From contig JABCYW010000009.1 of assembly GCA_013289985.1 (NCBI GenBank), forward strand, positions 1-64,000: a stretch of DNA of 64,000 nt, given 5' to 3'. Positions 1 through 64,000 of the stretch are shown one piece after another; the stretch's first letter is position 1, and each line of letters begins with the position of its first letter. The translations under genes were made by a program, and so were the position numbers. The notes beneath the pieces were generated by a model. It saw nothing but the letters and a program-made list of their open reading frames with translations. It made no database searches and was not told the origin of the DNA. The DNA comes from Betaproteobacteria bacterium. GTDB taxonomy: Bacteria; Pseudomonadota; Gammaproteobacteria; Burkholderiales; Burkholderiaceae_C.

Positions 1-33
1 CAATTCCACAGCTTCGGTTTCGGTAAGCTTCAT
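1..33 (-). CDS. 5' end of an unidentified gene, cut by window edge
   Basis: Reading leftward, an ATG at 33-31 opens a frame that stays open to the window edge (MKLTETEAVEL). A GGAGG ribosome-binding site lies five bases upstream (39-43), which is why I accept this as a real start. Eleven codons are too few to name a product. It lies downstream of the response-regulator gene at 163-585 on the same strand, but the 129-base gap holds an inverted repeat, so it may have its own promoter. Confidence 0.5.
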   Translation of the reverse strand, partial: MKLTETEAVEL

Positions 34-75
34 GGCGACCTCCGAGGCCTCAATGATACTTCCGTTTTAAACGTT

Positions 76-94
76 ACAGTCCACTAGGGACTGT
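76..94. promoter_or_regulatory. Inverted repeat upstream of the edge gene
   Basis: The seven-base arms ACAGTCC and GGACTGT flank the five-base loop ACTAG. The repeat lies about 45 bases upstream of the start at 33. On the minus strand TATCAT (a possible -10) follows about 17 bases later. It could be an operator for the truncated gene or a weak terminator after the response-regulator gene; there is no T tract, so an operator is slightly favoured. Confidence 0.3.
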
Positions 95-162
95 GGGCGG
101 TCGGCACAGCGGAGGTTGCGGCCATCGGGGAGAGGAACTTGTGCAAGGGCGACCCAGGAGGT

Positions 163-585
163 TTATCCCCCCTGCGCCTGTTGCTGGCCGACGCGTTCGA
201 TGGCGTCCAGCAGGTCGGCCGCGGGCTGGTGCTTCTCGATGAAGGCCGAGGCGCCGAGACCGGCGGCCCGTGCGCGCGTGCCGGCATCCCCGTGGCTGGT
301 GAGCACGAGCACGCCCGCCGTCAACGCCAGTTGCGGAATGAGGGCGAGGCCGTCCTCGCCGTCGAGATCGGCGTCGAGCACGACCACGTCGGGCAGCAGC
401 CGGGCGGCGGCGCGCAGCGCCTCGGCGCCGGTGGCGGCCGTGCTGACATAGAGCAGCGGCGTCGCGCCGCAGGTGATCAGCCGCGCGACCCCCTCGCGCA
501 CGGCGAATTGATCATCGACGACGAGGACGCCGATGGGCGCCGGCAGGCAGTCGGCCTCGGTGTCGGGAAGGCGGGGCTGTGACAT
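163..585 (-). CDS. Single-domain response regulator (CheY-like receiver)
   Basis: This 140-residue protein is a lone receiver domain with no output domain. The acidic pocket is D24/D25, the phospho-acceptor is D71 (VVVLDADLDGEDG), the switch residue is T96 and the conserved lysine is K118 (AFIEK). The domain resembles the receiver of NarL/FixJ regulators more than CheY. It may therefore pass phosphoryl groups or compete with the full-length regulator encoded at 2394-3134. It is the fifth gene of a leftward series starting with the kinase at 4824, 86 bases after the methyltransferase gene. An AGGA lies upstream of the ATG. The family call is firm; the partner is inferred from position only. 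Confidence 0.85.
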   Translation of the reverse strand: MSQPRLPDTEADCLPAPIGVLVVDDQFAVREGVARLITCGATPLLYVSTAATGAEALRAAARLLPDVVVLDADLDGEDGLALIPQLALTAGVLVLTSHGDAGTRARAAGLGASAFIEKHQPAADLLDAIERVGQQQAQGG

Positions 586-671
586 GGGGCCATCCTATGG
601 AGGAGGTCGCTGCCGCGCATGGGAGGTCCCGGCAGGCAGGGGGGAAGATTGCTCCCGGGTGCAGGAACGTC

Positions 672-1310
672 CTAGTACACGAACGGCAGCAGGTGCCAGC
701 GCACGCGCCGCTGGTAGGCGCGATAGCCGGCGTCCGTGGCGGCGAGGATCGCCTCCTCGCGCCGCATGCGGATCACCTGGGCGGCGTACAGCAGCGCCAG
801 CACGACGGCGTTGCGCCAGGTGTAGTTCGCGAGCAGGAAGCCGACGTGGCCGATCAGGTAGCCGAAGTAGATCGGGTGGCGCACGAAGCGATAGGGCCCG
901 GCCGTGACGACGCCGCGCTGCGCGGGCAGCAGTCCGAACGACCGGCCGAGGAAGATCTTGGCGGTGAACTGCCATGCCATGCTGGCCAACTGCAGGCCGG
1001 CGCCCGCCCATTCGGGCAGCAGGTGGGTCGTGCCCTGCGGCTGGAGCATCATCACGAAGCAGGTGGCGTAGATCGTCGCCGCCAGCGCCGGGATCGACAG
1101 GTCGCGTTGCAGGGCCCGCCGGGCGACGAGGACCAGGATCAGCGTGTAGCTCTCGGTCACCAGCAGCAGCAGCGCGGTCCAGCGCTCGGGCGCGATCGCC
1201 CAGGCGTAGCCCCAGCGGGCGACGATGAACGCCAGCACGACCATCGCGAAGGCGCGCAACAGCCATTCGGTCAGCCTGCCCTCGGCCGCGGGTGGCGCGA
1301 TCGCGCTCAT
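672..1310 (-). CDS. Isoprenylcysteine/phospholipid-type membrane methyltransferase
   Basis: This 212-residue polytopic membrane protein of the ICMT/PEMT-like superfamily has about four or five hydrophobic helices. The C-terminal half carries the family signature GPYRFVRHPIYFGYLIG, then an acidic pair in RREEAIL, which together form the SAM and substrate site in related enzymes. In bacteria such proteins methylate lipids or small hydrophobic acceptors; the substrate here is unknown. The ATG was chosen because it overlaps the stop of the PAP2 gene as ATGA (1307-1310), a sign of translational coupling. The pair may act together on membrane lipid head groups. Confidence 0.8.
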   Translation of the reverse strand: MSAIAPPAAEGRLTEWLLRAFAMVVLAFIVARWGYAWAIAPERWTALLLLVTESYTLILVLVARRALQRDLSIPALAATIYATCFVMMLQPQGTTHLLPEWAGAGLQLASMAWQFTAKIFLGRSFGLLPAQRGVVTAGPYRFVRHPIYFGYLIGHVGFLLANYTWRNAVVLALLYAAQVIRMRREEAILAATDAGYRAYQRRVRWHLLPFVY

Positions 1311-2254
1311 CGGGCACTCCCCTGCAGGCGCATGGGCAGCGGCGTCTCGCGCATGCGGGACGCGCGGTGGCGCTCGAGCGCGATCAGGGCGCCGGCCAGC
1401 AGGGCGCCGGCCAGCACGTCGACGAGATAGTGGCCGCCGTCGACCGGCGTCGACACGATCATCGCCGCGTCGAGGACGACGAACGCCGGCAGCAGGATCG
1501 TGCCCCGCATCGCATGCACGAGCAGCACCGCCAGCACGGTGTGCAGCGAGGGGAACGAGATCAGGCCCTGCATCTCGCGCAGCGGGATGTCGCGCAGGCG
1601 GCCATCGCGCAGCGGCTCGAAGTGCGACAGCAGGGCGATGTCGGCCGCGGGCACGCCGGCGGCGAAATGCTTCCAGCTGCCGGCGGCGGGAAACAGGCCC
1701 GACAGCACCACCGTGGCGAGCGTCGCGAGGATGAACAGGCGCAGGAACGTGTCGAGCTGCGCGGCTCGTGCGGTGAGGCCGAGGAACAGCACCACGAAGA
1801 CGATCTGCGGCATGCCGCTCGCGTAGGCGACATGGAGCGGCCCTTCCACGCCGGGGCGAGCCTGCAGCCAGGCGGCGAACGCCGGCCAGTCGAAGCCGAG
1901 CGCGCGATCCCAGGCGGCCAGGGACGCGTCGACCAGCCGCGCGTTCGTCGCGACCACCAGGTAGCTCAGCGTCCCGGCCGCGGCCATGAACACGATCAGC
2001 AGGGCGGCCGCCTTCGCGGTCGGACGAAGGAGCGGGTCGTGCCGGTAGCGCCTGAACGCCAGCGGCGCGTGGAAGACCGCGATCGCGGCCAGGATCGTCG
2101 CGACGCCGCGCACCGGGACCGTCCACGAACCGAGCAGCAGCCACACCGCGTCGATGGCCAGGACGAGCCAGGTGAGCGTCCAGGCGACGCCGAGGCGGTG
2201 CGTGGCGACGAGACCGGGCCAGGGGTGGCGCGTCGAGAGGGCCTGCAGTGTCAT
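1307..2254 (-). CDS. PAP2-family membrane phosphatase/transferase (Aur1/Ipt1-like)
   Basis: This 315-residue integral membrane protein contains the PAP2_3-type active-site motifs SFPSLHT and, about 45 residues later, GGHYLVDVLAG. They supply the two catalytic histidines and the aspartate of the phosphatidic acid phosphatase superfamily. Relatives include inositol-phosphoceramide synthase-like and lipid phosphatase enzymes; substrate unknown. Hydrophobic segments cover most of the chain. I start it at 2254 (MTLQALSTRHPW), just ahead of the first membrane helix. Upstream in-frame ATGs exist at 2373 and 2337, and no site has a strong ribosome-binding sequence, so the N terminus is uncertain. Its stop overlaps the methyltransferase start by four bases. 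Confidence 0.78.
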   Translation of the reverse strand: MTLQALSTRHPWPGLVATHRLGVAWTLTWLVLAIDAVWLLLGSWTVPVRGVATILAAIAVFHAPLAFRRYRHDPLLRPTAKAAALLIVFMAAAGTLSYLVVATNARLVDASLAAWDRALGFDWPAFAAWLQARPGVEGPLHVAYASGMPQIVFVVLFLGLTARAAQLDTFLRLFILATLATVVLSGLFPAAGSWKHFAAGVPAADIALLSHFEPLRDGRLRDIPLREMQGLISFPSLHTVLAVLLVHAMRGTILLPAFVVLDAAMIVSTPVDGGHYLVDVLAGALLAGALIALERHRASRMRETPLPMRLQGSAR

Positions 2255-2393
2255 GTCGGTGGTCGAGCGGCGCGAGTTGAGTGGCCGCGGCTTTCGCGGT
2301 GCTGTCTCGCGATGGTCGACCTCCGCCGCGGCGGCGGCCATGGGAGTCGGCGTGGAAGCGCGTAGGAGCTTCATCCCACGCGGGGCCCCTTCC

Positions 2394-3134
2394 TCAAGCC
2401 GCGCGCTTGCCCTGCGCCGGCGCGTCCAGGCCATGCGCCATGGCGTAGACGTGAAGTTCGAGTCGGCCGTGCACGCACAGCTTGCTGTAGATGGTGGTCA
2501 GGTGGTTGCGCAGGGTGTGCTCGCTGATGCCGAGGTCGGCGGCGACGGCGAGCTGCTTGCTGCCGCAGGCACGCACCATCGCCGCGACGATATCGCGTTC
2601 GCGCTGGGTCAGGCTGTCGATGCGTTCCGATTCGGGATCGGCCGGGCGCGGCGCGGGCCGGTGTTCGCCGTCCGTCAACATGCCCATCAACTGGCCGACC
2701 AGCATGCGATTGAGCCAGATCTCGCCCTGGCTGACCTTCTCCACCGCGCGCAGGATGCTTTCCGCCGGTTCGGACTTGTGGATCACGCCGCGCGCGCCCT
2801 TGAGCATGACTGCGCGATGCGTGGCCACGCTGTCGGTGCCGGTGAGCACGAGCACGTGGCCCGGGCAGCGCTCGCGCAGGCTGCCGAGGGATGCGCCCAT
2901 GTCCTCGCCGCCGAGGTCGAGGTCGAGCAGGATCACGTCCGCGCTGCTCGTGGCATCGTGGTTCATCAGCTCGCCGTGCGAGGAGGCCGTGCCGATGACT
3001 TCCATGCGCGTGCCCGACGCCTCCACGAGCTGGCGCAGCCCCCACAGCGTGATCTGGTGATCCTCCGCGATGAACACCCTGATCGCGCGCTGCGGCGCCC
3101 CGGGAATGGCTTGGACGAGTTGATGGCTGTTCAT
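2394..3134 (-). CDS. NarL/FixJ-type response regulator
   Basis: This 246-residue two-domain regulator has a receiver domain at about 17-140 with acidic pocket E24/D25, phospho-acceptor D71 (VILLDLDL), T98 and K120. A LuxR-type helix-turn-helix lies near 175-235 (LTQRERDIVAAM, then LGISEHTLRNHLTTIYSKL). It should bind DNA as a dimer when phosphorylated. The gene starts 20 bases after the histidine kinase stop, so the kinase at 3154-4824 is its likely partner. Targets are unknown. A 12-bp palindrome upstream of the kinase gene (4865-4876) fits the half-site used by NarL, which would allow autoregulation. Confidence 0.93.
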   Translation of the reverse strand: MNSHQLVQAIPGAPQRAIRVFIAEDHQITLWGLRQLVEASGTRMEVIGTASSHGELMNHDATSSADVILLDLDLGGEDMGASLGSLRERCPGHVLVLTGTDSVATHRAVMLKGARGVIHKSEPAESILRAVEKVSQGEIWLNRMLVGQLMGMLTDGEHRPAPRPADPESERIDSLTQRERDIVAAMVRACGSKQLAVAADLGISEHTLRNHLTTIYSKLCVHGRLELHVYAMAHGLDAPAQGKRAA

Positions 3135-3153
3135 GGCGTCTCTCTCGGGTCGG

Positions 3154-4824
3154 CTAGATGGGGATGTGGATCAGCAGTTCGGTGTTCAGGCCATCCGGGT
3201 GGCCGATCGCGAGCGAGCCCCCGAGTTCGGCCACGCGTTCGCTCAGCGACGCCGGCTTGAAGTTGTCGACCTTGCGGCCGCGGATGTGGCCGGCGTCGTC
3301 GCGGATGGACAGCCGGATGGCCGAGTCGACGACGGACAGCGCGACCTGCACGTGGCGCGCCACCGTGTGCTTGCGGATGTTGTTGAGCGCCTCGTTGACC
3401 ATGTGGAACATCGATCCGGCGAGCGCGCGGGTCGTGGGCAGGTTGTCGGGCGATTCGATCTCGACATCGATGCCGAACAGCAACGCGAAGCGCCTGGCCT
3501 GGCGGCGCACGGCCGGCACCAGCGCGTTGTCGCCTTGCTCGCTGCCGGTGCGCAGCCCAGAGATCAGCTCGCGCAGGGCGGCCACCTCGCCGTTGACGAG
3601 CGCCGCCAGCGCATCCACCTCGGCGCGCGCCGGGTTCTCCGGCGCGATGCGCAGCGCCACGCATTCGACGGCGTATTTCAGGCCCAGGTACGGCTGGATC
3701 GCGCTGTCGTGGAGATCGCGGCCGATGCGTGCGCGTTCATGGCTGGCGCTTTCATCCTGCAACTGGTCGACCAGCGTCGCCTGTTCGACGATGCGCAGCA
3801 ACTCGGGGGCGGCGCTCACCAGCGCCCAGACGTTCTGCATCAGGCTGCGCGAGCCGCCGTAGCCGACCACGAAGTGCCCGTGCTGGCGCGCGTAGCGTGT
3901 CAGCGGCACCACGTGCAGGCTGCGCACGCCGAGGGTGCGCGCGAGTTCGGACAGCGGCGCCGTGAGTCCGCGGAACACGGCCTGCTTGCCGTAGGTGCGG
4001 ATGCGCGAGCGCGGGTCCCACCAGCGGCGCGAGACGAAGCTCAGCGGGTGCGGCGGCGTCAGCGCCAGCAAGGCCTCCAGGGTCCGGTGGACGTCGTCCT
4101 TGGCGCGAAAGCTGCCGTCCTCGCGGCTCGCCAGCATCGCGGGCGCGGCGCGGCTGCTCGGGAGGACCAGTGCGACGACGTCGGCTTCGGTGCCCACGCG
4201 CAGGCGTTCCACCAGCGCGGCGCAGATCGCCTCGAGGCCGCGGCGCGGGTCGAGCTGCGTCTCGAGCTCGCCGATGAGGGCCAGGCGATGCCGCAGCACG
4301 CTCATCGGCCGCGCGATGAAGGCCGCGGCCGGCACCAGCATCAGCACCAGCAGGCCCGGGAGCGCATGGACCCATCCGAGCGCGAGCAACGTGCGCAGGT
4401 CGCCGTAGTCGCCGTAGAGCACGCCCATCGACGCGAAGAGCGCGAGGATCAAGCCCGGCCCGATGCCGAAGCCGATGGTGGCCAGCACGACGGGGTGGAC
4501 CAGCGTGATGATCATCATCATGCCGCTGACGGCGAACAGCTTCATGATCACGCACGACCACAGCACGTCGATCCAGTAGGGCCCCAGGCCCACGACGTGC
4601 GATTGTTCGGTGGCCTCGACCCACAGCAGGTAGGCGGACCAGGCGCAGTAGAGCATCAAGGCGCCGATGGGCCAGGCCCCGACCTGCGGGGCGACGGCCA
4701 GCAGCATGATCGTGCACAGCAGTGCCGTGACCATGCGTATGCCGGCCGAAAATCGCCGCATCTCGGGTGACGGGCCGCCCCCAGCCGCCTCGTCACCTGC
4801 TTGTTCTTCGAAGAGCCTCAACAT
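3154..4824 (-). CDS. Membrane sensor histidine kinase, HisKA_3 (NarX-like) class
   Basis: This 556-residue protein has several hydrophobic segments between about 30 and 170, a GAF-like cytoplasmic stretch (about 195-345), then a HisKA_3 dimerisation helix with the phospho-acceptor H372 (RARIGRDLHDSAIQPYLGLK). A C-terminal ATPase-like domain follows. The N box is recognisable (VNEALNNIRKH), but the G1 box reads DDAGH instead of D-x-G-x-G. The usual GL-x-G-M of the G2 box is replaced by a KPASL stretch before SERVAELGG. Kinase activity may be weak or the protein may work mainly as a phosphatase. It is the first gene of the leftward block. The start at 4824 lacks a strong ribosome-binding site. 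Confidence 0.85.
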   Translation of the reverse strand: MLRLFEEQAGDEAAGGGPSPEMRRFSAGIRMVTALLCTIMLLAVAPQVGAWPIGALMLYCAWSAYLLWVEATEQSHVVGLGPYWIDVLWSCVIMKLFAVSGMMMIITLVHPVVLATIGFGIGPGLILALFASMGVLYGDYGDLRTLLALGWVHALPGLLVLMLVPAAAFIARPMSVLRHRLALIGELETQLDPRRGLEAICAALVERLRVGTEADVVALVLPSSRAAPAMLASREDGSFRAKDDVHRTLEALLALTPPHPLSFVSRRWWDPRSRIRTYGKQAVFRGLTAPLSELARTLGVRSLHVVPLTRYARQHGHFVVGYGGSRSLMQNVWALVSAAPELLRIVEQATLVDQLQDESASHERARIGRDLHDSAIQPYLGLKYAVECVALRIAPENPARAEVDALAALVNGEVAALRELISGLRTGSEQGDNALVPAVRRQARRFALLFGIDVEIESPDNLPTTRALAGSMFHMVNEALNNIRKHTVARHVQVALSVVDSAIRLSIRDDAGHIRGRKVDNFKPASLSERVAELGGSLAIGHPDGLNTELLIHIPI

Positions 4825-4864
4825 GGTTGGGTTCGTCTGCTTCCGAGAATGTCACAAGATGTAC

Positions 4865-4876
4865 AGTAGTACTACT
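4865..4876. promoter_or_regulatory. 12-bp perfect palindrome upstream of the kinase gene
   Basis: AGTAGTACTACT is a perfect palindrome 41 bases upstream of the kinase start at 4824. Each half contains TACTACT, which matches the NarL heptamer TACYNMT, here as two overlapping inverted copies. The 295-base stretch 4825-5119 holds no convincing gene. Apart from this palindrome I see only an imperfect GC hairpin at 5089-5114, just past the halogenase stop at 5120, without a T tract. Operator function is inferred. Confidence 0.35.
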
Positions 4877-5119
4877 CCGTGACTCGCGCAGCCCCCCCGG
4901 CAAACTCCGTTGCGATTTGTCAGTCGTGCGCCGTGAAATACTGCCGCCTTGCAGAGGCGCATGGATGAGCAGTGCGCCGCCGATCCGCGCGGCGATGTGC
5001 CCGGCGTGCAGTGCGACAGCCGCATTGCGAATGCGACGCTCTCCCAGCTGGGCGGCACCCCCGGCAGCCCGCAGCCATGGCAGATTTCCCGCGACGCCGA
5101 AAAGCGGCGCGCGGCGGGT

Positions 5120-6655
5120 TCAGGCGGCGGCTGGAACGGGCCTGGCCGTCGCGTCGCGGTGCGCGCAGTAGTTGGCCACGTAGTCCGCGTGGGGCGGCAG
5201 CTGGGCCACCGTGCGTTCCACGCGGGTGCGGATCTCTTCCAGGAAGCCGCCGAGCTCGCGGTCGTCCATCAGGTCGGCGACGTGGTGGTGCTGCTCGGGC
5301 GTGATGCCCTGGCCCAGCATCACCTGGATCCACGAGTTCTCGGCGAAGAGCTCGTTGGGGATGCGGAAGACGCGGCCGCTCTCGCGGAACATGTCGATGC
5401 GGTGCTTCAGCGACGCGGGGATGTCCATCGTGCGCACCTGGTTCCAGAAGTCGCTGTCGTCGCGGTTGGTGACCTTGTAGTGAAGGATGATGAAGTCGCG
5501 GATGTGCTCCATCTCGTAGCGGGTCTGGGCGTTGTACTCGTCGATGTCGACCTGGCGCACGCCATTGTTCGGGAAGCACTGCAGCAGCCGGATGATGCCG
5601 CGCTGGATCAGGTGGATGCTGGTGGACTCCAGCGGCTCGAGGAAGCCGCTCGACAACCCGATGGCCACGCAGTTGCGTTCCCACACGCTTTCGCGCTGGC
5701 ACGGCTTGAACGGGATCACCCGCGGCCTGGTGAGTACCTCGCCCTGGATGTTGCCGAGCAGCGTCGACAGCGCCTCGTCGTCGCCGACGTGCTTGCTGCT
5801 GAAGACCATGCCGTTGCCCACGCGGTGCTGCAACGGGATCTGCCACTGCCAGCCGAACGGGTGCGCGATGGCGCGCACGTAGGGGATCGGCGGGGCCACC
5901 GAGCGCGTCTGCAGCGCGATGGCGCGATCGCACGGCAGCCACTGGCTCCAGTCCTCCATCTCCACGCCCAGCGCGTCGCCGATCAGGAGGCCGCGCATGC
6001 CGGTGCAGTCGATGAACAGGTCGCCTTCCAGCACCGAGCCGTCGCCCAGCTTCAGCGCGGCGATGTCGCCGTCGGGGTGGCGGATCACCTCGGCGATCTT
6101 GCCCTCGATGCGCTTGACGCCGTGGCCCTCGCTGAGCTTGCGCAGGTACTTGGCGTACAGCGAGGCGTCGAGGTGGAACGCGTAGTTGAGGCCGTTGCGC
6201 GGCAGGTGCGCGAACTTGTTTTCCTCGGCGGCGCGTAGCTCCAGGCAGTACTCGCCGTAGGTGCGTGCCAGGCCGCGGTCGCGGCCCTTGAGCCAGAAGT
6301 GCTGGAAGCCGGCCGTCCAGTGGTCCTGGCCGGTGGTGCCGAAGCTGTGGATGTAGTCCTGGCCGACGTCGCGCCAGCCCTCGAACTTGATGCCCAGCTT
6401 GAACACGGCCTGGGTCTCGGCCATGAACTCCTGCTCGTTGATGCCGGCCACGCTGTTGAAGGTGAGCAGCGTGGGGATGGTGGCCTCGCCGACGCCGACG
6501 GTGCCGATCTCGTCGGACTCCACCAGCATGATGTCCAGGCCCTTGCCCAGCGTGTTGGACAGGCAGGCGGCGGTCATCCACCCGGCGGTGCCGCCGCCGG
6601 CGATGACCACGCGGCGGACGGGTCGGCGTGAGCGTTCGGTGTGTTCCGTGGTCAT
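5120..6655 (-). CDS. Flavin-dependent halogenase, tryptophan halogenase family (first copy)
   Basis: This 511-residue FAD enzyme has the GGGTAGW nucleotide-binding motif near residue 20. The W-x-W-x-I-P signature (W269, W271, P274) blocks monooxygenase activity in this family. The catalytic lysine is K86 (VFKLG, equivalent to PrnA K79) and the catalytic glutamate E343 (EPLEST, equivalent to PrnA E346). All residues needed for halide oxidation and transfer appear present. Free indole-type substrates are known for relatives found beside TonB receptors, often with bromide preferred; the substrate here is not known. It is the last gene of the receptor-halogenase unit, seven bases after the cupin gene. 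A separate flavin reductase would be needed and is not encoded nearby. Confidence 0.9.
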   Translation of the reverse strand: MTTEHTERSRRPVRRVVIAGGGTAGWMTAACLSNTLGKGLDIMLVESDEIGTVGVGEATIPTLLTFNSVAGINEQEFMAETQAVFKLGIKFEGWRDVGQDYIHSFGTTGQDHWTAGFQHFWLKGRDRGLARTYGEYCLELRAAEENKFAHLPRNGLNYAFHLDASLYAKYLRKLSEGHGVKRIEGKIAEVIRHPDGDIAALKLGDGSVLEGDLFIDCTGMRGLLIGDALGVEMEDWSQWLPCDRAIALQTRSVAPPIPYVRAIAHPFGWQWQIPLQHRVGNGMVFSSKHVGDDEALSTLLGNIQGEVLTRPRVIPFKPCQRESVWERNCVAIGLSSGFLEPLESTSIHLIQRGIIRLLQCFPNNGVRQVDIDEYNAQTRYEMEHIRDFIILHYKVTNRDDSDFWNQVRTMDIPASLKHRIDMFRESGRVFRIPNELFAENSWIQVMLGQGITPEQHHHVADLMDDRELGGFLEEIRTRVERTVAQLPPHADYVANYCAHRDATARPVPAAA

Positions 6656-6662
6656 GGCGGCC

Positions 6663-7673
6663 TCAGCGTTTGAATCGGTTGAGCAGCGCCTGGCGCAGGT
6701 GCCGGGCGCCGCTGTCGGTGATGGGGGCCAGCGCGCTGCGGGCGTGCGGCGGGATGTGCGCGGCGGTGCTCTCGTCGGCGCGGAAGACGTAGTGGTCGAA
6801 CACGTTGCGCCAGATCTCGCGCTGGGCGGGCGGCAGGTCGCGGATGGTCAGCAGCGCCGCCATCAGCGCGCCGATGGGCGAGTCCATGTAGTCTGGCGAC
6901 TGGCGCCACCAGTAGTTGATCAGCACGTTGAAGTCGGTGAGCGACTCCACGTGGTGCCACCACATGCTGGGGATGAACACGGCGTCTCCCGGCTCGAGCT
7001 CCACCACCTGCGCATGCGCGAGCGCCTGCGCGAAGCGTGGGTGGCGTTCGAAGTCGGGGTTGGCGAAGTCGACGAGGCTGACGGCCTGGCCGGCGGGCGT
7101 GACGTCCAGCGGGCCCACGTAGAGGTTGGCCAGTTGCTCGGGCGGGAACAGCGTGAAGCGGCGGCGGCCGGCGGTCACGCACGCCAGGTTGTCGGGCAGG
7201 TCGAAGTGCGCCGAGATGCGGCTGCGGTTGCCGAACCAGATGCTCACCAGCGGATCGCGGTCGCCGAAGGGCAGGTCGTTGGCCGCGCGGAACCTGGGCA
7301 GGCAGGTGTCGACGGTGGTGGAGCCCACGTACAACGCGGGCGCGTCCGGCTTGCCGGCCATCTGAGCCAGCGCGTCGAGCACCACGTCGAGCGGCGCCTT
7401 CTCGCGGCTGAAGTTCATGCCGGTGAGCGTGTCGTTGTAGAAGAACCGGCCTTGCGTCTGCGGTGGCGCCAGCAGCATGCCCACCAGTTCGCCGCCCCAC
7501 GTGCTCTTGAGGTAGGCCATCGCGTCGGCGTCGGAGCGGCTCGCCGCCTGCACCATGGGCCAGTGCGCCACCATGCCGCGCTGCACCCAGGGCTGGGTGT
7601 CGCGCAGCCGCTCGTCGGACATCGCGTCCGCCGGTGCGCCCGCGAGCTCGCGAATGGGTGTCAGGTCGCGCAT
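6663..7673 (-). CDS. Cupin-like (JmjC/cupin_8) protein, putative Fe(II)/2-oxoglutarate oxygenase
   Basis: This 336-residue protein has the double-stranded beta-helix fold signature: H156-x-D158 (SAHFDLP) and a distal histidine at 240/241 (PSMWWHHVESL), the expected Fe(II) facial triad of JmjC-like hydroxylases. A GD-x-VFIPSMWWH stretch is typical of cupin_8 proteins. The start is fixed by a one-base overlap with the SapC-like stop (TGATG at 7675-7671). Proteins of this kind recur beside SapC-like proteins and tryptophan halogenases in TonB-receptor clusters of proteobacteria. Their joint reaction is undefined. Hydroxylation of the same aromatic or peptide substrate as the halogenases is a guess. 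Confidence 0.83.
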   Translation of the reverse strand: MRDLTPIRELAGAPADAMSDERLRDTQPWVQRGMVAHWPMVQAASRSDADAMAYLKSTWGGELVGMLLAPPQTQGRFFYNDTLTGMNFSREKAPLDVVLDALAQMAGKPDAPALYVGSTTVDTCLPRFRAANDLPFGDRDPLVSIWFGNRSRISAHFDLPDNLACVTAGRRRFTLFPPEQLANLYVGPLDVTPAGQAVSLVDFANPDFERHPRFAQALAHAQVVELEPGDAVFIPSMWWHHVESLTDFNVLINYWWRQSPDYMDSPIGALMAALLTIRDLPPAQREIWRNVFDHYVFRADESTAAHIPPHARSALAPITDSGARHLRQALLNRFKR

Positions 7674-8380
7674 CACGCCTGGCGGGTGATCCGCTTGTCG
7701 TGGCGCGCGATCAGGTCGCGCAGGTGCGTGGTCGACGCCACCACCATGAAGATCGCGGCGAGGTAGCCCTGCGAGTGCAGGTCGGCCAGCGCGGCGGCGT
7801 CGAGCGCGCGCAGGCGCTCCTCGTTGATCGTGTGGAAGCCGGCCAGGCGGTTCTGCGAATCGTCGGCGGCCTCCACGTCCAGCACGAAGGACTCGAGCAG
7901 GCCGTGGCGCAGCAGCGCGGCGACGAAGGCAGGCACGCCCTGCACGCCCTGGTGGATGGCCGACAGCACCGAGTTCATGCGCTCCAGGTACTCGGTGGCG
8001 GTGCCGTGCGGCATGAACACGGGCTCGCCCTCGCCGCGGCCGATGCGCGGGCTGTCCATGTCGACGTGGATCGTCAGTTCGGGGCCGGCGCGGCCGATCA
8101 TGAACGGGCCGCGCTGCAGCGCCAGCGGGATGTAGTTCGCGTCCCAGCCGTGCGCGTCGAGGAACAGGTTTTCGCCCGAGCGCAGGCCCAGCAGCGCCAC
8201 CGGCTGCATTCCGGGACCGTCGTCGGCCTGCTGGAAGACGATCGGATAGTGCGCCTGCACGTCGCGGAACTCGGTGATGAAGACGGGCGTGGTCATCTGG
8301 TCGTCGCCCCAGGGCGCGCCGTGGGTGGTGACGATGCGCAGGTCGCGGTGGGTGTTGTTGTCGAGCTGGACGGGATTCAT
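7673..8380 (-). CDS. SapC family protein
   Basis: This 235-residue soluble protein resembles the SapC family, named after a surface-layer-associated protein of Campylobacter. Visible features are an N-terminal FITEFRDVQAHYPIVF stretch, a central GENLFLDAHGWDANYIP segment and a C-terminal HTINEERLRAL segment. These recur in family members next to TonB-dependent receptors. No catalytic motif is evident and there is no signal peptide. It lies between the two halogenase genes, 15 bases after the upstream one and overlapping the cupin gene by one base, so the four proteins are almost certainly co-translated. Function unknown; the conserved neighbourhood implies a shared pathway. Confidence 0.82.
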   Translation of the reverse strand: MNPVQLDNNTHRDLRIVTTHGAPWGDDQMTTPVFITEFRDVQAHYPIVFQQADDGPGMQPVALLGLRSGENLFLDAHGWDANYIPLALQRGPFMIGRAGPELTIHVDMDSPRIGRGEGEPVFMPHGTATEYLERMNSVLSAIHQGVQGVPAFVAALLRHGLLESFVLDVEAADDSQNRLAGFHTINEERLRALDAAALADLHSQGYLAAIFMVVASTTHLRDLIARHDKRITRQA

Positions 8381-8395
8381 GGCGGGTCGGCGTGG

Positions 8396-9964
8396 TCAGG
8401 CGCGCGGGAGTCCGTGCGCGTGGATGTGAGCGATGAGCGGACGTTGCAACGGCAAGGCGCCGAGCATGCGTCGCGCCAGGTGGGCGGTCTCGCGGAAGAA
8501 CGGCTCGGCGGCCTCGCCCGCGCTCGCGTGGCGCAGGCGCGCGGAGGGCTTGGGCACGAAGCCCATGCCGTGCGCCACGTACTGGTAGCTGGCGGCGGGG
8601 AACACCTCCTCGATGCGGAAGAAGTCTTGCCGGTAGGGCGCGCGATGGCGCCACAGCGTGAGCAGGTCGGCCAGGCGGCCGGGGATCGTGGCGGGATCCC
8701 GGTGGTCGCGCCAGTAGGCGGTGTCGTCTCGGCGGCTGAGCACGTAGTGCAGCTTGAGGAAGTCGACCACGCGTTCCCAGCGGTAGGTGAACGCGTCGTT
8801 GAAGCGGCGCTCCACCAGCGCCATCTCCGCGCGCGTGGCGGGCATCTCGTCGCTGATCATCGAGGCCGAGAGCTCCACCAGCGCCAGCGCCGAGGCCTCC
8901 AGCGGCTCGACGAAGCCGGCGGACAGGCCCACGGCCACGCAGTTGCGGTGCCAGAAGCGCTCGCGGTAGCCGGGGTCGAACGCGATGCGGCGTGGCGTTC
9001 CGGGTTCGTGGGGGCCGCCGGTGCGCCGGATATAGGCCCGCAGGTGCCGCTCGGCCTCGTCGTGCGACAGGTGTGCGCTGGAGTAGACGTGGCCGATGCC
9101 GCGCCGCGTGGGCAGGCCGATGTCCCAGGTCCAGCCGGCGGATTGCGCGGTGGAGATGGTCTCGGTGGCGATGGGCGCGTCGGGCGTGGCGTAGGGCACC
9201 TGCAGGGCCAGCGCGGTATCGTTGAACAGCAGGTGTTTCTGCGAGCGCACGCCGATGCCGAAGTGCTGGCCGATGAGCACGGACGCGAGGCCGGAGCAGT
9301 CGATGAACAGGTCGCCCGCGATGTCGCCATGGGCGCGGGTGCGCAGCGCGGCGATGTCGCCGTCGTCGTGCGACAGCACCTGATCGACATCGTCGTGCAC
9401 GTGGCGCACGTGGAGGTTCGCGATGGCGTGCTCGCGCAGTTTCATGCCGAACTTGCCGGCGTCGAAGTGGTAGCCATAGTTCGCCACTGCGGCGTACTCG
9501 GGCGTGGTCGCCTGCTTGGGCGCGTGCCCGGCCGCGCACACGGCCGGCTGCGCGCTGACGACGTCGGCGAAGGCACGGTCGCCATGGCGCTGCAGCCAGC
9601 CGGCCACGAGGTCGACGTCGCCGAAGCCCAGCGGCAGGGTGAACGGGTGGCGGTAGTGGTCGCCGGCGGCCGCGCTCGCGCCGCGCATCCAGCCGTGGAA
9701 GTGCGAGCCCTGCTTGAACGAGGCGTCGCAGTCGCGGAACAGCGTGGTCTCGGGCAGGCCGATGCGGCGCAGGGTGTCGCGCATCGACGGCCACGTGCCT
9801 TCGCCCACGCCGATGGGCGGCGTATTGGGGGATTCGATCAGCGTGACGGCGAGCCCGCCGGGCTCGCCCGCGTGGTGCGCGCGCGCGAGGAGGGCGGCGG
9901 TCAGCCAGCCGGCCGATCCGCCCCCGAGGATCACGACGTGCTGGACGTCATCTTTGTCGCGCAT
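8396..9964 (-). CDS. Flavin-dependent halogenase family protein (second copy, variant motifs)
   Basis: This 522-residue protein has the FAD motif GGGSAGW near residue 14 and the catalytic lysine K84 (SFKQG). The catalytic glutamate E356 is kept, but the following S-T is changed (EPLEAS). The W-x-W-x-I-P signature is altered to GWTWDIGLP (W278, W280, then I-G-L-P). The flavin and halide sites are recognisable, but the substrate pocket probably differs from that of the copy at 5120-6655. I place the start at 9964 because GGAG lies six bases upstream; the ATG at 9970 follows GGAG with no spacing. First gene after the receptor terminator. True halogenation is likely but not certain given the changed motifs. 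Confidence 0.82.
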   Translation of the reverse strand: MRDKDDVQHVVILGGGSAGWLTAALLARAHHAGEPGGLAVTLIESPNTPPIGVGEGTWPSMRDTLRRIGLPETTLFRDCDASFKQGSHFHGWMRGASAAAGDHYRHPFTLPLGFGDVDLVAGWLQRHGDRAFADVVSAQPAVCAAGHAPKQATTPEYAAVANYGYHFDAGKFGMKLREHAIANLHVRHVHDDVDQVLSHDDGDIAALRTRAHGDIAGDLFIDCSGLASVLIGQHFGIGVRSQKHLLFNDTALALQVPYATPDAPIATETISTAQSAGWTWDIGLPTRRGIGHVYSSAHLSHDEAERHLRAYIRRTGGPHEPGTPRRIAFDPGYRERFWHRNCVAVGLSAGFVEPLEASALALVELSASMISDEMPATRAEMALVERRFNDAFTYRWERVVDFLKLHYVLSRRDDTAYWRDHRDPATIPGRLADLLTLWRHRAPYRQDFFRIEEVFPAASYQYVAHGMGFVPKPSARLRHASAGEAAEPFFRETAHLARRMLGALPLQRPLIAHIHAHGLPRA

Positions 9965-10001
9965 CTTCATCTCCGGCCATCATGCCGGGCTCGAAATGAA
10001 A

Positions 10002-10039
10002 CGCCACCCGGCGATTCCCAGGGGAATCGCCGGGTGGCG
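10002..10039 (-). terminator. Strong intrinsic terminator after the TonB receptor gene
   Basis: Two 18-base arms (10002-10019 and 10022-10039) are perfect inverse complements (left arm CGCCACCCGGCGATTCCC). On the minus strand the stem is followed by TTTCATTTCG. It lies 16 bases beyond the receptor stop and 37 bases before the halogenase start, so it probably sets receptor expression well above that of the enzymes downstream. Confidence 0.85.
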
Positions 10040-10055
10040 CCGGGGTCGGATCAGG

Positions 10056-13000
10056 TCAGAACTTGTAGTGCGCGCCGAACATGTAGCGGCGGCCCGTCTG
10101 CGTGATCGATTCGAGCTCCTCCTTCGTGCGGCTGTGCTGGCGCAGCACGCCGTCGTTCAGGTTGATGGCGTCCAGCTGGAACGACAGGTGCTCGTTGAAC
10201 TTGTAGCCCAGCGTCATGTCCACCTGGCCGTAGGGCTCGGTGTAGACCGGGTTCGGGCCGGAGCCGTCGAACGTGCTCGCCAGGAACTGGCCGCGCCAGT
10301 TGTAGGCCACACGGGCGTTGACATGGTCGTTTTCATAGAACGCGACCACATTGGCCGAGTTGCTCAGGCCCACCAGCGCGAACTGGTCGTTCATGTTCGA
10401 GTTGTCGTACTTGAGGCCCGACATCACCAGCGTGTAGTTCGTGCTCACGCCGAATCCGCTGTTGCCGAATTCGTTGACGATGTTGAACTCGAATCCGCGC
10501 AGGCTGGCCGAGTGCTCGTTCTTCGGCGTGTTGATCGCGAACGTCAGGTGCGGGTCGCCGGCCTGGCCCGTGATCGTGCCGGTCGGGTTGCCGGTCGTGT
10601 CGGTGCCGGTCTGGTTCACGCCCGGCTGGCCGTTGTAGTTGGTGAAGATGTAGTTGCGGATGCACTGCAGGTTGGTGGTGGCGCAGCCGCCCGTGCCCAC
10701 GGCCGCGTGCCAGTACGTGCCACCCACCGGGGTGTTGAGGGCGGACGTGTAGGTGGTCTGCCCCTGGCCGATGTAGTTCTGGATGTTCTTGTGGAAGAAA
10801 CCCACCGAGGCGTAGCTGGCCTTGCCGTAGTACCACTCCACCGAGCCGTCGACGTTGTGCGACAGCAGCGGCTTCAGGTCCGGATTGCCCTGCGAGCCGG
10901 TGCCGCCGTTGACGCGGAACAGCTGGTCGAGCGAGCGGCCACCCTGGATCTGGTCCCAGCCCGGACGCGCGATGGTGTCGCCGTAGCTCAGGCGCAGCTT
11001 CACGTTCCTGACAAGCTCGGCGTCGTAGTCGATGCTGGGCAGGAAGTACTTGTAGCTGCCTTTCTGCGTGGTCGCGGCCTGGCCGTTGTAGGTCAGGTCG
11101 AGCTCGTTGACCGAGCCCCACGTGGTGCCGGTCGGGGTGGGCACCACGGCCGCGGCAGTGACGTCGGTCTTTTCGTAGCGCAGGCCGGCCGTCAGGTTCA
11201 TCGGGATGCCGAACGATTCCCAGTCGCGGTTGTACTGGGTGTACAGGCTCAGCGTGTCTTCCTTCGTGCGGCGGTCGGTGCCGCCGGGGCCGTCGAAGTC
11301 GGAGGAGGCCACGTAGTGCGCGGGGTTGCCTACCGACGCGGCGATGCCGCGCACCTGGTTGAAGTCGAACGTGAACCAGTTGTTGAACAGCGCCGGATTG
11401 CCGCTGCCGCTCATGCGGCTGAAGTACTTGCTGAGCGTGTCCGGGTGCCAGATGCTGTCGGGGTAGTCGCCCGGGTTGGTGGCGCCGCCCCAGCTGTCCT
11501 GCTGGACGTTGGCGTAGGCGGTGCGGTTCTTCACGTGCGTGACGTTGAGGCCGAAGTCCACCGACGACTGCTCGTTGGCTTCCCAGCTGCCCTTGAGTTG
11601 CAACTGGTCGACATTGGCCTTCATGTAGCTGTTGCGGAACGACGAGCCGGTGACCTGCTGCAGCGCGGCGTTGGTCGACGTGTTGGCGATGCTCATCACC
11701 GGGAAGTCGTGCGAGAAGTCCACCGACGTGGTGCCGCGGTTGAAGGCGGCCGTGCCCAGGACGTTGTTGGTGCCGTACGGGTTGTCGGAGCCGGAGGTGG
11801 AGTTCGACGAGTGCGCGTCCAGCTCGAACTTGAGCTTGTCGGTGGCCTTCCACTGCAGGTTCACGCCCAGCGAGCGCAGCGTCGTCTTGATGCCGAAGTC
11901 CGCCGCGCCCATCGCCACGTCGGCGTTCGTGACGGTCTCGGAGTAGAACGTCGGCGTGGCCGCCGGGCCGTTGGTCCAGCTGCTGGTCGACGGGCCGAAG
12001 TTGAACCACGACGAGATGTCGTTGCGCTTCGTGTCCAGCTTGTTCTGCGAGTAGGTGTAGTCCAGCGTGCCCGTGAAGGTCTTGACCGGCTCCCATTGGA
12101 GGGTCAACTGGCCGTTGGTGCGCTTGCGCTTGATGCCGCTGACGGCATAGTCGATGTTCTGCGGCACCGAGTAGATGCCCGAGCCCGACGGCCGGTTGGT
12201 GATGCCCGGGCCGGACTGCGGGATGCCGCCCCAGCAGTTCGTGTTGTCCTGCGTGGCCAGGCAGTTGCGCCAGCCGCTGGTGACGCCCGCCGCGTTGTAG
12301 CCGCCGTCGCGCTCCTCGTAGTTGCCGGTCAGCGCGATGCCGATCGTGTGGTTGGCGAAGGTGTCGCTGTAGATGCCCGATACCTCCGGCGTCAGGGTGT
12401 TGCCGCGGTCGTCCTTGGGCAGGCGCTTGTTCGCGTCGTCCAGCAGGCCTTCGATGCCGAAGGAGGCGATGCGGCCGCTGTGGTTCTCCAGCGGCCGTGC
12501 CGTCTTGATGTTGATGGTGGCGCCGATGCCGCCTGCAGGCGTCGCGGCGCGGCTGGTCTTCCAGACCTCCAGCGACGAGATCGATTCGGCGGCGAGGTTG
12601 GCGAAGTCGAACGCGCGCGAGCCGGACGGGCCGGTGTCGGCCACCGTCGTCGCCGGCATCTGGCGGCCGTTCAACAGGATCATGTTGTAGTCGGGACCGA
12701 AGCCGCGCACCGTCACCCTGGAGCCTTCGCCCGCGACGCGGTCGATGGACACGCCGCTGATGCGCTGCATGGCTTCCGCCAGGTTGGTGTCGGGGAACTT
12801 GCCGACGTCCTCCGCGACGATGCCGTCGACGATGCCGTGGGCATCGCGCTTCATCGCCACCGAAGTCTCCAGGCTGGCGCGGATGCCCGTGACCGTGACG
12901 CTCTGGACGTCGGAGCGGTCGGCCGCGCTGGCCGCCGACGCGGGCGAGGCCGCCGCGGCCACGCCCTGCGCATGGGCGACCGTGACGCCGGCCAGCAGCA

Positions 13001-13058
13001 GTCCGCAGGCCGATGCGAGACGGGTTCGCCGGAACGACGGCGCGTGGGGGATCTTCAT
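10056..13058 (-). CDS. TonB-dependent outer-membrane receptor (Xanthomonas/Caulobacter type)
   Basis: This 1000-residue precursor has a Sec signal peptide (cleavage near VAHA-QG, residue 31), then a TonB-box-like DVQSVTVTGIR. The plug domain contains GKFPDTNLAEAMQRISGVSIDR and VRGFGPDYNMILLNGRQMP. A large barrel ends in the aromatic YKF typical of outer-membrane proteins. The plug wording matches the family expanded in Xanthomonas and Caulobacter, which imports sugars or other large substrates. The start at 13058 is backed by GGAGA eight bases upstream; an in-frame ATG at 13115 lies outside the signal peptide logic. Two LacI-type operators lie 87-134 bases upstream. Substrate unknown; the halogenase-SapC-cupin genes downstream suggest an aromatic or indolic ligand. 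Confidence 0.93.
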   Translation of the reverse strand: MKIPHAPSFRRTRLASACGLLLAGVTVAHAQGVAAAASPASAASAADRSDVQSVTVTGIRASLETSVAMKRDAHGIVDGIVAEDVGKFPDTNLAEAMQRISGVSIDRVAGEGSRVTVRGFGPDYNMILLNGRQMPATTVADTGPSGSRAFDFANLAAESISSLEVWKTSRAATPAGGIGATINIKTARPLENHSGRIASFGIEGLLDDANKRLPKDDRGNTLTPEVSGIYSDTFANHTIGIALTGNYEERDGGYNAAGVTSGWRNCLATQDNTNCWGGIPQSGPGITNRPSGSGIYSVPQNIDYAVSGIKRKRTNGQLTLQWEPVKTFTGTLDYTYSQNKLDTKRNDISSWFNFGPSTSSWTNGPAATPTFYSETVTNADVAMGAADFGIKTTLRSLGVNLQWKATDKLKFELDAHSSNSTSGSDNPYGTNNVLGTAAFNRGTTSVDFSHDFPVMSIANTSTNAALQQVTGSSFRNSYMKANVDQLQLKGSWEANEQSSVDFGLNVTHVKNRTAYANVQQDSWGGATNPGDYPDSIWHPDTLSKYFSRMSGSGNPALFNNWFTFDFNQVRGIAASVGNPAHYVASSDFDGPGGTDRRTKEDTLSLYTQYNRDWESFGIPMNLTAGLRYEKTDVTAAAVVPTPTGTTWGSVNELDLTYNGQAATTQKGSYKYFLPSIDYDAELVRNVKLRLSYGDTIARPGWDQIQGGRSLDQLFRVNGGTGSQGNPDLKPLLSHNVDGSVEWYYGKASYASVGFFHKNIQNYIGQGQTTYTSALNTPVGGTYWHAAVGTGGCATTNLQCIRNYIFTNYNGQPGVNQTGTDTTGNPTGTITGQAGDPHLTFAINTPKNEHSASLRGFEFNIVNEFGNSGFGVSTNYTLVMSGLKYDNSNMNDQFALVGLSNSANVVAFYENDHVNARVAYNWRGQFLASTFDGSGPNPVYTEPYGQVDMTLGYKFNEHLSFQLDAINLNDGVLRQHSRTKEELESITQTGRRYMFGAHYKF

Positions 13059-13144
13059 TGACTTGTCTCCGATTGTTTTGGTGAGCCGAGTCGCCGGTGG
13101 GAAACCTGCGCCCAATTCCTGCCCGTCGTTGATCGCGGGTTTGT

Positions 13145-13158
13145 GAAAGCGCTTTCAG
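13145..13158. promoter_or_regulatory. LacI-family-type operator 1
   Basis: TGAAAGCGCTTTCA is a perfect 14-bp palindrome with the central CG typical of LacI/GalR-family operators; it also fits the cre-like form TGWAANCGNTNWCA. It lies about 87 bases upstream of the receptor start at 13058, within the likely promoter or leader. No LacI-type gene is in the window. Confidence 0.75.
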
Positions 13159-13178
13159 AGTTTGACGTGCAGCCCCGT

Positions 13179-13192
13179 GAAAGCGGTTTCAA
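13179..13192. promoter_or_regulatory. LacI-family-type operator 2
   Basis: TGAAAGCGGTTTCA differs from operator 1 at one base. It starts 34 bases from operator 1, close to three helical turns, so both would sit on nearly the same DNA face. A shorter inverted repeat, CACTTG-TTCGG-CAAGTG (13201-13217), lies just beyond it. Confidence 0.7.
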
Positions 13193-13458
13193 ATGTAGGG
13201 CACTTGTTCGGCAAGTGATCTAGGGAACTCCCGCATATGGCCGCGTTTTGCGTTATCCGGGCAACGTTTCTACATGTTTTCCGGGTTTGTCCCAGGGTGA
13301 GAGCCGGCGGTCCAACCTGTCCGATGGTCGGTCCGTGTCTGGAAAGCGTCTGCGTTGCAGCGCCCACCTGGCCGCAGCTTGCTCATAGCTCACGACCTTG
13401 GACGGGCGACGCGGTCCGATCCCGTCCGGCTCTCCAGGGGGTTGATGGCAGCTAAAAC

Positions 13459-13472
13459 AGAAAGCGCTTTCA
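13459..13472. promoter_or_regulatory. LacI-family-type operator 3
   Basis: AGAAAGCGCTTTCA has the same 12-bp palindromic core as operator 1 and lies 280 bases from operator 2 and 80 bases before the hydrolase start at 13552. It could control the hydrolase gene or act as a distant looping site for the receptor promoter. The 493-base gap 13059-13551 holds these three sites and no convincing gene; its centre is less GC-rich than the flanks, as expected for a promoter region. Confidence 0.65.
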
Positions 13473-13551
13473 TAGCCAAGACCCTACGCGACCTTGCGCC
13501 TCGCATCGTCTAGGATGGCCCCGCCCGTCCTTTGCAGCAGGGAGTCCCCGA

Positions 13552-14430
13552 GTGAGCCTGAGCACCGCCCCGCGCGCCGCGCGCCTGGATCCGACGTGGC
13601 TGGACGCCGAGTACGACCAGCGCGCGCGCCATCCCGAGCACGTGGAGATCGGCGCCCGCTGGCAGACCGCGTCGGCGCTGGTGCAACGCCTGGAATCGTG
13701 GCGCCGCGACGTGCGCTACGGCCCCGGCGACGGCGAGACGCTGGACATCTACCCGACGCCGGCGGCCAATGCGCCGGTGCTGGTCTTCATCCACGGCGGC
13801 TACTGGCGCTCGTCCGACAAGAGCCTGCACGGCTTCCTCGCGCCTGCGTTCACGGCCGACGGCGTGCTGGTGATCGTGCCCAACTACGCGCTGAGCCCCG
13901 CGGTGGGCGTCGAGCACATCGCGCTGCAGCTCGCGCGCTGCCTGGCCTGGGTGCACCGGCACGCCGCGCTGTACGGCGGCGACCCGTCGCGCATCGTGGT
14001 GGCCGGGCATTCCGGCGGCGGGCACCTGGCCGCGATGATGCTCGGTTGCCGCTGGAAGGACGTCGACGCGTCGCTGCCGGCGCAACTGGTGAGCGGCGCG
14101 CTCGCGATCTCGGGCGTGTACGACCTCGAGCCGCTGCGCCACGCGCCCTTCATCCGCAACGACGTGCCGCTCACGCCGGCGTCGGTGAAGCGGCTCAGCC
14201 CGGCCTTCTTCCCGCGTCCGCGCAAGCCGCTCTACACGGCGGTCGGCGGCGAGGAGACCGCGGAGTTCAAGCGCCAGGCGGCGCTGATCCGCGACCAGTG
14301 GGGCCCCACCAGCGTGCCGGTGAGCGAGACGATTCCCAGCGCCAACCACTTCACGATCCTGCACAACCTCGCCGATCCGAACGGCCGGCTGCACCGGCAT
14401 GCGCTGGCGCTGCTGGGGCTGAGGCGCTGA
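13552..14430 (+). CDS. Alpha/beta hydrolase, arylformamidase-like
   Basis: This 292-residue alpha/beta-hydrolase has the oxyanion-hole motif HGGYWRSSDKS (about residue 81), the nucleophile elbow GHSGGG (about 154) and a late histidine in SANHFTIL that completes the triad. HGGYW near the front is characteristic of kynurenine formamidase/arylformamidase-like enzymes, so hydrolysis of N-formylkynurenine is possible, but other esters or amides are not excluded. Translation starts at GTG, chosen because GGGAG lies upstream. The LacI-type operator at 13459-13472 lies upstream and an Lrp gene converges from the right. A link to tryptophan or indole metabolism would suit the halogenase cluster but is inference. 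Confidence 0.78.
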   Translation: MSLSTAPRAARLDPTWLDAEYDQRARHPEHVEIGARWQTASALVQRLESWRRDVRYGPGDGETLDIYPTPAANAPVLVFIHGGYWRSSDKSLHGFLAPAFTADGVLVIVPNYALSPAVGVEHIALQLARCLAWVHRHAALYGGDPSRIVVAGHSGGGHLAAMMLGCRWKDVDASLPAQLVSGALAISGVYDLEPLRHAPFIRNDVPLTPASVKRLSPAFFPRPRKPLYTAVGGEETAEFKRQAALIRDQWGPTSVPVSETIPSANHFTILHNLADPNGRLHRHALALLGLRR

Positions 14431-14469
14431 AGGGCGAGGGCGCCCGGGGAGCCACGCGCGCCAGCCCTG

Positions 14470-14889
14470 TCACTTGTAGCTCTGCAGGTGGATCGACGTC
14501 TCCGTCGCGCCAATGCCTTTGATCAGCCGCACGCGTTCGAGCACGGCGGCCAGGTCCGCGAGATTGGCTGAACGCACCTCGGCCAACAGGTCCCAGCGGC
14601 CGTTGGTGTCGTGCAGCTCGCCGATGCCCGGCTCGCCCAGCAGGATGGCGATCACCTCGCGCGTCTGGTTGCCCTCGACGGCGATGCTCATCCAGGCGGT
14701 GATCTCGTTGTGCTCGATGTCGGGCCGCAGCCGCACCGTGTAGCCCACGATGGTGCCGCTGTCCTCCAGCTTGGTGATGCGGTTGTTGACCGTGCCGCGC
14801 GACACGCCCAGCCGGTGGGCCAGCGTGGCCACGGAGGCGCGGGCGTCGGTGCGCAGCAGCGCGATCAGTTGCTGGTCCAGCGTGTCCAT
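14470..14889 (-). CDS. Lrp/AsnC family transcriptional regulator
   Basis: This 139-residue protein has an N-terminal winged helix-turn-helix (about 1-60: LDQQLIALLRTDAR, LAHRLGVSRGTVNNRITKLE) and a C-terminal RAM ligand-binding domain (about 65-139), the full usual Lrp length. It is divergent from the ornithine cyclodeaminase gene across a 148-base region containing an imperfect dyad (14926-14941). It therefore probably controls that gene and itself in response to an amino acid. Which amino acid is not visible from sequence. Confidence 0.93.
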   Translation of the reverse strand: MDTLDQQLIALLRTDARASVATLAHRLGVSRGTVNNRITKLEDSGTIVGYTVRLRPDIEHNEITAWMSIAVEGNQTREVIAILLGEPGIGELHDTNGRWDLLAEVRSANLADLAAVLERVRLIKGIGATETSIHLQSYK

Positions 14890-14925
14890 GGGTATAAAGA
14901 TTCCATCAACGGAAATTGACTAAAT

Positions 14926-14941
14926 GGCAGTAAATTCTGCC
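14926..14941. promoter_or_regulatory. Dyad in the lrp/ocd divergent promoter region
   Basis: GGCAGTAAATTCTGCC has five-base inverted arms around an A/T core, like the degenerate Lrp-type binding sites. It lies 37 bases from the regulator's start and about 97 from the cyclodeaminase start. A TTGACT at 14916-14921 could be a rightward -35 element. Function inferred from position. Confidence 0.5.
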
Positions 14942-15037
14942 GATATGACAAATTATTGATCGAAACGACGCACTAGTGCCCGTTTCGCTTGCCGCGCGGT
15001 CCCGAAACAATCTCCTTATCGATACCGGAGACATTTC

Positions 15038-16108
15038 ATGACGACCCTGCTCACCACCCGCGACATCGGCGCCATCGTCGGCGCGAAGGGCCTGGGCGCC
15101 TGCCTGGACACGCTGGTCAACTACCTCGAGGAAGACTTCGCCCGCTGGGGCGAGTTCGACAAGTCGGCCCGCGTGGCCAACCACTCCAGGGATGGCGTGA
15201 TCGAGCTGATGCCGATCTCGGACGCCCGCCTCTACAGCTTCAAGTACGTCAACGGCCACCCGAAGAACACGCGCGCCGGCCTGCCCACCGTGATGGCCTT
15301 CGGCCTGCTGGCCGACGTCGACACCGGCCGGCCCGAACTGCTCAGCGAACTCACGCTCACCACCGCGATGCGCACCGCCGCCACGTCGGTGATGGTGGCG
15401 CGCCGCCTGGCGCGCGCCGACAGCCGCGTGATGGCCTTGATCGGCAACGGCGCGCAGAGCGAGTTCCAGGCCCTGGCCTTCCACCTGCTGATGGGCATCT
15501 CGGAAGTGCGCCTGTTCGACGTCGACCCGCGCGCCACCGCCAGGCTGGTGGCCAACCTGCGCGACGCCGCGCCCGCGCTGAAGACCGTGGTCTGCGCGAG
15601 CACCGCCGAGGCCGTGCGCGGCGCCGACATCGTCACCACCGTGACGGCCGACAAGACCAACGCCACCATCATCACGCCCGACATGCTGGAACCCGGCATG
15701 CACGTCAACGGCGTGGGCGGCGACTGCCCCGGCAAGACCGAGCTGCATGCCGACGTGCTGCGCGCGGGCGCCGTGTTCGTCGAATACGAGCCGCAGAGCC
15801 GCATCGAGGGCGACCTGCAGCAGATGCCGGCCGACTTCGCGGTCACCGAGTTCTGGCGCGTGCTGGCCGGCGAGGCCCCGGGCCGCGCGTCGGCGGAGCA
15901 GGTCACCGTGTTCGACTCCGTGGGCTTCGCGCTGGAAGACTTCTCGGCGCTGCGCCTGCTGCGCGACCTGGCCGCGGAACTGGGCCTGGGCCGCACCATC
16001 GCCCTCGTGCCCGACATGGCCGACCCGAAGAACCTGTTCGGCGAACTCCGCATGCCGGCCGTCACGGGCCTGCCCGAGGCGCTGCGCGCCGCCCTGGCAA
16101 CCGCCTGA
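15038..16108 (+). CDS. Ornithine cyclodeaminase / mu-crystallin family enzyme
   Basis: This 356-residue NAD-dependent enzyme of the ornithine cyclodeaminase family has a substrate region with FKYVNGHPKNT (about 68-78), a Rossmann motif GNGAQSEFQ (about 137) and the catalytic-region sequence NGVGGDCPGKTEL (about 228). The length and the conserved lysine-containing KYVNGHP segment fit true ornithine cyclodeaminases, which convert L-ornithine to L-proline and ammonia. Other family members act on related amino or imino acids. A divergent Lrp regulator gene is typical of amino-acid-inducible control. Confidence 0.9.
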   Translation: MTTLLTTRDIGAIVGAKGLGACLDTLVNYLEEDFARWGEFDKSARVANHSRDGVIELMPISDARLYSFKYVNGHPKNTRAGLPTVMAFGLLADVDTGRPELLSELTLTTAMRTAATSVMVARRLARADSRVMALIGNGAQSEFQALAFHLLMGISEVRLFDVDPRATARLVANLRDAAPALKTVVCASTAEAVRGADIVTTVTADKTNATIITPDMLEPGMHVNGVGGDCPGKTELHADVLRAGAVFVEYEPQSRIEGDLQQMPADFAVTEFWRVLAGEAPGRASAEQVTVFDSVGFALEDFSALRLLRDLAAELGLGRTIALVPDMADPKNLFGELRMPAVTGLPEALRAALATA

Positions 16109-16111
16109 GCC

Positions 16112-16153
16112 TTGTCACCCGCGCGGCGCCCGCACGTCGCGGCGCGGTGACAA
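16112..16153. terminator. Long hairpin between the cyclodeaminase and GST genes
   Basis: TTGTCACC (16112-16119) pairs with GGTGACAA (16146-16153), extended inward by GCGC/GCGC with one bulged C. It begins three bases after the cyclodeaminase stop. There is no T tract, so it is either a weak terminator or a protein-binding dyad for the GST promoter. Confidence 0.4.
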
Positions 16154-16208
16154 TCGCCCCCACCGCGGGGGCGCGTCGTGCCGCCGCTTCCACCGGAGCC
16201 GAGGCGCC

Positions 16209-16883
16209 ATGATCACCGTTCACCACCTGAACAACTCGCGCTCGCAGCGCATCCTGTGGCTGCTGGAGGAGTTGGGGCTGCCGTACGAGATCAGGCGCTA
16301 CGAGCGCGACGCGAAGACCATGCTCGCGCCGCCCGAGCTGCTCAAGGTGCACCCGCTGGGCAAGTCGCCGGTGATCACCGACGGCGACGTCACGGTGGCC
16401 GAGTCCGGCGCGATCGTCGAGTACCTGCTCGACACCTGCGGCGAGGCCTCGGGCCTGCGTCCCGCGAAGGGCGGCGCCGAGCATCGCCGCTACACCTACT
16501 GGCTGCACTTCGCCGAGGGCAGCGCGATGCCGCCGCTGCTGATGAAGCTCGTGTTCCTGCGCATCAAGTCCACGCCGATGCCGTTCTTCGCCAAGCCCAT
16601 CGCCCGCGGCATCGCCAACAAGGTGCTCGGCAGCTTCGTCGACCCGAACCTGGAGCGCCAGATGGCCTTCATGGAGGCTGAGCTGGCCACGGGCCCATGG
16701 TTCGTCGGCGCGAACTTCTCGGCCGCCGACATCCAGATGAGCTTCCCGATCGAGGCAGCCAACCAGCGCGCCGGGCTCGGCAGGGACAAGACGCCGCGGC
16801 TGCTGGACTGGCTCGCGCGCGCGCATGCGCGTCCCGCGTACCAGCGCGCGCTCGAGCGCGGCGGCAAGTACGACTTTGCCTAA
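16209..16883 (+). CDS. Glutathione S-transferase
   Basis: This 224-residue protein has an N-terminal thioredoxin-like domain (1-80: VHHLNNSRSQRILWLLEEL, then KSPVI and the glutathione-binding AESGAIVEYL). An all-helical C-terminal domain carries the usual GPWFVGANFSAADIQMSFP segment near residue 160. The N-terminal S-R-S segment supplies the likely catalytic serine of beta/zeta-like bacterial GSTs. Substrate unknown. The start at 16209 is fixed by the domain boundary. The stop overlaps the convergent YdeI-like gene by four bases, so the two transcripts are antisense at their ends. Confidence 0.92.
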   Translation: MITVHHLNNSRSQRILWLLEELGLPYEIRRYERDAKTMLAPPELLKVHPLGKSPVITDGDVTVAESGAIVEYLLDTCGEASGLRPAKGGAEHRRYTYWLHFAEGSAMPPLLMKLVFLRIKSTPMPFFAKPIARGIANKVLGSFVDPNLERQMAFMEAELATGPWFVGANFSAADIQMSFPIEAANQRAGLGRDKTPRLLDWLARAHARPAYQRALERGGKYDFA

Positions 16884-17482
16884 GCTTTTGGCTTGGGCTT
16901 GAAGATGTGCACCGCCTCGCCCCGCCCGAGCATCTCCACCAGTTGCGCGATGCGCCTCGCGCGGGTCTCGGGCTTGACGGCGGTCTGCACCCGCCATGTC
17001 ACGGCGTAGCGATTGCTGGCATTGAGCGTCGCGAAGAAGGCCTTCGCATCGGGATTGGCGTCCAGCGCCGCGCGCAGGTCGTCCGGCACGCTGGACGTGC
17101 GCGCGCCGTCGTAGGCCTGGGCCCAGCGGCCGTCGACCTTGGCGGCCTCGACCTGCGCATGGCCGGGCGGCTGCATGCGGCCTGCCTCGATCAGCGCCGT
17201 GACCTTGGCCACGTTGACCTTCGACCAGATGCTGCGCGAGCGCCGCGGCGTGAAGCGCTGCAGGAAGTGGCTCTCGTCCAGCCCCTTCTTCTGGCCGTCG
17301 ATCCAGCCCCAGCACAGCGCGATCTCCACCGCCTCGGGGTAGGTGACGCTGGGCGGCTCGACGCCCTTCTTGGCGATCTGCAGCCACAGCCCGTCGGACG
17401 CGGCGTGGTGCTTCTTCAGCCAGGTCTCGAAGGCCTTGGCGTTCCTGAACAGGACGGGGGACTCGGCTTTGACGGCGGGCAT
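16880..17482 (-). CDS. YdeI/OmpD-associated family protein
   Basis: This 200-residue soluble protein has the recognisable family wording FETWLKKHHAASDGLWLQIAK near the N terminus, YPEAVEIALCWGWIDGQKK (about 48-66) and a C-terminal helical region ending in KPKPKA. Members are widespread; some help cells survive antimicrobial peptides, but the biochemical role is not known. There is no signal peptide despite the name. Convergent with the GST gene and apparently monocistronic. Confidence 0.85.
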   Translation of the reverse strand: MPAVKAESPVLFRNAKAFETWLKKHHAASDGLWLQIAKKGVEPPSVTYPEAVEIALCWGWIDGQKKGLDESHFLQRFTPRRSRSIWSKVNVAKVTALIEAGRMQPPGHAQVEAAKVDGRWAQAYDGARTSSVPDDLRAALDANPDAKAFFATLNASNRYAVTWRVQTAVKPETRARRIAQLVEMLGRGEAVHIFKPKPKA

Positions 17483-17640
17483 GGCCCGAAGCTTAGTGCA
17501 GGTTGACGATCTCGCGATGCATCGGCGCCAGGCGCCGGTTCGCGTGGCCGTCGGTGCTCGCCACCTTGCACGGCCGCAACGCGCCGCGACTGCGTGATGG
17601 CGGCGGCGGTCCGGGCGTCGCGGCGGTGAATAATCCGGCC

Positions 17641-18909
17641 ATGACCGACATCCTGGATCCCCTGCTCGACGCCACCTTCAAGGGCTTTCCGCACGGCGCT
17701 GCGCCGATGCCTCGCTCCCGGGTGGGGGCCCAGGGCTGGAACGTGCTGGCGGGCGACCTGCCGCTGCCGCTGGCCGTGATCCGGCGCGACGCGCTGGCGC
17801 ACAACGTGGGCTGGATGCAGCGCTACGCCGACGGCGCCGGCGTGAGCTTCGCCCCTCACGGCAAGACGACGATGTCGCCCCAGTTGTTCCGCCGCCAGCT
17901 CGACGCGGGCGCCTGGGGCCTGACCTTCGCCACCGTCGGGCAGTTGCAGGCCGGCCTGGCCGCGGGCGCCACCAACCTGGTGATCGCCAATCAGGTGCTG
18001 GACGCCGCCGACCTGGGCGCCATCGCCGCGCTGCGCGACACGCACCCGGACGTGCGCGTGATCTTCCTGCTCGATTCGCCGGCGCAACTGGCGCTGATCG
18101 AGACGCTGTCGTCGGAGGCGCCGTTCGAGGTGCTGCTCGAAGTGGGCGTCGCGGGCGGGCGCACCGGCGTGCGCACGCATGACGCCGCGCTGGCGCTCGC
18201 GCGCCGCGCGCACGCGAGCGCCGCCGTGAGCCTGGTGGGCCTGGAGTGCTACGAAGGCCTCGGCACCATGGGCCGCGGCGAGGACGACAAGCCGGCGGTG
18301 GCCGACCTGATGGATCGCGTCGAGCGGCTCGCGATCCAGTGCGCCGCGGAGGGCCTGTTCGACGCCGACGAGGTGATCGTGTCGGCCGGCGGCTCGGCCG
18401 TGTTCGACCTCGTGGTGCCGCGGCTGCGGCCCGCGCTGGCCCTGCCCGTGCGGGGCCTGCTGCGTTCCGGCTGCTACGTCACGCACGACCAGGGCCACTA
18501 CCAACGCCTCGTCCATCTGGCCAACCGGCGCCTGGGCTGCGACGACGCCGCCGGCCTGCGCGCCGCGCTGGAGGTGTGGGCGCTGGTGCAGTCGATGCCG
18601 GAGCCCGGCCTCGCGATCCTGGCGGTGGGCAAGCGCGACATCTCCTTCGACCTGGGCATGCCAAACCCCCTGGCCGTGTGCGCCCGCGCGAGCCGCGAAC
18701 GCGTGGCGGTGCCCGAGGGCTGGTCGGTGCAGAAGCTGAACGACCAGCACGCCTACCTGCACCTCACGTCGGACACGCGGGGCCTCCAGGTGGGCGATCG
18801 CGTGTGCCTGGGCCTCTCGCACCCGTGCACCACGTTCGACAAGTGGCGCTGGATGCCCGTCGTCGACGAGGACTACGGCGTCGTTGACGCGATCGTCACC
18901 TGTTTCTGA
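17641..18909 (+). CDS. D-serine dehydratase-like (DSD1/alanine-racemase fold) PLP enzyme
   Basis: This 422-residue PLP enzyme of fold type III has the PLP lysine K75 in SFAPHGKTTMSP and a C-terminal HPC motif (H394, C396). In eukaryotic-type D-serine dehydratases this motif holds the catalytic zinc. It probably deaminates a D-amino acid such as D-serine or D-threonine; related bacterial proteins are annotated as amino acid deaminases. The start at 17641 is the first ATG before the conserved region; no strong ribosome-binding site is obvious. It stands alone between a leftward gene and the FitAB promoter. Confidence 0.87.
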   Translation: MTDILDPLLDATFKGFPHGAAPMPRSRVGAQGWNVLAGDLPLPLAVIRRDALAHNVGWMQRYADGAGVSFAPHGKTTMSPQLFRRQLDAGAWGLTFATVGQLQAGLAAGATNLVIANQVLDAADLGAIAALRDTHPDVRVIFLLDSPAQLALIETLSSEAPFEVLLEVGVAGGRTGVRTHDAALALARRAHASAAVSLVGLECYEGLGTMGRGEDDKPAVADLMDRVERLAIQCAAEGLFDADEVIVSAGGSAVFDLVVPRLRPALALPVRGLLRSGCYVTHDQGHYQRLVHLANRRLGCDDAAGLRAALEVWALVQSMPEPGLAILAVGKRDISFDLGMPNPLAVCARASRERVAVPEGWSVQKLNDQHAYLHLTSDTRGLQVGDRVCLGLSHPCTTFDKWRWMPVVDEDYGVVDAIVTCF

Positions 18910-18920
18910 CCTGCGTTGAA

Positions 18921-18949
18921 ATGACAGCAATGCTGTCATTGACTACAAT
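18921..18949 (+). promoter_or_regulatory. Promoter and operator of the fitAB toxin-antitoxin pair
   Basis: A 19-bp near-perfect dyad, ATGACAGC-AAT-GCTGTCAT (18921-18939), overlaps a good promoter. ATGACA (18921-18926) matches TTGACA at five of six bases and is followed after 17 bases by TACAAT (18944-18949). The antitoxin start is 23 bases further on. This arrangement is expected for autorepression by the antitoxin-toxin complex. Confidence 0.75.
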
Positions 18950-18972
18950 GCGGGCATGTATGGGAGATGATC

Positions 18973-19314
18973 ATGGCCACCTTGACCATTCGTGATCTCG
19001 ACGATGGGCTGAAGCTCAAGCTGCGACTTCGCGCCGCGAGCCAGAATCGTTCGATGGAAGAAGAGGCGCGCCAGATCCTGCGCGCCGCTCTGACGGAGCC
19101 TGTCGCCCCCAGGAGCACGCTGGTCGCGCGCGTGAAGTCCCGATTCGAAGGCCTGGGCGATGTCCACCTGCCCATCGAGCCGCGGGAGCCCATTCGCCAG
19201 GCCTTGCTGGTTCACGAGCCCGACCCCGCGTATGGTCGGAAGCCGCCCGCATCAGCCGAACCCGGCGCGGCGCCGCGTACGAGCCGTCCATCTGCGCGAC
19301 GCTCGAAACGATGA
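18973..19314 (+). CDS. FitA-type ribbon-helix-helix antitoxin
   Basis: This 113-residue protein has an N-terminal ribbon-helix-helix domain of FitA type (MATLTIRDLDDGLKLKLRLR, then MEEEARQILRAAL), which binds the operator just upstream. The C-terminal part should wrap the PIN toxin. It is longer than usual for FitA (about 80 residues): the last 30 residues are Pro/Ser/Arg-rich and look disordered. I start it at the second ATG (18973) because GGGAG lies six bases upstream; the ATG at 18967 abuts it. Its stop overlaps the toxin start as ATGA (19311-19314). Confidence 0.85.
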   Translation: MATLTIRDLDDGLKLKLRLRAASQNRSMEEEARQILRAALTEPVAPRSTLVARVKSRFEGLGDVHLPIEPREPIRQALLVHEPDPAYGRKPPASAEPGAAPRTSRPSARRSKR

Positions 19315-19730
19315 GCATCCTGCTCGACACCAATGCACTGTCGGAACTCCTTCGAGCGGCTCCGGACCCGGCCGCCCTGAACTGGTTCTCCAGGCAACGC
19401 GAAGACCAGTTGTTCGTCAGTGCGGTGACGCAAGCCGAGATGGTCCTGGGTGCTCGGCTCTTGCCGGATGGCCGACGACAGCAACGCCTGCAAGACGCCT
19501 TGCGAGGGTTGTTCGAGGACGATTTCGCCAACCGCGTGCTGCCGTTCGATGGCGGCTCCGTCGCCTGCTATGCCGACATCGTCGTGGCGAGGCGTCGCGC
19601 CGGCCGCCCGATATCCCAGTTCGATGCGCAGATCGCGGCGATCGCCGTGCAGAACGGATTTGCGCTGGCCACTCGCAACGTTCGGGACTTCGAGGGCTGC
19701 GGGCTGCGACTGATCAATCCGTGGGGTTGA
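19311..19730 (+). CDS. FitB/VapC-type PIN-domain toxin
   Basis: This 139-residue PIN-domain ribonuclease has the expected acidic residues: D6 (LLDTNALSELL), E43 (TQAEMVLGARLLP) and D104 (ISQFDAQIAAIA), plus D117 in RNVRDFEG. The LGARLLP-type segment and late NPWG ending are typical of FitB. It probably cleaves RNA when free of antitoxin. Translationally coupled to the antitoxin by a four-base overlap. A stability or persistence module rather than part of the neighbouring metabolic genes. Confidence 0.93.
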   Translation: MSILLDTNALSELLRAAPDPAALNWFSRQREDQLFVSAVTQAEMVLGARLLPDGRRQQRLQDALRGLFEDDFANRVLPFDGGSVACYADIVVARRRAGRPISQFDAQIAAIAVQNGFALATRNVRDFEGCGLRLINPWG

Positions 19731-19735
19731 GAACC

Positions 19736-20650
19736 TCAGAAGATCGACTGCCCCGTCAGCGTGGTGAAGCGCTCCAGCGCCAGCGACCCCGCCAGCGAAT
19801 TGCCCGACGGCTCCAGCGCCGGCGACCACACGCACACGGCGTACTGGCCGGGCATCACCGCCAGGATGCCGCCGCCCACGCCGCTCTTGGCGGGCAGGCC
19901 CACGCGGAACGCGAAGTCGCCCGCGGCGTCGTAGGTGCCGCAGGTGAGCATCAGCGCGTTGATGCGCTTGGCCAGGCTGGTGCCGAGGATGGCGGCGTGG
20001 TCGCCGGGGTGCGTGCCGCCGTGCACCAGGAAGCGGGCGGCGTGCGCGAGCTCCACGCAGCTCATCTCGATGGCGCAGTGGCGGCAGTAGGCGTCCAGCA
20101 CCTCGTCGACGTCGTTGGCCAGGTTGCCGAAGGCCTTCATCAGGTGGGCCATCGCGGCGTTGCGGTGCGAGGTGCGGCGTTCCGACGCGGCCACCGCGCG
20201 GTTGTAGTGCATGGCCTTGTTGCCGCTGAGCGGCCGCAGGAATTCCACCACCGCGTTCTCGGGCACGGCGTAGCGGGTGCACAGGATGTCGGTGCACACC
20301 AGCGCGCCCGGGTTGATGAACGGGTTGCGCGGCTTGCCGCTCTCGGCCTCCAGCTGGATCAGCGAATTGAACGGCGTGCCCGAGGGCTCGCGGCCCACCC
20401 GGTCCCACACGCGCTCGCCTTCCAGCTGCAGCGCCATCACCAGCGTGAACAGCTTGGAGATGGACTGGATCGAGAACGGGACGTGCGCGTCGCCCACGGT
20501 GTGCAGGCTGCCGTCGATCGCCACCACCGCCATGCCGAAGTGGTGCGGCGACACCTTGGCGAGCTCCGGGATGTAGCTCGCGACCCGGCCCTGGCCGATG
20601 ACGGGCTTCAGTTCATGTTCGATCTGCTGCAGGACGGGCGTGTAATCCAT
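19736..20650 (-). CDS. glsA: Glutaminase (GlsA/YbaS family)
   Basis: This 304-residue enzyme is full length for serine-dependent bacterial glutaminases (about 305-310). The beta-lactamase-like S-x-x-K motif is S63-I-S-K66 (FSIQSISKLF). Further conserved stretches are GKPRNPFINPGAL, HYNRAVAASE and the C-terminal LPAKSGVGGGILAVMPG. It hydrolyses glutamine to glutamate and ammonia in the cytoplasm and can support acid resistance or nitrogen salvage. It converges tail to tail with the fitB toxin, five bases apart. Confidence 0.95.
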   Translation of the reverse strand: MDYTPVLQQIEHELKPVIGQGRVASYIPELAKVSPHHFGMAVVAIDGSLHTVGDAHVPFSIQSISKLFTLVMALQLEGERVWDRVGREPSGTPFNSLIQLEAESGKPRNPFINPGALVCTDILCTRYAVPENAVVEFLRPLSGNKAMHYNRAVAASERRTSHRNAAMAHLMKAFGNLANDVDEVLDAYCRHCAIEMSCVELAHAARFLVHGGTHPGDHAAILGTSLAKRINALMLTCGTYDAAGDFAFRVGLPAKSGVGGGILAVMPGQYAVCVWSPALEPSGNSLAGSLALERFTTLTGQSIF

Positions 20651-20764
20651 GGGTGGGAGGGTCTCCGGGCTGTCGTCAGGCAGTATGCCGCCGACGGTGG
20701 GTGGTCAACTCGGGCGGCGGCCGCGACAATCGGCGCCAAACCGATGAATCCAGGGGAAACGTCC

Positions 20765-21529
20765 ATGCTGATTTCCGTCGTCAATCGCAGCAAGACCCTC
20801 GCCGACACCGACCTGCAGGCGGCCGTGCGGGCCATCAACCGCCAGCTCGAGGAGGATTTCTATCCGCACTGGCAGTTCGGCGCCCGCTTGCGCCTGGACA
20901 GCGCGGGGCGCGTGCCCACCCCGCAGCGGGACCGCAAGATCAACCTGCCCACGCTGCCGGGCCGGCGCGGCGACGCCGTGATCTACATCGTCGACAAGCC
21001 CACGATGGCCGCCACCGAGGGCTACCACGACGACAACAACGCCGACGTGCCGTTCGGATTCGTGTTCCTGAGCGCCTGCGGCGACGGGGCCGACGATTGG
21101 ACGGTGGCCTTGTCGCACGAGGCCATCGAGCTGGTGGGCGACCCGCTGAGCAACCTGCTGGTGCAGGGCCCGCATCCCAAGGATCGCCGCCACCTCGTGT
21201 TCCACCAGTTCGAGCTGTGCGACGCGGTCTCCGGCGAGTACTACGAGATCGAGGGCGTGAAGGTGCAGAACTTCGTGCTGCCCGGCTGGTTCGAGCGCAA
21301 GGCCGTCGAAGGCGCACGCAACGATTTCCTGGGCCGCGTCGAGCCGGGCGAGTCGCTGGCGCCGTTCACGGTCGCGCCCGGCGGCTACCTGATGTTCTGG
21401 GACGATCGCGCGCCCCCGGGCAAGAAATGGACGCCGTACTACGACACGCGCGACGGCATGGCCGCGCGCAGGGTGGCGGCCAAGCTGAAGCTGAAGCTGA
21501 GCCGGCTGCGCAGGCGCAGCAAGCGCTAG
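20765..21529 (+). CDS. Conserved hypothetical protein with HEAIELVGDP motif
   Basis: I do not recognise a named family for this 254-residue soluble protein. The central stretch WTVALSHEAIELVGDP (about 119-134) resembles a zinc-peptidase-like helix with H-E-x-x-E and a following D. A D-A-V-S-G-E-YYEIEGVKVQNFVLP segment comes soon after, and the C terminus is highly basic (KLKLKLSRLRRRSKR). No signal peptide or membrane segment. The start at 20765 follows GGGGA with proper spacing. Its stop overlaps the convergent TSUP gene by four bases. A metal-dependent hydrolase is possible but unproven. Confidence 0.75.
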   Translation: MLISVVNRSKTLADTDLQAAVRAINRQLEEDFYPHWQFGARLRLDSAGRVPTPQRDRKINLPTLPGRRGDAVIYIVDKPTMAATEGYHDDNNADVPFGFVFLSACGDGADDWTVALSHEAIELVGDPLSNLLVQGPHPKDRRHLVFHQFELCDAVSGEYYEIEGVKVQNFVLPGWFERKAVEGARNDFLGRVEPGESLAPFTVAPGGYLMFWDDRAPPGKKWTPYYDTRDGMAARRVAAKLKLKLSRLRRRSKR

Positions 21530-22299
21530 CGGGCCACCATCTTCCACGCCACGAACAGCAGCACTACCGCGATCGCGGTGCGCAGCGGGCCCACCGGCGC
21601 GCGCGTGCTGATCCACGATCCCGCCAGCACGCCGGGGATCGAGCCGGCCAGCAGGTTGAGCATCAGCACGGGGTCGACGTTGCCCAGCGCGAGGTGGCCC
21701 ATGCCGGCGACCAGCGTCAGCGGGATCGCATGCGCGAGGTCGGTGCCCACCAGCTTGCCCGCGGACAGGCGCAGCGGGTACAGGTAGACCAGCATCGCGG
21801 TGCCCAGCGCGCCGGCGCCCACCGACGTCAGCGTCACCATCGCGCCCAGCAGCACGCCGCACGCCACGGTCATCGCGGGCTGCATGGCCTTGAAGCGCGC
21901 GCTGTCGCCCAGGCGGAAACGCGTGCCCAGCGAATGGATCTGCTCCTTGAACAGGATGCCCAGCGCCGTGACGACCAGCGCCACGCCCAGCGTGAAGGTG
22001 ATGACGCCGCCGCGCACCTGGCCCACGTGCGAGAAGTGCATCCACGCCAGCGTCAGCGCCGCGGCAGGCAGGCTGCCCAGCGCCAGCCGGCGCACGATCT
22101 GCCAGTCGACGGTGCCGGCCCTGTGATGGACGGCGGTGCCGAACATCTTGGTGATCGACGCGTAGAGCAGGTCGGTGCCCACCGCGGTGGTGGGGGCGAT
22201 GCCGAACAGCATCACCAGGATGGGCGTCATCAGCGCGCCGCCGCCCACGCCGGTGACGCCGACGATGGCGCCCACCAGCAGGCCGGCCACGCCGTGCAT
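21526..22299 (-). CDS. TSUP-family membrane permease (TauE/SafE-like)
   Basis: This 257-residue protein has about eight hydrophobic helices in two similar halves. Each half starts with the glycine-rich family motif (GLLVGAIVGVTGVGGGALMTP near the N terminus, VTLTSVGAGALGTAM in the middle). TSUP proteins move sulfite, sulfonates or other small organosulfur anions. Substrate not visible here. I use the ATG at 22299, directly before the first helix; a TTG at 22314 has a slightly better ribosome-binding site, and the frame stays open further upstream without coding character. Confidence 0.85.
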   Translation of the reverse strand: MHGVAGLLVGAIVGVTGVGGGALMTPILVMLFGIAPTTAVGTDLLYASITKMFGTAVHHRAGTVDWQIVRRLALGSLPAAALTLAWMHFSHVGQVRGGVITFTLGVALVVTALGILFKEQIHSLGTRFRLGDSARFKAMQPAMTVACGVLLGAMVTLTSVGAGALGTAMLVYLYPLRLSAGKLVGTDLAHAIPLTLVAGMGHLALGNVDPVLMLNLLAGSIPGVLAGSWISTRAPVGPLRTAIAVVLLFVAWKMVAR

Positions 22300-22537
22300 G
22301 AGATCGAAGTTCAAGAAGGACCTGCGGAGCGGGGAGGTGACGGGACACGCGGCGGGCCTCGTGGGCGCGCCGCGTCGGGAAAGCGGAACTGCTGCGTGTG
22401 ACGGCACGCATGAATGCAGGTCGAACCTGCATTTTCCGTTTTGGTGGCGATGGACGTTATGCGAAAAGCGATGATCCATAGCCGATGCGTCGCGCAAGCG
22501 CCCATTCGGCTTCCCGAGGCTGCCCGCGACGGCTTAA

Positions 22538-23623
<1,086 letters not shown>

Positions 23624-23660
23624 CGAGGTCGGCGACGTCTCGCCCGAAGTCTCGGGAGGC

Positions 23661-24281
23661 CTACCAGCCGTCCGGCGCGATGAAGGACGGATTGCGCATC
23701 GACACGATGACGTGGTCGCGCCAGGCGCCGGCGATGTAGAGGTAGTCGGGCGCCAGGCCCTCCTGCCTGAAGCCCAGGCGCTCCAGCACGCGGCCGCTGC
23801 GCACGTTCTCCGGCCGGTATGCGGCCTGCACGCGGTGCAGGTTCACGCGCGGCGAGAACATCTCCGCCAGGCCGGCCGTGATCGCCTCGGTCATCAGGCC
23901 CTGGCCCACGTGGGCCTCGTCCAGCGCGTAGCCCAGCATCGCGCTCTGGAACGCGCCGCGCGAGACCTGGCTGAAATGCAGGCTGCCGATCACCTCCACG
24001 TCGGATGACGGCAGGCGCGCGCCGCCCGCCCGGGTGGCGTCGATCAGCCAGTAGCGGTAGGCGGTGTCGTTCGTGAACGCGGCCAGGCCGGTGGCCACGC
24101 GCGCGGCCTGGGCCTCGTGCGTGTAGAACGAATCGGCCGTGGGTGGATCCCAGGGGGCGAAGTGCTGCCGGTTGCGGCGCTGGAACTCGCAGACCGCCGG
24201 AGCGATGCCGGCGTCCCCGGCGACGAGCCGCAGGCGCGCGGTGGAGATCTCGGGACGGGCGAGCGGGGCGATACCCAACAT
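23661..24281 (-). CDS. GNAT N-acetyltransferase, RimJ/RimL-like
   Basis: This 206-residue acetyltransferase has a RimJ/RimL-type front (ISTARLRLVAGD), the acetyl-CoA loop region GQGLMTEAITAGL (about 132-144), then HRVQAAYRPENVRSGRVLERLGF with the conserved asparagine and the RLGF ending. Family members acetylate N termini of ribosomal proteins or small amines. Substrate unknown. Transcribed leftward, 61 bases after the dioxygenase stop at 24343, so the two may share a transcript. Confidence 0.88.
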   Translation of the reverse strand: MLGIAPLARPEISTARLRLVAGDAGIAPAVCEFQRRNRQHFAPWDPPTADSFYTHEAQAARVATGLAAFTNDTAYRYWLIDATRAGGARLPSSDVEVIGSLHFSQVSRGAFQSAMLGYALDEAHVGQGLMTEAITAGLAEMFSPRVNLHRVQAAYRPENVRSGRVLERLGFRQEGLAPDYLYIAGAWRDHVIVSMRNPSFIAPDGW

Positions 24282-24342
24282 GGACGATGGTCGGCGCGAT
24301 GCGGAAGAGGAATCGCATCGTACCCGGCCGGGCTGCCGGCGT

Positions 24343-25209
24343 TCAGGCTGTCTCCGCCACCGCTTCCAGGGCGCGCGCGAGGGCGGGCGCGTCCGCGCCG
24401 AACGCGTACGCGTCCATGCCCAGGTGCCCGCCCGCGACGCTCGCGTGCACGCGGATCGGCGCGTCGTCCGGGCCACCGGCGCCGGCCGCGATGAACCAGG
24501 GCAGCAGGTGCTCGTCGGTCGGATGCATGTACGACGCCTCCGGGGCCAGCGTGCGGTAGTGCCACAGCGACGCCCAGTCGCGCGCGGCCGAACGCTCGGC
24601 GAACCAGGCGCGGAACGCGGCGCTGGCGGGGATCTCGGGTACCGGATCCGGATCCGGACGCGGCAGGCCCAGGCGCAGGTTGTGCGTGATGGAGCCGGTG
24701 CCGATGATCCACACGCCTTCGTCCACCAGCGAACCGAGCGCGGCGCCCAGCTCGAACAGCTGCGCCGGCGTGCGGTCGGGCGGGAAGGCGACGGGCAGCA
24801 CCGGGATGTCGCCCTCCGGACGGATGTTGCGCAGGGGCACCCAGATGCCGTGGTCGAGGCCGCCGGCATCGGCGTGCTCCACCTCGATGCCGGCCCATTG
24901 CAGCAGCTGTTCCACGTGGGGCGCGAGGCAGGGCACGCCGGCCGCCTCGTAGCGCAGCTCGTGGAGCGCGCGCGGGAAGCCGCCGAAGTCGTGGATGGCC
25001 TCGTGGCGCGGGGCCGCCAGCGTCACCGCGCGGCGCGCCAGCGTGTGCGCGGACAGCGCGACGATGGCCGTCGGGAGCGCCCCGCCGGCGGCGACGCGGG
25101 CGTCCATCGTGCGGCCCAGGTCGCGCCAGAACGCGCCGGCCGGGCCGGGCTCCAGCGCCGTCATCGGCGAGCCGTGCGAGAGGAAGACAGGGGCATAGCG
25201 GGTGTCCAT
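24343..25209 (-). CDS. ygiD: DODA-type extradiol aromatic ring-opening dioxygenase (LigB-like)
   Basis: This 288-residue protein belongs to the class III (LigB) extradiol dioxygenases. Metal ligands are recognisable as H13 (LSHGSP), a histidine in ALSAHTLAR, the DHGIWVPLRN motif and a late H-P-T-D-E-H segment. It is closest to bacterial YgiD and plant DOPA 4,5-dioxygenases, which open catechol-type rings. The physiological substrate in bacteria is unsettled; aromatic catechols fit the aromatic theme of the halogenase region, but this is not evidence of a link. Start ATG at 25209 precedes MDTRYAPVFLSHGSP, the usual N terminus. Confidence 0.88.
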   Translation of the reverse strand: MDTRYAPVFLSHGSPMTALEPGPAGAFWRDLGRTMDARVAAGGALPTAIVALSAHTLARRAVTLAAPRHEAIHDFGGFPRALHELRYEAAGVPCLAPHVEQLLQWAGIEVEHADAGGLDHGIWVPLRNIRPEGDIPVLPVAFPPDRTPAQLFELGAALGSLVDEGVWIIGTGSITHNLRLGLPRPDPDPVPEIPASAAFRAWFAERSAARDWASLWHYRTLAPEASYMHPTDEHLLPWFIAAGAGGPDDAPIRVHASVAGGHLGMDAYAFGADAPALARALEAVAETA

Positions 25210-25372
25210 GCATCGATTGAAGCACCGGCCCCGGGCGGCGCCGTTCGAAGCGATTGGCGGCGCCGTTCAATGGCATTGACGGATCGCCTCGGGGTCGCGC
25301 GCGGCATCCGAAAGCCCGAATCGCGGCATCCGCGCCGGACGCCCGCCATCGCTTCGGTGTACCGTAGCGGGC

Positions 25373-27943
25373 ATGACGAACGACAGCGCATTGACCGGCA
25401 TCAAGAACCGCCCGCAGGCCTCGGTGTGGCGCCTGGCCGCCCGCCAGGTGTGGCGCGATCTCGTCGCCGGCGAACTGAAGCTGCTGTTGTGGGCCGTGGT
25501 GCTGGCCGTGGGCGCGCTGAGCGCGGTGGGCCTGTTCGCCGACCGCATGCGCTCGGGCCTGGTGCGCGACGCCGCGCAGCTGCTGGGCGGCGATGCCGTG
25601 GTGCTGGCCGACAAGCCGATGCCGCCCGAGTTCACGCAGGCCGCCATCGCCCGCGGCCTGGTCGTCGGCCAGGCGGTCAACTTCCCCAGCATGGCACGCG
25701 CCGGCGCGGCGCAGGGCGGAGCGGCCCGGCTCGCCGCGATCAAGGCGGTGGATGCCGCCTATCCCTTGCGCGGCAGCATCAGCGTGAAGTTCGGCGAGTC
25801 GGCCCCGGTGCAGGCGCTCAAGCGCGGGCCGGAGGTGGGCACGGCCTGGATCGATCCGGCGCTGGCCGATGCGCTGTCGCTGAAGGTGGGCGACCGGCTG
25901 GAACTGGGCGATACCACGCTGCGCATCGCGGCCCTCATCTCGATCGAACCCGACCGCGGTACCGGCTTCGCCGCGCTGGCGCCGCGCGTCATGCTGGACG
26001 TGGCCGATCTCCCGGCCACCGGGCTGGTGCAGCCGTCCAGCCGCATCACGTGGCGGCTGGCGCTGGGCGCGCCGGGCGGCGACGAGAACGTGGCGCAGGC
26101 CTATGCCGACTGGGCCAAGGCAAGGATCAAGTCGGAGGGCCTGCGCGGCATGCGCGTGGAGAACCTCGCGTCGGGCCGCCCCGAGATGACCCAGACGGTC
26201 GATCGCGCGCAGCAGTTCCTGAGCCTCGTGGCGCTGCTCACCGCGCTGCTGTCGGCCGTGGCGGTGGCCGTGGCGGCGCGCGACTTCGCGCAGCGTCACC
26301 TGGACGACTGCGCCATGCTGCGGGTGCTGGGCCAGACGCAGAACCGCATCGCGGCCGTGCATGCCATCGAGTTCTTCGGGCTGGGCCTTGTGGCAAGCCT
26401 CGTCGGACTGGCGCTCGGCTTCGTGCTGCACCTGGGTTTCGTCGCGCTGCTCACCGGTTGGCTGCCCAACGGGCTGCCGTGGCCCGGCCCGCTGCCGGCG
26501 CTGCTGGGCGTGGGCGTGGGCCTCACGCTGCTGCTGGGCTTCGGCCTGCCGCCGGTGCTGCAACTGGCGCGCGTGCCGCCGCTGCGCGTGCTCAGGCGCG
26601 ACGTGGGCACGCCCAAGGTGGCCAGCGTGGGCGTGCTGCTCGGGGCGTTCCTCGGGTTCGCCACGCTGATGGTCGTGGCGGCGCGCGACGTCAAGCTGGG
26701 CCTCATCAGCGTGGGCGGCTTCGCCGGCGCGGCGCTGCTGTTCGCGCTGGTGGCGTGGATCGCGGTGAAGGCGTTGCGACGCTTCGTGCCGGAGGCGCGC
26801 GCCCCGCGCTGGCTGGTGCTGGCCACGCGCGCCATCGCCGCGCGTCCCGCGTTCGCGGTGCTGCAGGTGGCGTCCATGGCCATCGGGCTGATGGCACTGT
26901 GGGTGCTGGTGCTGCTGCGCACCGACCTCATCGCCAGTTGGCGCGCGGCCACGCCGCCCGACGCGCCCAACCGTTTCGTGGTCAACGTGCAGCCCGACCA
27001 GGCGCAGGCCTACCGCGACATGCTCAAGGCCTCGGGCGTGGTGGGCGACGACTGGTTCCCGATGATCCGTGGCCGCCTGGTCACGATCAACGACGAGGCG
27101 GTGGGCAAGCGCTACAAGCCCGACACCGACCCGTCCAACATGATCCAGCGCGAGTTGAACCTCAGCAACGCCAGCGAGCTGCCCAGGCAGGCGAAGATCG
27201 TTGCCGGGAAATGGGTGCCCGACGAGGCCGATGGCCTCAGCGTGGAGGAGGGCCTCGCGAAGACGCTGGGCCTGAAGCTGGGCGACAAGATGGTGTTCGA
27301 CGTGGGTGGCCAGCTGGTGTCGGGCCGCGTCACGTCGCTGCGCAAGGTCGACTGGGGTTCGATGCGCGTGAACTTCTTCGTCATGTTCCCGCGCGCCAGC
27401 ATGGGCGACCTGCCGCTGAGCTACATCAGCGCGTTCAAGGCGCCGGCCGCGCACGGCTTCGACAATCGCCTCGCGGCGCAGTTCCCCAACGTCACGGCCA
27501 TCGACGTGTCGGCCACCATCGCGCAGGTGCAGGGCGTGCTCGACCAGGTGATCCACGCGGTGGAACTGCTGTTCGCGTTCGCGCTGGTGGCCGGGCTGGT
27601 GGTGCTGGTGGCCACGGTGTCGGCCACGCGCGAGGCGCGCGCGCGCGAGTTCGCGGTCATGCGCGCGGTGGGCGCGTCGGGCACCTTGCTGGGCCGCGTG
27701 CAGCGCGTGGAGCTGCTGGGGGTGGGCGCGCTGGCCGGCCTGCTGGCCGCCAGCGCGGCCGTGGCCGTGGGCTGGGGCCTGGCGACCTGGGTGTTCGAGT
27801 TCCACTGGAACCCGCCGTGGTGGGTGCCCTTCGCGGGCGCGGCCAGCGGCGCGGCGCTGGCGCTGGCCGCCGGCTGGTGGAGCCTGCACGAGGTGTTGGC
27901 GCGGCCGGTGATGGAGACGCTGCGGCGTGCCGCGCAGGAATGA
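25373..27943 (+). CDS. FtsX-like ABC transporter permease (YbbP type)
   Basis: This 856-residue protein has the YbbP layout. An N-terminal membrane segment (LLLWAVVLAVGALSAVGLF, about 39-57) is followed by a periplasmic domain and a first FtsX core (about 275-410). A middle helix pair leads to a second periplasmic domain and a second FtsX core ending near residue 845. Such permeases usually pair with a small ATPase (YbbA) and act as MacB-like mechanotransmitters in lipid or lipoprotein-related stress. The ATPase gene is not adjacent here, so the partner must be elsewhere. The metallophosphoesterase gene starts 21 bases downstream. Confidence 0.88.
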   Translation: MTNDSALTGIKNRPQASVWRLAARQVWRDLVAGELKLLLWAVVLAVGALSAVGLFADRMRSGLVRDAAQLLGGDAVVLADKPMPPEFTQAAIARGLVVGQAVNFPSMARAGAAQGGAARLAAIKAVDAAYPLRGSISVKFGESAPVQALKRGPEVGTAWIDPALADALSLKVGDRLELGDTTLRIAALISIEPDRGTGFAALAPRVMLDVADLPATGLVQPSSRITWRLALGAPGGDENVAQAYADWAKARIKSEGLRGMRVENLASGRPEMTQTVDRAQQFLSLVALLTALLSAVAVAVAARDFAQRHLDDCAMLRVLGQTQNRIAAVHAIEFFGLGLVASLVGLALGFVLHLGFVALLTGWLPNGLPWPGPLPALLGVGVGLTLLLGFGLPPVLQLARVPPLRVLRRDVGTPKVASVGVLLGAFLGFATLMVVAARDVKLGLISVGGFAGAALLFALVAWIAVKALRRFVPEARAPRWLVLATRAIAARPAFAVLQVASMAIGLMALWVLVLLRTDLIASWRAATPPDAPNRFVVNVQPDQAQAYRDMLKASGVVGDDWFPMIRGRLVTINDEAVGKRYKPDTDPSNMIQRELNLSNASELPRQAKIVAGKWVPDEADGLSVEEGLAKTLGLKLGDKMVFDVGGQLVSGRVTSLRKVDWGSMRVNFFVMFPRASMGDLPLSYISAFKAPAAHGFDNRLAAQFPNVTAIDVSATIAQVQGVLDQVIHAVELLFAFALVAGLVVLVATVSATREARAREFAVMRAVGASGTLLGRVQRVELLGVGALAGLLAASAAVAVGWGLATWVFEFHWNPPWWVPFAGAASGAALALAAGWWSLHEVLARPVMETLRRAAQE

Positions 27944-27964
27944 CAGGGCACGCCGATTGATCCC

Positions 27965-28435
27965 ATGATTCGAATCGGACTGATCTCCGACACCCACGGT
28001 CTTCTCCGCCCGGAGGCCGTGGACGTGCTGCGCGGCAGCGACTTCATCGTCCACGCGGGCGACATCGGCGAGGACGTGCTGGAGCCGCTGGCCACCATCG
28101 CGCCGGTGACCGCCGTGCGCGGGAACAACGACCGAGCGCCCTGGGCGGCGCGCATCGCCGAGACCGAATGGCTGAAGTTCGGCGACGTCACGCTCCATGT
28201 GCTGCACGACCTGGCCGAACTCGCCATCGATCCGTGCGCGGCCGGCGTGGACGTGGTCGTCACGGGCCACTCGCACCGCCCGAAGATCGAGCGACGCAGC
28301 GGCGTTCTCTACGTGAACCCCGGCAGCGCCGGCCCGGTACGCTTCAACCTGCCGGTCTCGGTGGCGCTGATGCAGGTCGCGGGCAAGGAGGTGACGGTGC
28401 GCATCGTGGAGCTCGAGTCGCTGCGTACCGCGTGA
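27965..28435 (+). CDS. YfcE/MJ0936-type metallophosphodiesterase
   Basis: This 156-residue calcineurin-like phosphoesterase has the full metal-binding set: D-x-H (SDTHG, residues 8-12), HAGD (about 31), RGNND (about 52), a histidine in HVLHDL and GHSH (about 100), then NPGSAGP. It is the length of YfcE-type phosphodiesterases that cleave phosphodiester bonds of unknown cellular substrates. Likely in an operon with the permease upstream and the DUF488 gene 14 bases downstream. Confidence 0.93.
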   Translation: MIRIGLISDTHGLLRPEAVDVLRGSDFIVHAGDIGEDVLEPLATIAPVTAVRGNNDRAPWAARIAETEWLKFGDVTLHVLHDLAELAIDPCAAGVDVVVTGHSHRPKIERRSGVLYVNPGSAGPVRFNLPVSVALMQVAGKEVTVRIVELESLRTA

Positions 28436-28449
28436 CCCGCAAGACCGCC

Positions 28450-28857
28450 ATGACCGTCCGCATCGTCCGCCTCGGCACACCCCGCGCACCCGACGAAGGC
28501 ACGCGTATCGGCACTGTCCGCCGGCCACCACGCGGCGTGCCCAGGTCGGAATTCGCGTCGGGCGACTGGTACGACGTGTGGTTTCCCAACCTGTCGCCCA
28601 GCCCCGAGCTCGTCAAGCGCGCGCTGGCCACGCAGTCCGACCTGAGCGCCGCGGGCGAGAAGGAATGGGCCGCGTTCACGCGTGGCTATCGCGCCGAGAT
28701 GGCGCGGCCGGAGAACGCGCACGCGATCGCGCTGCTGGCGACGCTGTCGCAGCAGTCGAACTTCTCGGTGGGCTGCTATTGCGAGAACGAGGCGCGCTGC
28801 CATCGGGGCATCCTGCGCGCGCTCTTGCGGGACGCGGGGGCGCGCGTGGCGGAGTGA
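28450..28857 (+). CDS. DUF488 family protein
   Basis: This 135-residue protein shows the DUF488 signature near the C terminus, VGCYCENEARCHRGILRALL, with two cysteines, a C-H-R and conserved acidic residues. An N-terminal RIGTVRRPPRGV segment matches the start of the family. The activity of the family is unknown. It follows the phosphodiesterase by 14 bases on the same strand and probably shares its transcript. Confidence 0.85.
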   Translation: MTVRIVRLGTPRAPDEGTRIGTVRRPPRGVPRSEFASGDWYDVWFPNLSPSPELVKRALATQSDLSAAGEKEWAAFTRGYRAEMARPENAHAIALLATLSQQSNFSVGCYCENEARCHRGILRALLRDAGARVAE

Positions 28858-29036
28858 CTTGCGCTGGCGTGGCGATACCCGCGCCGACGACGCATGCATT
28901 GGCCACCCGATTGCGCCGTGCCGCGCGCAGGATCACAGTGGTCGGGAGAGACGCCGCTCACTGGCACCGTGGCGGCGCGCGCAGCGCCGATCCGGCCGCT
29001 CGCGACCCCGGTGCCGCCTTGACCAGGAGTTCCGCC

Positions 29037-29258
29037 ATGCACGCTCCATCCCTCCACGACACCTGGCACCGCTGGCGCGACAGCATGTCGTACGCGCTGC
29101 ACCCGCACCCGGCGGACCCCGATCACCCGTCGACGCGCCTCGCCGACAACCCGATGCGCGCACGGCTGCGGCAGGTTCGCCTGCTGCCGCTGGCCATTCC
29201 GGGCATGGCGCTGGTGCTGGTCTGCAGCGCGTTGTTGATCGGGTCGCTGCTCAGGTAG
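29037..29258 (+). CDS. Small single-pass membrane protein
   Basis: This 73-residue protein begins with a His/Pro-rich soluble part (LHPHPADPDHPSTR). It ends in one strongly hydrophobic helix (LAIPGMALVLVCSALLIGSLL), so the N terminus is probably cytoplasmic and the C terminus just outside. AGGAG eight bases before the ATG supports expression. No family recognised. It lies 10 bases before the stop of the convergent MurA-like gene. Confidence 0.65.
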   Translation: MHAPSLHDTWHRWRDSMSYALHPHPADPDHPSTRLADNPMRARLRQVRLLPLAIPGMALVLVCSALLIGSLLR

Positions 29259-29268
29259 GGGGCTTGTC

Positions 29269-30573
29269 TCAGGCGTCCGCGCCCACCCACTCGATCTTCG
29301 CGCCCAGCGACACCAGGTTCTCCACGAAGCGCGGATGCGCGCGGCGGATCGGCGTGGCGTTGTAGATGGTGGAGCGGCCCTCGATGCTCGACGCCAGCAT
29401 CAGCAGCGCGATGGCCACGCGGATGATGTACGGGCTGTCCACCTCGGCGGCCACCAGCGGCTTGCCGCCGAAGGTGATCACGCGGTGCGGGTCGGACTGG
29501 AACGCGTGGGCACCGAACTTCGACAGCTCCGACGTCCAGCCCAGCGCGCCGTCGTAGACCTTGTTCCAGAACATCACCTGGCCCTCGGCGCGCACGCCCA
29601 GCGCAATGAAGATGGGCAGCAGGTCGACCGGGAAGTAGGGCCACGGCGCGGCCTCGATCTTCTGCAGCATGTTGCGGGTGAAGGGCTCGCGCACCTTCAG
29701 TCCGTGGGGCACGTACGCGCGCGACCAACCGCCCTCGTGCGTGATCTCCACGCCCAGCTTGGCGAAGCTGCGATCGAGCAGCGGGAAGAACTGCGGCGCG
29801 CTGTTTCGCACCTCGACGTTGCCGCCGGTGATGGCGCCCAGCGCGAGGAAGGTGACCACCTCGTGGAAGTCTTCCACGAAGGTGAAGTCGACGCCGTGCA
29901 GCTCGTCGATGCCGTCGATGGTCAGCCGTGACGTGCCCACGCCCGAGACCTTCGCACCCATGCGCTGCATGAAGGCGCAGAACTCCTGCACGTGCGGTTC
30001 CGACGCCGCGTTGGTGAGTTCCGACTCGCCGTCGGCCAGCGCCGCGCACAGCACGAAGTTCTCGGTGGTGGTGACCGACGCGTAGTCGAGCCAGCGGCGA
30101 TGCGCGTGCAGCGGCCGGCGGGCGTGCACGATCAGCGCGCCGGGGCCGCGCTCCACCTGTGCGCCGAAGCCCTCGAACACCTCCACGTGCGGGTCGATCT
30201 CGCGCACGCCCAGCGTGCAGCCCTGCACGTCGTTCTCGATGCGGGCGCTTCCGAAGCGCGCCAGCAGCGGCGGCACCAGCATCACCGACGAGCGCATCTC
30301 CTCGGGGAGCTTGTGCACGGCGGGATCGAAATTCGTGTGCTCGTGGTGGATGCGCAGCACGCCGTCTTTCAGTTCGCCCTCGACGCGGCTTCCCAGCTCG
30401 CGGAACACGGCCAGGATCTTGCGGACGTCGGTGATGTCGGGCACGCCTCGCAACGTGACGGGCTCGCGCGTGAGCAGCGTGGCCGACAGGATCGGCAGCA
30501 CGGCGTTCTTGTTGGCGGAGGGCGTGATGCGGCCGCCGAGGGGGCGGCCGCCATGGACGATGAGATCGGGCAC
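29269..30573 (-). CDS. MurA paralogue (UDP-GlcNAc 1-carboxyvinyltransferase family)
   Basis: This 434-residue protein has the six-fold EPSP-synthase/MurA architecture. The MurA catalytic cysteine position is kept (C119 in VQGCTLGVREIDPH), but the surrounding loop, normally PGGCAIGxRPVDLH, is strongly altered. The substrate site reads SANKNAVLP rather than SGAKNAALP. It could therefore make UDP-GlcNAc-enolpyruvate as a second MurA or act on a modified nucleotide sugar. The gene starts with GTG at 30573 and lacks a strong ribosome-binding site, suggesting low expression. There is no cell-wall operon context; a canonical murA is presumably elsewhere. Confidence 0.85.
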   Translation of the reverse strand: MPDLIVHGGRPLGGRITPSANKNAVLPILSATLLTREPVTLRGVPDITDVRKILAVFRELGSRVEGELKDGVLRIHHEHTNFDPAVHKLPEEMRSSVMLVPPLLARFGSARIENDVQGCTLGVREIDPHVEVFEGFGAQVERGPGALIVHARRPLHAHRRWLDYASVTTTENFVLCAALADGESELTNAASEPHVQEFCAFMQRMGAKVSGVGTSRLTIDGIDELHGVDFTFVEDFHEVVTFLALGAITGGNVEVRNSAPQFFPLLDRSFAKLGVEITHEGGWSRAYVPHGLKVREPFTRNMLQKIEAAPWPYFPVDLLPIFIALGVRAEGQVMFWNKVYDGALGWTSELSKFGAHAFQSDPHRVITFGGKPLVAAEVDSPYIIRVAIALLMLASSIEGRSTIYNATPIRRAHPRFVENLVSLGAKIEWVGADA

Positions 30574-30697
30574 GTGGACTCGTTTCGGGTTCGTTGTGAA
30601 CGTGGCGCCATCTTAGGGACGGGGGGAGCGCCGCGGCGTGAGACTTTCTTCCGCGGGACCGTTGACCCCCACGCTCGCTGGCGCTCGAGCAATGATC

Positions 30698-30811
30698 GCC
30701 CCACGGTCGCTGTCGCTCCCTGCCCCCGAGGGGCCGGCCGCGAGCGGCCCGGCAAAGCCGGATCCGCCGCTCCCTCGAACTCCGTTTGCCGAGGACCGGC
30801 GGCAGCGCCGG
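30698..30811. repeat. Left arm of a 114-bp imperfect inverted repeat
   Basis: This arm is the inverse complement of 30902-31015. The outer 91 bases (30698-30788) differ at only three positions, and the last 12 bases (CGGCAGCGCCGG) match again at the same offset. A degenerate shorter copy of the outer end (CCCACGCTCGCTGGCGCTC) precedes it at about 30666-30685. The arm contains nested GC palindromes (CCCCCGAGGGG, GGCCGGCCGCGAGCGGCC). It fills most of the 444-base gap 30574-31017, which has no convincing gene. It looks like a mobile or amplified intergenic repeat. Confidence 0.85.
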
Positions 30812-30860
30812 ATGAGGATTGTGTGCATGGCGTTGTGGGCTCTCCGCCCAGAAACGACGA

Positions 30861-30880
30861 AGCCGCCAGAGATGGCGGCT
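30861..30880. terminator. Hairpin in the spacer of the inverted repeat
   Basis: AGCCGCC-AGAGAT-GGCGGCT forms a seven-base-pair stem near the middle of the 90-base spacer between the two long arms. It sits downstream of cheW and upstream of the murA-like gene, both read leftward, so it may end cheW transcription. No clear T tract on either strand. Confidence 0.5.
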
Positions 30881-30901
30881 ACGGGGGAAGGTTGAGCGGC
30901 G

Positions 30902-31015
30902 CCGGCGCTGCCGCTCAAGCACTCCAAACGAAGTTCAAGGGAGCGGCGGATCCGGCTTTGCCGGGCCGCTCGCGGCCGGCCCCTCGGGGGCAGGGAGCGC
31001 CAGCGACCGTGGGGC
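30902..31015. repeat. Right arm of the 114-bp imperfect inverted repeat
   Basis: Inverse complement of 30698-30811. It ends two bases before the cheW stop codon at 31018, so the cheW transcript 3' end can fold with the left arm into a very long stem. Confidence 0.85.
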
Positions 31016-31017
31016 TG

Positions 31018-31539
31018 TCAGTTCACCGATTCTATGAGGCCCATGTCTGACGCGCTCATCAGCGCCTCGATGTCCATCAGGATCAGCATGCGCTCGCCCA
31101 CGTTGGCGATGCCCGTGATGAAGGACATGTCGACGTGCGAGTTGAGCGTCGGGGCCGGCTTGATGGTGTCGCCGCCCAGTTCGCAGACGTCCGAGACGGA
31201 GTCGACGACGGCGCCGATCACGCGGCCCTTGACGTTCAGGACGATGACGACGGTGAAGGCGTTGAAGTCGGCTTCCTTGCACCCCAGCTTCAGGCGCAGG
31301 TCGACGATCGGCACGATCACGCCGCGCAGGTTCACGACGCCGCGCAGGAATTCCGGCGTGTTGGCGATGCGCGTGGGTTGTTCGTAGGAACGGATCTCCT
31401 GCACGCGCAGGATGTCGATGCCGTATTCCTCGCCACCCAGGCGGAAGGTCAGGAACTCGCCCTTCGCGCCCTGGGCGGCCGCGGCGGAGCGGTCGGCGCT
31501 CTGGCGGGCGATGTGGGTGGCTTCCTTGATCATGTCCAT
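31018..31539 (-). CDS. cheW: Chemotaxis coupling protein CheW
   Basis: This 173-residue protein links receptors to CheA. After an Ala-rich lead of about 27 residues, the CheW fold is clear: FLTFRLGGEEYGIDILRVQEI, TPEFLRGVVNLRGVIVPIVDLR and a C-terminal VDMSFITGIANVGERMLILMD. The start at 31539 has AGAGGA eight bases upstream. Last gene of the leftward che unit (36155 to 31018), though a terminator after the MCP gene (31662-31686) could lower its expression or force a separate promoter. Confidence 0.95.
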   Translation of the reverse strand: MDMIKEATHIARQSADRSAAAAQGAKGEFLTFRLGGEEYGIDILRVQEIRSYEQPTRIANTPEFLRGVVNLRGVIVPIVDLRLKLGCKEADFNAFTVVIVLNVKGRVIGAVVDSVSDVCELGGDTIKPAPTLNSHVDMSFITGIANVGERMLILMDIEALMSASDMGLIESVN

Positions 31540-31661
31540 GGTGGATCCTCTGGGCTTTGCGGTTCGGTGTGTCGGGGACGAAAGGCTTCTGTTTCCGTTA
31601 TCGGCCGCGGCCGGGCGGAATGAAGGGGCTTTTTTCGCATTTCTGGCGGTCTTGCGGGCAC

Positions 31662-31686
31662 AAAAAAGGGCGCTGGCGCGCCCCTT
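31662..31686 (-). terminator. Intrinsic terminator after the MCP gene
   Basis: On the minus strand AAGGGGCGCGCCAGCGCCC folds into a GC stem and is followed directly by TTTTTTG. It lies 17 bases past the MCP stop and before cheW. Confidence 0.8.
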
Positions 31687-31702
31687 CGTGGAAGGCAGGA
31701 GC

Positions 31703-33061
31703 TCAGAACGATTCCCACTCGTCGCTCGCGCCGCTGGCGGCCGCGGGGGCGGGCGCCGGGGCGACGGCGGCCGGTGCCGGCGCGGCCTTGGGCGCTGTGG
31801 GCTTGGCCGCCGCCGCGGGCGGCTTGGCGGCGGCGATCCGCTTGGCGGCTGCGGGCCTGACGGCTGCGGGCCTGGCGGCCGGCGCCGGCTTCGTCGCGGC
31901 GGCCTTGGCGATCGCCTTGGCGGCCACCGGCACGTGGGCGGCGGGCGCCGGGGCGGCGAAGCTGCCGGCCTCCGACAGGCCACCCAGGTTGTAGTTCGCG
32001 ACGACCGTGGTCATGCGATGCGCCTGATCCTTCAGGCTCTCGGCGGCTGCGGCGGATTCCTCCACCAGCGCGGCGTTCTGCTGCGTCATCTGGTCGAGGC
32101 GGGTGACGGCCTCGTTGACCTGGCCGATGCCTTGCGACTGCTCGAGCGCCGCGGCGCTGATCTCGCCGATGATGTCGGTGACGCGCTGCACGCTGGCCAC
32201 GATCTCGTTCATCGTGGAGCCGGCGTCCTGCACGAGCTTGGAGCCGGTCTCGACCTTGTCCACGCTGGTGCCGATCAGGCTCTTGATTTCCTTGGCGGCC
32301 TCGGCCGAGCGCTGGGCCAGCGAACGCACCTCGCCGGCCACGACCGCGAAGCCGCGCCCCTGTTCGCCGGCGCGGGCCGCTTCCACCGCGGCGTTCAGCG
32401 CCAGGATGTTGGTCTGGAAGGCGATGCCGTCGATCACGCCGATGATGTCGGCGATCTTCTTGGACGACGAGTTGATCTCTTCCATCGTGGCCACGACCTG
32501 CGAGACCACCGTCCCGCCGCGGCGCGCCACCTGCGTGGCGGAGCTGGCGAGCTGGTTGGCCTGCGCGGCGGCATCGGCGCTCTGGCGCACGTTGCCGGTG
32601 AGCTGCGACAGCGAGCTGGCCGTCTGCTGCAGGTTGCTGGCGGTCTGCTCGGTGCGCTGGCTCAGGTCCTGGTTGCCGGTGGCGATCTCGGTGGAGGCTG
32701 TCGACACCTCATGCGTGCCCGAACGGATCGAGCCGATCGTCTTGCGCAGCTCGTCCTGCAGCGTCTTCAGGGCGCGCAGCGACGCCGTCGTCGCGGCCGG
32801 GCCGCTGGTGCGGATCGTGGTGCTGAGGTCGCCCTGGCCCATCGAGATGGTGTGGGCGGTGAACTCGGTGATCATGCGGCGCACCAGGATCATGCCGGTG
32901 GCGAAGACGTAGGCGGTGGCCACGCACATCGCGATGCCGATCGACACGAAGACCGCCGGCGACCAGCCGAACACGAGGCCGGCGATCACGACAGCCTGGC
33001 TGCCGAACAAGAGGGAGAAGAAAAGCATGGCACGGGCCTGGATGGAAAGAGAGCTCAGCAT
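31703..33061 (-). CDS. Methyl-accepting chemotaxis protein without periplasmic sensor domain
   Basis: This 452-residue protein has two close hydrophobic segments (about 8-30 and 32-58) with almost no periplasmic loop, a short HAMP-like stretch (about 60-115) and the signalling domain. The hairpin tip [33 protein letters not shown] is complete (about 212-244). After the coiled coils comes an Ala/Pro/Lys-rich linker of about 75 residues ending in the pentapeptide EWESF, matching the xWxxF docking site for CheR/CheB. Sensing must therefore use the membrane, the HAMP region or partner proteins. Part of the che unit, directly after cheA. Confidence 0.93.
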
Positions 33062-33113
33062 GGAGGTATCCGTTTCGAAAGAATGTCGTGCGGATGCGGG
33101 GTGAGGCAGGGCC

Positions 33114-35228
33114 TCAATGGCGGGTGCGGCGAACGAGCGAGCCGGTGTCCAGGATCAGCGCGACGCGGCCGTCGCCCATGATCGTGGCGCCGGACACGTC
33201 CTGCACCTTGCGGTAGTTGGCTTCCAGGTTCTTCACCACCACCTGTTGCTGGCCCAGCAGTTCGTCCACCAGCAGGGCCACGCGAGCGCCTTCGGCCTCG
33301 ACGACCACCATGATGTTGCTGACGTGCTCGAAGTCGAAGCGCGGCACCTCGAAGACGCGCTCGAGGTCGATGACGGGCATGAACTCGTCACGCACCTCCA
33401 CCACGCGGCCCGAGCCGCCGATCGTCTTGATCATGCCCGGGGCGACCTGGAACGATTCCACCACCGAGGCGAGCGGCAGGATGTAGCACTCGTCGCCGAC
33501 GCCGATCGACATGCCGTCCATGATGGCCAGCGTCAGCGGCAGGCGCACCTTCACGCTCATGCCGTAGCCCTCGGCGGAGTCGATCTCCACCGTGCCGCCC
33601 AGCGCGGTGATGTTCTTCTTGACCACGTCCATGCCGACGCCGCGGCCGGACACGTCGGTCACGACGTCGGCGGTCGAGAATCCCGGCGCGAAGATCAGCG
33701 CGTAGACCTCCTGGTCGGTCATGGAGTCGGGCGCGTCGATGCCGCGCTCGCGGGCCTTGCTGATCAGCTTCTGGCGCGACAGGCCCTTGCCGTCGTCGCG
33801 CACCTCGATCACGATGGAGCCGCCTTGATGCGACGCCACCAGCGTGATCGTGCCGTGCTCGGGCTTGCCTTTGGCGAGACGCTCGGCCGGCACTTCGATG
33901 CCGTGGTCGCAGGAGTTGCGCACCAGGTGGGTCAGCGGGTCGGTGATCTTCTCGACCAGGCTCTTGTCCAGCTCGGTCGCTTCGCCCTGCGTCACCAGTT
34001 CGACCTTCTTGTCGAGCTTGGCGGCCAGGTCGCGCAGCATGCGCGGGAAGCGGTTGAACACCATCGACATCGGAATCATCCGGATCGACATGACCGCTTC
34101 CTGCAGGTCACGGGTGTTGCGCTCGAGGTCGGTCAGGCCGGCCAGCAGTTGCTGGTTCAGCTGGCCTTCGCGGCTGTTCTGGGCCAGCATGGCCTGCGTG
34201 ATCACGAGTTCGCCGACGAGGTTGATCAGCTGGTCGACCTTCTCGATGGAGACGCGCAGCGTGGCCTGGTCGGGCGACGGCGCGGTCTTCGCGTCGGTCT
34301 TGGCCGCGACCTTCGGCGCGGCGGCGGCAGCCACCGGGGCGGGGGCATCGTTCGCGTCGGCGGCCGCGGGCGCCGCGTCGGCCTGGGCGGCCTCGGGCAA
34401 CGGCTCGAAGAATCCGTAGCCGGGGTCGACCGGGTTTTCCACCGGCGGCGCGCCGGCGTTCTCCGGGAAGAAGCCGTAGCCCGGGTCGCTTGCGCGCATC
34501 TGGATCAGTTCGCGCGCCACGTGGAACGTGAACAGGTCCAGCAGCTCGCTGTCGGACGTGGTCGTCACCACGCGGAAGCGGCGCATGCCGTCCGCGGCGC
34601 GGCCGGCGTCCAGGGGTTCGATCGTGCCCAGGTCCTCGATCTCGCTGAACAGCTCGCTCAGGGCATCGGCGGTCTCGGGCCTTTCCAGCGGGCCGACGAC
34701 CAGTTCGATGGCGCGCGTCTGCGCCTTGGGAACGGGCATCGACTTCAGCGTCGGGCTGACGACGGCGGGCGCCGACGCGGGCGCGGCGGCCCGGGCGGCG
34801 ACGGGCGCGGCCTGGCCTTCGGCCATCGCGCGGATGCGGCCCAGCAGCTCGCTGGTGTCGGGCGCGCTGCTCGCGGAACCCTGGTGCACGGCCAGCTGCG
34901 CCTTCAGCGCGTCGCCGGCGGCCAGCAGCACGTCGACCATGGCCGACGTCGGGGTCAGTTCGTGGCGGCGCAGCTTGTCCAGCAGCGTCTCCATCTGGTG
35001 CGTCAGCGCGGCGACGTCGGAGAAGCCGAACGTGGCGGCGCCGCCCTTGACGGAGTGCGCGCAACGGAAGATGGCGTTCATCTCCTCGTCGTCGGCGGCG
35101 TCGACGTTGAGCTCGAGCAGCTTCTGCTCCATCAGCTCCAGGTTCTCGCCGGCTTCCTCGAAGAAGACCTGGTAGAACTGGCTCAGGTCGATGCCGGCCG
35201 AACTGCTGTTGTTACTGATCTCACCCAT
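33114..35228 (-). CDS. cheA: Chemotaxis histidine kinase CheA
   Basis: This 704-residue protein has the Hpt domain (phospho-site H58 in [11 protein letters not shown]), a CheY-binding-like P2 region (about 170-250), and a linker in which DPGYGFF occurs twice about 20 residues apart. The P3 dimerisation helices follow ([20 protein letters not shown]), then the P4 kinase domain with N box [13 protein letters not shown]1 DDGKGL and G2 GRGVGMDVV, and a C-terminal CheW-like P5. All catalytic boxes are intact. It phosphorylates the CheY proteins in response to receptors. AGGAGA precedes the ATG. Confidence 0.97.
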
Positions 35229-35284
35229 TTCTCATTTCTCCTGATCCGGAATTCTTCTGCCTGTCGTCCCACAAAGGCAGTCGC

Positions 35285-35647
35285 TCAGCGCACGACCTTG
35301 CCGATGACCTCGATCAGCTTGGCGGGATCGAACGGCTTCACGAGCCAGCCGGTGGCGCCGGCGGCGCGGCCGGCCATCTTCATCTGGTCGCTGGACTCGG
35401 TGGTCAGGATCAGGATCGGGGTCTGCTTGAACTTCGGGTTCTCGCGCAGCTTCTTCGTCAGGCTGATGCCGTCCATGCGGGGCATGTTCTGGTCGGTCAG
35501 GACGAGGTTGTAGTCGCGCTGGCTGGACTTCTCGAAGGCATCCTGGCCGTCCACGGCTTCGATGACGTTGAAACCGGCGTTCTTCAGGGTGAACGCCACC
35601 ATCTGGCGCATCGAGGGGGAGTCATCCACGGCAAGAATCGTGTGCAT
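35285..35647 (-). CDS. cheY: CheY-like response regulator (first copy)
   Basis: This 120-residue single receiver has pocket D8/D9, phospho-acceptor D52 (LVLTDQNMPRMDG), T83 and K104 (LVKPF). The sequence is of the type encoded next to cheA-cheW operons, distinct from the second CheY at 39596-39994, which is closer to the enteric motor-binding CheY. It could be a phosphate sink or serve a separate output. GGAGA before the ATG; 56 bases separate it from cheA. Confidence 0.93.
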   Translation of the reverse strand: MHTILAVDDSPSMRQMVAFTLKNAGFNVIEAVDGQDAFEKSSQRDYNLVLTDQNMPRMDGISLTKKLRENPKFKQTPILILTTESSDQMKMAGRAAGATGWLVKPFDPAKLIEVIGKVVR

Positions 35648-35696
35648 TGCAGTTCTCCGGAGGGGTCTTGAATAGGGCTTGAAGGAGGAAGTCGGA

Positions 35697-36155
35697 TCAG
35701 AACAGGTCGATGGAGCCAGCGTCCATCTCGTCCTGCGTCACCGGGTTGGGTCGCATCGGGGCGTCCTCGACGATGGCCTCGCCATCCTCGTCGTCCCCCA
35801 TCGCGTCGCGGGCGATCCGGTCGGCGCAGTTGCGCAGCCGGCGCTGGGTGTGCGCGATCAGTTGCGTGGCCATGTCCTGGAACTGCAGCGCGGTGATCGC
35901 GCCGGCCAGGCTCTGCATGGCTTCCCGGATCGGGGCGACGTCGAGGTTGACCTTCGGCGCTTCGTCCCGGAGCACGTTCATCTGGTTCGACGCGCCGTAG
36001 AAATGACCCATCAGCGCCTCGCCCGCGTCTTCGAGCAGGCGTTGCAGGCGTTCGAGGTCGTGCGAGGCGACCATCAGGTGATCCTGAAGGTCGGCCGCAG
36101 CGACCAGCGGGAAACCTCCGCCGGGCGATGGGGTCTGGGGGTCACTCGTCAGCAT
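35697..36155 (-). CDS. CheZ-like protein with CheY-binding-type tail
   Basis: This 152-residue helical protein is not closely similar to CheZ overall. The segment LQFQDMATQLI carries the D-x-x-x-Q spacing (D94, Q98) of the CheZ active site, which in the true CheZ of this window reads QDFHDLTGQVV (D140, Q144). The C terminus, VTQDEMDAGSIDLF, resembles the N-terminal CheY-binding peptide of FliM (SQDEIDALL) and plays the position of the CheZ C-terminal peptide. I infer a second CheY-P phosphatase or docking protein. It is the first gene of the che unit, with GGAG before the ATG and a sigma-28-like promoter upstream. Confidence 0.65.
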   Translation of the reverse strand: MLTSDPQTPSPGGGFPLVAAADLQDHLMVASHDLERLQRLLEDAGEALMGHFYGASNQMNVLRDEAPKVNLDVAPIREAMQSLAGAITALQFQDMATQLIAHTQRRLRNCADRIARDAMGDDEDGEAIVEDAPMRPNPVTQDEMDAGSIDLF

Positions 36156-36233
36156 CGTGGCTCCAAGAATTCGGTTCGTGTTCTTCGGGCGAGGCCATTC
36201 GCAGCCTCGAGACCCGTGGGGATTGCGTCTGAT

Positions 36234-36261
36234 TCTTCGGCACGTGACCCCCGAACATTGA
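36234..36261 (-). promoter_or_regulatory. Candidate sigma-28 promoter of the che unit
   Basis: Reading leftward, TCAA (36261-36258), 16 bases, then GCCGAAGA (36241-36234), compared with TAAA-N15-GCCGATAA. It lies 79 bases upstream of the first che gene. The same TCAA-N16 layout is seen upstream of motA and fliS. Confidence 0.5.
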
Positions 36262-36393
36262 GGGGATCACGACAGAAAAGCCCATCCATTTCTCGCCAAG
36301 CGTGGCCGAGTTCCGCTCCCGGGGCGCATTTCGGCTTTTTTCGACCCCGTCCGGACGCCTGGCAGACCCGAAACCGGCGGATACACTCGCCCC

Positions 36394-37563
36394 ATGCCAT
36401 CCCACGCCGCGCCGGCCCGTCGCACCTCCTTGCGCGTGCTGCACCTGGAGGACTCCGAGCTCGACCACGAGCTCGAGATGGCCCACCTGCGCCGCGGCGG
36501 CGTCCAGGTCGAGACCCTGCGGGTCGATTCGGAGCCGGCCTTCCGGGCCGCGCTGGAGGAGCCCTGGGACATCGTCCTGTCCGACTTCAACGTGCCCGGC
36601 TTCTCCGGCCTGGCGGCGCTGGAGATCGTCAAGGCGCTCGAACGGCCGTTGCCCTTCATCCTGATCTCGGGCGAGATTGGCGAGGACGTGGCCGTGGCCG
36701 CCATGCGCAACGGCGCCGGCGACTACCTGCTCAAGGCCAACCTGGCCCGCCTGGCGCCCGCCGTCGAGCACGCCATCGCCGCGCACGAGGACGGCCTGGC
36801 CCGCGAACAGGCCGACCAGCAGCTCGCCGAGTCGCGCCAGCGCCTGTCCGAGCTGGCGCAGCATCTGCAGACCAGCGTCGACAACGAGCGCGCCGCAATC
36901 GCGCGCGAGATCCACGACGACGTCGGCGGCTCGCTCACCGCGCTGAAGTTCGACATCGCGTGGATCCTCCGTCATTCCAGCGACGCGCAGGTCCAGCAGC
37001 GGGCCCAGGCCGCGCTGGAGGTGGTCACGCAGGCCATCGAGTCCAGCAAGCGGATCATGCACAACCTGCATCCGGCCATCCTGGAGCAGGGCCTGGTGGC
37101 CGCGCTGCAGTGGATGGCCACCCGCTTCGAGAAACGCACCAGCGTCGCCTGCGTGTTCCGCACCAGCCACGAGACGATGCAACTGCCTTCGGGCGTTCCG
37201 CTGGTGGCGTATCGCACGGCGCAGGAGGCGCTCACCAACATCACCAAGCATGCCAACGCGTCGCGGGTGGGCATCGACCTGTCGCTGGCCGCCGGCACGC
37301 TGTCGCTGGAGATCAGCGACAACGGCGTGGGCCTGCGTGACGCCGACCTGGCCAAGTCGCGCAGCTTCGGCATCCGCGGCCTGCACGAGCGGGCGCACAC
37401 CGTCGGCGGCTGGGTCGACCTGTCCAGCAGTGCGGGCGGCACCACGCTGATCCTGTCGGTGCCGCTGGCCGACGCCCAGGGCTACGCGTCCGAATTCGGG
37501 CCGGACACCGAGCCGCCGCGCTTCGAAGATTCCGACGATCCTTCCGTTTGGGGCACCCTATGA
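36394..37563 (+). CDS. Receiver-histidine kinase protein (REC + HisKA_3 + HATPase)
   Basis: This 389-residue cytoplasmic protein begins with a receiver domain (D20 pocket, phospho-acceptor D64 in DIVLSDFNVPG, K114). A short coiled coil leads to a HisKA_3 helix with H174 (AIAREIHDDVGGSLTALKFD) and an intact ATPase domain (QEALTNITKHANA, DNGVGL, GIRGLHERAHTVGG). Having the receiver in front of the kinase suggests that its activity is set by another kinase, possibly CheA given its position between the che units. Its stop overlaps the partner regulator start as ATGA (37560-37563). Confidence 0.9.
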   Translation: MPSHAAPARRTSLRVLHLEDSELDHELEMAHLRRGGVQVETLRVDSEPAFRAALEEPWDIVLSDFNVPGFSGLAALEIVKALERPLPFILISGEIGEDVAVAAMRNGAGDYLLKANLARLAPAVEHAIAAHEDGLAREQADQQLAESRQRLSELAQHLQTSVDNERAAIAREIHDDVGGSLTALKFDIAWILRHSSDAQVQQRAQAALEVVTQAIESSKRIMHNLHPAILEQGLVAALQWMATRFEKRTSVACVFRTSHETMQLPSGVPLVAYRTAQEALTNITKHANASRVGIDLSLAAGTLSLEISDNGVGLRDADLAKSRSFGIRGLHERAHTVGGWVDLSSSAGGTTLILSVPLADAQGYASEFGPDTEPPRFEDSDDPSVWGTL

Positions 37564-38195
37564 TCCGCGTCATCCTCTGCGACGACCACGCGCTGATCCG
37601 GCGCGGCATCCGCGACACCTTGTCCGACGCCGTCGACATCGAGGTGGTCGGCGAGGCCGGCGACTACCCCGAGCTGCGCTCGCTGCTGCGCAACCACACC
37701 TGCGACGTGCTGGTGCTGGACATCAACATGCCGGGCCGCAGCGGCCTGGATGTCCTGTCCGTGCTCAAGGACGAGGGCGCCACGATGAAGGTGCTGATCT
37801 GCAGCATGTACCCGGAAGACCAGTACGCCATCCGCGCGCTGCGCGCCGGCGCCTACGGCTATGTCAACAAGGGCGGCGATCCGCAGCAACTCGTCACGGC
37901 GGTGCGCACGGTGTCGCAGGGCAGGAAGTTCGTCACGCCCGACATCGCGCAGATGCTGGTGGAAAGCCTGACGGCGCCCGAGGTGGCGCACGCGCACGAG
38001 AAGCTGTCCGACCGCGAGTTGCAGACCCTGGTGATGATCGCGTCGGGCAAGCGGCTGTCGGACATCGCCAGCGAGCTCACCTTGTCGCCGAAGACCGTCA
38101 GCGTCTATCGGGCGCGGGTGCTTGAGAAGCTGGCGCTGACGAACAACTCGGAGTTGACGGTCTACGCGATCCGCAACGGGTTGGTGGGCGAGTAG
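37560..38195 (+). CDS. NarL/FixJ-type response regulator, partner of the receiver-kinase
   Basis: This 211-residue regulator has a receiver domain with D8/D9, phospho-acceptor D54 (VLVLDINMPGRSG), S82 and K104, and a LuxR-type helix-turn-helix at about 145-205 (LSDRELQTLVMIASGKRLSDIA, LSPKTVSVYRARVLEKL). The ATG at 37560 overlaps the kinase stop by four bases, which fixes both the start and the partnership. Targets unknown; lying between two chemotaxis units it may regulate motility. Confidence 0.94.
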   Translation: MIRVILCDDHALIRRGIRDTLSDAVDIEVVGEAGDYPELRSLLRNHTCDVLVLDINMPGRSGLDVLSVLKDEGATMKVLICSMYPEDQYAIRALRAGAYGYVNKGGDPQQLVTAVRTVSQGRKFVTPDIAQMLVESLTAPEVAHAHEKLSDRELQTLVMIASGKRLSDIASELTLSPKTVSVYRARVLEKLALTNNSELTVYAIRNGLVGE

Positions 38196-38231
38196 CCGGT
38201 CTCGGCGACCCGCTGCAAGGCCCGGTCGGCG

Positions 38232-38546
38232 TCAGTGATAGTCCTCTTCGCGCTGATGCCGCACCGCCAGCACGATGACCTTGGCCGAGCTGACGATTTC
38301 GAACAACGCGACATAGCCGATATTTCCGAACGGGATGATCAACTCCCGTTGCGCCGGGTTCCGCGCTGCCTTTCGATAGCTGAAGGGCGCGATCGCCAGC
38401 CGGTGCATGGCCGCCGCCCGGATGGAATCGATCGCGGCTTGCGAGCGATCGAGATCCTCGACGGTCTCGACTTGATCAAGCAGGAAATCGAAGAGGCGTT
38501 CGAGGTCTGCTTCAGCCGTGGGAGACAGCTCGACGACAAAAGTCAT
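38232..38546 (-). CDS. RelE/ParE-family toxin
   Basis: This 104-residue protein of the RelE/ParE superfamily has the opening VVELSPTAEADLERLFDFL and a C-terminal strand pattern (GYVALFEIVSSAKVIVLAVRHQREEDY) typical of ParE. ParE toxins poison gyrase and RelE toxins cleave mRNA; this one looks ParE-like, but the distinction is not safe by eye. Start overlaps the antitoxin stop as ATGA (38543-38546), giving antitoxin-first order. Confidence 0.9.
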   Translation of the reverse strand: MTFVVELSPTAEADLERLFDFLLDQVETVEDLDRSQAAIDSIRAAAMHRLAIAPFSYRKAARNPAQRELIIPFGNIGYVALFEIVSSAKVIVLAVRHQREEDYH

Positions 38547-38815
38547 CGGCCGATTTGCCTGCGCTTTGCGTCGAGTTTCGATTGCAGCTTTTCCAGGACG
38601 GCCTCGACCGACACCGAGACGCCTGTGCGGTGATACTCCTGTGACGCAGCCATCGCACGCTCGTGGAATTCTGTCTGCACGCGTCGAAAGGCGATCGCGT
38701 TTCGCACGGTCGATTCGACGAACTCCGTGAGGGTCTCGCCCTGCTTGAGCACGGACTCCAGCTCAGCTCGCAACTCGGGCTCGACGCGGATCTGGGGAAT
38801 GACGGCAGATTTCAT
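38543..38815 (-). CDS. Antitoxin of the ParE-like toxin (RHH-type)
   Basis: This 90-residue protein has an N-terminal strand-helix-helix region (SAVIPQIRVEPELRAELES, LTEFVESTVRNAIAFRR) of ribbon-helix-helix type, followed by a helical C terminus that should bind the toxin (EAVLEKLQSKLDAKRRQIG). I start it at 38815, directly before the DNA-binding strand; the frame stays open further upstream through the cheZ terminator, which is not coding. No clear operator dyad was found upstream. Confidence 0.82.
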   Translation of the reverse strand: MKSAVIPQIRVEPELRAELESVLKQGETLTEFVESTVRNAIAFRRVQTEFHERAMAASQEYHRTGVSVSVEAVLEKLQSKLDAKRRQIGR

Positions 38816-38901
38816 GCGTCGAGTGTATTTCGTTTGCGTTGCAATCACAACGGCACGAGTACATCGGCCTCGGGCTTGCCGCTCGCCTGCGGCCGGAAAC
38901 G

Positions 38902-38928
38902 AAAACGCCCGCAAGCCGCGGGCGTTTT
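38902..38928 (-). terminator. Intrinsic terminator after cheZ, bidirectional
   Basis: AAAACGCCCGC (38902-38912) and GCGGGCGTTTT (38918-38928) are perfect inverse complements around a five-base loop, with A and T runs on opposite sides. It follows the cheZ stop by 20 bases and closes the motA-motB-cheY-cheZ unit. Confidence 0.88.
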
Positions 38929-38948
38929 TCATGAGCAGAGGGAAACGA

Positions 38949-39581
38949 TCAGAACCCGAGGCTCGCCAGCAGGTCGTCCACTTCGCCCTGGTCGGACACC
39001 ACGTCGGTGCGGCCTTCCGGATTGACGACCGGGCCGTTCAGCACGCTCGGGTCGACCTGCTCGCGCACGCCTTCCGGCACCACCTGGATCAGCAGCTTCA
39101 CGAGGCTGTCTTCCAGGTCGTTGGCCAGCGTCACCACCTTGGCCACCACTTGGCCGGTCAGGTCGTGGAAGTCCTGGGCCATCATGATGTCGGTGAGGTG
39201 GTCGTCGATGCGCTTGGTGGAGGCCTCGACTTCCTGCACGAAGTTCATCACCGCGCCCGAGGCCACGGCCTTGACCGGGTCGGCGACGATCATCGCGGCC
39301 ATCGCGCGGGTGGCGTCGGAGATCTGGCGATGTTCAACCTTCGCGGCGTCCACGGTGTTGAGCACCTTGTTGGCGGCGTCGGCCGTCTTCGTCGCGATGT
39401 AGCTGAGGCGGCTGCGTGCGTCGGGCAGGCCTTCGGTGGCGGTCTGCAGCTTGGGCATCACGCCCAGCTGCTGCATCGTGTCGTGCAGCAGGCGCGTGAT
39501 GCTGCCCAGCTGCTGGAACACCTCGGGCGAGACGGCGAGCGCGTCGGCGGGCCTCATCTTGGCAATGTCTTCCATCTTCAT
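38949..39581 (-). CDS. cheZ: CheY-P phosphatase CheZ
   Basis: This 210-residue CheZ has a long helical hairpin with the catalytic segment AQDFHDLTGQVV (D140, Q144) and the C-terminal CheY-binding peptide VDDLLASLGF. It speeds loss of phosphate from CheY. GGGAGCGG precedes the start region. It is the last gene of the motA-motB-cheY-cheZ unit, 14 bases after cheY. Confidence 0.96.
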   Translation of the reverse strand: MKMEDIAKMRPADALAVSPEVFQQLGSITRLLHDTMQQLGVMPKLQTATEGLPDARSRLSYIATKTADAANKVLNTVDAAKVEHRQISDATRAMAAMIVADPVKAVASGAVMNFVQEVEASTKRIDDHLTDIMMAQDFHDLTGQVVAKVVTLANDLEDSLVKLLIQVVPEGVREQVDPSVLNGPVVNPEGRTDVVSDQGEVDDLLASLGF

Positions 39582-39595
39582 GATCCGCTCCCGGG

Positions 39596-39994
39596 TCAGG
39601 CGGTGGCCGCCAGTTTTTGCATGATCTTCTGGACCTTCTCTTCCAGGGTCGCCTTGGTGAAGGGCTTGACGATGTAGCCGGCGGCGCCGGACTGGGCGGC
39701 CAGCACGATGTCTTCCTTGCGCGCCTCGGCGGTCACCATCAGCACCGGCAGGTGCTTGAGCGAGTCGTCGGCCTTGATCGCCTTGAGCAGGTCGAACCCG
39801 TTCATGTTGGGCATGTTGATGTCCGAGACGACGAAGTCGAACTTCGCGGCCTTGAGCATCTGGAGCGCGACCGCGCCGTCTTCGGCTTCCTCGCAGTTGT
39901 TGCAGCCCATCTCCTTCAGCAGGCCACGCACGATGCGGCGCATGGTGGAGAAGTCGTCGACGACAAGGAATTTAAGGTCGGTGGGATTGCTCAT
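39596..39994 (-). CDS. cheY: Motor-binding CheY (second copy)
   Basis: This 132-residue CheY has D13/D14, phospho-acceptor D58 ([13 protein letters not shown]), T88 and K110 (IVKPF). The sequence around [22 protein letters not shown] is very close to enteric CheY, so this is the likely flagellar-switch regulator. The start at 39994 is chosen for GAGGA six bases upstream; a longer frame extends back into motB and is not used. Paired with cheZ downstream. Confidence 0.96.
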
Positions 39995-40022
39995 GGGGTC
40001 CTCAGGGCGAAGTTCTGCAGTG

Positions 40023-40988
40023 TTATCGGTCGGTGGAGGGTGCGCTTGAGTCGGCGCCTGTGGAATTGGTCGCACTCGAGGCCGGAGAATCTGCGGCGTC
40101 CGGGGCGGCCTTGTCGGGATCGGTGCGGAACATGCGGTCCTCCGCCTCCCGGTTCATCACGATGATGCTGATGCGCCGGTTGGTGGGCGCCAGCGGATCC
40201 TTGTCGTCGAAGGGCTGGCTGGACGCCAGGCCCTGCACGCGCAGGACGCGGTCGTCGGCCAGGCCGCCGGCGATGAGCTCGCGGCGCGAGGCGTTGGCCC
40301 GGTCGGACGACAGCTCCCAGTTGCTGTAGCCGCGGTCGCCGCCCGGGAAGGGCTGGGCGTCGGTGTGGCCTTCTAGCGTCAACCGGTTGGGAACTTCGGT
40401 CAACACGGAGCCGATCTCGCGCAAAAGCTCCTTCATGTACGGGGCGATCGTGGCCGAGCCGGAGGCGAACATCGGGCGGTTCTGGTCGTCGACGATCTGG
40501 ATGCGCAGGCCGTCGCGGGTCATGTCCAGGCGGATCTGCGAGCTGATGTCCTTCAGCTTCTCGTTGCTGGCGAGCTTCTGCTGGATCTCCTGCTTCAGGT
40601 CTTCCAGCCGCGCCACCTCGGCGCGGATCTGCTCCTGCTTGAGCTTGTGCAGGTTGATCGTGTTCCTGTTCGCCTCGACGTCGCCCTTCTTGACCTGGCC
40701 GACGGTGGACGTGAGGCTTTCGCCGCCGCCCTTGAGCACGGAATTGGAATCGCCCGAGCCGGAGCCGCCCGCCATCGCGATCTTGAGCGGCGACTGGAAG
40801 TAGTCGGCGATGCCCTTCTTGTCGCCGTCGGTGGTGGAGCCCAGCAGCCACATCAGCAGGAAGAACGCCATCATGGCCGTCACGAAGTCGGCGTAGGCGA
40901 TCTTCCACGCACCCCCGTGAGCGGCGTGGCCGCTCTTCTTGATGCGCTTGATGATGATCGGCTGGAGCTTCTTCGAGTCGCCTGCCAT
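40023..40988 (-). CDS. motB: Flagellar motor stator protein MotB
   Basis: This 321-residue protein has a short cytoplasmic N terminus and one membrane helix containing the essential proton-binding aspartate D34 ([19 protein letters not shown]). A plug and linker region leads to an OmpA-like peptidoglycan-binding domain ([21 protein letters not shown] and [12 protein letters not shown]). The C-terminal 40 residues are Ala/Asp/Ser-rich and probably disordered. It forms the stator with MotA, encoded 17 bases upstream. Confidence 0.97.
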
Positions 40989-41005
40989 GGCCTACTTTCC
41001 GTACT

Positions 41006-41866
41006 TCACTTCTTGCCCTTCACGTGGCTCTCGAGCTCGATGAAGGTCGGACGGTCGGGCGAGTACAGCACCTTGCGGCCGAACTCGATCGCCACCTGCG
41101 GCGCGTAGCCCTGCATCGAGGCCAGCAGCGTGGTCTTGATGCACTGCAGTTCCTTGCCGGCGTCCTCCACCTTCTGCTCCAGCAGGCCGCCCAGCGGCTC
41201 GACGAAGCCGTAGGCCAGGAGAATGCCCAGGAACGTTCCCACGAGGGCCGAGCCGATCATGCCGCCCAGCACCGCCGGCGGCTGGCCCACCGAGCCCATG
41301 GTGTTGACCACGCCGAGGACGGCCGCGACGATGCCGAACGCCGGCAGGCCGCCGGCCAGGCGGGCGATGGCGGCCACGGCCGCGTGTTCCTCGTTGTGGT
41401 GCGTCTCGATCTCGGAGTCCATCAGCGACTCGATCTCGTGGGCGTTCAGGTTGCCCGAAACCATCATGCGCAGGTAGTCGGTGACGAACTCCACCACGTG
41501 GTGGTCGTTGCCGACGATGGCGTACTTCTGGAACAGCGCGGAGCTGTGCGGATCCTCGACGTCCTTCTCGATGGACATCAGGCCTTCCTTGCGCGCCTTC
41601 TGCAGGATGTCATACATGAGCGCCAGCAGCTCCATGTAGCGCGCCTTGTTGAACTTGCTGCCCTTGAAGCACTGGCCGATGCCCCTGAGCGAACTCTTGA
41701 CGACCTTCATCTGGTTGTTGGCCAGGAACGCGCCGCCGGCCGCCCCGAGGATGGTGATCATCTCGAAGGGGAGCGCGTGCAGGATCACGTGGATGTTGCC
41801 TCCGTGCGCGACATACACGCCGAAGATGCAAGCCAGTGCGACGACCCAGCCGACGATCACGAACAT
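41006..41866 (-). CDS. motA: Flagellar motor stator protein MotA
   Basis: This 286-residue protein has four membrane helices, the cytoplasmic loop with charged residues that contact FliG (about 85-165) and the conserved proline-containing segments GGLPAFGIVAAVLGVV and GTFLGILLAYGFVEPL. It couples proton flow to rotation with MotB. GGAAG precedes the ATG. First gene of motA-motB-cheY-cheZ, with a candidate sigma-28 promoter 63 bases upstream. Confidence 0.97.
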   Translation of the reverse strand: MFVIVGWVVALACIFGVYVAHGGNIHVILHALPFEMITILGAAGGAFLANNQMKVVKSSLRGIGQCFKGSKFNKARYMELLALMYDILQKARKEGLMSIEKDVEDPHSSALFQKYAIVGNDHHVVEFVTDYLRMMVSGNLNAHEIESLMDSEIETHHNEEHAAVAAIARLAGGLPAFGIVAAVLGVVNTMGSVGQPPAVLGGMIGSALVGTFLGILLAYGFVEPLGGLLEQKVEDAGKELQCIKTTLLASMQGYAPQVAIEFGRKVLYSPDRPTFIELESHVKGKK

Positions 41867-41928
41867 TTTGGGTACGCTTCCAGTTCTTTTTGAATGGCGG
41901 CTCCCCGACGAAGGGAAGCCATGCGGCT

Positions 41929-41956
41929 TTATCGACTCGCCAGGCGCGCGTCTTGA
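41929..41956 (-). promoter_or_regulatory. Candidate sigma-28 promoter of motA
   Basis: Reading leftward, TCAA (41956-41953), 16 bases, then GTCGATAA (41936-41929), one base from GCCGATAA. A leader of about 55 bases to the motA start would result. Confidence 0.65.
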
Positions 41957-42050
41957 GGGCGGGATCGCCAGGAAATGGGGGGGATCGGGCCCGCAGACGC
42001 ATCCGCAGGGCTGATTCCGGCGGGGAAAACTCGATAAAGCGTGGCGTGCG

Positions 42051-42809
42051 TCATGAGCCGACCCGGTAGATCCAGATCGGCCGGCCCGATGCCATGTCCA
42101 TGCGGGCGTGCGGCCGGCGTCCGGCGGCCTCGAATTCCAGGCTCACGACCCAGGCGCCCGGGCGCATCTCGACGTCGGCCTTGGCCAGCGCGCGGGCCAT
42201 GCTCTCGGGGCGCTGGAACAGGTAGACCAGGTCGTGCGCGGCCCATGTGTCGCGCCACATGTCCCCGCGCGCGACACGCGCCCACGGACAGCGCAGCTTC
42301 GTGGCCAGCGCCAGCGGCCAGCTCCATTCGACGCCCGCCAGGCGTGCCTGCGGCCACACGGCGCGCAGCGCCCGCAGGCCGTGGCCCAGGCCGCAGCCGG
42401 CGTCGAGCACGCTGGCGTCCGGCGCCAGGACGACGTGGCGGTCGAGGCCGGCGAGGGCGTCGCGCGGGGTGGGGAACACCGGCGCGTCGCGCCAGGCGGT
42501 GACGGGGTAGGCCAGCGCGAGCGCCGCCAGCGGCAGCAGCCAGGCCCAGGCGGGCAGCGCCGCGCCGACGCCGGAGGCCACGAGCGACACGGGGAACCCG
42601 GCCGCGATGATCACGCGGCGCCAGAAGGTGGCGGCGAACAGGGCGGGCGCGGCCGCCACCAGCAGCCCGGCGGCCACGGCCAGCGCCGGCGGCAGCGCGG
42701 CCGTGCGCTGGAGGGCGAGCATCGCGACCCAGCCGGCGGCCCACGCCAGCAGCGCGGGCAGCGGCCAGCGCGGCGCGGCCGTGCGGCCGAGGGGCGGAGA
42801 GGTTGCCAT
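42051..42809 (-). CDS. Membrane-anchored SAM-dependent methyltransferase
   Basis: This 252-residue protein begins with about 105 residues of Ala/Leu-rich hydrophobic sequence forming some four membrane helices. The second half is a class I methyltransferase domain with the SAM motif VLDAGCGLGHGLRAL (about 133) and an acidic V-E-W motif II. The domain is short, ending after the fifth strand. Substrate unknown; membrane attachment suggests a lipid or membrane-bound acceptor. It lies between motA and flhC on the same strand; the flhDC terminator at 42903-42935 lies upstream, so it needs its own promoter. Confidence 0.75.
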   Translation of the reverse strand: MATSPPLGRTAAPRWPLPALLAWAAGWVAMLALQRTAALPPALAVAAGLLVAAAPALFAATFWRRVIIAAGFPVSLVASGVGAALPAWAWLLPLAALALAYPVTAWRDAPVFPTPRDALAGLDRHVVLAPDASVLDAGCGLGHGLRALRAVWPQARLAGVEWSWPLALATKLRCPWARVARGDMWRDTWAAHDLVYLFQRPESMARALAKADVEMRPGAWVVSLEFEAAGRRPHARMDMASGRPIWIYRVGS

Positions 42810-42902
42810 GCCCCGAGTGTCCCGGCGCGGAAGACTCGACGCCCGATGGAAAAGCGCGGGAAATCCGGCCGTCTTGCCGCGGTGCAGCAGGACGCCGGCT
42901 CA

Positions 42903-42935
42903 AAGAAAAAGGCGACCCGTGTAAGGGATCGCCTT
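42903..42935 (-). terminator. Intrinsic terminator downstream of flhDC
   Basis: On the minus strand AAGGCGA and TCGCCTT arms (42935-42929 and 42915-42909) enclose a 13-base loop and are followed by TTTCTTTG. It lies about 195 bases past the flhC stop. Confidence 0.7.
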
Positions 42936-43130
42936 GGAAAGCACAGGGGTTGTGCTAGGAGGAGACAAGCAAGAAAAACTGATGACTACTAGACCTGATA
43001 TCGGGTGGTTTGTTCCACCAATCAAGCCTCGATCTGTAAAGAATCGCGTACTAGGTCACGGAACAGCACACATTGCCGGGCGTCCGGACTCGACTTCCTC
43101 ACGTTGACACGTCGAGCGGAACGCCGGGAT
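42936..43130 (-). other. AT-richer flhC 3' region, no clear gene
   Basis: This is the main part of the 321-base gap 42810-43130. It is visibly richer in A/T than its surroundings, contains the hairpin AGCACA-GGGGT-TGTGCT (42940-42956) next to an AGGAGGAG sequence on the plus strand, and runs from the flhC stop to the terminator. It would be a long 3' untranslated region of flhDC or the source of a small RNA. A 41-codon plus-strand frame (42982-43107) has poor spacing to the AGGAGG and was not accepted. Confidence 0.3.
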
Positions 43131-43670
43131 TCAGTGGGCCAGGGACAGGGCGCCGGCGGCCTTGCCCTTGCCGGCGCGTGCCGGCGGATTGCACAGGCCG
43201 CAGACGAAGTGGCGCGCCATCTCGTGCGGGTGGGTGACGAAGTTGCCGCTGCACTTGGTGCACTTGGTCAGCGTCAGCATGCCGTTGTCGACGAACTTCA
43301 CCAGGCGCCAGGCGCGGGTGACGCTCAGCAGCGGCTCCAGCCCCTGGGCCTCGGTCTGCTCCATGTAGAGCTGGTAGGCCTTGATCACCGTGTCGATCTC
43401 TTCCATCGCCGCGGCCTTGTTCAGGTACTCGTGGATGTTCAGGAAGAGGCTGGCGTGGATGTTGGGCTGCCAGGTCATGAACCAGTCCGTCGAGAAGGGC
43501 AGCTGGCCCTTGGACGGGCTGCGGCCGGAGACTTCCTTGTAGAGGCGCAGCAGGCGCTCGTAGGAGAGATCGGTTTCCGACTCGAGCACCTGCAGGCGGG
43601 CGCCCAGCTTGATGAGCGTGACGGCGCGCTCGATCTGACGGGCTTCGGTAAGGATGCTCTTGACGCGCAT
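43131..43670 (-). CDS. flhC: Flagellar master regulator subunit FlhC
   Basis: This 179-residue FlhC has the zinc-binding cysteines C137, C140, C157 and C160 in KCTKC and CGLC, and the conserved segments LQVLESETDLSYERLLRLYKE and PFSTDWFMTW. With FlhD it forms the activator of flagellar class II genes. It starts 54 bases after flhD. Downstream lie a long AT-rich 3' region and a terminator. Confidence 0.96.
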   Translation of the reverse strand: MRVKSILTEARQIERAVTLIKLGARLQVLESETDLSYERLLRLYKEVSGRSPSKGQLPFSTDWFMTWQPNIHASLFLNIHEYLNKAAAMEEIDTVIKAYQLYMEQTEAQGLEPLLSVTRAWRLVKFVDNGMLTLTKCTKCSGNFVTHPHEMARHFVCGLCNPPARAGKGKAAGALSLAH

Positions 43671-43724
43671 GGTGATCTCTCTTGCCTGGTGATTTGCTTG
43701 TGGTGACGCGGGCTGGCCAGCGGC

Positions 43725-44048
43725 TTACGCGGCTTCCTGATGGCGGCCGGCCATCAGGATGGACGCGTGCAGGCGCGAGACGGTCTCGTTCGCGGCGGTC
43801 TTGCCGTGGCTGGTGATCAGGTTCCAGACCAGGTCGTCGTCCATGCGGAAGCGGCACAGCAGCGTGTTGCCGGAGGCGATCTTCATCATCTGCGCCGGGG
43901 TCAGCGACGAGATCATGTTCGCGGTTTCTTCCGAGATGCCCAGGCGGAACAGCGCCTGTTCGCGATCCGAACGGATCAGGCTCTGCGCCAGCATCATGTA
44001 CGACAGGTTGGCTTCGCGGATCTCGGCCAGGATTTGAGTGGTTTCCAT
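43725..44048 (-). CDS. flhD: Flagellar master regulator subunit FlhD
   Basis: This 107-residue protein matches FlhD (ILAEIREANLSYMMLAQSLI, LTPAQMMKIASGNTLLCRFR). C65 occupies the position of the disulfide-forming cysteine of enteric FlhD. The start at 44048 has AAGGA eight bases upstream; an in-frame extension further upstream has no coding support. Divergent from the DUF6502-like gene over a 221-base region that must hold both promoters. Confidence 0.95.
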   Translation of the reverse strand: METTQILAEIREANLSYMMLAQSLIRSDREQALFRLGISEETANMISSLTPAQMMKIASGNTLLCRFRMDDDLVWNLITSHGKTAANETVSRLHASILMAGRHQEAA

Positions 44049-44247
44049 GATGCTTTTCCTTGGGTCTGGTGGAGGAACAAACGGTGTCAACGTGGGATGA
44101 ACTTTAAAGCGGGGAACTGGGAGGGAACATAAGCCCACTTCCGCGACTTGAGTCGTCCTGGCGCCACGCCGGCTGTAAGGCAAATTCCTACACGAAACCC
44201 CGCACCGCAACTCGACAGTTGTCGGCCGCCACGGCTGTGTATCCCGT

Positions 44248-44273
44248 GCATTTGGGATATATTTCCCAAATGC
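44248..44273 (+). promoter_or_regulatory. Perfect inverted repeat spanning the start codon of the DUF6502-like gene
   Basis: GCATTTGGGA (44248-44257) and TCCCAAATGC (44264-44273) are perfect inverse complements separated by TATATT. The ATG of the gene (44270-44272) lies inside the right arm. No Shine-Dalgarno sequence is placed before it. TATATT at 44258-44263 is a plausible -10 element, which would start transcription at or near the A of the ATG. It may be an autoregulatory operator over a leaderless start or a hairpin that closes the start codon. Confidence 0.6.
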
Positions 44274-45112
44274 TTGAAGATTCCACGCTCGTTTCCGCCA
44301 TCGGACTGGCGTTGGCCAAGCTGCTGCGCCCCCTGGTGCGGCTGCTGCTGAAGCACTCGTTCCCCTATAGCGCGTTCGAATCGATCGCCAAGCGCGTCTA
44401 CGTGGAGACCGCCATGGAAGACTTCGCGCTGCCGGGCAAGAAGCCGTCCATCTCGCGCGCCGCCATCCTCACGGGCCTCACCCGCAAGGACGTCAACCTG
44501 CTGCTGGCCGAGCCCTCGTCCCGCGCCGACGTCTCCACCGCCCACTACAACCGCGCCGCCCGGGTGCTCACCGCCTGGGTGCGCGAGTCGCGCTTCGCCG
44601 GGCCCGACGGCGCGCCGCAACCGCTGGCGCTGGAAGGCGCCAACGGCTTCGCCGAGCTGGTGCGCGCCCACGGCGGCGACGTGCCCGCCCGCGCGGTGCT
44701 CGACGAGCTCCAGCGCGTCGGCTCCGTCCAGCTGCTGCCAGACGGCCGGGTCGCGCTGCGCCAGCGCGGCTTCGTGCCGCACGACAGCATGGTCCAGAAG
44801 CTCGGGATCCTGGGCACCGACGTGGGCGAGCTCATCGAGACCATCACCCACAACATCGAGCACGGGGCCACCGATGCGCGCTACCAGCGCAAGGTGATGC
44901 ACGTGGGCATTCCCGTCGACGCGCTGCCGGCCTTCCGCGAGATGAGCGCGCGCCAGTCGCAGGCGCTGCTCGAGGGCCTGGACGCCTGGCTGACCGATCA
45001 CGACATCGAGCATCTCCCCCCGTCGGGGCTGCCGGTTGGCGACACCGCCCGCGTGGGCGTGGGCATCCATTACTTCGAACACCTCATCAACGCGCAGGAA
45101 CTCCAGCCATGA
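44270..45112 (+). CDS. DUF6502-family protein, putative winged-helix regulator
   Basis: This 280-residue protein has an N-terminal part (about 1-80) reading LLRPLVRLLLKHSFPYSAFESIAKRVYVE and KPSISRAAILTGLTRKDVNLLL. The spacing fits a DNA-binding winged helix of the DUF6502 type found widely in proteobacteria; the rest is a mixed alpha-beta domain without a known motif. Start ATG at 44270 lies in a perfect inverted repeat. The stop overlaps the lipoprotein gene as ATGA (45109-45112), so the two are co-translated. Divergence from flhD raises the possibility of a role in motility control, which is inference. Confidence 0.75.
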   Translation: MLEDSTLVSAIGLALAKLLRPLVRLLLKHSFPYSAFESIAKRVYVETAMEDFALPGKKPSISRAAILTGLTRKDVNLLLAEPSSRADVSTAHYNRAARVLTAWVRESRFAGPDGAPQPLALEGANGFAELVRAHGGDVPARAVLDELQRVGSVQLLPDGRVALRQRGFVPHDSMVQKLGILGTDVGELIETITHNIEHGATDARYQRKVMHVGIPVDALPAFREMSARQSQALLEGLDAWLTDHDIEHLPPSGLPVGDTARVGVGIHYFEHLINAQELQP

Positions 45113-45789
45113 TCCGCAAGACCCTTCTGACCGCCGTCGCCCTGGCCACCCTGTCGCTGCTCGCCGCCTGCGGCGGTGGCGCCGCGGGCGACGACAACGT
45201 TGCCACGAACACTCAGGCCAGCGGCGTCAACGTGGGTGGCGTCGGCGGCAGCGGCGCGGGCGCGGCCAGCGTGAACGTGGGCGGTGTCGGCGGCAGCGGC
45301 GCGGGCGTGGCCAGCGTCTCCACGGCGCACGCCTGCAGCCTGCAGAGAGTCAACGTCACCGTCGCGGGCGCGCGCGTGAACACCAACGGCGCGGCCGACC
45401 CGGCCAGCCCGGGCTGGGTCGACGTGGCCCTGGCCGCGCCGGTGCGCGTGGACCTGCTGACGCTGGCCTCCGGCGCGACCCTGCCGCTGGACCTGGCGGC
45501 CCTGCCCGACGGCCACTACCGCCAGCTGCGCCTGCTGCTGGCCGCCAACGACGCGTCCGCGCCGCTGGCCGACTCCGTGGTCACGCTCAGCGGGCTCGAG
45601 TCCGCGCTGGCCGTGCCCTCGACCGCGCAGGGCGGCCTGCCGCTGGCGGTCGACATCGACGTGGCCGCCGGCCAGGTGTCGACGTCCTGGCAGGACCTGG
45701 ACGTCTGCACCGCCGTGGCCGCCAACTCGGGCGCCTACGCCCTGGCCGCGGTGACGGCGGGTTCCACCGTCGTCGCCTCGACCCACTGA
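45109..45789 (+). CDS. DUF4382-like lipoprotein with tandem Gly-rich repeats
   Basis: This 226-residue precursor lipoprotein has a signal peptide with lipobox LLAAC (lipidated C21). Two tandem 15-residue repeats (VNVGGVGGSGAGAAS type, about 40-69) form a flexible stalk. The domain from about 80 (VNVTVAGARVNTNG, VRVDLLTLASG, LPDGHYRQLRLLL) matches the DUF4382 pattern of extracellular beta-sandwich lipoproteins. Probably anchored in the outer membrane and facing the periplasm or the outside. Translationally coupled to the DUF6502-like gene, a pairing that suggests a joint system of unknown purpose. Confidence 0.8.
   Translation: MIRKTLLTAVALATLSLLAACGGGAAGDDNVATNTQASGVNVGGVGGSGAGAASVNVGGVGGSGAGVASVSTAHACSLQRVNVTVAGARVNTNGAADPASPGWVDVALAAPVRVDLLTLASGATLPLDLAALPDGHYRQLRLLLAANDASAPLADSVVTLSGLESALAVPSTAQGGLPLAVDIDVAAGQVSTSWQDLDVCTAVAANSGAYALAAVTAGSTVVASTH
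45226..45315 (+). repeat. Two 45-bp tandem repeats inside the lipoprotein gene
   Basis: Units 45226-45270 and 45271-45315 each encode V-N-V-G-G-V-G-G-S-G-A-G-A/V-A-S and differ at only a few bases. In-frame tandem units of this kind can change number by slipped replication, varying the length of the stalk after the lipidated cysteine. Confidence 0.85.
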
Positions 45790-45828
45790 CCCCCCGCGCC
45801 AGCTGCCCTCCCACCGAGCGAGCCCACG

Positions 45829-46104
45829 ATGCCCCCGTTCGACGATATCGGCTTCCTGTTGATGGACATCGCCAAGATGTGCAACGTCGATGCTGCGCGC
45901 ATCGTGACGGGCGACGCCATTGCCACGAGCCTGCTCTCACGCGACCACTCCGGCTTCCACCTGGTGGCCTCCGAGGCGTTCCAGGCGCCCGACGGCACGC
46001 CGGCACGCCTGCTGCTGCTGTGCATCGAGCCGCGCCGCCTCAGCGAGCGCGAGCACGCCACGCTTCGGGCGATGGTGCTGCACGCGCAGATGCAGCTGGT
46101 CTGA
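45829..46104 (+). CDS. Small hypothetical protein
   Basis: This 91-residue soluble protein has an alpha-beta pattern with no recognised motif (FDDIGFLLMDIAKMCNVDAARIV near the N terminus, RLLLLCIEPRRLSEREHATLRAMV near the end). No signal peptide. Coding seems plausible because of normal codon bias and a position 39 bases after the lipoprotein gene on the same strand; it converges on the acyltransferase gene nine bases away. Function unknown. Confidence 0.6.
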   Translation: MPPFDDIGFLLMDIAKMCNVDAARIVTGDAIATSLLSRDHSGFHLVASEAFQAPDGTPARLLLLCIEPRRLSEREHATLRAMVLHAQMQLV

Positions 46105-46113
46105 ATCGCAGGC

Positions 46114-46716
46114 TCAGCGCGCGAGGGCGAGCTTGCGCGCCGGCGCCGCCACGGGAGCGGCCGTGCCGTCCACCTCGCGGTAGTACTTGGCCGGCGTGCC
46201 GAACCACACTTGGTTGTCCGGCACGTCCTTGCGCACCTGGGAGCAGGCGCCGATCTCGGCGTTCTCGCCGATGGTCACCGAAGGCATGATCACCACGCTG
46301 GCGCCGAAGCGCGACCTGCGCTTCAGGCGGCCGACGCTCTTCTCGTTGTTCTTCGTCAGGTCGGGCGTGTCCGTGACGACGAACGCGTACTTCATCACCA
46401 CTTCGTCTTCCACCACCGTGCCCGCGGAGAGCGTGCCGCGGCTGCCCATCAGCACGCGGTCGCCCAGGTCGCAGCGGTCGCGGATCTCGCAGAACGACGT
46501 GAACGAGCAATCCTCGCCGATGCGAACGTCCCGCCCGATCTTCGTGTAGGTGCCGATCTTCGTGCGCGCGCCGATGCGGGCTCCGGCCTGCACCATGGCG
46601 TAGTCCTCCAGCACGACGCCGTCGGCCAGCGCCACGCCGTCCTCGACGATGCAGAAGCGGCCGATCTTGACGCCGGCGCCGAGCGTGGCTTGGGGGGAAA
46701 CGTAGGAACCATGCAT
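46114..46716 (-). CDS. Left-handed beta-helix (hexapeptide) acyltransferase
   Basis: This 200-residue protein consists mainly of hexapeptide repeats (VSPQATLGAGVKIGRFCIVEDG, IGARTKIGTYTKIGRDVRIGEDC) with a final NQVWFGTPAKYYREV segment, as in WbbJ/FdtC-like acetyltransferases that modify amino-sugar nucleotides. The likely catalytic histidine is not obvious in the usual place. Start at 46716 with AAAGGA before it. It follows the LpxD-like gene by 11 bases and probably acylates a sugar made by the nearby DegT aminotransferase. Confidence 0.83.
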   Translation of the reverse strand: MHGSYVSPQATLGAGVKIGRFCIVEDGVALADGVVLEDYAMVQAGARIGARTKIGTYTKIGRDVRIGEDCSFTSFCEIRDRCDLGDRVLMGSRGTLSAGTVVEDEVVMKYAFVVTDTPDLTKNNEKSVGRLKRRSRFGASVVIMPSVTIGENAEIGACSQVRKDVPDNQVWFGTPAKYYREVDGTAAPVAAPARKLALAR

Positions 46717-46727
46717 GGCGAGTCCTT

Positions 46728-47669
46728 TCAGGAGGGAAGCTTGGGAACGCCCGAGTGGCTGGCCTTGGTGTCCATGAGCCGGGCGGGAACGCCCGAGACC
46801 ACGACACCTTCCAGATCCACGTTGCGGGTGACGACGGCGCCAGCTCCGACGACCACACCGCGCGCGAGCGCGATGCGCGGCCTGAGCACGCTGGCGGAGC
46901 TCAGGAAGGCCCGGTCGCCCAGGCGGCAGTTGCCGGCGATCGAGACGTTGTTGGCGAAATGCACATGGGCGCCGATGACGCAGCCGTGGCCGATCTTGGT
47001 GCCGTGCGCAACCACGCAGCCGTTGCCCAGCGAGGTGACCTCGTTGACCGAACCGCGCACCACGGTGACGTCCGTGCCGATGAAGCAGTCGTCGCCGATG
47101 CGCGCGCCGCCGATCTGGGGCTGCACGATGCGCTCGCCGGTGGCCGGATCCCACACCCAGGCGACGCCGGTGGCGCCGATCGTGGAATGGGATTCGATGG
47201 TCACGCGATCTCCGATCACGCAGCCGTCCTTGACGACCACGTGCGAATCGAAGTGGCAGCCGGCACCGATGGCGCAGTCGCCGATCACGCAGTACGGGCC
47301 GATCACCGTGCCCGCGCCGATGCGCGCGCCCGGGGCGATCACGGCGGTTGGATGGATCGTCGTCCGCTCGGCGGCGTCCGCGGCGAAGAAGTGGCGCATC
47401 AACAGGTAGAAGGCGCGCTGGGGATGCGCCAGCACGACCTGGCAGGCGATGTCGCCGGGCAGGCGCGCGGCGGTCAGGACCGCGATGTCGGCGTGTTCGA
47501 ATGCCGGCGCGTCGTCGCCTTCCCAGAAGTACAGCCCGTGCGGCTCCTGCGCGAACAGGCTGCAGAAGCGCAGCGGTGCCAGGTCCCGGCGGCCGTGCAC
47601 CGCGAACGGAAGCCCCAGCGCGTCGAGCGCGGCCAGGACGTCGTCGAGCTTGAAGTCGCCGTTGGTCAT
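46728..47669 (-). CDS. LpxD-like hexapeptide N-acyltransferase
   Basis: This 313-residue protein has an N-terminal globular domain (about 1-100: YFWEGDDAPAFEHADIAVL) and a long left-handed beta-helix (about 105-290: TTIHPTAVIAPGARIGAGTVIGPYC). The histidine-containing VAHGTKIGHGCVIGAH is the active-site type segment of LpxD. It lacks the lipid A operon context of true lpxD (skp-lpxD-fabZ) and sits instead among sugar genes, so a role in acylating an amino sugar for glycosylation is more likely. Starts seven bases after the glycosyltransferase stop. Confidence 0.82.
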   Translation of the reverse strand: MTNGDFKLDDVLAALDALGLPFAVHGRRDLAPLRFCSLFAQEPHGLYFWEGDDAPAFEHADIAVLTAARLPGDIACQVVLAHPQRAFYLLMRHFFAADAAERTTIHPTAVIAPGARIGAGTVIGPYCVIGDCAIGAGCHFDSHVVVKDGCVIGDRVTIESHSTIGATGVAWVWDPATGERIVQPQIGGARIGDDCFIGTDVTVVRGSVNEVTSLGNGCVVAHGTKIGHGCVIGAHVHFANNVSIAGNCRLGDRAFLSSASVLRPRIALARGVVVGAGAVVTRNVDLEGVVVSGVPARLMDTKASHSGVPKLPS

Positions 47670-47676
47670 GGGCAGG

Positions 47677-48678
47677 TCAGGCGAGGGCCGACTCGCGTGC
47701 CGGGAGGGTCGCCGGCGCCGTGGCCGGATGGCTGGCCAGCAGGCGCAGCCAGAACGGCCGCCAGGCCGCGCACAGGCGCTCCAGGTCGGCGCCATGCGCC
47801 TGGATCAGGTCGAAGGATTCGTTGATCACGGCGTCGTCCTCGCCGAAGCGCTCCAGGCACTGGTGCACGTTCCACTTGATCGCGGTGACGACGTCGGCCG
47901 ACGTGATGCGGCCTTCGCGCCAGGCGAGCAGGGCGGTGGTCACCCAGGCCAGCGACGACACGCGCCCGATGCCGGACTTCATCTGGTGCGTGGTCTGCGC
48001 GGCATGCTGGCGGAAGATGCCCAGGTGGTCGCGCACGATCACCAGCGGGGCCGTCTGCACCGCGGTCAGCACGAAGCCGACGTCGAGCCAGCCGTAGTAC
48101 GACAGGTCGTCCACCGGCGGGCGCGGGTACGTGCGCGCGCCCTCGGCCGACATCACCATGTGGGTGAACTCGCCGATCCAGTTGTTGCAGGTGGGCACCA
48201 TCGTGCGGAACAGCGTGTCGGCATCGACCGGCACATGCAGCAGCGGGCTTTGCGCGACGACCTGCGGCTGGTTGATGCCCATCACCGGACGCGTGTCGCC
48301 GTGGGTCACCCAGCGTCGGCTGATGGACGCGCTGAAGCGGCCCGCCTGGTGCGCGGCCATGTGGCTGCGGTAGAACTCGGGGAAGACGACGTCGTCGTCG
48401 AGCTGCAGGTGCACGAACGGCGAGCTGCCGGCCCAGCGGTCGATCAGCGACTGGTGGTTGAGGCGGGCGTTCTTCGGGCCGCGCACGACCTGCAGGTCCA
48501 GCGACTTCGACAGGTCCCCGTAGTGGCCGGCCGCGATCAGGTGCGTGATCTCGTCGTCGGGGCTGTCGTCGGAGAGGATGACCCGGAAGTCGCGGAAGGT
48601 CTGGCGCGCGAGGCCGAGCAGCGTCTCGCCCAGGAACTCCTTCTTGTAGGCGGGAATGAGGGTCGTGATCGTCGGCAT
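47677..48678 (-). CDS. Family 2-type glycosyltransferase
   Basis: This 333-residue protein has a GT-A fold start (TTLIPAYKKEFLGETLLGLARQTF, RVILSDDSPDD) and the metal-binding acidic run FVHLQLDDDVVFPEF (about 100). The C-terminal half is helical without a known motif. It should transfer a sugar from a nucleotide donor to an acceptor in the cytoplasm. AAGGA precedes the ATG at 48678. First gene of the leftward three-gene unit with the two beta-helix acyltransferases; divergent from the aminotransferase across 233 bases. Confidence 0.85.
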   Translation of the reverse strand: MPTITTLIPAYKKEFLGETLLGLARQTFRDFRVILSDDSPDDEITHLIAAGHYGDLSKSLDLQVVRGPKNARLNHQSLIDRWAGSSPFVHLQLDDDVVFPEFYRSHMAAHQAGRFSASISRRWVTHGDTRPVMGINQPQVVAQSPLLHVPVDADTLFRTMVPTCNNWIGEFTHMVMSAEGARTYPRPPVDDLSYYGWLDVGFVLTAVQTAPLVIVRDHLGIFRQHAAQTTHQMKSGIGRVSSLAWVTTALLAWREGRITSADVVTAIKWNVHQCLERFGEDDAVINESFDLIQAHGADLERLCAAWRPFWLRLLASHPATAPATLPARESALA

Positions 48679-48911
48679 GCGCGTCCTTGGGCCTTTGCGG
48701 GGCGATGTGGCGATGATCCGCGCACTGCCCGGCGGGCGATCGATGGAACTGCGGGCCCGATGGGCGCCAGATCGCGTCTTCGGCGGCCCGGGAGGGGCCA
48801 ATTGGCGGGCGTCGCCCCGGCATTTCCGCGGATCGCCGCGCGACCCGCCCGGCCATCATTCGGACACGGACGCGTGGCTCTGCGCGCCGCCGCCGAATGA
48901 AGGACGCACCC

Positions 48912-50081
48912 ATGGCCGCCAGCAAGTCGATCTACGTGACCCAGCCCGAACTGCCTCCGCTGGAGGAGTTCATGCCGTACCTGCGCCAGATCTGGGACAC
49001 CCGCGTGCTGAGCAACGGCGGGCCGTTCCACCAGATGCTGGAAGCGGCGCTGTGCGAGTACCTGGGCGTGAGGCACATCAGCCTGTTCACGAACGCGACC
49101 ATCGCCCTGGTCACGGCGCTGCAATCGCTGCGCATCACCGGCGAGGTCATCACCACCCCGTATTCCTTCGTCGCCACCGCGCACTCGCTGATGTGGAACG
49201 GGATCAAGCCCGTCTTCGTCGACGTCGATCCCGTGACGCTCAACATGGACCCCGCGAAGATCGAGGCCGCGATCACGCCGCAGACCACGGCCATCATGCC
49301 GATCCACTGCTACGGCACGCCGTGCGACGTCGATGCCATCCAGCGCATCGCCGACGACTACAACCTGAAGGTGATCTACGACGCCGCGCACGCGTTCGGC
49401 GTGCGCCGGGAGGAAGGCGGCGAGATGCGCAGCATCCTCGAGCACGGCGACCTGTCGGTGCTGAGCTTCCACGCCACCAAGGTGTTCAACACGTTCGAGG
49501 GCGGGGCGATCATCTGCCCGGACGCGAAGACGAAGCAGCGCATCGACCACCTCAAGAACTTCGGCTTCGTCAACGAGACCACCGTCGTCGCCACCGGCAT
49601 CAACGGCAAGATGAGCGAGTTCAACGCCGCGCTCGGCCTCGTCCAGCTCAAGCACGTGGACGACGCCATCGCGCGCCGCGGCGTCATCGCCGGGCGCTAC
49701 CGCGAACTGCTCGCCGGCGTTCCGGGCGTGCGCACGCTGGTGCCGCTGGCCGGCGCGACCCCCAACAATTCCTATTTCCCGATCCTGGTCGACTCGCGCC
49801 ATGCGCTCGGCCGCGACGGCCTGTACGGGCACATGCGCGACGAAGGCATCGTGGCACGGCGCTACTTCTACCCGCTGATCTCCGACTTCCCGATGTACCG
49901 CGGCCTGCCGTCGGCAGACTCGTCGAAGATGCCGGTCGCCCGCGCCGCGTCCGACCAGGTGCTGTGCCTGCCGATCTATCCGGCGTTGCAGGATGCCGAT
50001 GTCGAGCGCATCGCGGGCCTGGTCCGCGAATCGGCCGTGGCGAAGGTCGAAGCCCACGTGCCGATGCTGCTGGCGGCCTGA
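48912..50081 (+). CDS. DegT/DnrJ/EryC1-family sugar aminotransferase
   Basis: This 389-residue PLP enzyme has the Schiff-base lysine K190 in LSFHATKVFNTFEGG, cofactor aspartate D157 (YDAAHAFG) and the phosphate-binding FTNATIAL. It aminates a keto-deoxy-sugar nucleotide, as VioA, FdtB or PseC-type enzymes do; which sugar is unclear. The start at 48912 has AAGGA seven bases upstream; the ATG at 48897 does not. With the acyltransferases encoded just to the left it could make an N-acylated amino-deoxy sugar, a common flagellin glycan. Dehydratase genes for the precursor are not in the window. Confidence 0.9.
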   Translation: MAASKSIYVTQPELPPLEEFMPYLRQIWDTRVLSNGGPFHQMLEAALCEYLGVRHISLFTNATIALVTALQSLRITGEVITTPYSFVATAHSLMWNGIKPVFVDVDPVTLNMDPAKIEAAITPQTTAIMPIHCYGTPCDVDAIQRIADDYNLKVIYDAAHAFGVRREEGGEMRSILEHGDLSVLSFHATKVFNTFEGGAIICPDAKTKQRIDHLKNFGFVNETTVVATGINGKMSEFNAALGLVQLKHVDDAIARRGVIAGRYRELLAGVPGVRTLVPLAGATPNNSYFPILVDSRHALGRDGLYGHMRDEGIVARRYFYPLISDFPMYRGLPSADSSKMPVARAASDQVLCLPIYPALQDADVERIAGLVRESAVAKVEAHVPMLLAA

Positions 50082-50140
50082 GCCGGAGCGGCCGGGACGG
50101 CCGCCAGGAATGCCGGGCCGCACGGGCCCGGCCCGTCGCC

Positions 50141-50872
50141 TCAGGCGACCTCGAGCTCCGCCACCGGCTTGGAAAACGCGAAGAACGGCTCGCGCCCGTT
50201 GCAGCCGAAGTCGAGCGGATCGAAGTCGCCCAGCATCTGCGCGTGCGGCACCAGCGAGCCGGTCAGGCCGGCCGCGTTGAACAGCGCGCCGATGTCGCCG
50301 CCGAACAGGCGCACGTGGTCGACCTGGCCGTAGTAGATCGTCGCGAAGTCCTCCGACGGCGGCGTGGCCAGCTCGAACGTGTGCTTGAGCGCCGGCGCGT
50401 AGGGCGTCTGCGCGATCAGCACGCCGCCCGGCGCGAGGCAACGCGCGAATTCGGCCAGCGCGCGCTCGGGGTGGCGCACGTGCTCCAGCAGGTGATTGGC
50501 GATGATGAGGTCGAAGCGGCCGTCCTCGAAATCGATGGCCTCGGCGTCGACGCGGCGGATGTCTGCGCGCGCCGGGAACAGGTCGCCGCGCACGTACTCG
50601 GCCGGTTGGCAGGCCAGCAGGCGCGGCTCCAGCGAGGCTTCGGGCGCCAGGTGGAGGATGCGCTTGCCGGCCAGCTGCTCGGGCAGTCCCGCCGCGGCCA
50701 TGTACATCCACAGGTGGCGGTCGCGGTCGTTGCAGCCGCAGTGCGGGCAGCCGTAGACGGCCAGGTCGGAGCCCACCGTGCCCATCAGCACCATGAAGGG
50801 ACTGCGCTGGGCGCGTGCCGGGTGGGGCACCCAGGCGTCGACGTTGTTCTCGCAGAGGCAGCAGAAGGCCAT
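50141..50872 (-). CDS. SAM methyltransferase with N-terminal zinc-ribbon-like cysteines
   Basis: This 243-residue protein starts with two cysteine pairs (FCCLCENN and YGCPHCGCNDRDRH) suited to bind zinc. A class I methyltransferase domain follows: RILHLAPEASLE, DAEAIDFEDGRFDLIIANHLLEHV with the typical ANHLLEH, and APGGVLIAQTP. Such proteins occur in polysaccharide and flagellar glycan clusters and may O-methylate sugars. Last gene of the leftward series from 57084; 31 bases after the glycosyltransferase stop. Confidence 0.85.
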   Translation of the reverse strand: MAFCCLCENNVDAWVPHPARAQRSPFMVLMGTVGSDLAVYGCPHCGCNDRDRHLWMYMAAAGLPEQLAGKRILHLAPEASLEPRLLACQPAEYVRGDLFPARADIRRVDAEAIDFEDGRFDLIIANHLLEHVRHPERALAEFARCLAPGGVLIAQTPYAPALKHTFELATPPSEDFATIYYGQVDHVRLFGGDIGALFNAAGLTGSLVPHAQMLGDFDPLDFGCNGREPFFAFSKPVAELEVA

Positions 50873-50903
50873 GGGAATTCCTGGACGTGAGTTTCGGTCG
50901 GGG

Positions 50904-52400
50904 TCAGGCGGCGAGCGCCATGTCCTGCATCGGATGCAGCACGCGCTTGGGCGCGGCCAGCGCGGCGGCGCCCACCGGCGTTGGCTTGCCCAGCGCCTGG
51001 CGCACCGCGGCGGCGCGGGCCGCGCGCTGCGGCTCCGCCGGATGCAGCACGATCGCGCCGCGGCGCAGTTCGGGGAAGGCCGACAGGGCGCGGTAGCCCA
51101 TGGTCTCGAGCAGCTGCGGCTCCCAGCCGGCCCGGTACCAGGCGAGCAGGGCGGCGTCGGTCGCGGCGGCGGCGGTCTCGTTCGCGGGCCACCACACCAC
51201 GCGGCGCGTGGGGTGCGCGGCGGCGTCGGCGGCCAGCGCGGCGAATGCGTCCACCGGCATGTTGGCGGCCAGCAGCAGCTCGGCCTCGCCCTGCGGCGTG
51301 TCGCGCCAGCCGGGGTTGGCGAGCGCCAGTTCCATCACCCACGTGAGGCCTTCGCTGGCGGGCGCGCCGCGCAGGGTCGTTGCGTCGGTCTGGCGCAGCA
51401 CCTCCAGCAGGCCCGCGATGTCACGGCGCGGGGCGGCGGTCTCGTCGGTGTCGGGCTTCAAGGTGCCGTCGCCGTTGAGGATGAACGACTCCATGTTCAT
51501 CGCGATCTTGGCGAGCAGGTTGGTGCGCGCCAGGTGCAGGTAGCGCAGCGGGCCGTAGCGGGACGGCACCGGCTCGCGCAGCGCGTCGGCGGCGCGGTTG
51601 CGGCCGGGGCGGGCGGACTGGGCGTAGTCCAGCGCCACCTCGGTGAGCGTGGCGGCGTCGAGGCCCTGCCCGTAGACGGCGCGCTCGTACAGCTGCTGCC
51701 ACTGGAAGCCCGCGGTGGGCACGGCCGCGTGGCGGTTCTTCACGAGGTAGGCCTGCCAGCCGTTGATGACCTTGGCCGACAGCTGCTCCACGCTGCGCAC
51801 CGGCAGGTGCACCACGCAGACGCCCTCCATCGTGCACACCGGCGGCCGCGTTCCGTCCGCGAGGTGCACGTTGTGGTTGCCCTGCTCGATCACCAGACGC
51901 TCGTCGTCGCGCGGGTCGCGACGCACCACGGCCTTGTAGTACGTGGGCTCCTCGCGGCGGCGGCGATCGGGCATCGCGCCCAGCGGGTCGGCCAGCACGC
52001 GCGACGGGTCGACCTCGGCCGCGGGCAGGTGGGTGCGCCACGGCAGCAGCACGGCCTGGCCGGCGGGCACCGCGGCGAAGGCTGCGTCGAGCGCGGCGCG
52101 CGAGGGCGCGTGGATGAACTCGTCGGCGTCGAGGAACCACACCACCTCGGGATTGAAGACCGGCGCCACCTTGCGGTAGACGTGGGTGACCTTCTCCGAC
52201 TGGAAGTAGCCGAAGATCGGGTCGTCGAACACCACCAGCGGCAGGCCCTCGCGCTGCAGCGAGGTGAGGATCTCGCGGGTGCCGTCCGTGGAGCCGTTGT
52301 CGATGACGACCAGCAGGTCCAGCAGGCAGAGGTTGTGGCGCACGAAGGCCTCGACGATGTCGGCCTCGTTCTTGATCATCGCGATCGCGAGCGTGTTCAT
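50904..52400 (-). CDS. Glycosyltransferase family 2-like protein (GT92/DUF23-like)
   Basis: This 498-residue protein has the opening AIAMIKNEADIVEAFVRHNL, DNGSTDGT and the metal-binding VVWFLDADEFI (about 88-98) typical of GT2/GT92-like enzymes that start with K-N-E. The C-terminal 200 residues, Ala-rich and helical, are not recognised and may be a partner-binding region. Probably adds a sugar to the glycan made by this island. It starts 28 bases after the fusion gene at 52429-53934. Confidence 0.83.
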   Translation of the reverse strand: MNTLAIAMIKNEADIVEAFVRHNLCLLDLLVVIDNGSTDGTREILTSLQREGLPLVVFDDPIFGYFQSEKVTHVYRKVAPVFNPEVVWFLDADEFIHAPSRAALDAAFAAVPAGQAVLLPWRTHLPAAEVDPSRVLADPLGAMPDRRRREEPTYYKAVVRRDPRDDERLVIEQGNHNVHLADGTRPPVCTMEGVCVVHLPVRSVEQLSAKVINGWQAYLVKNRHAAVPTAGFQWQQLYERAVYGQGLDAATLTEVALDYAQSARPGRNRAADALREPVPSRYGPLRYLHLARTNLLAKIAMNMESFILNGDGTLKPDTDETAAPRRDIAGLLEVLRQTDATTLRGAPASEGLTWVMELALANPGWRDTPQGEAELLLAANMPVDAFAALAADAAAHPTRRVVWWPANETAAAATDAALLAWYRAGWEPQLLETMGYRALSAFPELRRGAIVLHPAEPQRAARAAAVRQALGKPTPVGAAALAAPKRVLHPMQDMALAA

Positions 52401-52428
52401 GTCGGTTGTCGTCTCCGTGTCTGGAACG

Positions 52429-53934
52429 TCAGATCAGCGCGGCGGCTTCGTCTTCGGCGAACTGTTCGTCCGGGTCCAGGCCGCCGAAGTCGGCGCGCAT
52501 CGTGCGTGCGGTGGTGCGCTCGCGCGGGGTCGTCGCGATCTTGCGCAGCGCCACGCGCATGAACGCCGCGTTCTCCTTGCCGCAGGGCTGCACGTTCGCG
52601 TCCAGCCACTGCGACTGGGCGACCTCGAAGCGGTGCTCGAACCAGCCGAGGTACCAGAACCAGTCGGTGTAGTAGATCCACGAGTTCTCGTTGAGCGCGC
52701 GCAGGTGCGTGGGATCCTGCCAGGCCGTCAGCGCCTTCTCGTACGGCACCTCGATGGAGAACGCGCCGCCCACCTTCAGCAACGCCAGCGCGTTGGTCAT
52801 CAGCATGGGCAGGTCGGGTACGTGCTCCAGCACGTTGTTGGCGTAGATCAGCTCCAGCGAGCCTTCCTCCAGCAGCACCGTGCCGCCCATGCGCGTGGGC
52901 GCGGCGTGGGGCAGCGTCACCGGCCGGCCGAGGTCCAGCACCAGGTCGGGCTCGGCGCGGTCGAGGATGTCGATGTTGAGCCAGGTGGGCTTGTAGTCCT
53001 TGCCGGAGCCCAGGTTGATCGCGCGCGGGCGCCACGGGCCCGGATCGCGGACGCGGTCGAAACCTTGCTGGAAGCCGCCGGCGAAGGCCAGCAGGTCGGC
53101 GTACTGCTCGATCGGATCGTGCGCGGCGTCGGGCGTGCGGAACGCGGCCAGGCGCTTGCGTGCTTCCTCGTAGAAGGCCTCGCTGCCGAAGTGCAGGCGG
53201 AACCATTCCTCCACCTGCTCGGGCAGCCACAGCACCGAGTCGACGAACGCCGGCGCCGGATCGGTGGTGGGCGTGTACTCGGAGATCACCGGCGTGCCCA
53301 GCGACAGGCAATGGAACGCGCGCGCCTGCTCGAAGCGGTTGCTCTCGTAGTAGTGGCAGTTGAGCACCGCCTTGGCGCGGCCGATGAACTCGTCGCGCTC
53401 CGGGCCGTAGACCGGCGCGTCGAACGTGGCCACGTTGAAGCCGGCGGCCTCCACGCGGGCGATGAACTGCTGGCGGCGCGGGTTCATGCTGCCGAAGAAC
53501 AGCAGGTCGATGTCGCGCTCCTCCAGCGGCAGCGCGGGCTTGTCGAGGTACGAGGCATAGCCGAACGGCACGATGGGCACGTCGGCCGGATCCGCCGCGT
53601 AGGCCGGCACGTTGGCGGCGTCGTAGTCGACCACGGCCGAACGGCGCAGCAGCGCCAGGTAGTCGGGGCTCACCGGGGCGCCGCCCTGGCCCAGCTGCTC
53701 CAGGTTCACGAACACGCAGGCGTTGCGTTCCTGCCAGTCGGCCGGGAAGCCCAGGTGGGCGCCGAAGACGAAGTTCACCGCGTCCTCGCGCAGCCGGTTC
53801 TTGGCCATCGTCACCTTCGCGCCCAGCCGGCGGAACATGTGGCGGAAGTAGCGCGCCTGGTCCAGGAAGCCGAGCGAGTGGACGTAGCCGGCCGGCTGGA
53901 TGATCGCCAGGTGGATTGCGGGAGGGTTCTTCAT
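52429..53934 (-). CDS. Glycosyltransferase-methyltransferase fusion protein
   Basis: This 501-residue protein appears to be two enzymes in one chain. The first part (about 1-310) is a GT-B-like, CgeB/YkvP-type glycosyltransferase with DLLFFGSMNPRRQQFI and ARAFHCLSLGTPVISEYT near its end. The second (about 320-480) is a SAM methyltransferase domain with INLGSGKDYKPTWLNIDI and LIYANNVLEHVPD. A single protein could both attach and methylate a sugar. I start it at 53934 (MKNPPAIHLAIIQPAG); the in-frame ATG at 53988 precedes an atypical sequence. The 151-base gap upstream separates it from the next gene in the series. Confidence 0.82.
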   Translation of the reverse strand: MKNPPAIHLAIIQPAGYVHSLGFLDQARYFRHMFRRLGAKVTMAKNRLREDAVNFVFGAHLGFPADWQERNACVFVNLEQLGQGGAPVSPDYLALLRRSAVVDYDAANVPAYAADPADVPIVPFGYASYLDKPALPLEERDIDLLFFGSMNPRRQQFIARVEAAGFNVATFDAPVYGPERDEFIGRAKAVLNCHYYESNRFEQARAFHCLSLGTPVISEYTPTTDPAPAFVDSVLWLPEQVEEWFRLHFGSEAFYEEARKRLAAFRTPDAAHDPIEQYADLLAFAGGFQQGFDRVRDPGPWRPRAINLGSGKDYKPTWLNIDILDRAEPDLVLDLGRPVTLPHAAPTRMGGTVLLEEGSLELIYANNVLEHVPDLPMLMTNALALLKVGGAFSIEVPYEKALTAWQDPTHLRALNENSWIYYTDWFWYLGWFEHRFEVAQSQWLDANVQPCGKENAAFMRVALRKIATTPRERTTARTMRADFGGLDPDEQFAEDEAAALI

Positions 53935-54085
53935 GGATCCGGGCTCCGGGATTGAATCGGGGACCACCCCGGACGATGGAGCGGTCATGGAACCGATTCT
54001 GAAGAGCGCCGCGCCCGGCCAAGCCCCGAAAAGGGCCGGTGGGGGCCGGCTATTCCCGTCCGGACTTGAGCCCGCGATCGCGGGC

Positions 54086-55150
54086 TCAGTGGGCCTGGCG
54101 CAGCTTCAGGGCTTCGAGCGCGCGGCCGGTGCCCTCGTACAGCACGATCAGGTTGCGGGCGGCCAGCGTGGAGCCGCGGCCGGCCACCGAGCCTTCGAGA
54201 TCCGGCTGCTCGCCGATCTCCAGGCAGCGCCGCCACGCGGACTCGATCATCGGCAGCAGCTCCCCGGCGCGCGCCGGCTCCTCCGTGGCCCAGTCCAGCA
54301 GCAGGTCGCCGAGCGCGAAGAAGAAGTCGGGCGAGTGGCTCCAGGCGGCCATCGCGCCTTCGGCCAGCAGCACGCCCCGGGCATGCTGGCGGCACTTCTT
54401 CAGGGCATGGATCTCGCGCACCAGCCGGTCGTGGTGCCAGCCCGGCGTGGTGCCGGCCAGCGTGACGCTGGCGCCGCTGGCCTCCTCGCAGGCCCTCGAC
54501 CGGGCGAAGTGCGCGCAGGCGTCCGCATAGCGTTCGTAGACGTCGTGGTCCTTGCCGATCTGGTAGTGCAGGTAGGCGTCGTCGGGCGCCTGCGCCAGCG
54601 CGCGCGCGAGCAGCTCGGCGTTGCGGCCGGCCTTGGCCTTGAGCGCGTCGGCGCGGTAGCCGTCGTGCGCCAGCACCGTGGGCAGGCGCCTCACCGGCAG
54701 CGCGTGCTTCGGCTGTTCGTGCACGTGGCCCGCGTAGCGCACGCCGCGCGGCAGCACGCGCGGCAGCCAGCTGGGCGCCAGCGACACGCCGATGGGGGTG
54801 TCGAACTGGCTGTCCACGCGCAGCGTGCCCACGAAGTCGGGCAAGGTGTGGCGCAGCTGCAGCAGCTCGATGCCGGCCTCGGCGATCCATTCGTCGGCGT
54901 CGACCACCACGGCCCAGTCGGCGTCGGCCAGGGCCAGCGCGGCGTTGCGGGCGGCGGCGAAGTCGTCGCACCACGTGAAGTGGCCCACGCGCGCGCCCGC
55001 GGAACGCGCGAGCGCGACCGTGGCATCGGTGGAGCCGGTGTCCAGCACCACGAGCTCGTCGACGCAGTTCGCGACGCTCGCGAGGGCGCGCACGATGCGC
55101 GCCGACTCGTTGCGCGCGATCATGACGAGCGCGACTCTGTACAGGCTCAT
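54086..55150 (-). CDS. Family 2 glycosyltransferase with TPR-like C terminus
   Basis: This 354-residue protein has a clear GT2 domain (VALVMIARNESARIVRALASV, VVLDTGSTDAT, VVVDADEW, about 1-230). A helical repeat-like C terminus (about 170-350) resembles tetratricopeptide repeats, which may hold the acceptor protein. The start at 55150 overlaps the stop of the GT41 gene as ATGA, so the two are co-translated and probably act on one acceptor. Stop at 54086. Confidence 0.88.
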   Translation of the reverse strand: MSLYRVALVMIARNESARIVRALASVANCVDELVVLDTGSTDATVALARSAGARVGHFTWCDDFAAARNAALALADADWAVVVDADEWIAEAGIELLQLRHTLPDFVGTLRVDSQFDTPIGVSLAPSWLPRVLPRGVRYAGHVHEQPKHALPVRRLPTVLAHDGYRADALKAKAGRNAELLARALAQAPDDAYLHYQIGKDHDVYERYADACAHFARSRACEEASGASVTLAGTTPGWHHDRLVREIHALKKCRQHARGVLLAEGAMAAWSHSPDFFFALGDLLLDWATEEPARAGELLPMIESAWRRCLEIGEQPDLEGSVAGRGSTLAARNLIVLYEGTGRALEALKLRQAH

Positions 55151-57084
55151 GAAGCGTTCGCCTCCAGCGCCTGCGGCGCGAGTCCGGCGAGGTGCCGTTC
55201 GTGCATGCGGGTCAGCAGGGCGTCCATGGCGCGCGCCAGGCGCTCGGCATCGAACAGCGGCAGCTGGCGGCGGTTCACGTCGAGGTGGGCCTTGATGCCG
55301 CGCAGCGTGTCGGGCTCGTTGGCCAGCGCGGTGGCGAGCTCCACGTAGTCGGCCTCGCTGCGGCACGCCAGGTCGCCCAGGCCGCAGGCCGTGACGAGGC
55401 TGGCCGCCACGCGCGACGCGAAGGTCGGGCCAGGCACGGTGAGCACCGGCACGCCGGCCCACAGCGCCTCGCTGGCGGTGGTGTGCGCGTTGCAGGGCCA
55501 GGTGTCCAGGAACAGGTCGGCCGAGCGCAGGCGGGCGATGTGGCTGGCGAGGTCCAGCTTGGCGGCGAAGAACACGCGTTCGGGCGCGACGCCGCGGGCG
55601 GCGAGTTCGCGCAACAGGTTTTCCCTGGCGTGCGGATTCCAGGCCAGCATCCACAGCACCGTGCGCGGCGCGCCGGCGAGGATGCGCGACCACAGGTCCA
55701 GCATGTTGGGAGACAGCTTGTAGGTCTGGTTGAAGCAGCACAGGACGACCGCGTCCTCCGGCAGGCCCAGCTCGGCGCGCGAGGGGCAGGGCGGCAGCGG
55801 GCGGGCGGCGTCGTTGGGCTGGTAGCAGCCGTCCAGCTGCGCGATCTGCTCGGTGTAGTTCGCGGCGTGCGCGAGCGGCGTCGTGACGCGGTCGCCGATC
55901 ATGTAGTCGATGAAGGGCGCGCCGGTGGTGGCCGGGTAGCCGAGGTAGGCGGCCTGCACCGGCGCGGGCCGGTAGGCCATCAGCTCCATGCGGCTGTCGC
56001 GGGTGTGGCCCTTCAGGTCGATGAGGATGTCGATGCCGTCCTCGCGGATGCGGTTCGCCACCGCGCAGTTGCCGGTGTCGCGGATATCGACGTAGTGCTC
56101 GCAGGCGGCGCGCACGCGGCGGGCGGTCTCGGAGTCGTCGTCGCGGCTGTGCGAATACAGGAAGGTCTCGAAGCGGCGGGTGTCGCGGCGCTCCAGCAGC
56201 TCGGTCATCAGCACCGCGGTGGCGTGGTGGTAGAAGTCGGACGACAGGTAGCCCACGCGGATGCGGCCGGGGCGGCGCGGCCCGGGCGCGGGCAGCGGCA
56301 CGATGGCGCTGGTCAGGCCGGCCACTCGGCGCTCGCCCAGCCGGCGCTGCTGTTGCGGCGTCGATTCGATGGAGATCAGCGCGAACGGCAGCAGCAGCCG
56401 CGCGGTCTCCGGGTCGTCGCGGTCGACGGCCTCGAGCAGCGCGCGGGTGTCGGCGGCGTCCTGTTTCCACTCGCAGGCCTGGCGATTGGTCTGCACCACC
56501 AGGCTCAGCGCGAGCGCGCGCGTGGCGCCGTCGTCCAGCGAGATGGCGGTGCGGAAGCATTCGGCGGCCTCCAGGTCCATCGCCATGTCCATGAACGCGA
56601 GGCCCAGGCGGTAATGGACGATGGCCGAGTCCACCTTCAGCGTCAGCGCCTTGAAATAGGCATCGACGGCCGGGCGCGGCTGGCGCGTCTGGAACAGCGC
56701 GTTGCCGAGCGCGTTGTAATAGTCGTGGTCGCGCGGCGCCTCGTCCGACAGCGCCTGCAGCGCGCGCAGCGCGTCCGCGGGACGCGCCATCTGCAGCGCC
56801 ATGTCGGCCGCCACGCGGCAGGCGACGGAACTCGTGCGGTCGAGTTCGCAGGCGCGCAGCGCGTCCTCCAGCGCGGCGGTGTACTGGCCGAGCGCCATGC
56901 GCGAGCGCGCGAGGTTCATCCACATCAGCGAGTCGGCGGGCGCCAGCACGGTGGCCTGCTCGAACTCGAGTACCGCCGCGTCCCAGCGGCGTGCACGGTG
57001 CGCGTGCAGGCCGGCCTGGCGGTGGGCCTCGGCACGGCGGGCGCTGGCGGAGCCGGAAGGGGTATGGCTGGCGGAATTCCTCAT
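55147..57084 (-). CDS. O-GlcNAc transferase-like (GT41) protein glycosyltransferase with TPRs
   Basis: This 645-residue protein has N-terminal tetratricopeptide repeats (about 15-190) and a C-terminal GT41 catalytic domain matching human OGT block by block. VGYLSSDFYHHATA has H287 at the OGT H498 position. It is followed by LGYPATTGAPFIDYMIGD, FNQTYKLSP with K456 at the OGT K842 position, and FLDTWPCNAHTTASEALWAG. All donor-site blocks are present. Such enzymes modify Ser/Thr or Asn of proteins. Starting 285 bases from the first flagellin gene on the opposite strand, the obvious candidate substrate is flagellin; the donor may be the sugar made by the DegT-acyltransferase genes. Confidence 0.9.
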   Translation of the reverse strand: MRNSASHTPSGSASARRAEAHRQAGLHAHRARRWDAAVLEFEQATVLAPADSLMWMNLARSRMALGQYTAALEDALRACELDRTSSVACRVAADMALQMARPADALRALQALSDEAPRDHDYYNALGNALFQTRQPRPAVDAYFKALTLKVDSAIVHYRLGLAFMDMAMDLEAAECFRTAISLDDGATRALALSLVVQTNRQACEWKQDAADTRALLEAVDRDDPETARLLLPFALISIESTPQQQRRLGERRVAGLTSAIVPLPAPGPRRPGRIRVGYLSSDFYHHATAVLMTELLERRDTRRFETFLYSHSRDDDSETARRVRAACEHYVDIRDTGNCAVANRIREDGIDILIDLKGHTRDSRMELMAYRPAPVQAAYLGYPATTGAPFIDYMIGDRVTTPLAHAANYTEQIAQLDGCYQPNDAARPLPPCPSRAELGLPEDAVVLCCFNQTYKLSPNMLDLWSRILAGAPRTVLWMLAWNPHARENLLRELAARGVAPERVFFAAKLDLASHIARLRSADLFLDTWPCNAHTTASEALWAGVPVLTVPGPTFASRVAASLVTACGLGDLACRSEADYVELATALANEPDTLRGIKAHLDVNRRQLPLFDAERLARAMDALLTRMHERHLAGLAPQALEANAS

Positions 57085-57246
57085 GATCGGGCCAGTCTAG
57101 GGTGAAGTCCGGGCGCGATCGTTCCGATAACAGGCCCAGTCACGGTGCAGTTCGCGGGAACGCGCCGTGCGGCGCGGAGGGCAACGTCCGCGTAGCTGGC
57201 GGAGCGCGATGCACAAGGCCATGGCGGCGGTCACGCGAAGAGCCGA

Positions 57247-57285
57247 TCAAAAAGTCCTCAAGTCTTCCGATCGGTGCTCCGAAAA
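57247..57285 (+). promoter_or_regulatory. Candidate sigma-28 promoter region of flagellin gene 1
   Basis: Two overlapping matches are visible: TCAA (57247-57250)-N15-TCCGATCG (57266-57273), and TCAA (57258-57261)-N16-TCCGAAAA (57278-57285). Either gives a leader of roughly 75-90 bases to the start at 57370. The 285-base gap 57085-57369 must also contain the leftward promoter of the GT41 gene, which I could not place. Confidence 0.5.
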
Positions 57286-57369
57286 CCAACTCACGGCCCC
57301 TACCGTTTTTCGACTTTGGGGCGAAAAACCCGGCAATCCCGCCGAATTTTGTCTCCCCAGGAGTGAATC

Positions 57370-58218
57370 ATGACTCTCTCGATCAACACCAACATCAACT
57401 CCATCGACGCACAGCGCAACCTGTCGGGTTCGCAGATGTCGCTCGCCACGTCGATGCAGCGCCTGTCCTCGGGCCTGCGCATCAACTCGTCGAAGGACGA
57501 CGCCGCCGGCCTGTCGATCGCCGAGCGCATGAATTCGCAGGTGCGCGGCATGAATGTGGCGATCCGCAACTCCAACGACGGCATCTCGCTGGCCCAGACC
57601 GCCGACGGCGCGCTGGCCCAGGTGAGCAACTCGCTGCAGCGCATGCGTGAACTGGCGGTGCAGTCGCGCAACTCCACCAACAGCTCGTCGGACAAGGACT
57701 CGCTGAACAAGGAGTTCTCGCAGCTGCAGTCCGAAATCACCCGCGTCCTGGGTGGCACGACCTTCAACGGCAAGCACATGCTCGGCTCGGACGCGACGAC
57801 GCTGAACTTCCAGGTCGGCGCCAACACGACGGCCGACGACACGGTGTCGGTCAAGACGGTGGACATGACCAAGGACACCACGATGACGGCGGTGACCAAC
57901 ACGACGACCGCCAAGATCGACTCCTCGGCCACGTCGGGCGCCATCGGCACGGTGATCGACAACATCGACAAGGCGATCAACGACGTCAACGACACGCGGG
58001 CCACCTTCGGCGCCACGCAGAGCCGCTTCGATTCGATCATCTCGAACCTGCAGTCGGGCGTCGAGAACCAGTCGGCCGCGCGCAGCCGCATCATGGACGC
58101 TGACTTCGCGGCGGAAACCGCGAACATGAGCCGCGCCAACGTGTTGCAGCAGGCCGGCACGGCGATGATCGCCCAGGCCAACCAGCAACCGCAGCAGGTT
58201 CTGACGCTCCTGCGCTGA
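57370..58218 (+). CDS. fliC: Flagellin 1
   Basis: This 282-residue flagellin has the conserved N-terminal D0/D1 helices (INTNINSIDAQRNLSGSQ, LSSGLRINSSKDDAAGLSIAERM) and C-terminal D1/D0 (ENQSAARSRIMDADFAAETANMS, then QQVLTLLR). The central region is short (about 165-200), so there is almost no D2/D3 surface domain. It is rich in Ser/Thr, which would suit O-glycosylation. It differs from flagellin 2 at only about three residues. AGGAG precedes the ATG (CCCCAGGAGTGAATC). Confidence 0.97.
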   Translation: MTLSINTNINSIDAQRNLSGSQMSLATSMQRLSSGLRINSSKDDAAGLSIAERMNSQVRGMNVAIRNSNDGISLAQTADGALAQVSNSLQRMRELAVQSRNSTNSSSDKDSLNKEFSQLQSEITRVLGGTTFNGKHMLGSDATTLNFQVGANTTADDTVSVKTVDMTKDTTMTAVTNTTTAKIDSSATSGAIGTVIDNIDKAINDVNDTRATFGATQSRFDSIISNLQSGVENQSAARSRIMDADFAAETANMSRANVLQQAGTAMIAQANQQPQQVLTLLR

Positions 58219-58359
58219 TCCGGTGGACGGCGGCGCCGCGTGAAGCGCGCCGCCAGCGCAAGCGGCCTCGCTGGAAAGCGATGCCGTTTGCGGCTTTTCC
58301 CCCTCTGTTCAAACGTGCGCTCGTTCGAGAAATCGGATGAGCGCTCGTGCATTCAGGGC

Positions 58360-58387
58360 TAAAGATTTGTCGGAAACCCCCCGATAA
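58360..58387 (+). promoter_or_regulatory. Candidate sigma-28 promoter of flagellin gene 2
   Basis: TAAA (58360-58363), 16 bases, then CCCGATAA (58380-58387), seven of eight bases matching GCCGATAA. The leader would be about 165 bases. The 342-base gap 58219-58560 otherwise holds a GC hairpin soon after the flagellin 1 stop (GGCGGCGC and GCGCGCCGCC, about 58234-58262) without a T tract, and no gene. Confidence 0.7.
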
Positions 58388-58560
58388 ACAAGGCAACAGG
58401 CTCAGCAAATCGAGCTTGGGTCCGGTGAGTGGCCAAGGGCCTGGCGGTGAACGAAAGACACCGAGCAGACCGTAGGAGCACCTGGCGCTAGGCAACCGAA
58501 CGCCAGTGCTCTTGCCGGAAAGTTTCCTCTGAAATCTCCACCTACCCAACGGGAATTGCC

Positions 58561-59409
58561 ATGACTCTCTCGATCAACACCAACATCAACTCCATCGACG
58601 CGCAGCGCAACCTGTCGGGTTCGCAGATGTCGCTCGCCACGTCGATGCAGCGCCTGTCCTCGGGCCTGCGCATCAACTCGTCGAAGGACGACGCCGCCGG
58701 CCTGTCGATCGCCGAACGCATGAATTCGCAAGTGCGCGGCATGAACGTGGCGATCCGCAACTCCAACGACGGCATCTCGCTGGCCCAGACCGCCGACGGC
58801 GCGCTGGCCCAGGTGAGCAACTCGCTGCAGCGCATGCGTGAACTGGCGGTGCAGGCCCGCAACTCCACCAACAGCTCGTCGGACAAGGACTCGCTGAACA
58901 AGGAGTTCTCGCAGCTGCAGTCCGAAATCACCCGCGTCCTGGGCGGCACGACCTTCAACGGCAAGCACATGCTCGGCTCGGACGCGACGACGCTGAACTT
59001 CCAGGTCGGCGCCAACACGACGGCCGACGACACGGTGTCGGTCAAGACGGTGGACATGACCAAGGACACGACGATGACGGCCGTGACCAACACGGGCAGC
59101 GCCAAGATCGATTCGTCGGCCACCTCGGGTGCCATCGGCACGGTGATCGACAACATCGACAAGGCGATCAACGACGTCAACGACACGCGGGCGACCTTCG
59201 GCGCCACGCAGAGCCGCTTCGATTCGATCATCTCGAACCTGCAATCGGGCGTCGAGAACCAGTCGGCCGCCCGCAGCCGCATCATGGACGCCGACTTCGC
59301 GGCGGAAACCGCCAACATGAGCCGCGCCAACGTGCTGCAGCAGGCCGGCACGGCGATGATCGCCCAGGCCAACCAGCAACCGCAGCAGGTTCTGACGCTC
59401 CTGCGCTGA
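58561..59409 (+). CDS. fliC: Flagellin 2, near-identical to flagellin 1
   Basis: This 282-residue flagellin has the same layout as flagellin 1. By eye the proteins differ at one position in the first helical region (A for S in VQARNS) and at two in the centre (TNTGSAKI for TNTTTAKI). Most nucleotide differences are silent, which points to recent duplication or gene conversion. The Ser/Thr content of the central loop differs slightly, which could alter glycosylation. A weak ribosome-binding site (GGGAATTGCC) precedes the ATG. Confidence 0.97.
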   Translation: MTLSINTNINSIDAQRNLSGSQMSLATSMQRLSSGLRINSSKDDAAGLSIAERMNSQVRGMNVAIRNSNDGISLAQTADGALAQVSNSLQRMRELAVQARNSTNSSSDKDSLNKEFSQLQSEITRVLGGTTFNGKHMLGSDATTLNFQVGANTTADDTVSVKTVDMTKDTTMTAVTNTGSAKIDSSATSGAIGTVIDNIDKAINDVNDTRATFGATQSRFDSIISNLQSGVENQSAARSRIMDADFAAETANMSRANVLQQAGTAMIAQANQQPQQVLTLLR

Positions 59410-59454
59410 GCGCCGGCAAGCCGGGCGAGCGCCCGGTTCCAGCTCTGCATGAAC

Positions 59455-59488
59455 AAAGCCCCGCCTGGCGCAAGCCGGCGGGGCTTTT
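59455..59488 (+). terminator. Intrinsic terminator after flagellin 2
   Basis: AAAGCCCCGCC (59455-59465) pairs with GGCGGGGCTTT(T) (59477-59488) around an 11-base loop and ends in TTTT. It lies 45 bases past the stop. The rest of the 387-base gap 59410-59796 holds the flagellin 3 promoter and no convincing gene. Confidence 0.88.
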
Positions 59489-59747
59489 GCCTATGGGCGG
59501 CCGGCGTCCGGACGGGATCCGGGCCGGCCGTCTGGTCCAGGAAAAGGGGGGTTTGGGGGCTCATATCGGCGATTTGGCCGGCCTCAAGTATTCGCACAAT
59601 CCAATCCAACGTCTCCTACATCCAAAAGATTTCGGGGAACGCGGTCCGGAAGCACCGGCGATGAAGCGAGAGCGAAGTCGGGGTGACCAAGTACCGGGCT
59701 TGGAGGTGCGGGGCTCGAAAGGCCTGCCTGACAGCCACGCATCGAAC

Positions 59748-59773
59748 TCAAGTTCCGGCACATTCGCCGGTTG
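59748..59773 (+). promoter_or_regulatory. Candidate sigma-28 promoter of flagellin gene 3
   Basis: TCAAGTTC (59748-59755), 10 bases, then GCCGGTTG (59766-59773), compared with TAAAGTTT-N11-GCCGATAA. The leader would be only about 15-20 bases. The -10 match is weaker than at fliD or flagellin 2. Confidence 0.45.
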
Positions 59774-59796
59774 TGCCTTAGTCCTGGAGCAAATTC

Positions 59797-60648
59797 ATGC
59801 CGTTGACCATCAATACGAACATTGCTTCGCTCAATGCGCAGCGCAACCTCAACATGTCGCAGGGCTCGCTCGCGACGTCCATGCAACGGCTGTCCTCCGG
59901 CCTGCGCGTGAACTCCGCCAAGGACGACGCCGCCGGCCTCGCCATCGCCGAGCGCATGAACGCCCAGGTCCGCGGCATGAACGTCGCGGTGCGCAACGCC
60001 AACGACGGCATCTCGATGTCGCAGACGGCCGAGGGCGCGCTGTCGCAGGTCGGCAACGCGCTCCAACGCATGCGCGAACTGGCGGTGCAGGCCCGCAACT
60101 CCACCAACAGCTCGTCGGACAAGGACTCGCTGAACAAGGAATTCGCGCAGCTGCAGGCGGAAATCAGCCGCGTCATCGGCGGCACCACGTTCAACGGCAA
60201 GCACATCCTGGGCGCGGACGCGACCTCGCTGGTCTTCCAGATCGGCGCCAACACCACCGCCGACGACACGATCACGATCGCCACCAAGAACATGAGCCTG
60301 GACACGACGATCACCGCCGTGACCAATTCCTCCACCGCCGTGATCGACGCCTCGGCCACCACCGGCGCCATCGGCACCGTGATCAACAACATCGACAAGG
60401 CGCTCGACAGCATCAACGACACGCGCGCCACCTTCGGCGCCACGCAGAGCCGCTTCGACGCCATCATCACCAACCTGCAGGTGGGCGTGGAGAACCAGTC
60501 GGCCGCCCGCAGCCGGATCATGGACGCCGACTTCGCGTCGGAAACCGCCAACATGAGCCGCGCCCAGGTGCTGCAGCAGGCCGGTACCGCCATGGTGGCG
60601 CAGGCCAACCAGCTGCCCAACCAGGTGCTCAAGCTGCTGCAAGGCTGA
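59797..60648 (+). CDS. fliC: Flagellin 3, divergent paralogue
   Basis: This 283-residue flagellin keeps the same D0/D1 framework (INTNIASLNAQRNLNMSQGS, LSSGLRVNSAKDDAAGLAIAERM; C-terminal LPNQVLKLLQG). It differs from flagellins 1 and 2 throughout, especially in the short central region (KNMSLDTTITAVTNSSTAVID). It may be a minor filament component, for example at the hook-proximal end, or expressed under other conditions. GGAG lies eight bases upstream of the ATG. Separate promoter and terminator make it its own transcription unit. Confidence 0.97.
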   Translation: MPLTINTNIASLNAQRNLNMSQGSLATSMQRLSSGLRVNSAKDDAAGLAIAERMNAQVRGMNVAVRNANDGISMSQTAEGALSQVGNALQRMRELAVQARNSTNSSSDKDSLNKEFAQLQAEISRVIGGTTFNGKHILGADATSLVFQIGANTTADDTITIATKNMSLDTTITAVTNSSTAVIDASATTGAIGTVINNIDKALDSINDTRATFGATQSRFDAIITNLQVGVENQSAARSRIMDADFASETANMSRAQVLQQAGTAMVAQANQLPNQVLKLLQG

Positions 60649-60708
60649 TCTCCTGGCAGCGCCGTCGCAAAGCGAAGGCCTTGGCCGGGTGCGCCCGGCG
60701 ACGCGGGC

Positions 60709-60766
60709 AGGCGCGCTCCGCAAACCCCGTGGGACCGTCCGCGGAGTTTGCGTGGCGCGCCTTTCT
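60709..60766 (+). terminator. Long-stem terminator after flagellin 3
   Basis: AGGCGCGC-TC-CGCAAAC (60709-60725) pairs with GTTTGCG-TG-GCGCGCCT (60746-60762), with one two-base internal mismatch, and is followed by TTCTC. It lies 61 bases past the stop, ahead of the fliD promoter. Confidence 0.75.
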
Positions 60767-60844
60767 CATGCCCGCCTGGACCCGATCGAACGAAATGCGG
60801 TGCATTTCGGCCCCTTGAAATGCGTTCCAGCCCATTCGCGGCGC

Positions 60845-60871
60845 TCAAGTTGCGCAGGCGCGCGCCGATAG
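60845..60871 (+). promoter_or_regulatory. Sigma-28 promoter of fliD
   Basis: TCAAGTTG (60845-60852), exactly 11 bases, then GCCGATAG (60864-60871): the best match in the window to TAAAGTTT-N11-GCCGATAA. The transcript would start about 20 bases before the fliD start. Confidence 0.8.
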
Positions 60872-60898
60872 TTCGCTTTAGAACCGCCAAGGATGTCC

Positions 60899-62404
60899 AT
60901 GACCACCACGAGCAGCACCAGCAGCACGACGGGCTCCATCAGCTCCGCCGGCATCGGCAGCGGACTCGATGTGAAGGGCATCATCTCGTCGCTGATGGCC
61001 GTCGAGTCGCAGCCTCTCACGCTGCTGCAGGACAAGGCGAGCACGGTCACGACCGAGATTTCCGCCGTTGGCCAGATCCAGAGCCTGACGTCGACGATGG
61101 CCGACAAGGCGCGGGCGCTGTCCTCGTCCTCGCTGTGGACGCAGACCACGTCGACCACGGCCGATCCCACCATCGTGACGGCCGATACCTCCAGCGGGAC
61201 GGCGGCCGCCGGCGACTACTCGGTCAGCGTCCAGCAGCTCGCCCAGGGACAGACCGTCACTTCGACAGTGGCGGCGGGCACGGGGCTCGACACGGGCACG
61301 CTGACGATCCAGCTCGGAACCTACACCTCCGACACGGCGACACCGCCGAACACGACCTTTGCGCCTGGCAGCACGAGCGCCGTCAAGATCACGATCGGCG
61401 CGGGAGACACCTCGCTCAGTGCGATCCGGGACAAGATCAACGGCGCCAACGCCGGTGTTTCGGCTTCCATCATCAGCGACGCCAATGGCTCGCGCCTCTC
61501 GCTGCGTTCGACGACCACGGGCATCGCCAACGGCTTCAAGATCACCGCCACGGAGGACGTCGACGACGGCAATCCCGCCACGGGGCTGTCGGCGCTGGCG
61601 TTTGATGGAAGCACCGGTGCGACGGGGTCCCAGCTGACGCTCAATCAGTACGCACTGAATGCGAAGGCCACCGTCAACGGCATCGCGGTCGAATCTGCCA
61701 CCAACAAGCTGAGCAACGTCTCGGATGGCCTGACCTTGACGCTGCTGAAGAAGAGCGACACGCCGGTGGACGTCAACGTGGCCATCGACACGGCCTCGAT
61801 GCAAAAGGCGATCACCGACTTTGTGGGCGCCTACTCCGCACTGCAGTCCTACATCTCGTTGCAGACCAAATATGACTCGTCCACCGCCGTGGCCGCGGGC
61901 ACGGCGCGCCATGACGGCCCGCTCACCGGCGACCCCTCGATCATCGGATTCCAGAACCAGCTGCGCGCCGTCGTCAATACCACTTCGACGACGTCGACCG
62001 CATTCGCGCGCCTGTCCGACATCGGCATCGCTGTCCAGAAGGACGGCACGCTCGCGCTCTCGAACCAGAACAAGCTGACCGCGGCACTGTCGAATCCCAC
62101 CGAGTTGCAGAAGCTGTTCGCGACTCAGGGAACCACCAGCGAGAACACGGGCATCGCGGTGCGCTTCGCAACCATGGGGGATGGGGCGACGGCGGTGGAC
62201 GGCGCGCTTTACAGCCGGAGCAGCGGCCTGCAGGGAGAGTTGTCGCGCAACCAGAAGCAGCAGGACGACATGCAGGTGCATCTGGACGCGACGCAGGCGC
62301 GCCTGACCGCGCAGTACCAGGCTCTCGATACGACGATGGCGAAGATGAGTGCGCTGTCGAGCTATGTGTCGCAGCAGGTCACGTTGATGCAGAAGTCGGC
62401 ATAG
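60899..62404 (+). CDS. fliD: Flagellar filament cap protein FliD
   Basis: This 501-residue protein has the FliD N terminus after a Ser/Thr lead (SSAGIGSGLDVKGIISSLMAVESQPLTLL), a variable middle rich in Thr/Ala, and the FliD C-terminal helical region (about 430-500: LYSRSSGLQGELSRNQKQ, TAQYQALDTTMAKMSALSSYVSQQ). It caps the growing filament and folds flagellin. I use the ATG at 60899 because AAGGA lies five bases upstream; the ATG at 60893 sits within that site. Preceded by the best sigma-28 promoter of the window. Confidence 0.96.
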   Translation: MTTTSSTSSTTGSISSAGIGSGLDVKGIISSLMAVESQPLTLLQDKASTVTTEISAVGQIQSLTSTMADKARALSSSSLWTQTTSTTADPTIVTADTSSGTAAAGDYSVSVQQLAQGQTVTSTVAAGTGLDTGTLTIQLGTYTSDTATPPNTTFAPGSTSAVKITIGAGDTSLSAIRDKINGANAGVSASIISDANGSRLSLRSTTTGIANGFKITATEDVDDGNPATGLSALAFDGSTGATGSQLTLNQYALNAKATVNGIAVESATNKLSNVSDGLTLTLLKKSDTPVDVNVAIDTASMQKAITDFVGAYSALQSYISLQTKYDSSTAVAAGTARHDGPLTGDPSIIGFQNQLRAVVNTTSTTSTAFARLSDIGIAVQKDGTLALSNQNKLTAALSNPTELQKLFATQGTTSENTGIAVRFATMGDGATAVDGALYSRSSGLQGELSRNQKQQDDMQVHLDATQARLTAQYQALDTTMAKMSALSSYVSQQVTLMQKSA

Positions 62405-62497
62405 CGAAAGAGTCGCAGGCGCGGCTGAACGGATTTCCTTCGCGAGGCTGTCCCTGGCCTTGCAAGGACTTGGGGCATCAATCCGGACAGTTTCGCT

Positions 62498-62525
62498 TCA
62501 AGGCCGACGTCGCAACTTCCGATAA
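62498..62525 (+). promoter_or_regulatory. Candidate sigma-28 promoter of fliS-fliT-ycgR
   Basis: TCAA (62498-62501), 16 bases, then TCCGATAA (62518-62525), seven of eight bases matching GCCGATAA. The leader to fliS would be about 40 bases. It allows the chaperone genes to be expressed apart from fliD. Confidence 0.65.
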
Positions 62526-62572
62526 CAACTCAAGACGAACAAATTACGGACTCGCACCCCGACATCGCCACC

Positions 62573-63007
62573 ATGTTCACCGCTGCACATCCTTCTGCAT
62601 TCGGACGTTCCCACGGCTTCGCCAACGCGTACGCGCGCGTGGGCGTCGAGACCAGCGTCAACGCCGCGTCGGCCCACAAGCTGATCGAGCTGCTGTTCAA
62701 CGGCTTCATGGATGCGATCGCGCTGGCGCGTGGCGCCATGCAAGCCCGGCAGATCGAGGCCAAGGGCAAGGCCATCGGCCGCGCCGCCCGCATCGTCGAG
62801 GAGGGCCTGAAGGCGGGCCTGAACCTGGAGGCCGGTGGCCGCCTGGCCGCGGACCTCGATTCGCTCTATGCCTACGTCGCGCTGCGCTTGCTTGCCGCGA
62901 ACCTGCGCAACGACGAAGCCGCGCTCGACGAATGCGTGCGCCTGATCGGGCCGCTGCGCGACGCCTGGATCGCCATCGGTCCCCAGGTCGAGGCGGGCAA
63001 GCTGTGA
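62573..63007 (+). CDS. fliS: Flagellin export chaperone FliS
   Basis: This 144-residue all-helical protein has FliS features: ANAYARVGVETSVNAASAHKLIELLFNGFMDAI near the N terminus, then ARIVEEGLKAGLNLEAGGRLAADLDSLYAYV. It binds the C-terminal D0 helix of flagellin in the cytoplasm and prevents early polymerisation. Ribosome-binding site weak (CATCGCCACC-ATG). The stop overlaps a possible GTG start of fliT. Confidence 0.95.
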   Translation: MFTAAHPSAFGRSHGFANAYARVGVETSVNAASAHKLIELLFNGFMDAIALARGAMQARQIEAKGKAIGRAARIVEEGLKAGLNLEAGGRLAADLDSLYAYVALRLLAANLRNDEAALDECVRLIGPLRDAWIAIGPQVEAGKL

Positions 63008-63039
63008 ACGCCACGAGCACCTACACACAGAAGAAGATC

Positions 63040-63342
63040 ATGAGTACAAAGCTGCTCAACTACTACGAGGCCATCGAGAAGGCCAGTGCCGACATGCTCG
63101 CCGCGGCGCGCACCGGCAACTGGGACGAGGTGGTCAAGCTCGAGGGCGCCTGCGCCGTGCTGATCGCGCAGCTGAAGAACGCCGCGCAGTCCAGCCAGCT
63201 GATGCAGAACGAGGCCAAGGAGAAGTCGCGCATCATGCAGCGCATCCTCCTGAACGACGCCGAGATCCGCCACCTGGCCGAGCCGTGGCTGGAGGATCTC
63301 GACCAGTTGATGGGCGGCAACCGCCCGGCCATGCTGCACTGA
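63040..63342 (+). CDS. fliT: FliT-like flagellar chaperone
   Basis: This 100-residue helical protein (LLNYYEAIEKASADMLAAARTGNWDEVVKLE, then MQRILLNDAEIRHLAEPWLEDL) has the length, charge pattern and position of FliT, the FliD chaperone that in enterics also restrains FlhDC. I start it at 63040 with AGAAGA just upstream; an in-frame GTG at 63004 overlapping the fliS stop is the alternative. Two bases separate its stop from the next start. Confidence 0.85.
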   Translation: MSTKLLNYYEAIEKASADMLAAARTGNWDEVVKLEGACAVLIAQLKNAAQSSQLMQNEAKEKSRIMQRILLNDAEIRHLAEPWLEDLDQLMGGNRPAMLH

Positions 63343-63344
63343 CC

Positions 63345-64000
63345 ATGTTCGAAGACACCCGCCCCGCCTCGCTGGACGCGCTGGGAACCGGCGACGCCCT
63401 CGCCGAGTTCCGCGTCACCGCGCCCGGGGAGATCCGCGCGCTGCTCAAGCAGTTGATGGACGACGTGGTCCCGCTGAACCTCAGCGCTTCGGACGGCAGC
63501 GCCTACACCTCCACGCTGTGGACGCTGGATCCGGCCGCGGGCCGCATCTCGTTCACGGCCGACACGATGGCGCCGGCGGTGCACGACATCGTCGAGGCCG
63601 ACGAATGCGCCGCGGTCGCCTACCTCGACCGCGTGAAGGTGCAGTTCGACGTCACCGACCTCGTGCTGGTGCAGGGCCACAAGGCCAGCGTGCTGCAGGC
63701 CCGCTTCCCGCGCGAGATGTTCCGCTTCCAGCGCCGTGGCTCGTTCCGCGTGCGCACCATCGAACGCACGTCGCCCACGGCGTCGTTTCGCCATCCCGGC
63801 ATTCCCGACATGAGCCTCGCGCTGCGGGTGCTCGACGTCAGCATCGGCGGCTGCGCGCTGCTGCAGCCGTCCAACGTGCCCACGCTGCAACCCGGCGCCG
63901 TGATCAAGGGCGTGCGGCTGTCGCTGGACGCCGAGACGCAGATCGACGCCGCCCTCATGCTGCACCACGTCACCTCCACCGGCGCCGAGAACGGATCGGT
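63345..64000 (+). CDS. ycgR: YcgR-type flagellar brake protein (PilZ), cut by window edge
   Basis: An ATG at 63345, two bases after the fliT stop, opens a frame that runs off the right edge (218 codons seen). The N-terminal half fits the YcgR N domain (EIRALLKQLMDDVVPLNLSASDG). A PilZ domain follows, with the cyclic-di-GMP-binding R-R-G-S-F-R-V-R (about 127-134) and D-V-S-I-G-G (about 164-169). YcgR slows the motor when bound to cyclic-di-GMP. The C-terminal end is missing. Confidence 0.9.
   Translation, partial: MFEDTRPASLDALGTGDALAEFRVTAPGEIRALLKQLMDDVVPLNLSASDGSAYTSTLWTLDPAAGRISFTADTMAPAVHDIVEADECAAVAYLDRVKVQFDVTDLVLVQGHKASVLQARFPREMFRFQRRGSFRVRTIERTSPTASFRHPGIPDMSLALRVLDVSIGGCALLQPSNVPTLQPGAVIKGVRLSLDAETQIDAALMLHHVTSTGAENGS

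Follow-up and report, generated by a model that had tools for sequence, protein, structure and literature searches.

A candidate flagellin O-glycosylation island with overlapping GT41 and GmaR-like GT2 genes in a Burkholderiales bacterium

Glycosyltransferases of family GT41 (COG3914) occur in the flagellin glycosylation islands of enterobacteria (De Maayer and Cowan 2016, PMC4875605). In the sections of that paper used here, these islands carry DegT aminotransferases, methyltransferases and acetyltransferases, with rmlB elsewhere in the genome; glycosyltransferase (GT) families are apparently mutually exclusive per island, and the GT41 protein has a methyltransferase domain in all but one type. 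GmaR of Listeria is a flagellin O-GlcNAc transferase, adding GlcNAc to flagellin, in which a GT2 domain is followed by TPR helices and then by linker and antirepressor domains (PMC9638930, sections used here). FlmG of Caulobacter is a soluble flagellin O-glycosyltransferase that combines a flagellin-binding N-terminal TPR domain with a GT-B-type C-terminal domain and uses pseudaminic acid (PMC7591256, sections used here). The terms 'GT41' and 'OGT' are absent from the main text of PMC12645811.

The window is a stretch of 64,000 nucleotides from contig JABCYW010000009.1 of a betaproteobacterium, and its enzymes beside three flagellin genes very probably serve the sugar decoration of the flagellum. 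Our full best explanation, a cytoplasmic flagellin O-glycosylation island, is given a probability of roughly 0.72; the observations behind it are the gene content, the gene overlap, family membership, recurrent flagellin linkage and Ser/Thr enrichment. The genes are as follows.

46114..46716, minus strand: hexapeptide-repeat acyltransferase; top NCBIfam model NeuD_NnaD, below its cut-off
46728..47669, minus strand: hexapeptide-repeat acyltransferase; closest chains LpxD-type, also VioB
47677..48678, minus strand: further GT2, 333 aa, barely above the Pfam cut-off
48897..50081, plus strand: DegT/DnrJ/EryC1 sugar aminotransferase; closest solved chain 2po3 ('4-dehydrase'), perosamine synthetases next
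50141..50872, minus strand: SAM methyltransferase, 243 aa
50904..52400, minus strand: GT2 (Glyco_tranf_2_4), 498 aa
52429..53988, minus strand: GT-methyltransferase fusion; GT-like N-terminal part (weak, E 0.023, below cut-off) and methyltransferase domain
54086..55150, minus strand: GT2 with helical TPR-like C-terminal half, 354 aa; GmaR/SunS-like
55147..57084, minus strand: GT41, 645 aa; TPR part at about residues 20-190 and OGT-type catalytic domain
57370..58218, plus strand: flagellin 1, 282 aa; D0/D1 only
58561..59409, plus strand: flagellin 2, 282 aa; 3 substitutions relative to flagellin 1
59797..60648, plus strand: flagellin 3, 283 aa; Flagellin_N and Flagellin_C
60893..62404, plus strand: FliD; FliD_N and FliD_C
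62573..63007, plus strand: FliS; FliS domain

The first-pass annotation described a TPR-bearing GT41 divergent from flagellin 1 and co-translated with a GT2, and the layout bears this out: 285 bp separate the GT41 gene from the start of flagellin 1 (57370), and the GT41 stop and the GT2 start (ATG at 55150) share ATGA, an overlap that fits translational coupling. The accessory genes that it listed are all real, but the DegT aminotransferase, the GT2 at 48678-47677 and both acyltransferases lie outside the interval 50141-60648 in which it placed them. The conserved start of the GT-methyltransferase fusion is probably 53934, giving 501 aa; the predicted structure of this protein (mean pLDDT 56.7) was too poor for use. 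No match to a sigma-28-like promoter was found upstream of the GT41 gene on its own strand.

The window shares with the enterobacterial GT41 islands their aminotransferase, methyltransferase and acetyltransferase genes, and RmlB is likewise encoded elsewhere in the genome (G000:C18, E 1.3e-147). Two features set it apart: its GT41 and GT2 genes overlap as a single unit, where the enterobacterial GT families apparently exclude each other, and it is a different GT that carries the fused methyltransferase. The GT41 protein also resembles FlmG by description, whereas for NeuB the source genome holds only a marginal match, outside the window. PF01973, which we take to be the family covering Maf flagellin transferases, gave no match in the source genome; among the control genomes only archaeal ones gave matches.

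Membership in GT41 is clear from the Pfam model Glyco_transf_41 (E 3.4e-91; 306.6 bits against a cut-off of 25), and TPR_1 and TPR_2 exceed their cut-offs in the N-terminal TPR region. Among solved structures XcOGT and human OGT match best, at about 303 bits, ahead of SPINDLY (181 bits). In the alignment, H287 and K456 correspond to H218 and K388 of XcOGT, which we take to be the catalytic His and Lys of GT41 enzymes, and are invariant in 17 of 17 aligned GT41s. The protein thus has the TPR and GT41 domains and the aligned catalytic residues in common with XcOGT and human OGT, and differs from them in its genomic context, which is flagellin.

The overlapping GT2 finds its best solved sequence match in GmaR (E 1.9e-16), with SunS next. 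SunS and ThuS top the Foldseek list obtained with its predicted structure, at low TM-scores of 0.30-0.34 and with the N-terminal part of the model at low confidence; TPR domains are also among the Foldseek hits. In the model, residues 171-354 form a helical, apparently TPR-like block (pLDDT about 58-95), and no Pfam TPR model matches the protein at E<=1. The GT2 domain followed by TPR-like helices that is seen in GmaR would accordingly be present, as far as the model can be trusted. GmaR has 637 residues, and at 354 aa the window protein ends after the TPR-like part, leaving no room for the linker and antirepressor domains, the latter of which was not found; it is therefore a GmaR-like catalytic part and not GmaR (compared with PMC9638930, sections used here).

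This resemblance bears on which enzyme attaches the first sugar. That the GT41 does so, as first proposed, is weakened by the GmaR/SunS-like character of the GT2 and by five of 86 main clusters (G016, G024, G037, G055, G143), in which flagellin has the GT2 but no flagellin-type GT41 as a neighbour. These facts, and the report that GmaR and SunS are both polypeptide glycosyltransferases (PMC9638930, sections used here), speak for the GmaR-like GT2 as the flagellin-modifying, initiating enzyme, with the GT41 acting later or at other sites. We consider that rather unlikely: GT41 stands beside flagellin without GT2 in 19 of the 86, and G037 has GT2 only in its main cluster (L054) and GT41 only at its second flagellin locus (L055), so each enzyme can apparently serve alone. 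The initiating enzyme is ambiguous between the two.

The main clusters come from 86 genomes and each contain FliD and a complete flagellin; locus regions were at most 20 kb, several being shortened by contig ends, and 21 family loci without FliD were set aside, including G002, whose contig is cut inside the flagellin. A survey of 66 genomes among the matches listed, in which GT41 counts are lower bounds, found GT41 and flagellin no more than 15 kb apart in at least 18 of 42 flagellin-bearing family genomes, the source included, or 15 after recoding. Chance alone would give about 0.75 such genomes out of the 28 in the family that are listed with both genes, by a rough Poisson estimate with GT41 genes counted by hand and positions taken among the matches listed. 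GT41 had been called uncommon in this role; these counts, and its presence in 14 of 42 enterobacterial island types (PMC4875605, sections used here), contradict that. In other families of the order, GT41 or GT2 occurs in one of 21 main clusters.

The source bacterium is a relative of Scleromatobacter. In S. humisilvae (L008) flagellin is likewise accompanied by GT41, by the two GT2 genes that follow it and by the GT-methyltransferase, and at another locus (L009) the set is conserved in part. Glycosyltransferases linked to flagellin beyond chance and conserved in relatives mark this as a candidate flagellin glycosylation island. Second flagellin loci without FliD have their own GT41 in five of ten cases (L055, L162-L165). 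GT41s 58-60% identical to that of the window are also found with no flagellin in the examined DNA (L010-L013, of which L010 and L011 are short contigs).

An island serving LPS, capsule or another secreted protein, lying near flagellin by chance, has some footing in the source genome itself, which contains two further GT41s at other places, one of them at a type I secretion locus. Moreover, recoding removed three GT41s from the original flagellin-linked count of 18: in G014 and G055 the GT41 gene lies next to one for an ABC transporter, as tblastn with queries from type I secretion showed, and the GT41 of G015 groups with the secretion type on the GT41 tree (support 93). The linkage far above chance, the gene set kept beside flagellin in relatives and a Ser/Thr signal that lies in flagellin itself make this reading quite improbable.

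In the GT41 tree (70 rows) the group containing the window GT41 has 44 rows, 39 of them labelled flagellin-linked, and is separate from secretion-linked GT41s; the two forks that set it apart have support 92 and 91, unstarred. Nine of 48 flagellin-labelled rows fall outside, and the label requires eight changes; the labels mostly reflect how loci were found, and two row pairs are the same contigs. This tree was made by FastTree only, and the FliD tree used below is a quick version.

Flagellin 1 has the same residue as flagellin 2 at 279 of 282 positions and as flagellin 3 at 223 of 283. In each, only about 55 residues separate Flagellin_N (5-139/140) from Flagellin_C (196-281), so D2/D3 are absent, as the first-pass annotation had stated. 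Central-segment Ser/Thr was higher with GT41 in a simple rank test on loci (26 with GT41 against 23 with neither enzyme; p 0.0018) and then by PGLS, which corrects for relatedness, on the 42 main clusters whose flagellin has 256-299 aa, for GT41 (p 0.020 as first coded, 0.0012 after recoding) and for either enzyme (p 0.0065 and 0.0008); the recoding that sharpened this test came after the first result. By PGLS, central-segment Asn and Ser/Thr in both flanks showed no difference by enzyme presence, and S alone and T alone were not significant as single residues. Of the two linkages first left open, Ser/Thr or Asn, the evidence leans to Ser/Thr, which the central enrichment suggests is probably the one used.

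An HMW1C/NGT-type enzyme making Asn-linked glucose would also belong to GT41 (PMC4875605, sections used here), and NxS/T sequons occur in the central segment of all three flagellins, two in flagellin 1, one in flagellin 2 and three in flagellin 3. However, the protein scores 17.9 bits against the NGTferase model, whose cut-off is 1000, no NGT- or HMW1C-named chain is among the 54 matches listed for it, it has TPRs, and Asn is not enriched in the central segment; we regard this assignment as very improbable.

The suggestion that the glycan supplies the filament surface is favoured by raw counts, GT41 occurring in 22 of 46 short-flagellin against 7 of 40 long-flagellin clusters after recoding (p 0.0033; 24/46 against 8/40, p 0.0034, as first coded). 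On the quick FliD tree, Pagel tests gave p 0.21 (GT41), 0.13 (either) and 0.29 (GT2), and 0.22 (GT41) and 0.19 (either) after recoding; independent pairs were too few to decide. Since significance is lost on the tree (p 0.13-0.29), we do not claim an association of GT41 with short flagellins. Neither transferase is nearby in 20 of the 46 short-flagellin clusters (at least one, G001, only through a contig end: it was scored without GT41, whose gene is on another contig that begins there). D0/D1-only flagellins thus seem to require neither.

For catalysis, the order of steps, the sugar and the role of the TPRs, we infer the following. Newly made flagellin would be O-glycosylated in the cytoplasm before export, held by the TPR regions of the GT41 and the overlapping GT2. 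The first sugar would be placed on Ser/Thr of the central segment (about residues 136-200) by GT41 or GT2, or by each at its own sites, and the remaining GTs would lengthen the glycan. The aminotransferase, acyltransferases and methyltransferases may yield an acylated, methylated amino-dideoxy sugar, its precursor probably being dTDP-4-keto-6-deoxyglucose.

We tentatively suggest, at less than even odds, that GT41s here are dedicated, one per exported substrate and each beside the protein it modifies, the window GT41 and GmaR-like GT2 forming an overlapping two-enzyme unit that would modify one flagellin in parallel or in relay. The substrates, equally tentatively, might be the main flagellin, a second or lateral flagellin and, next to a type I secretion system, a giant ALTTAQ-repeat protein rich in Ser/Thr.

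Such enzymes commonly lie beside flagellin genes in relatives too; particular here are the two different candidate protein-modifying enzymes in one overlapping unit. In this Burkholderiales family, bacterial GT41 is often found next to flagellin, with genomic evidence toward linkage to Ser/Thr in the central segment of flagellin, and loci with GT41 alone, GT2 alone or both offer natural tests of which enzyme initiates the glycan and of substrate choice by TPRs.

The island abutting the flagellin genes is arranged as follows.

starts 57084, minus strand: OGT-type glycosyltransferase (GT41), 645 aa
55150-54086, minus strand: GT2, 354 aa, joined to GT41 by an ATGA overlap
ends 52429, minus strand: weakly matching glycosyltransferase part and methyltransferase domain in one protein
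52400-50904, minus strand: second GT2
50872-50141, minus strand: methyltransferase
48897-50081, plus strand: DegT
as far as 46114, minus strand, beyond DegT: third GT2 and two hexapeptide acyltransferases
58361-58387 and 60845-60871: sigma-28-like matches preceding flagellin 2 and FliD

Three flagellin genes diverge from GT41 and are followed by FliD and FliS. Each product consists of Flagellin_N and Flagellin_C with a joint of ~55 residues between them; over 282 positions, flagellins 1 and 2 are separated by three substitutions (S99A, T179G and T180S), Ser or Thr being involved each time. Sigma-28-like matches number 16 in the window (7.5 expected), with none upstream of GT41 on its strand (57085-57369). 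The closest named match to GT41 (89% identity) is from Scleromatobacter humisilvae (Sphaerotilaceae, Burkholderiales), in which GT41, GT2, the glycosyltransferase-methyltransferase and the second GT2 adjoin flagellin in the order of the window (loci L008 and L029). Genome G003 was counted as the same genus. Counterparts of the methyltransferase (56% identity), DegT (77%) and the third GT2 (52%) occur in another compared locus, L009.

The best solved relatives of GT41 are XcOGT and human OGT (~303 bits), ahead of SPINDLY (181 bits); the NGT model, which has a cut-off of 1000 bits, reaches 17.9. H287 and K456, which align to XcOGT H218 and K388, important residues there, are invariant in all 17 GT41 sequences aligned. 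GT41s 58-60% identical to the window's occur in different proteobacterial bins at three loci (L010, L011 and L013) with no flagellin in the stretch covered and with unrelated neighbouring genes that resemble each other between the loci. A GT41 profile gives 2825 bits for L018:7964-21313 (4450 aa) and 2509 bits for L020:7982-18091 (3370 aa), each a single Methylococcales ORF, which suggests several GT41 copies within one protein.

The first-pass annotation named GT41 as the initiating enzyme; its OGT type is upheld, and the main correction is a second candidate of protein-modifying type, the overlapping GT2. The best solved match of this GT2 is GmaR (E 1.9e-16), with SunS next. Its predicted model (mean pLDDT 63) is good mainly at residues ~180-354, and the C-terminal half forms antiparallel helix pairs. 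Foldseek with this model places SunS/ThuS on top (E 5.6e-10), although their TM-scores are low at 0.30-0.34; TPR domains come next, and the GmaR structure is at rank 21. Since GmaR adds GlcNAc to flagellin, with recognition through its TPR proposed by its authors (PMC9638930), one overlapping unit is predicted to hold two protein-modifying-type enzymes.

For the sugar, the nearest solved chain to DegT is 2po3, named '4-dehydrase', followed by perosamine synthetases; the DesI model gives 300.9 bits, below its cut-off of 650. The best NCBIfam models for the acyltransferases are LpxD-type and NeuD-type, both below cut-off, and the larger acyltransferase has matches to LpxD and VioB among solved chains as well. 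RmlB is encoded elsewhere in the genome, which has one marginal NeuB match and no Maf match in a search whose control was weak. Our guess is an acylated, methylated amino-dideoxyhexose, which would resemble the viosamine glycan borne by Pseudomonas syringae flagellin.

A nucleocytoplasmic-type GT41 as initiating enzyme had been called uncommon; in this family GT41 beside flagellin is not. Among the matches listed for 100 genomes (the window's included, 60 of the same family), flagellin was found in at least 42 of the 60, at least 28 of these with GT41. GT41 lies within 15 kb of flagellin in at least 18 same-family genomes, or 15 once three type-I-secretion-type GT41s (genomes G014, G055 and G015) were recoded, after the first result, as not flagellin-linked; the rough expectation is 0.75. 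Adding 53 family genomes gave 86 main clusters (complete flagellin with FliD, one per genome): both enzymes in 10, GT41 only in 19, GT2 only in 5 and neither in 52 after recoding the same three (11, 21, 4 and 50 before). In other families of the order, either enzyme appears in just 1 of 21 main clusters. The GT2 family is sharply bounded, with a match of at least 213 bits in 45 of 300 family genomes and the next best at 82 bits. Second flagellin loci lacking FliD, taken as lateral, have their own GT41 in 5 of 10 cases (L055, L162, L163, L164 and L165), and these five form a group next to that of the window's GT41 (support 84, unstarred; 100 for the fork joining both). Of the two enzymes, genome G037 has just the GT2 in its main cluster (L054) and just a GT41 in its second locus (L055). 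PMC4875605 reports GT41 (COG3914) in 14 of 42 Enterobacteriaceae island types and in 198 strains, where glycosyltransferase families appear mutually exclusive per island.

It had also been proposed that the glycan could supply most of the filament surface in place of D2/D3. Raw counts in the recoded main clusters lean that way (GT41 with 22 of 46 short, D0/D1-only-size flagellins vs 7 of 40 long ones; either enzyme, 26 of 46 vs 8 of 40), while on the FliD tree the association of enzyme with short flagellin is not significant. The linkage, left between Ser/Thr and Asn, leans to Ser/Thr. PGLS on 42 clusters whose flagellins are short shows residues 136-200 to be richer in Ser+Thr where GT41 is present (fraction 0.278 vs 0.247, p 0.020; recoded, 0.284 vs 0.245, p 0.0012) and where either enzyme is (p 0.0065; recoded, p 0.0008), these p values being uncorrected among twelve tests as first coded and eight after recoding. 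Before and after recoding, PGLS on these clusters found no difference in Asn at 136-200 or in Ser+Thr of the flanks (1-135 and 201-282). The comparison favours O-linkage within the central segment, short of proof.

The window's genome has two further GT41s. One (in L046, contig C131; whole region 1432-15007) follows the type I secretion genes ABC, HlyD and OEP and faces two giant ORFs of Ser/Thr-rich ALTTAQ repeats (PF20080). Its close relatives stand with all three genes in L170, which also has ALTTAQ-like repeats, and L176, and with OEP only in L171 and L173, both truncated where their contigs stop. In L174 all three genes accompany a GT41 that is less closely related, and GT41 adjoins an ABC gene in L038, L067 and L069. 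The other (L074:8202-10595, contig C7; 797 aa) is 79% identical to its S. humisilvae counterpart (L172), and L074 has no flagellin or type I secretion match. The GT41 tree has two larger sets; the secretion-linked GT41s are two groups inside one, and the window's set is mostly flagellin-linked (39 of 44 rows), nine other flagellin-labelled rows falling elsewhere. This distribution of GT41s suggests, without proving, that each exported substrate has one dedicated GT41.
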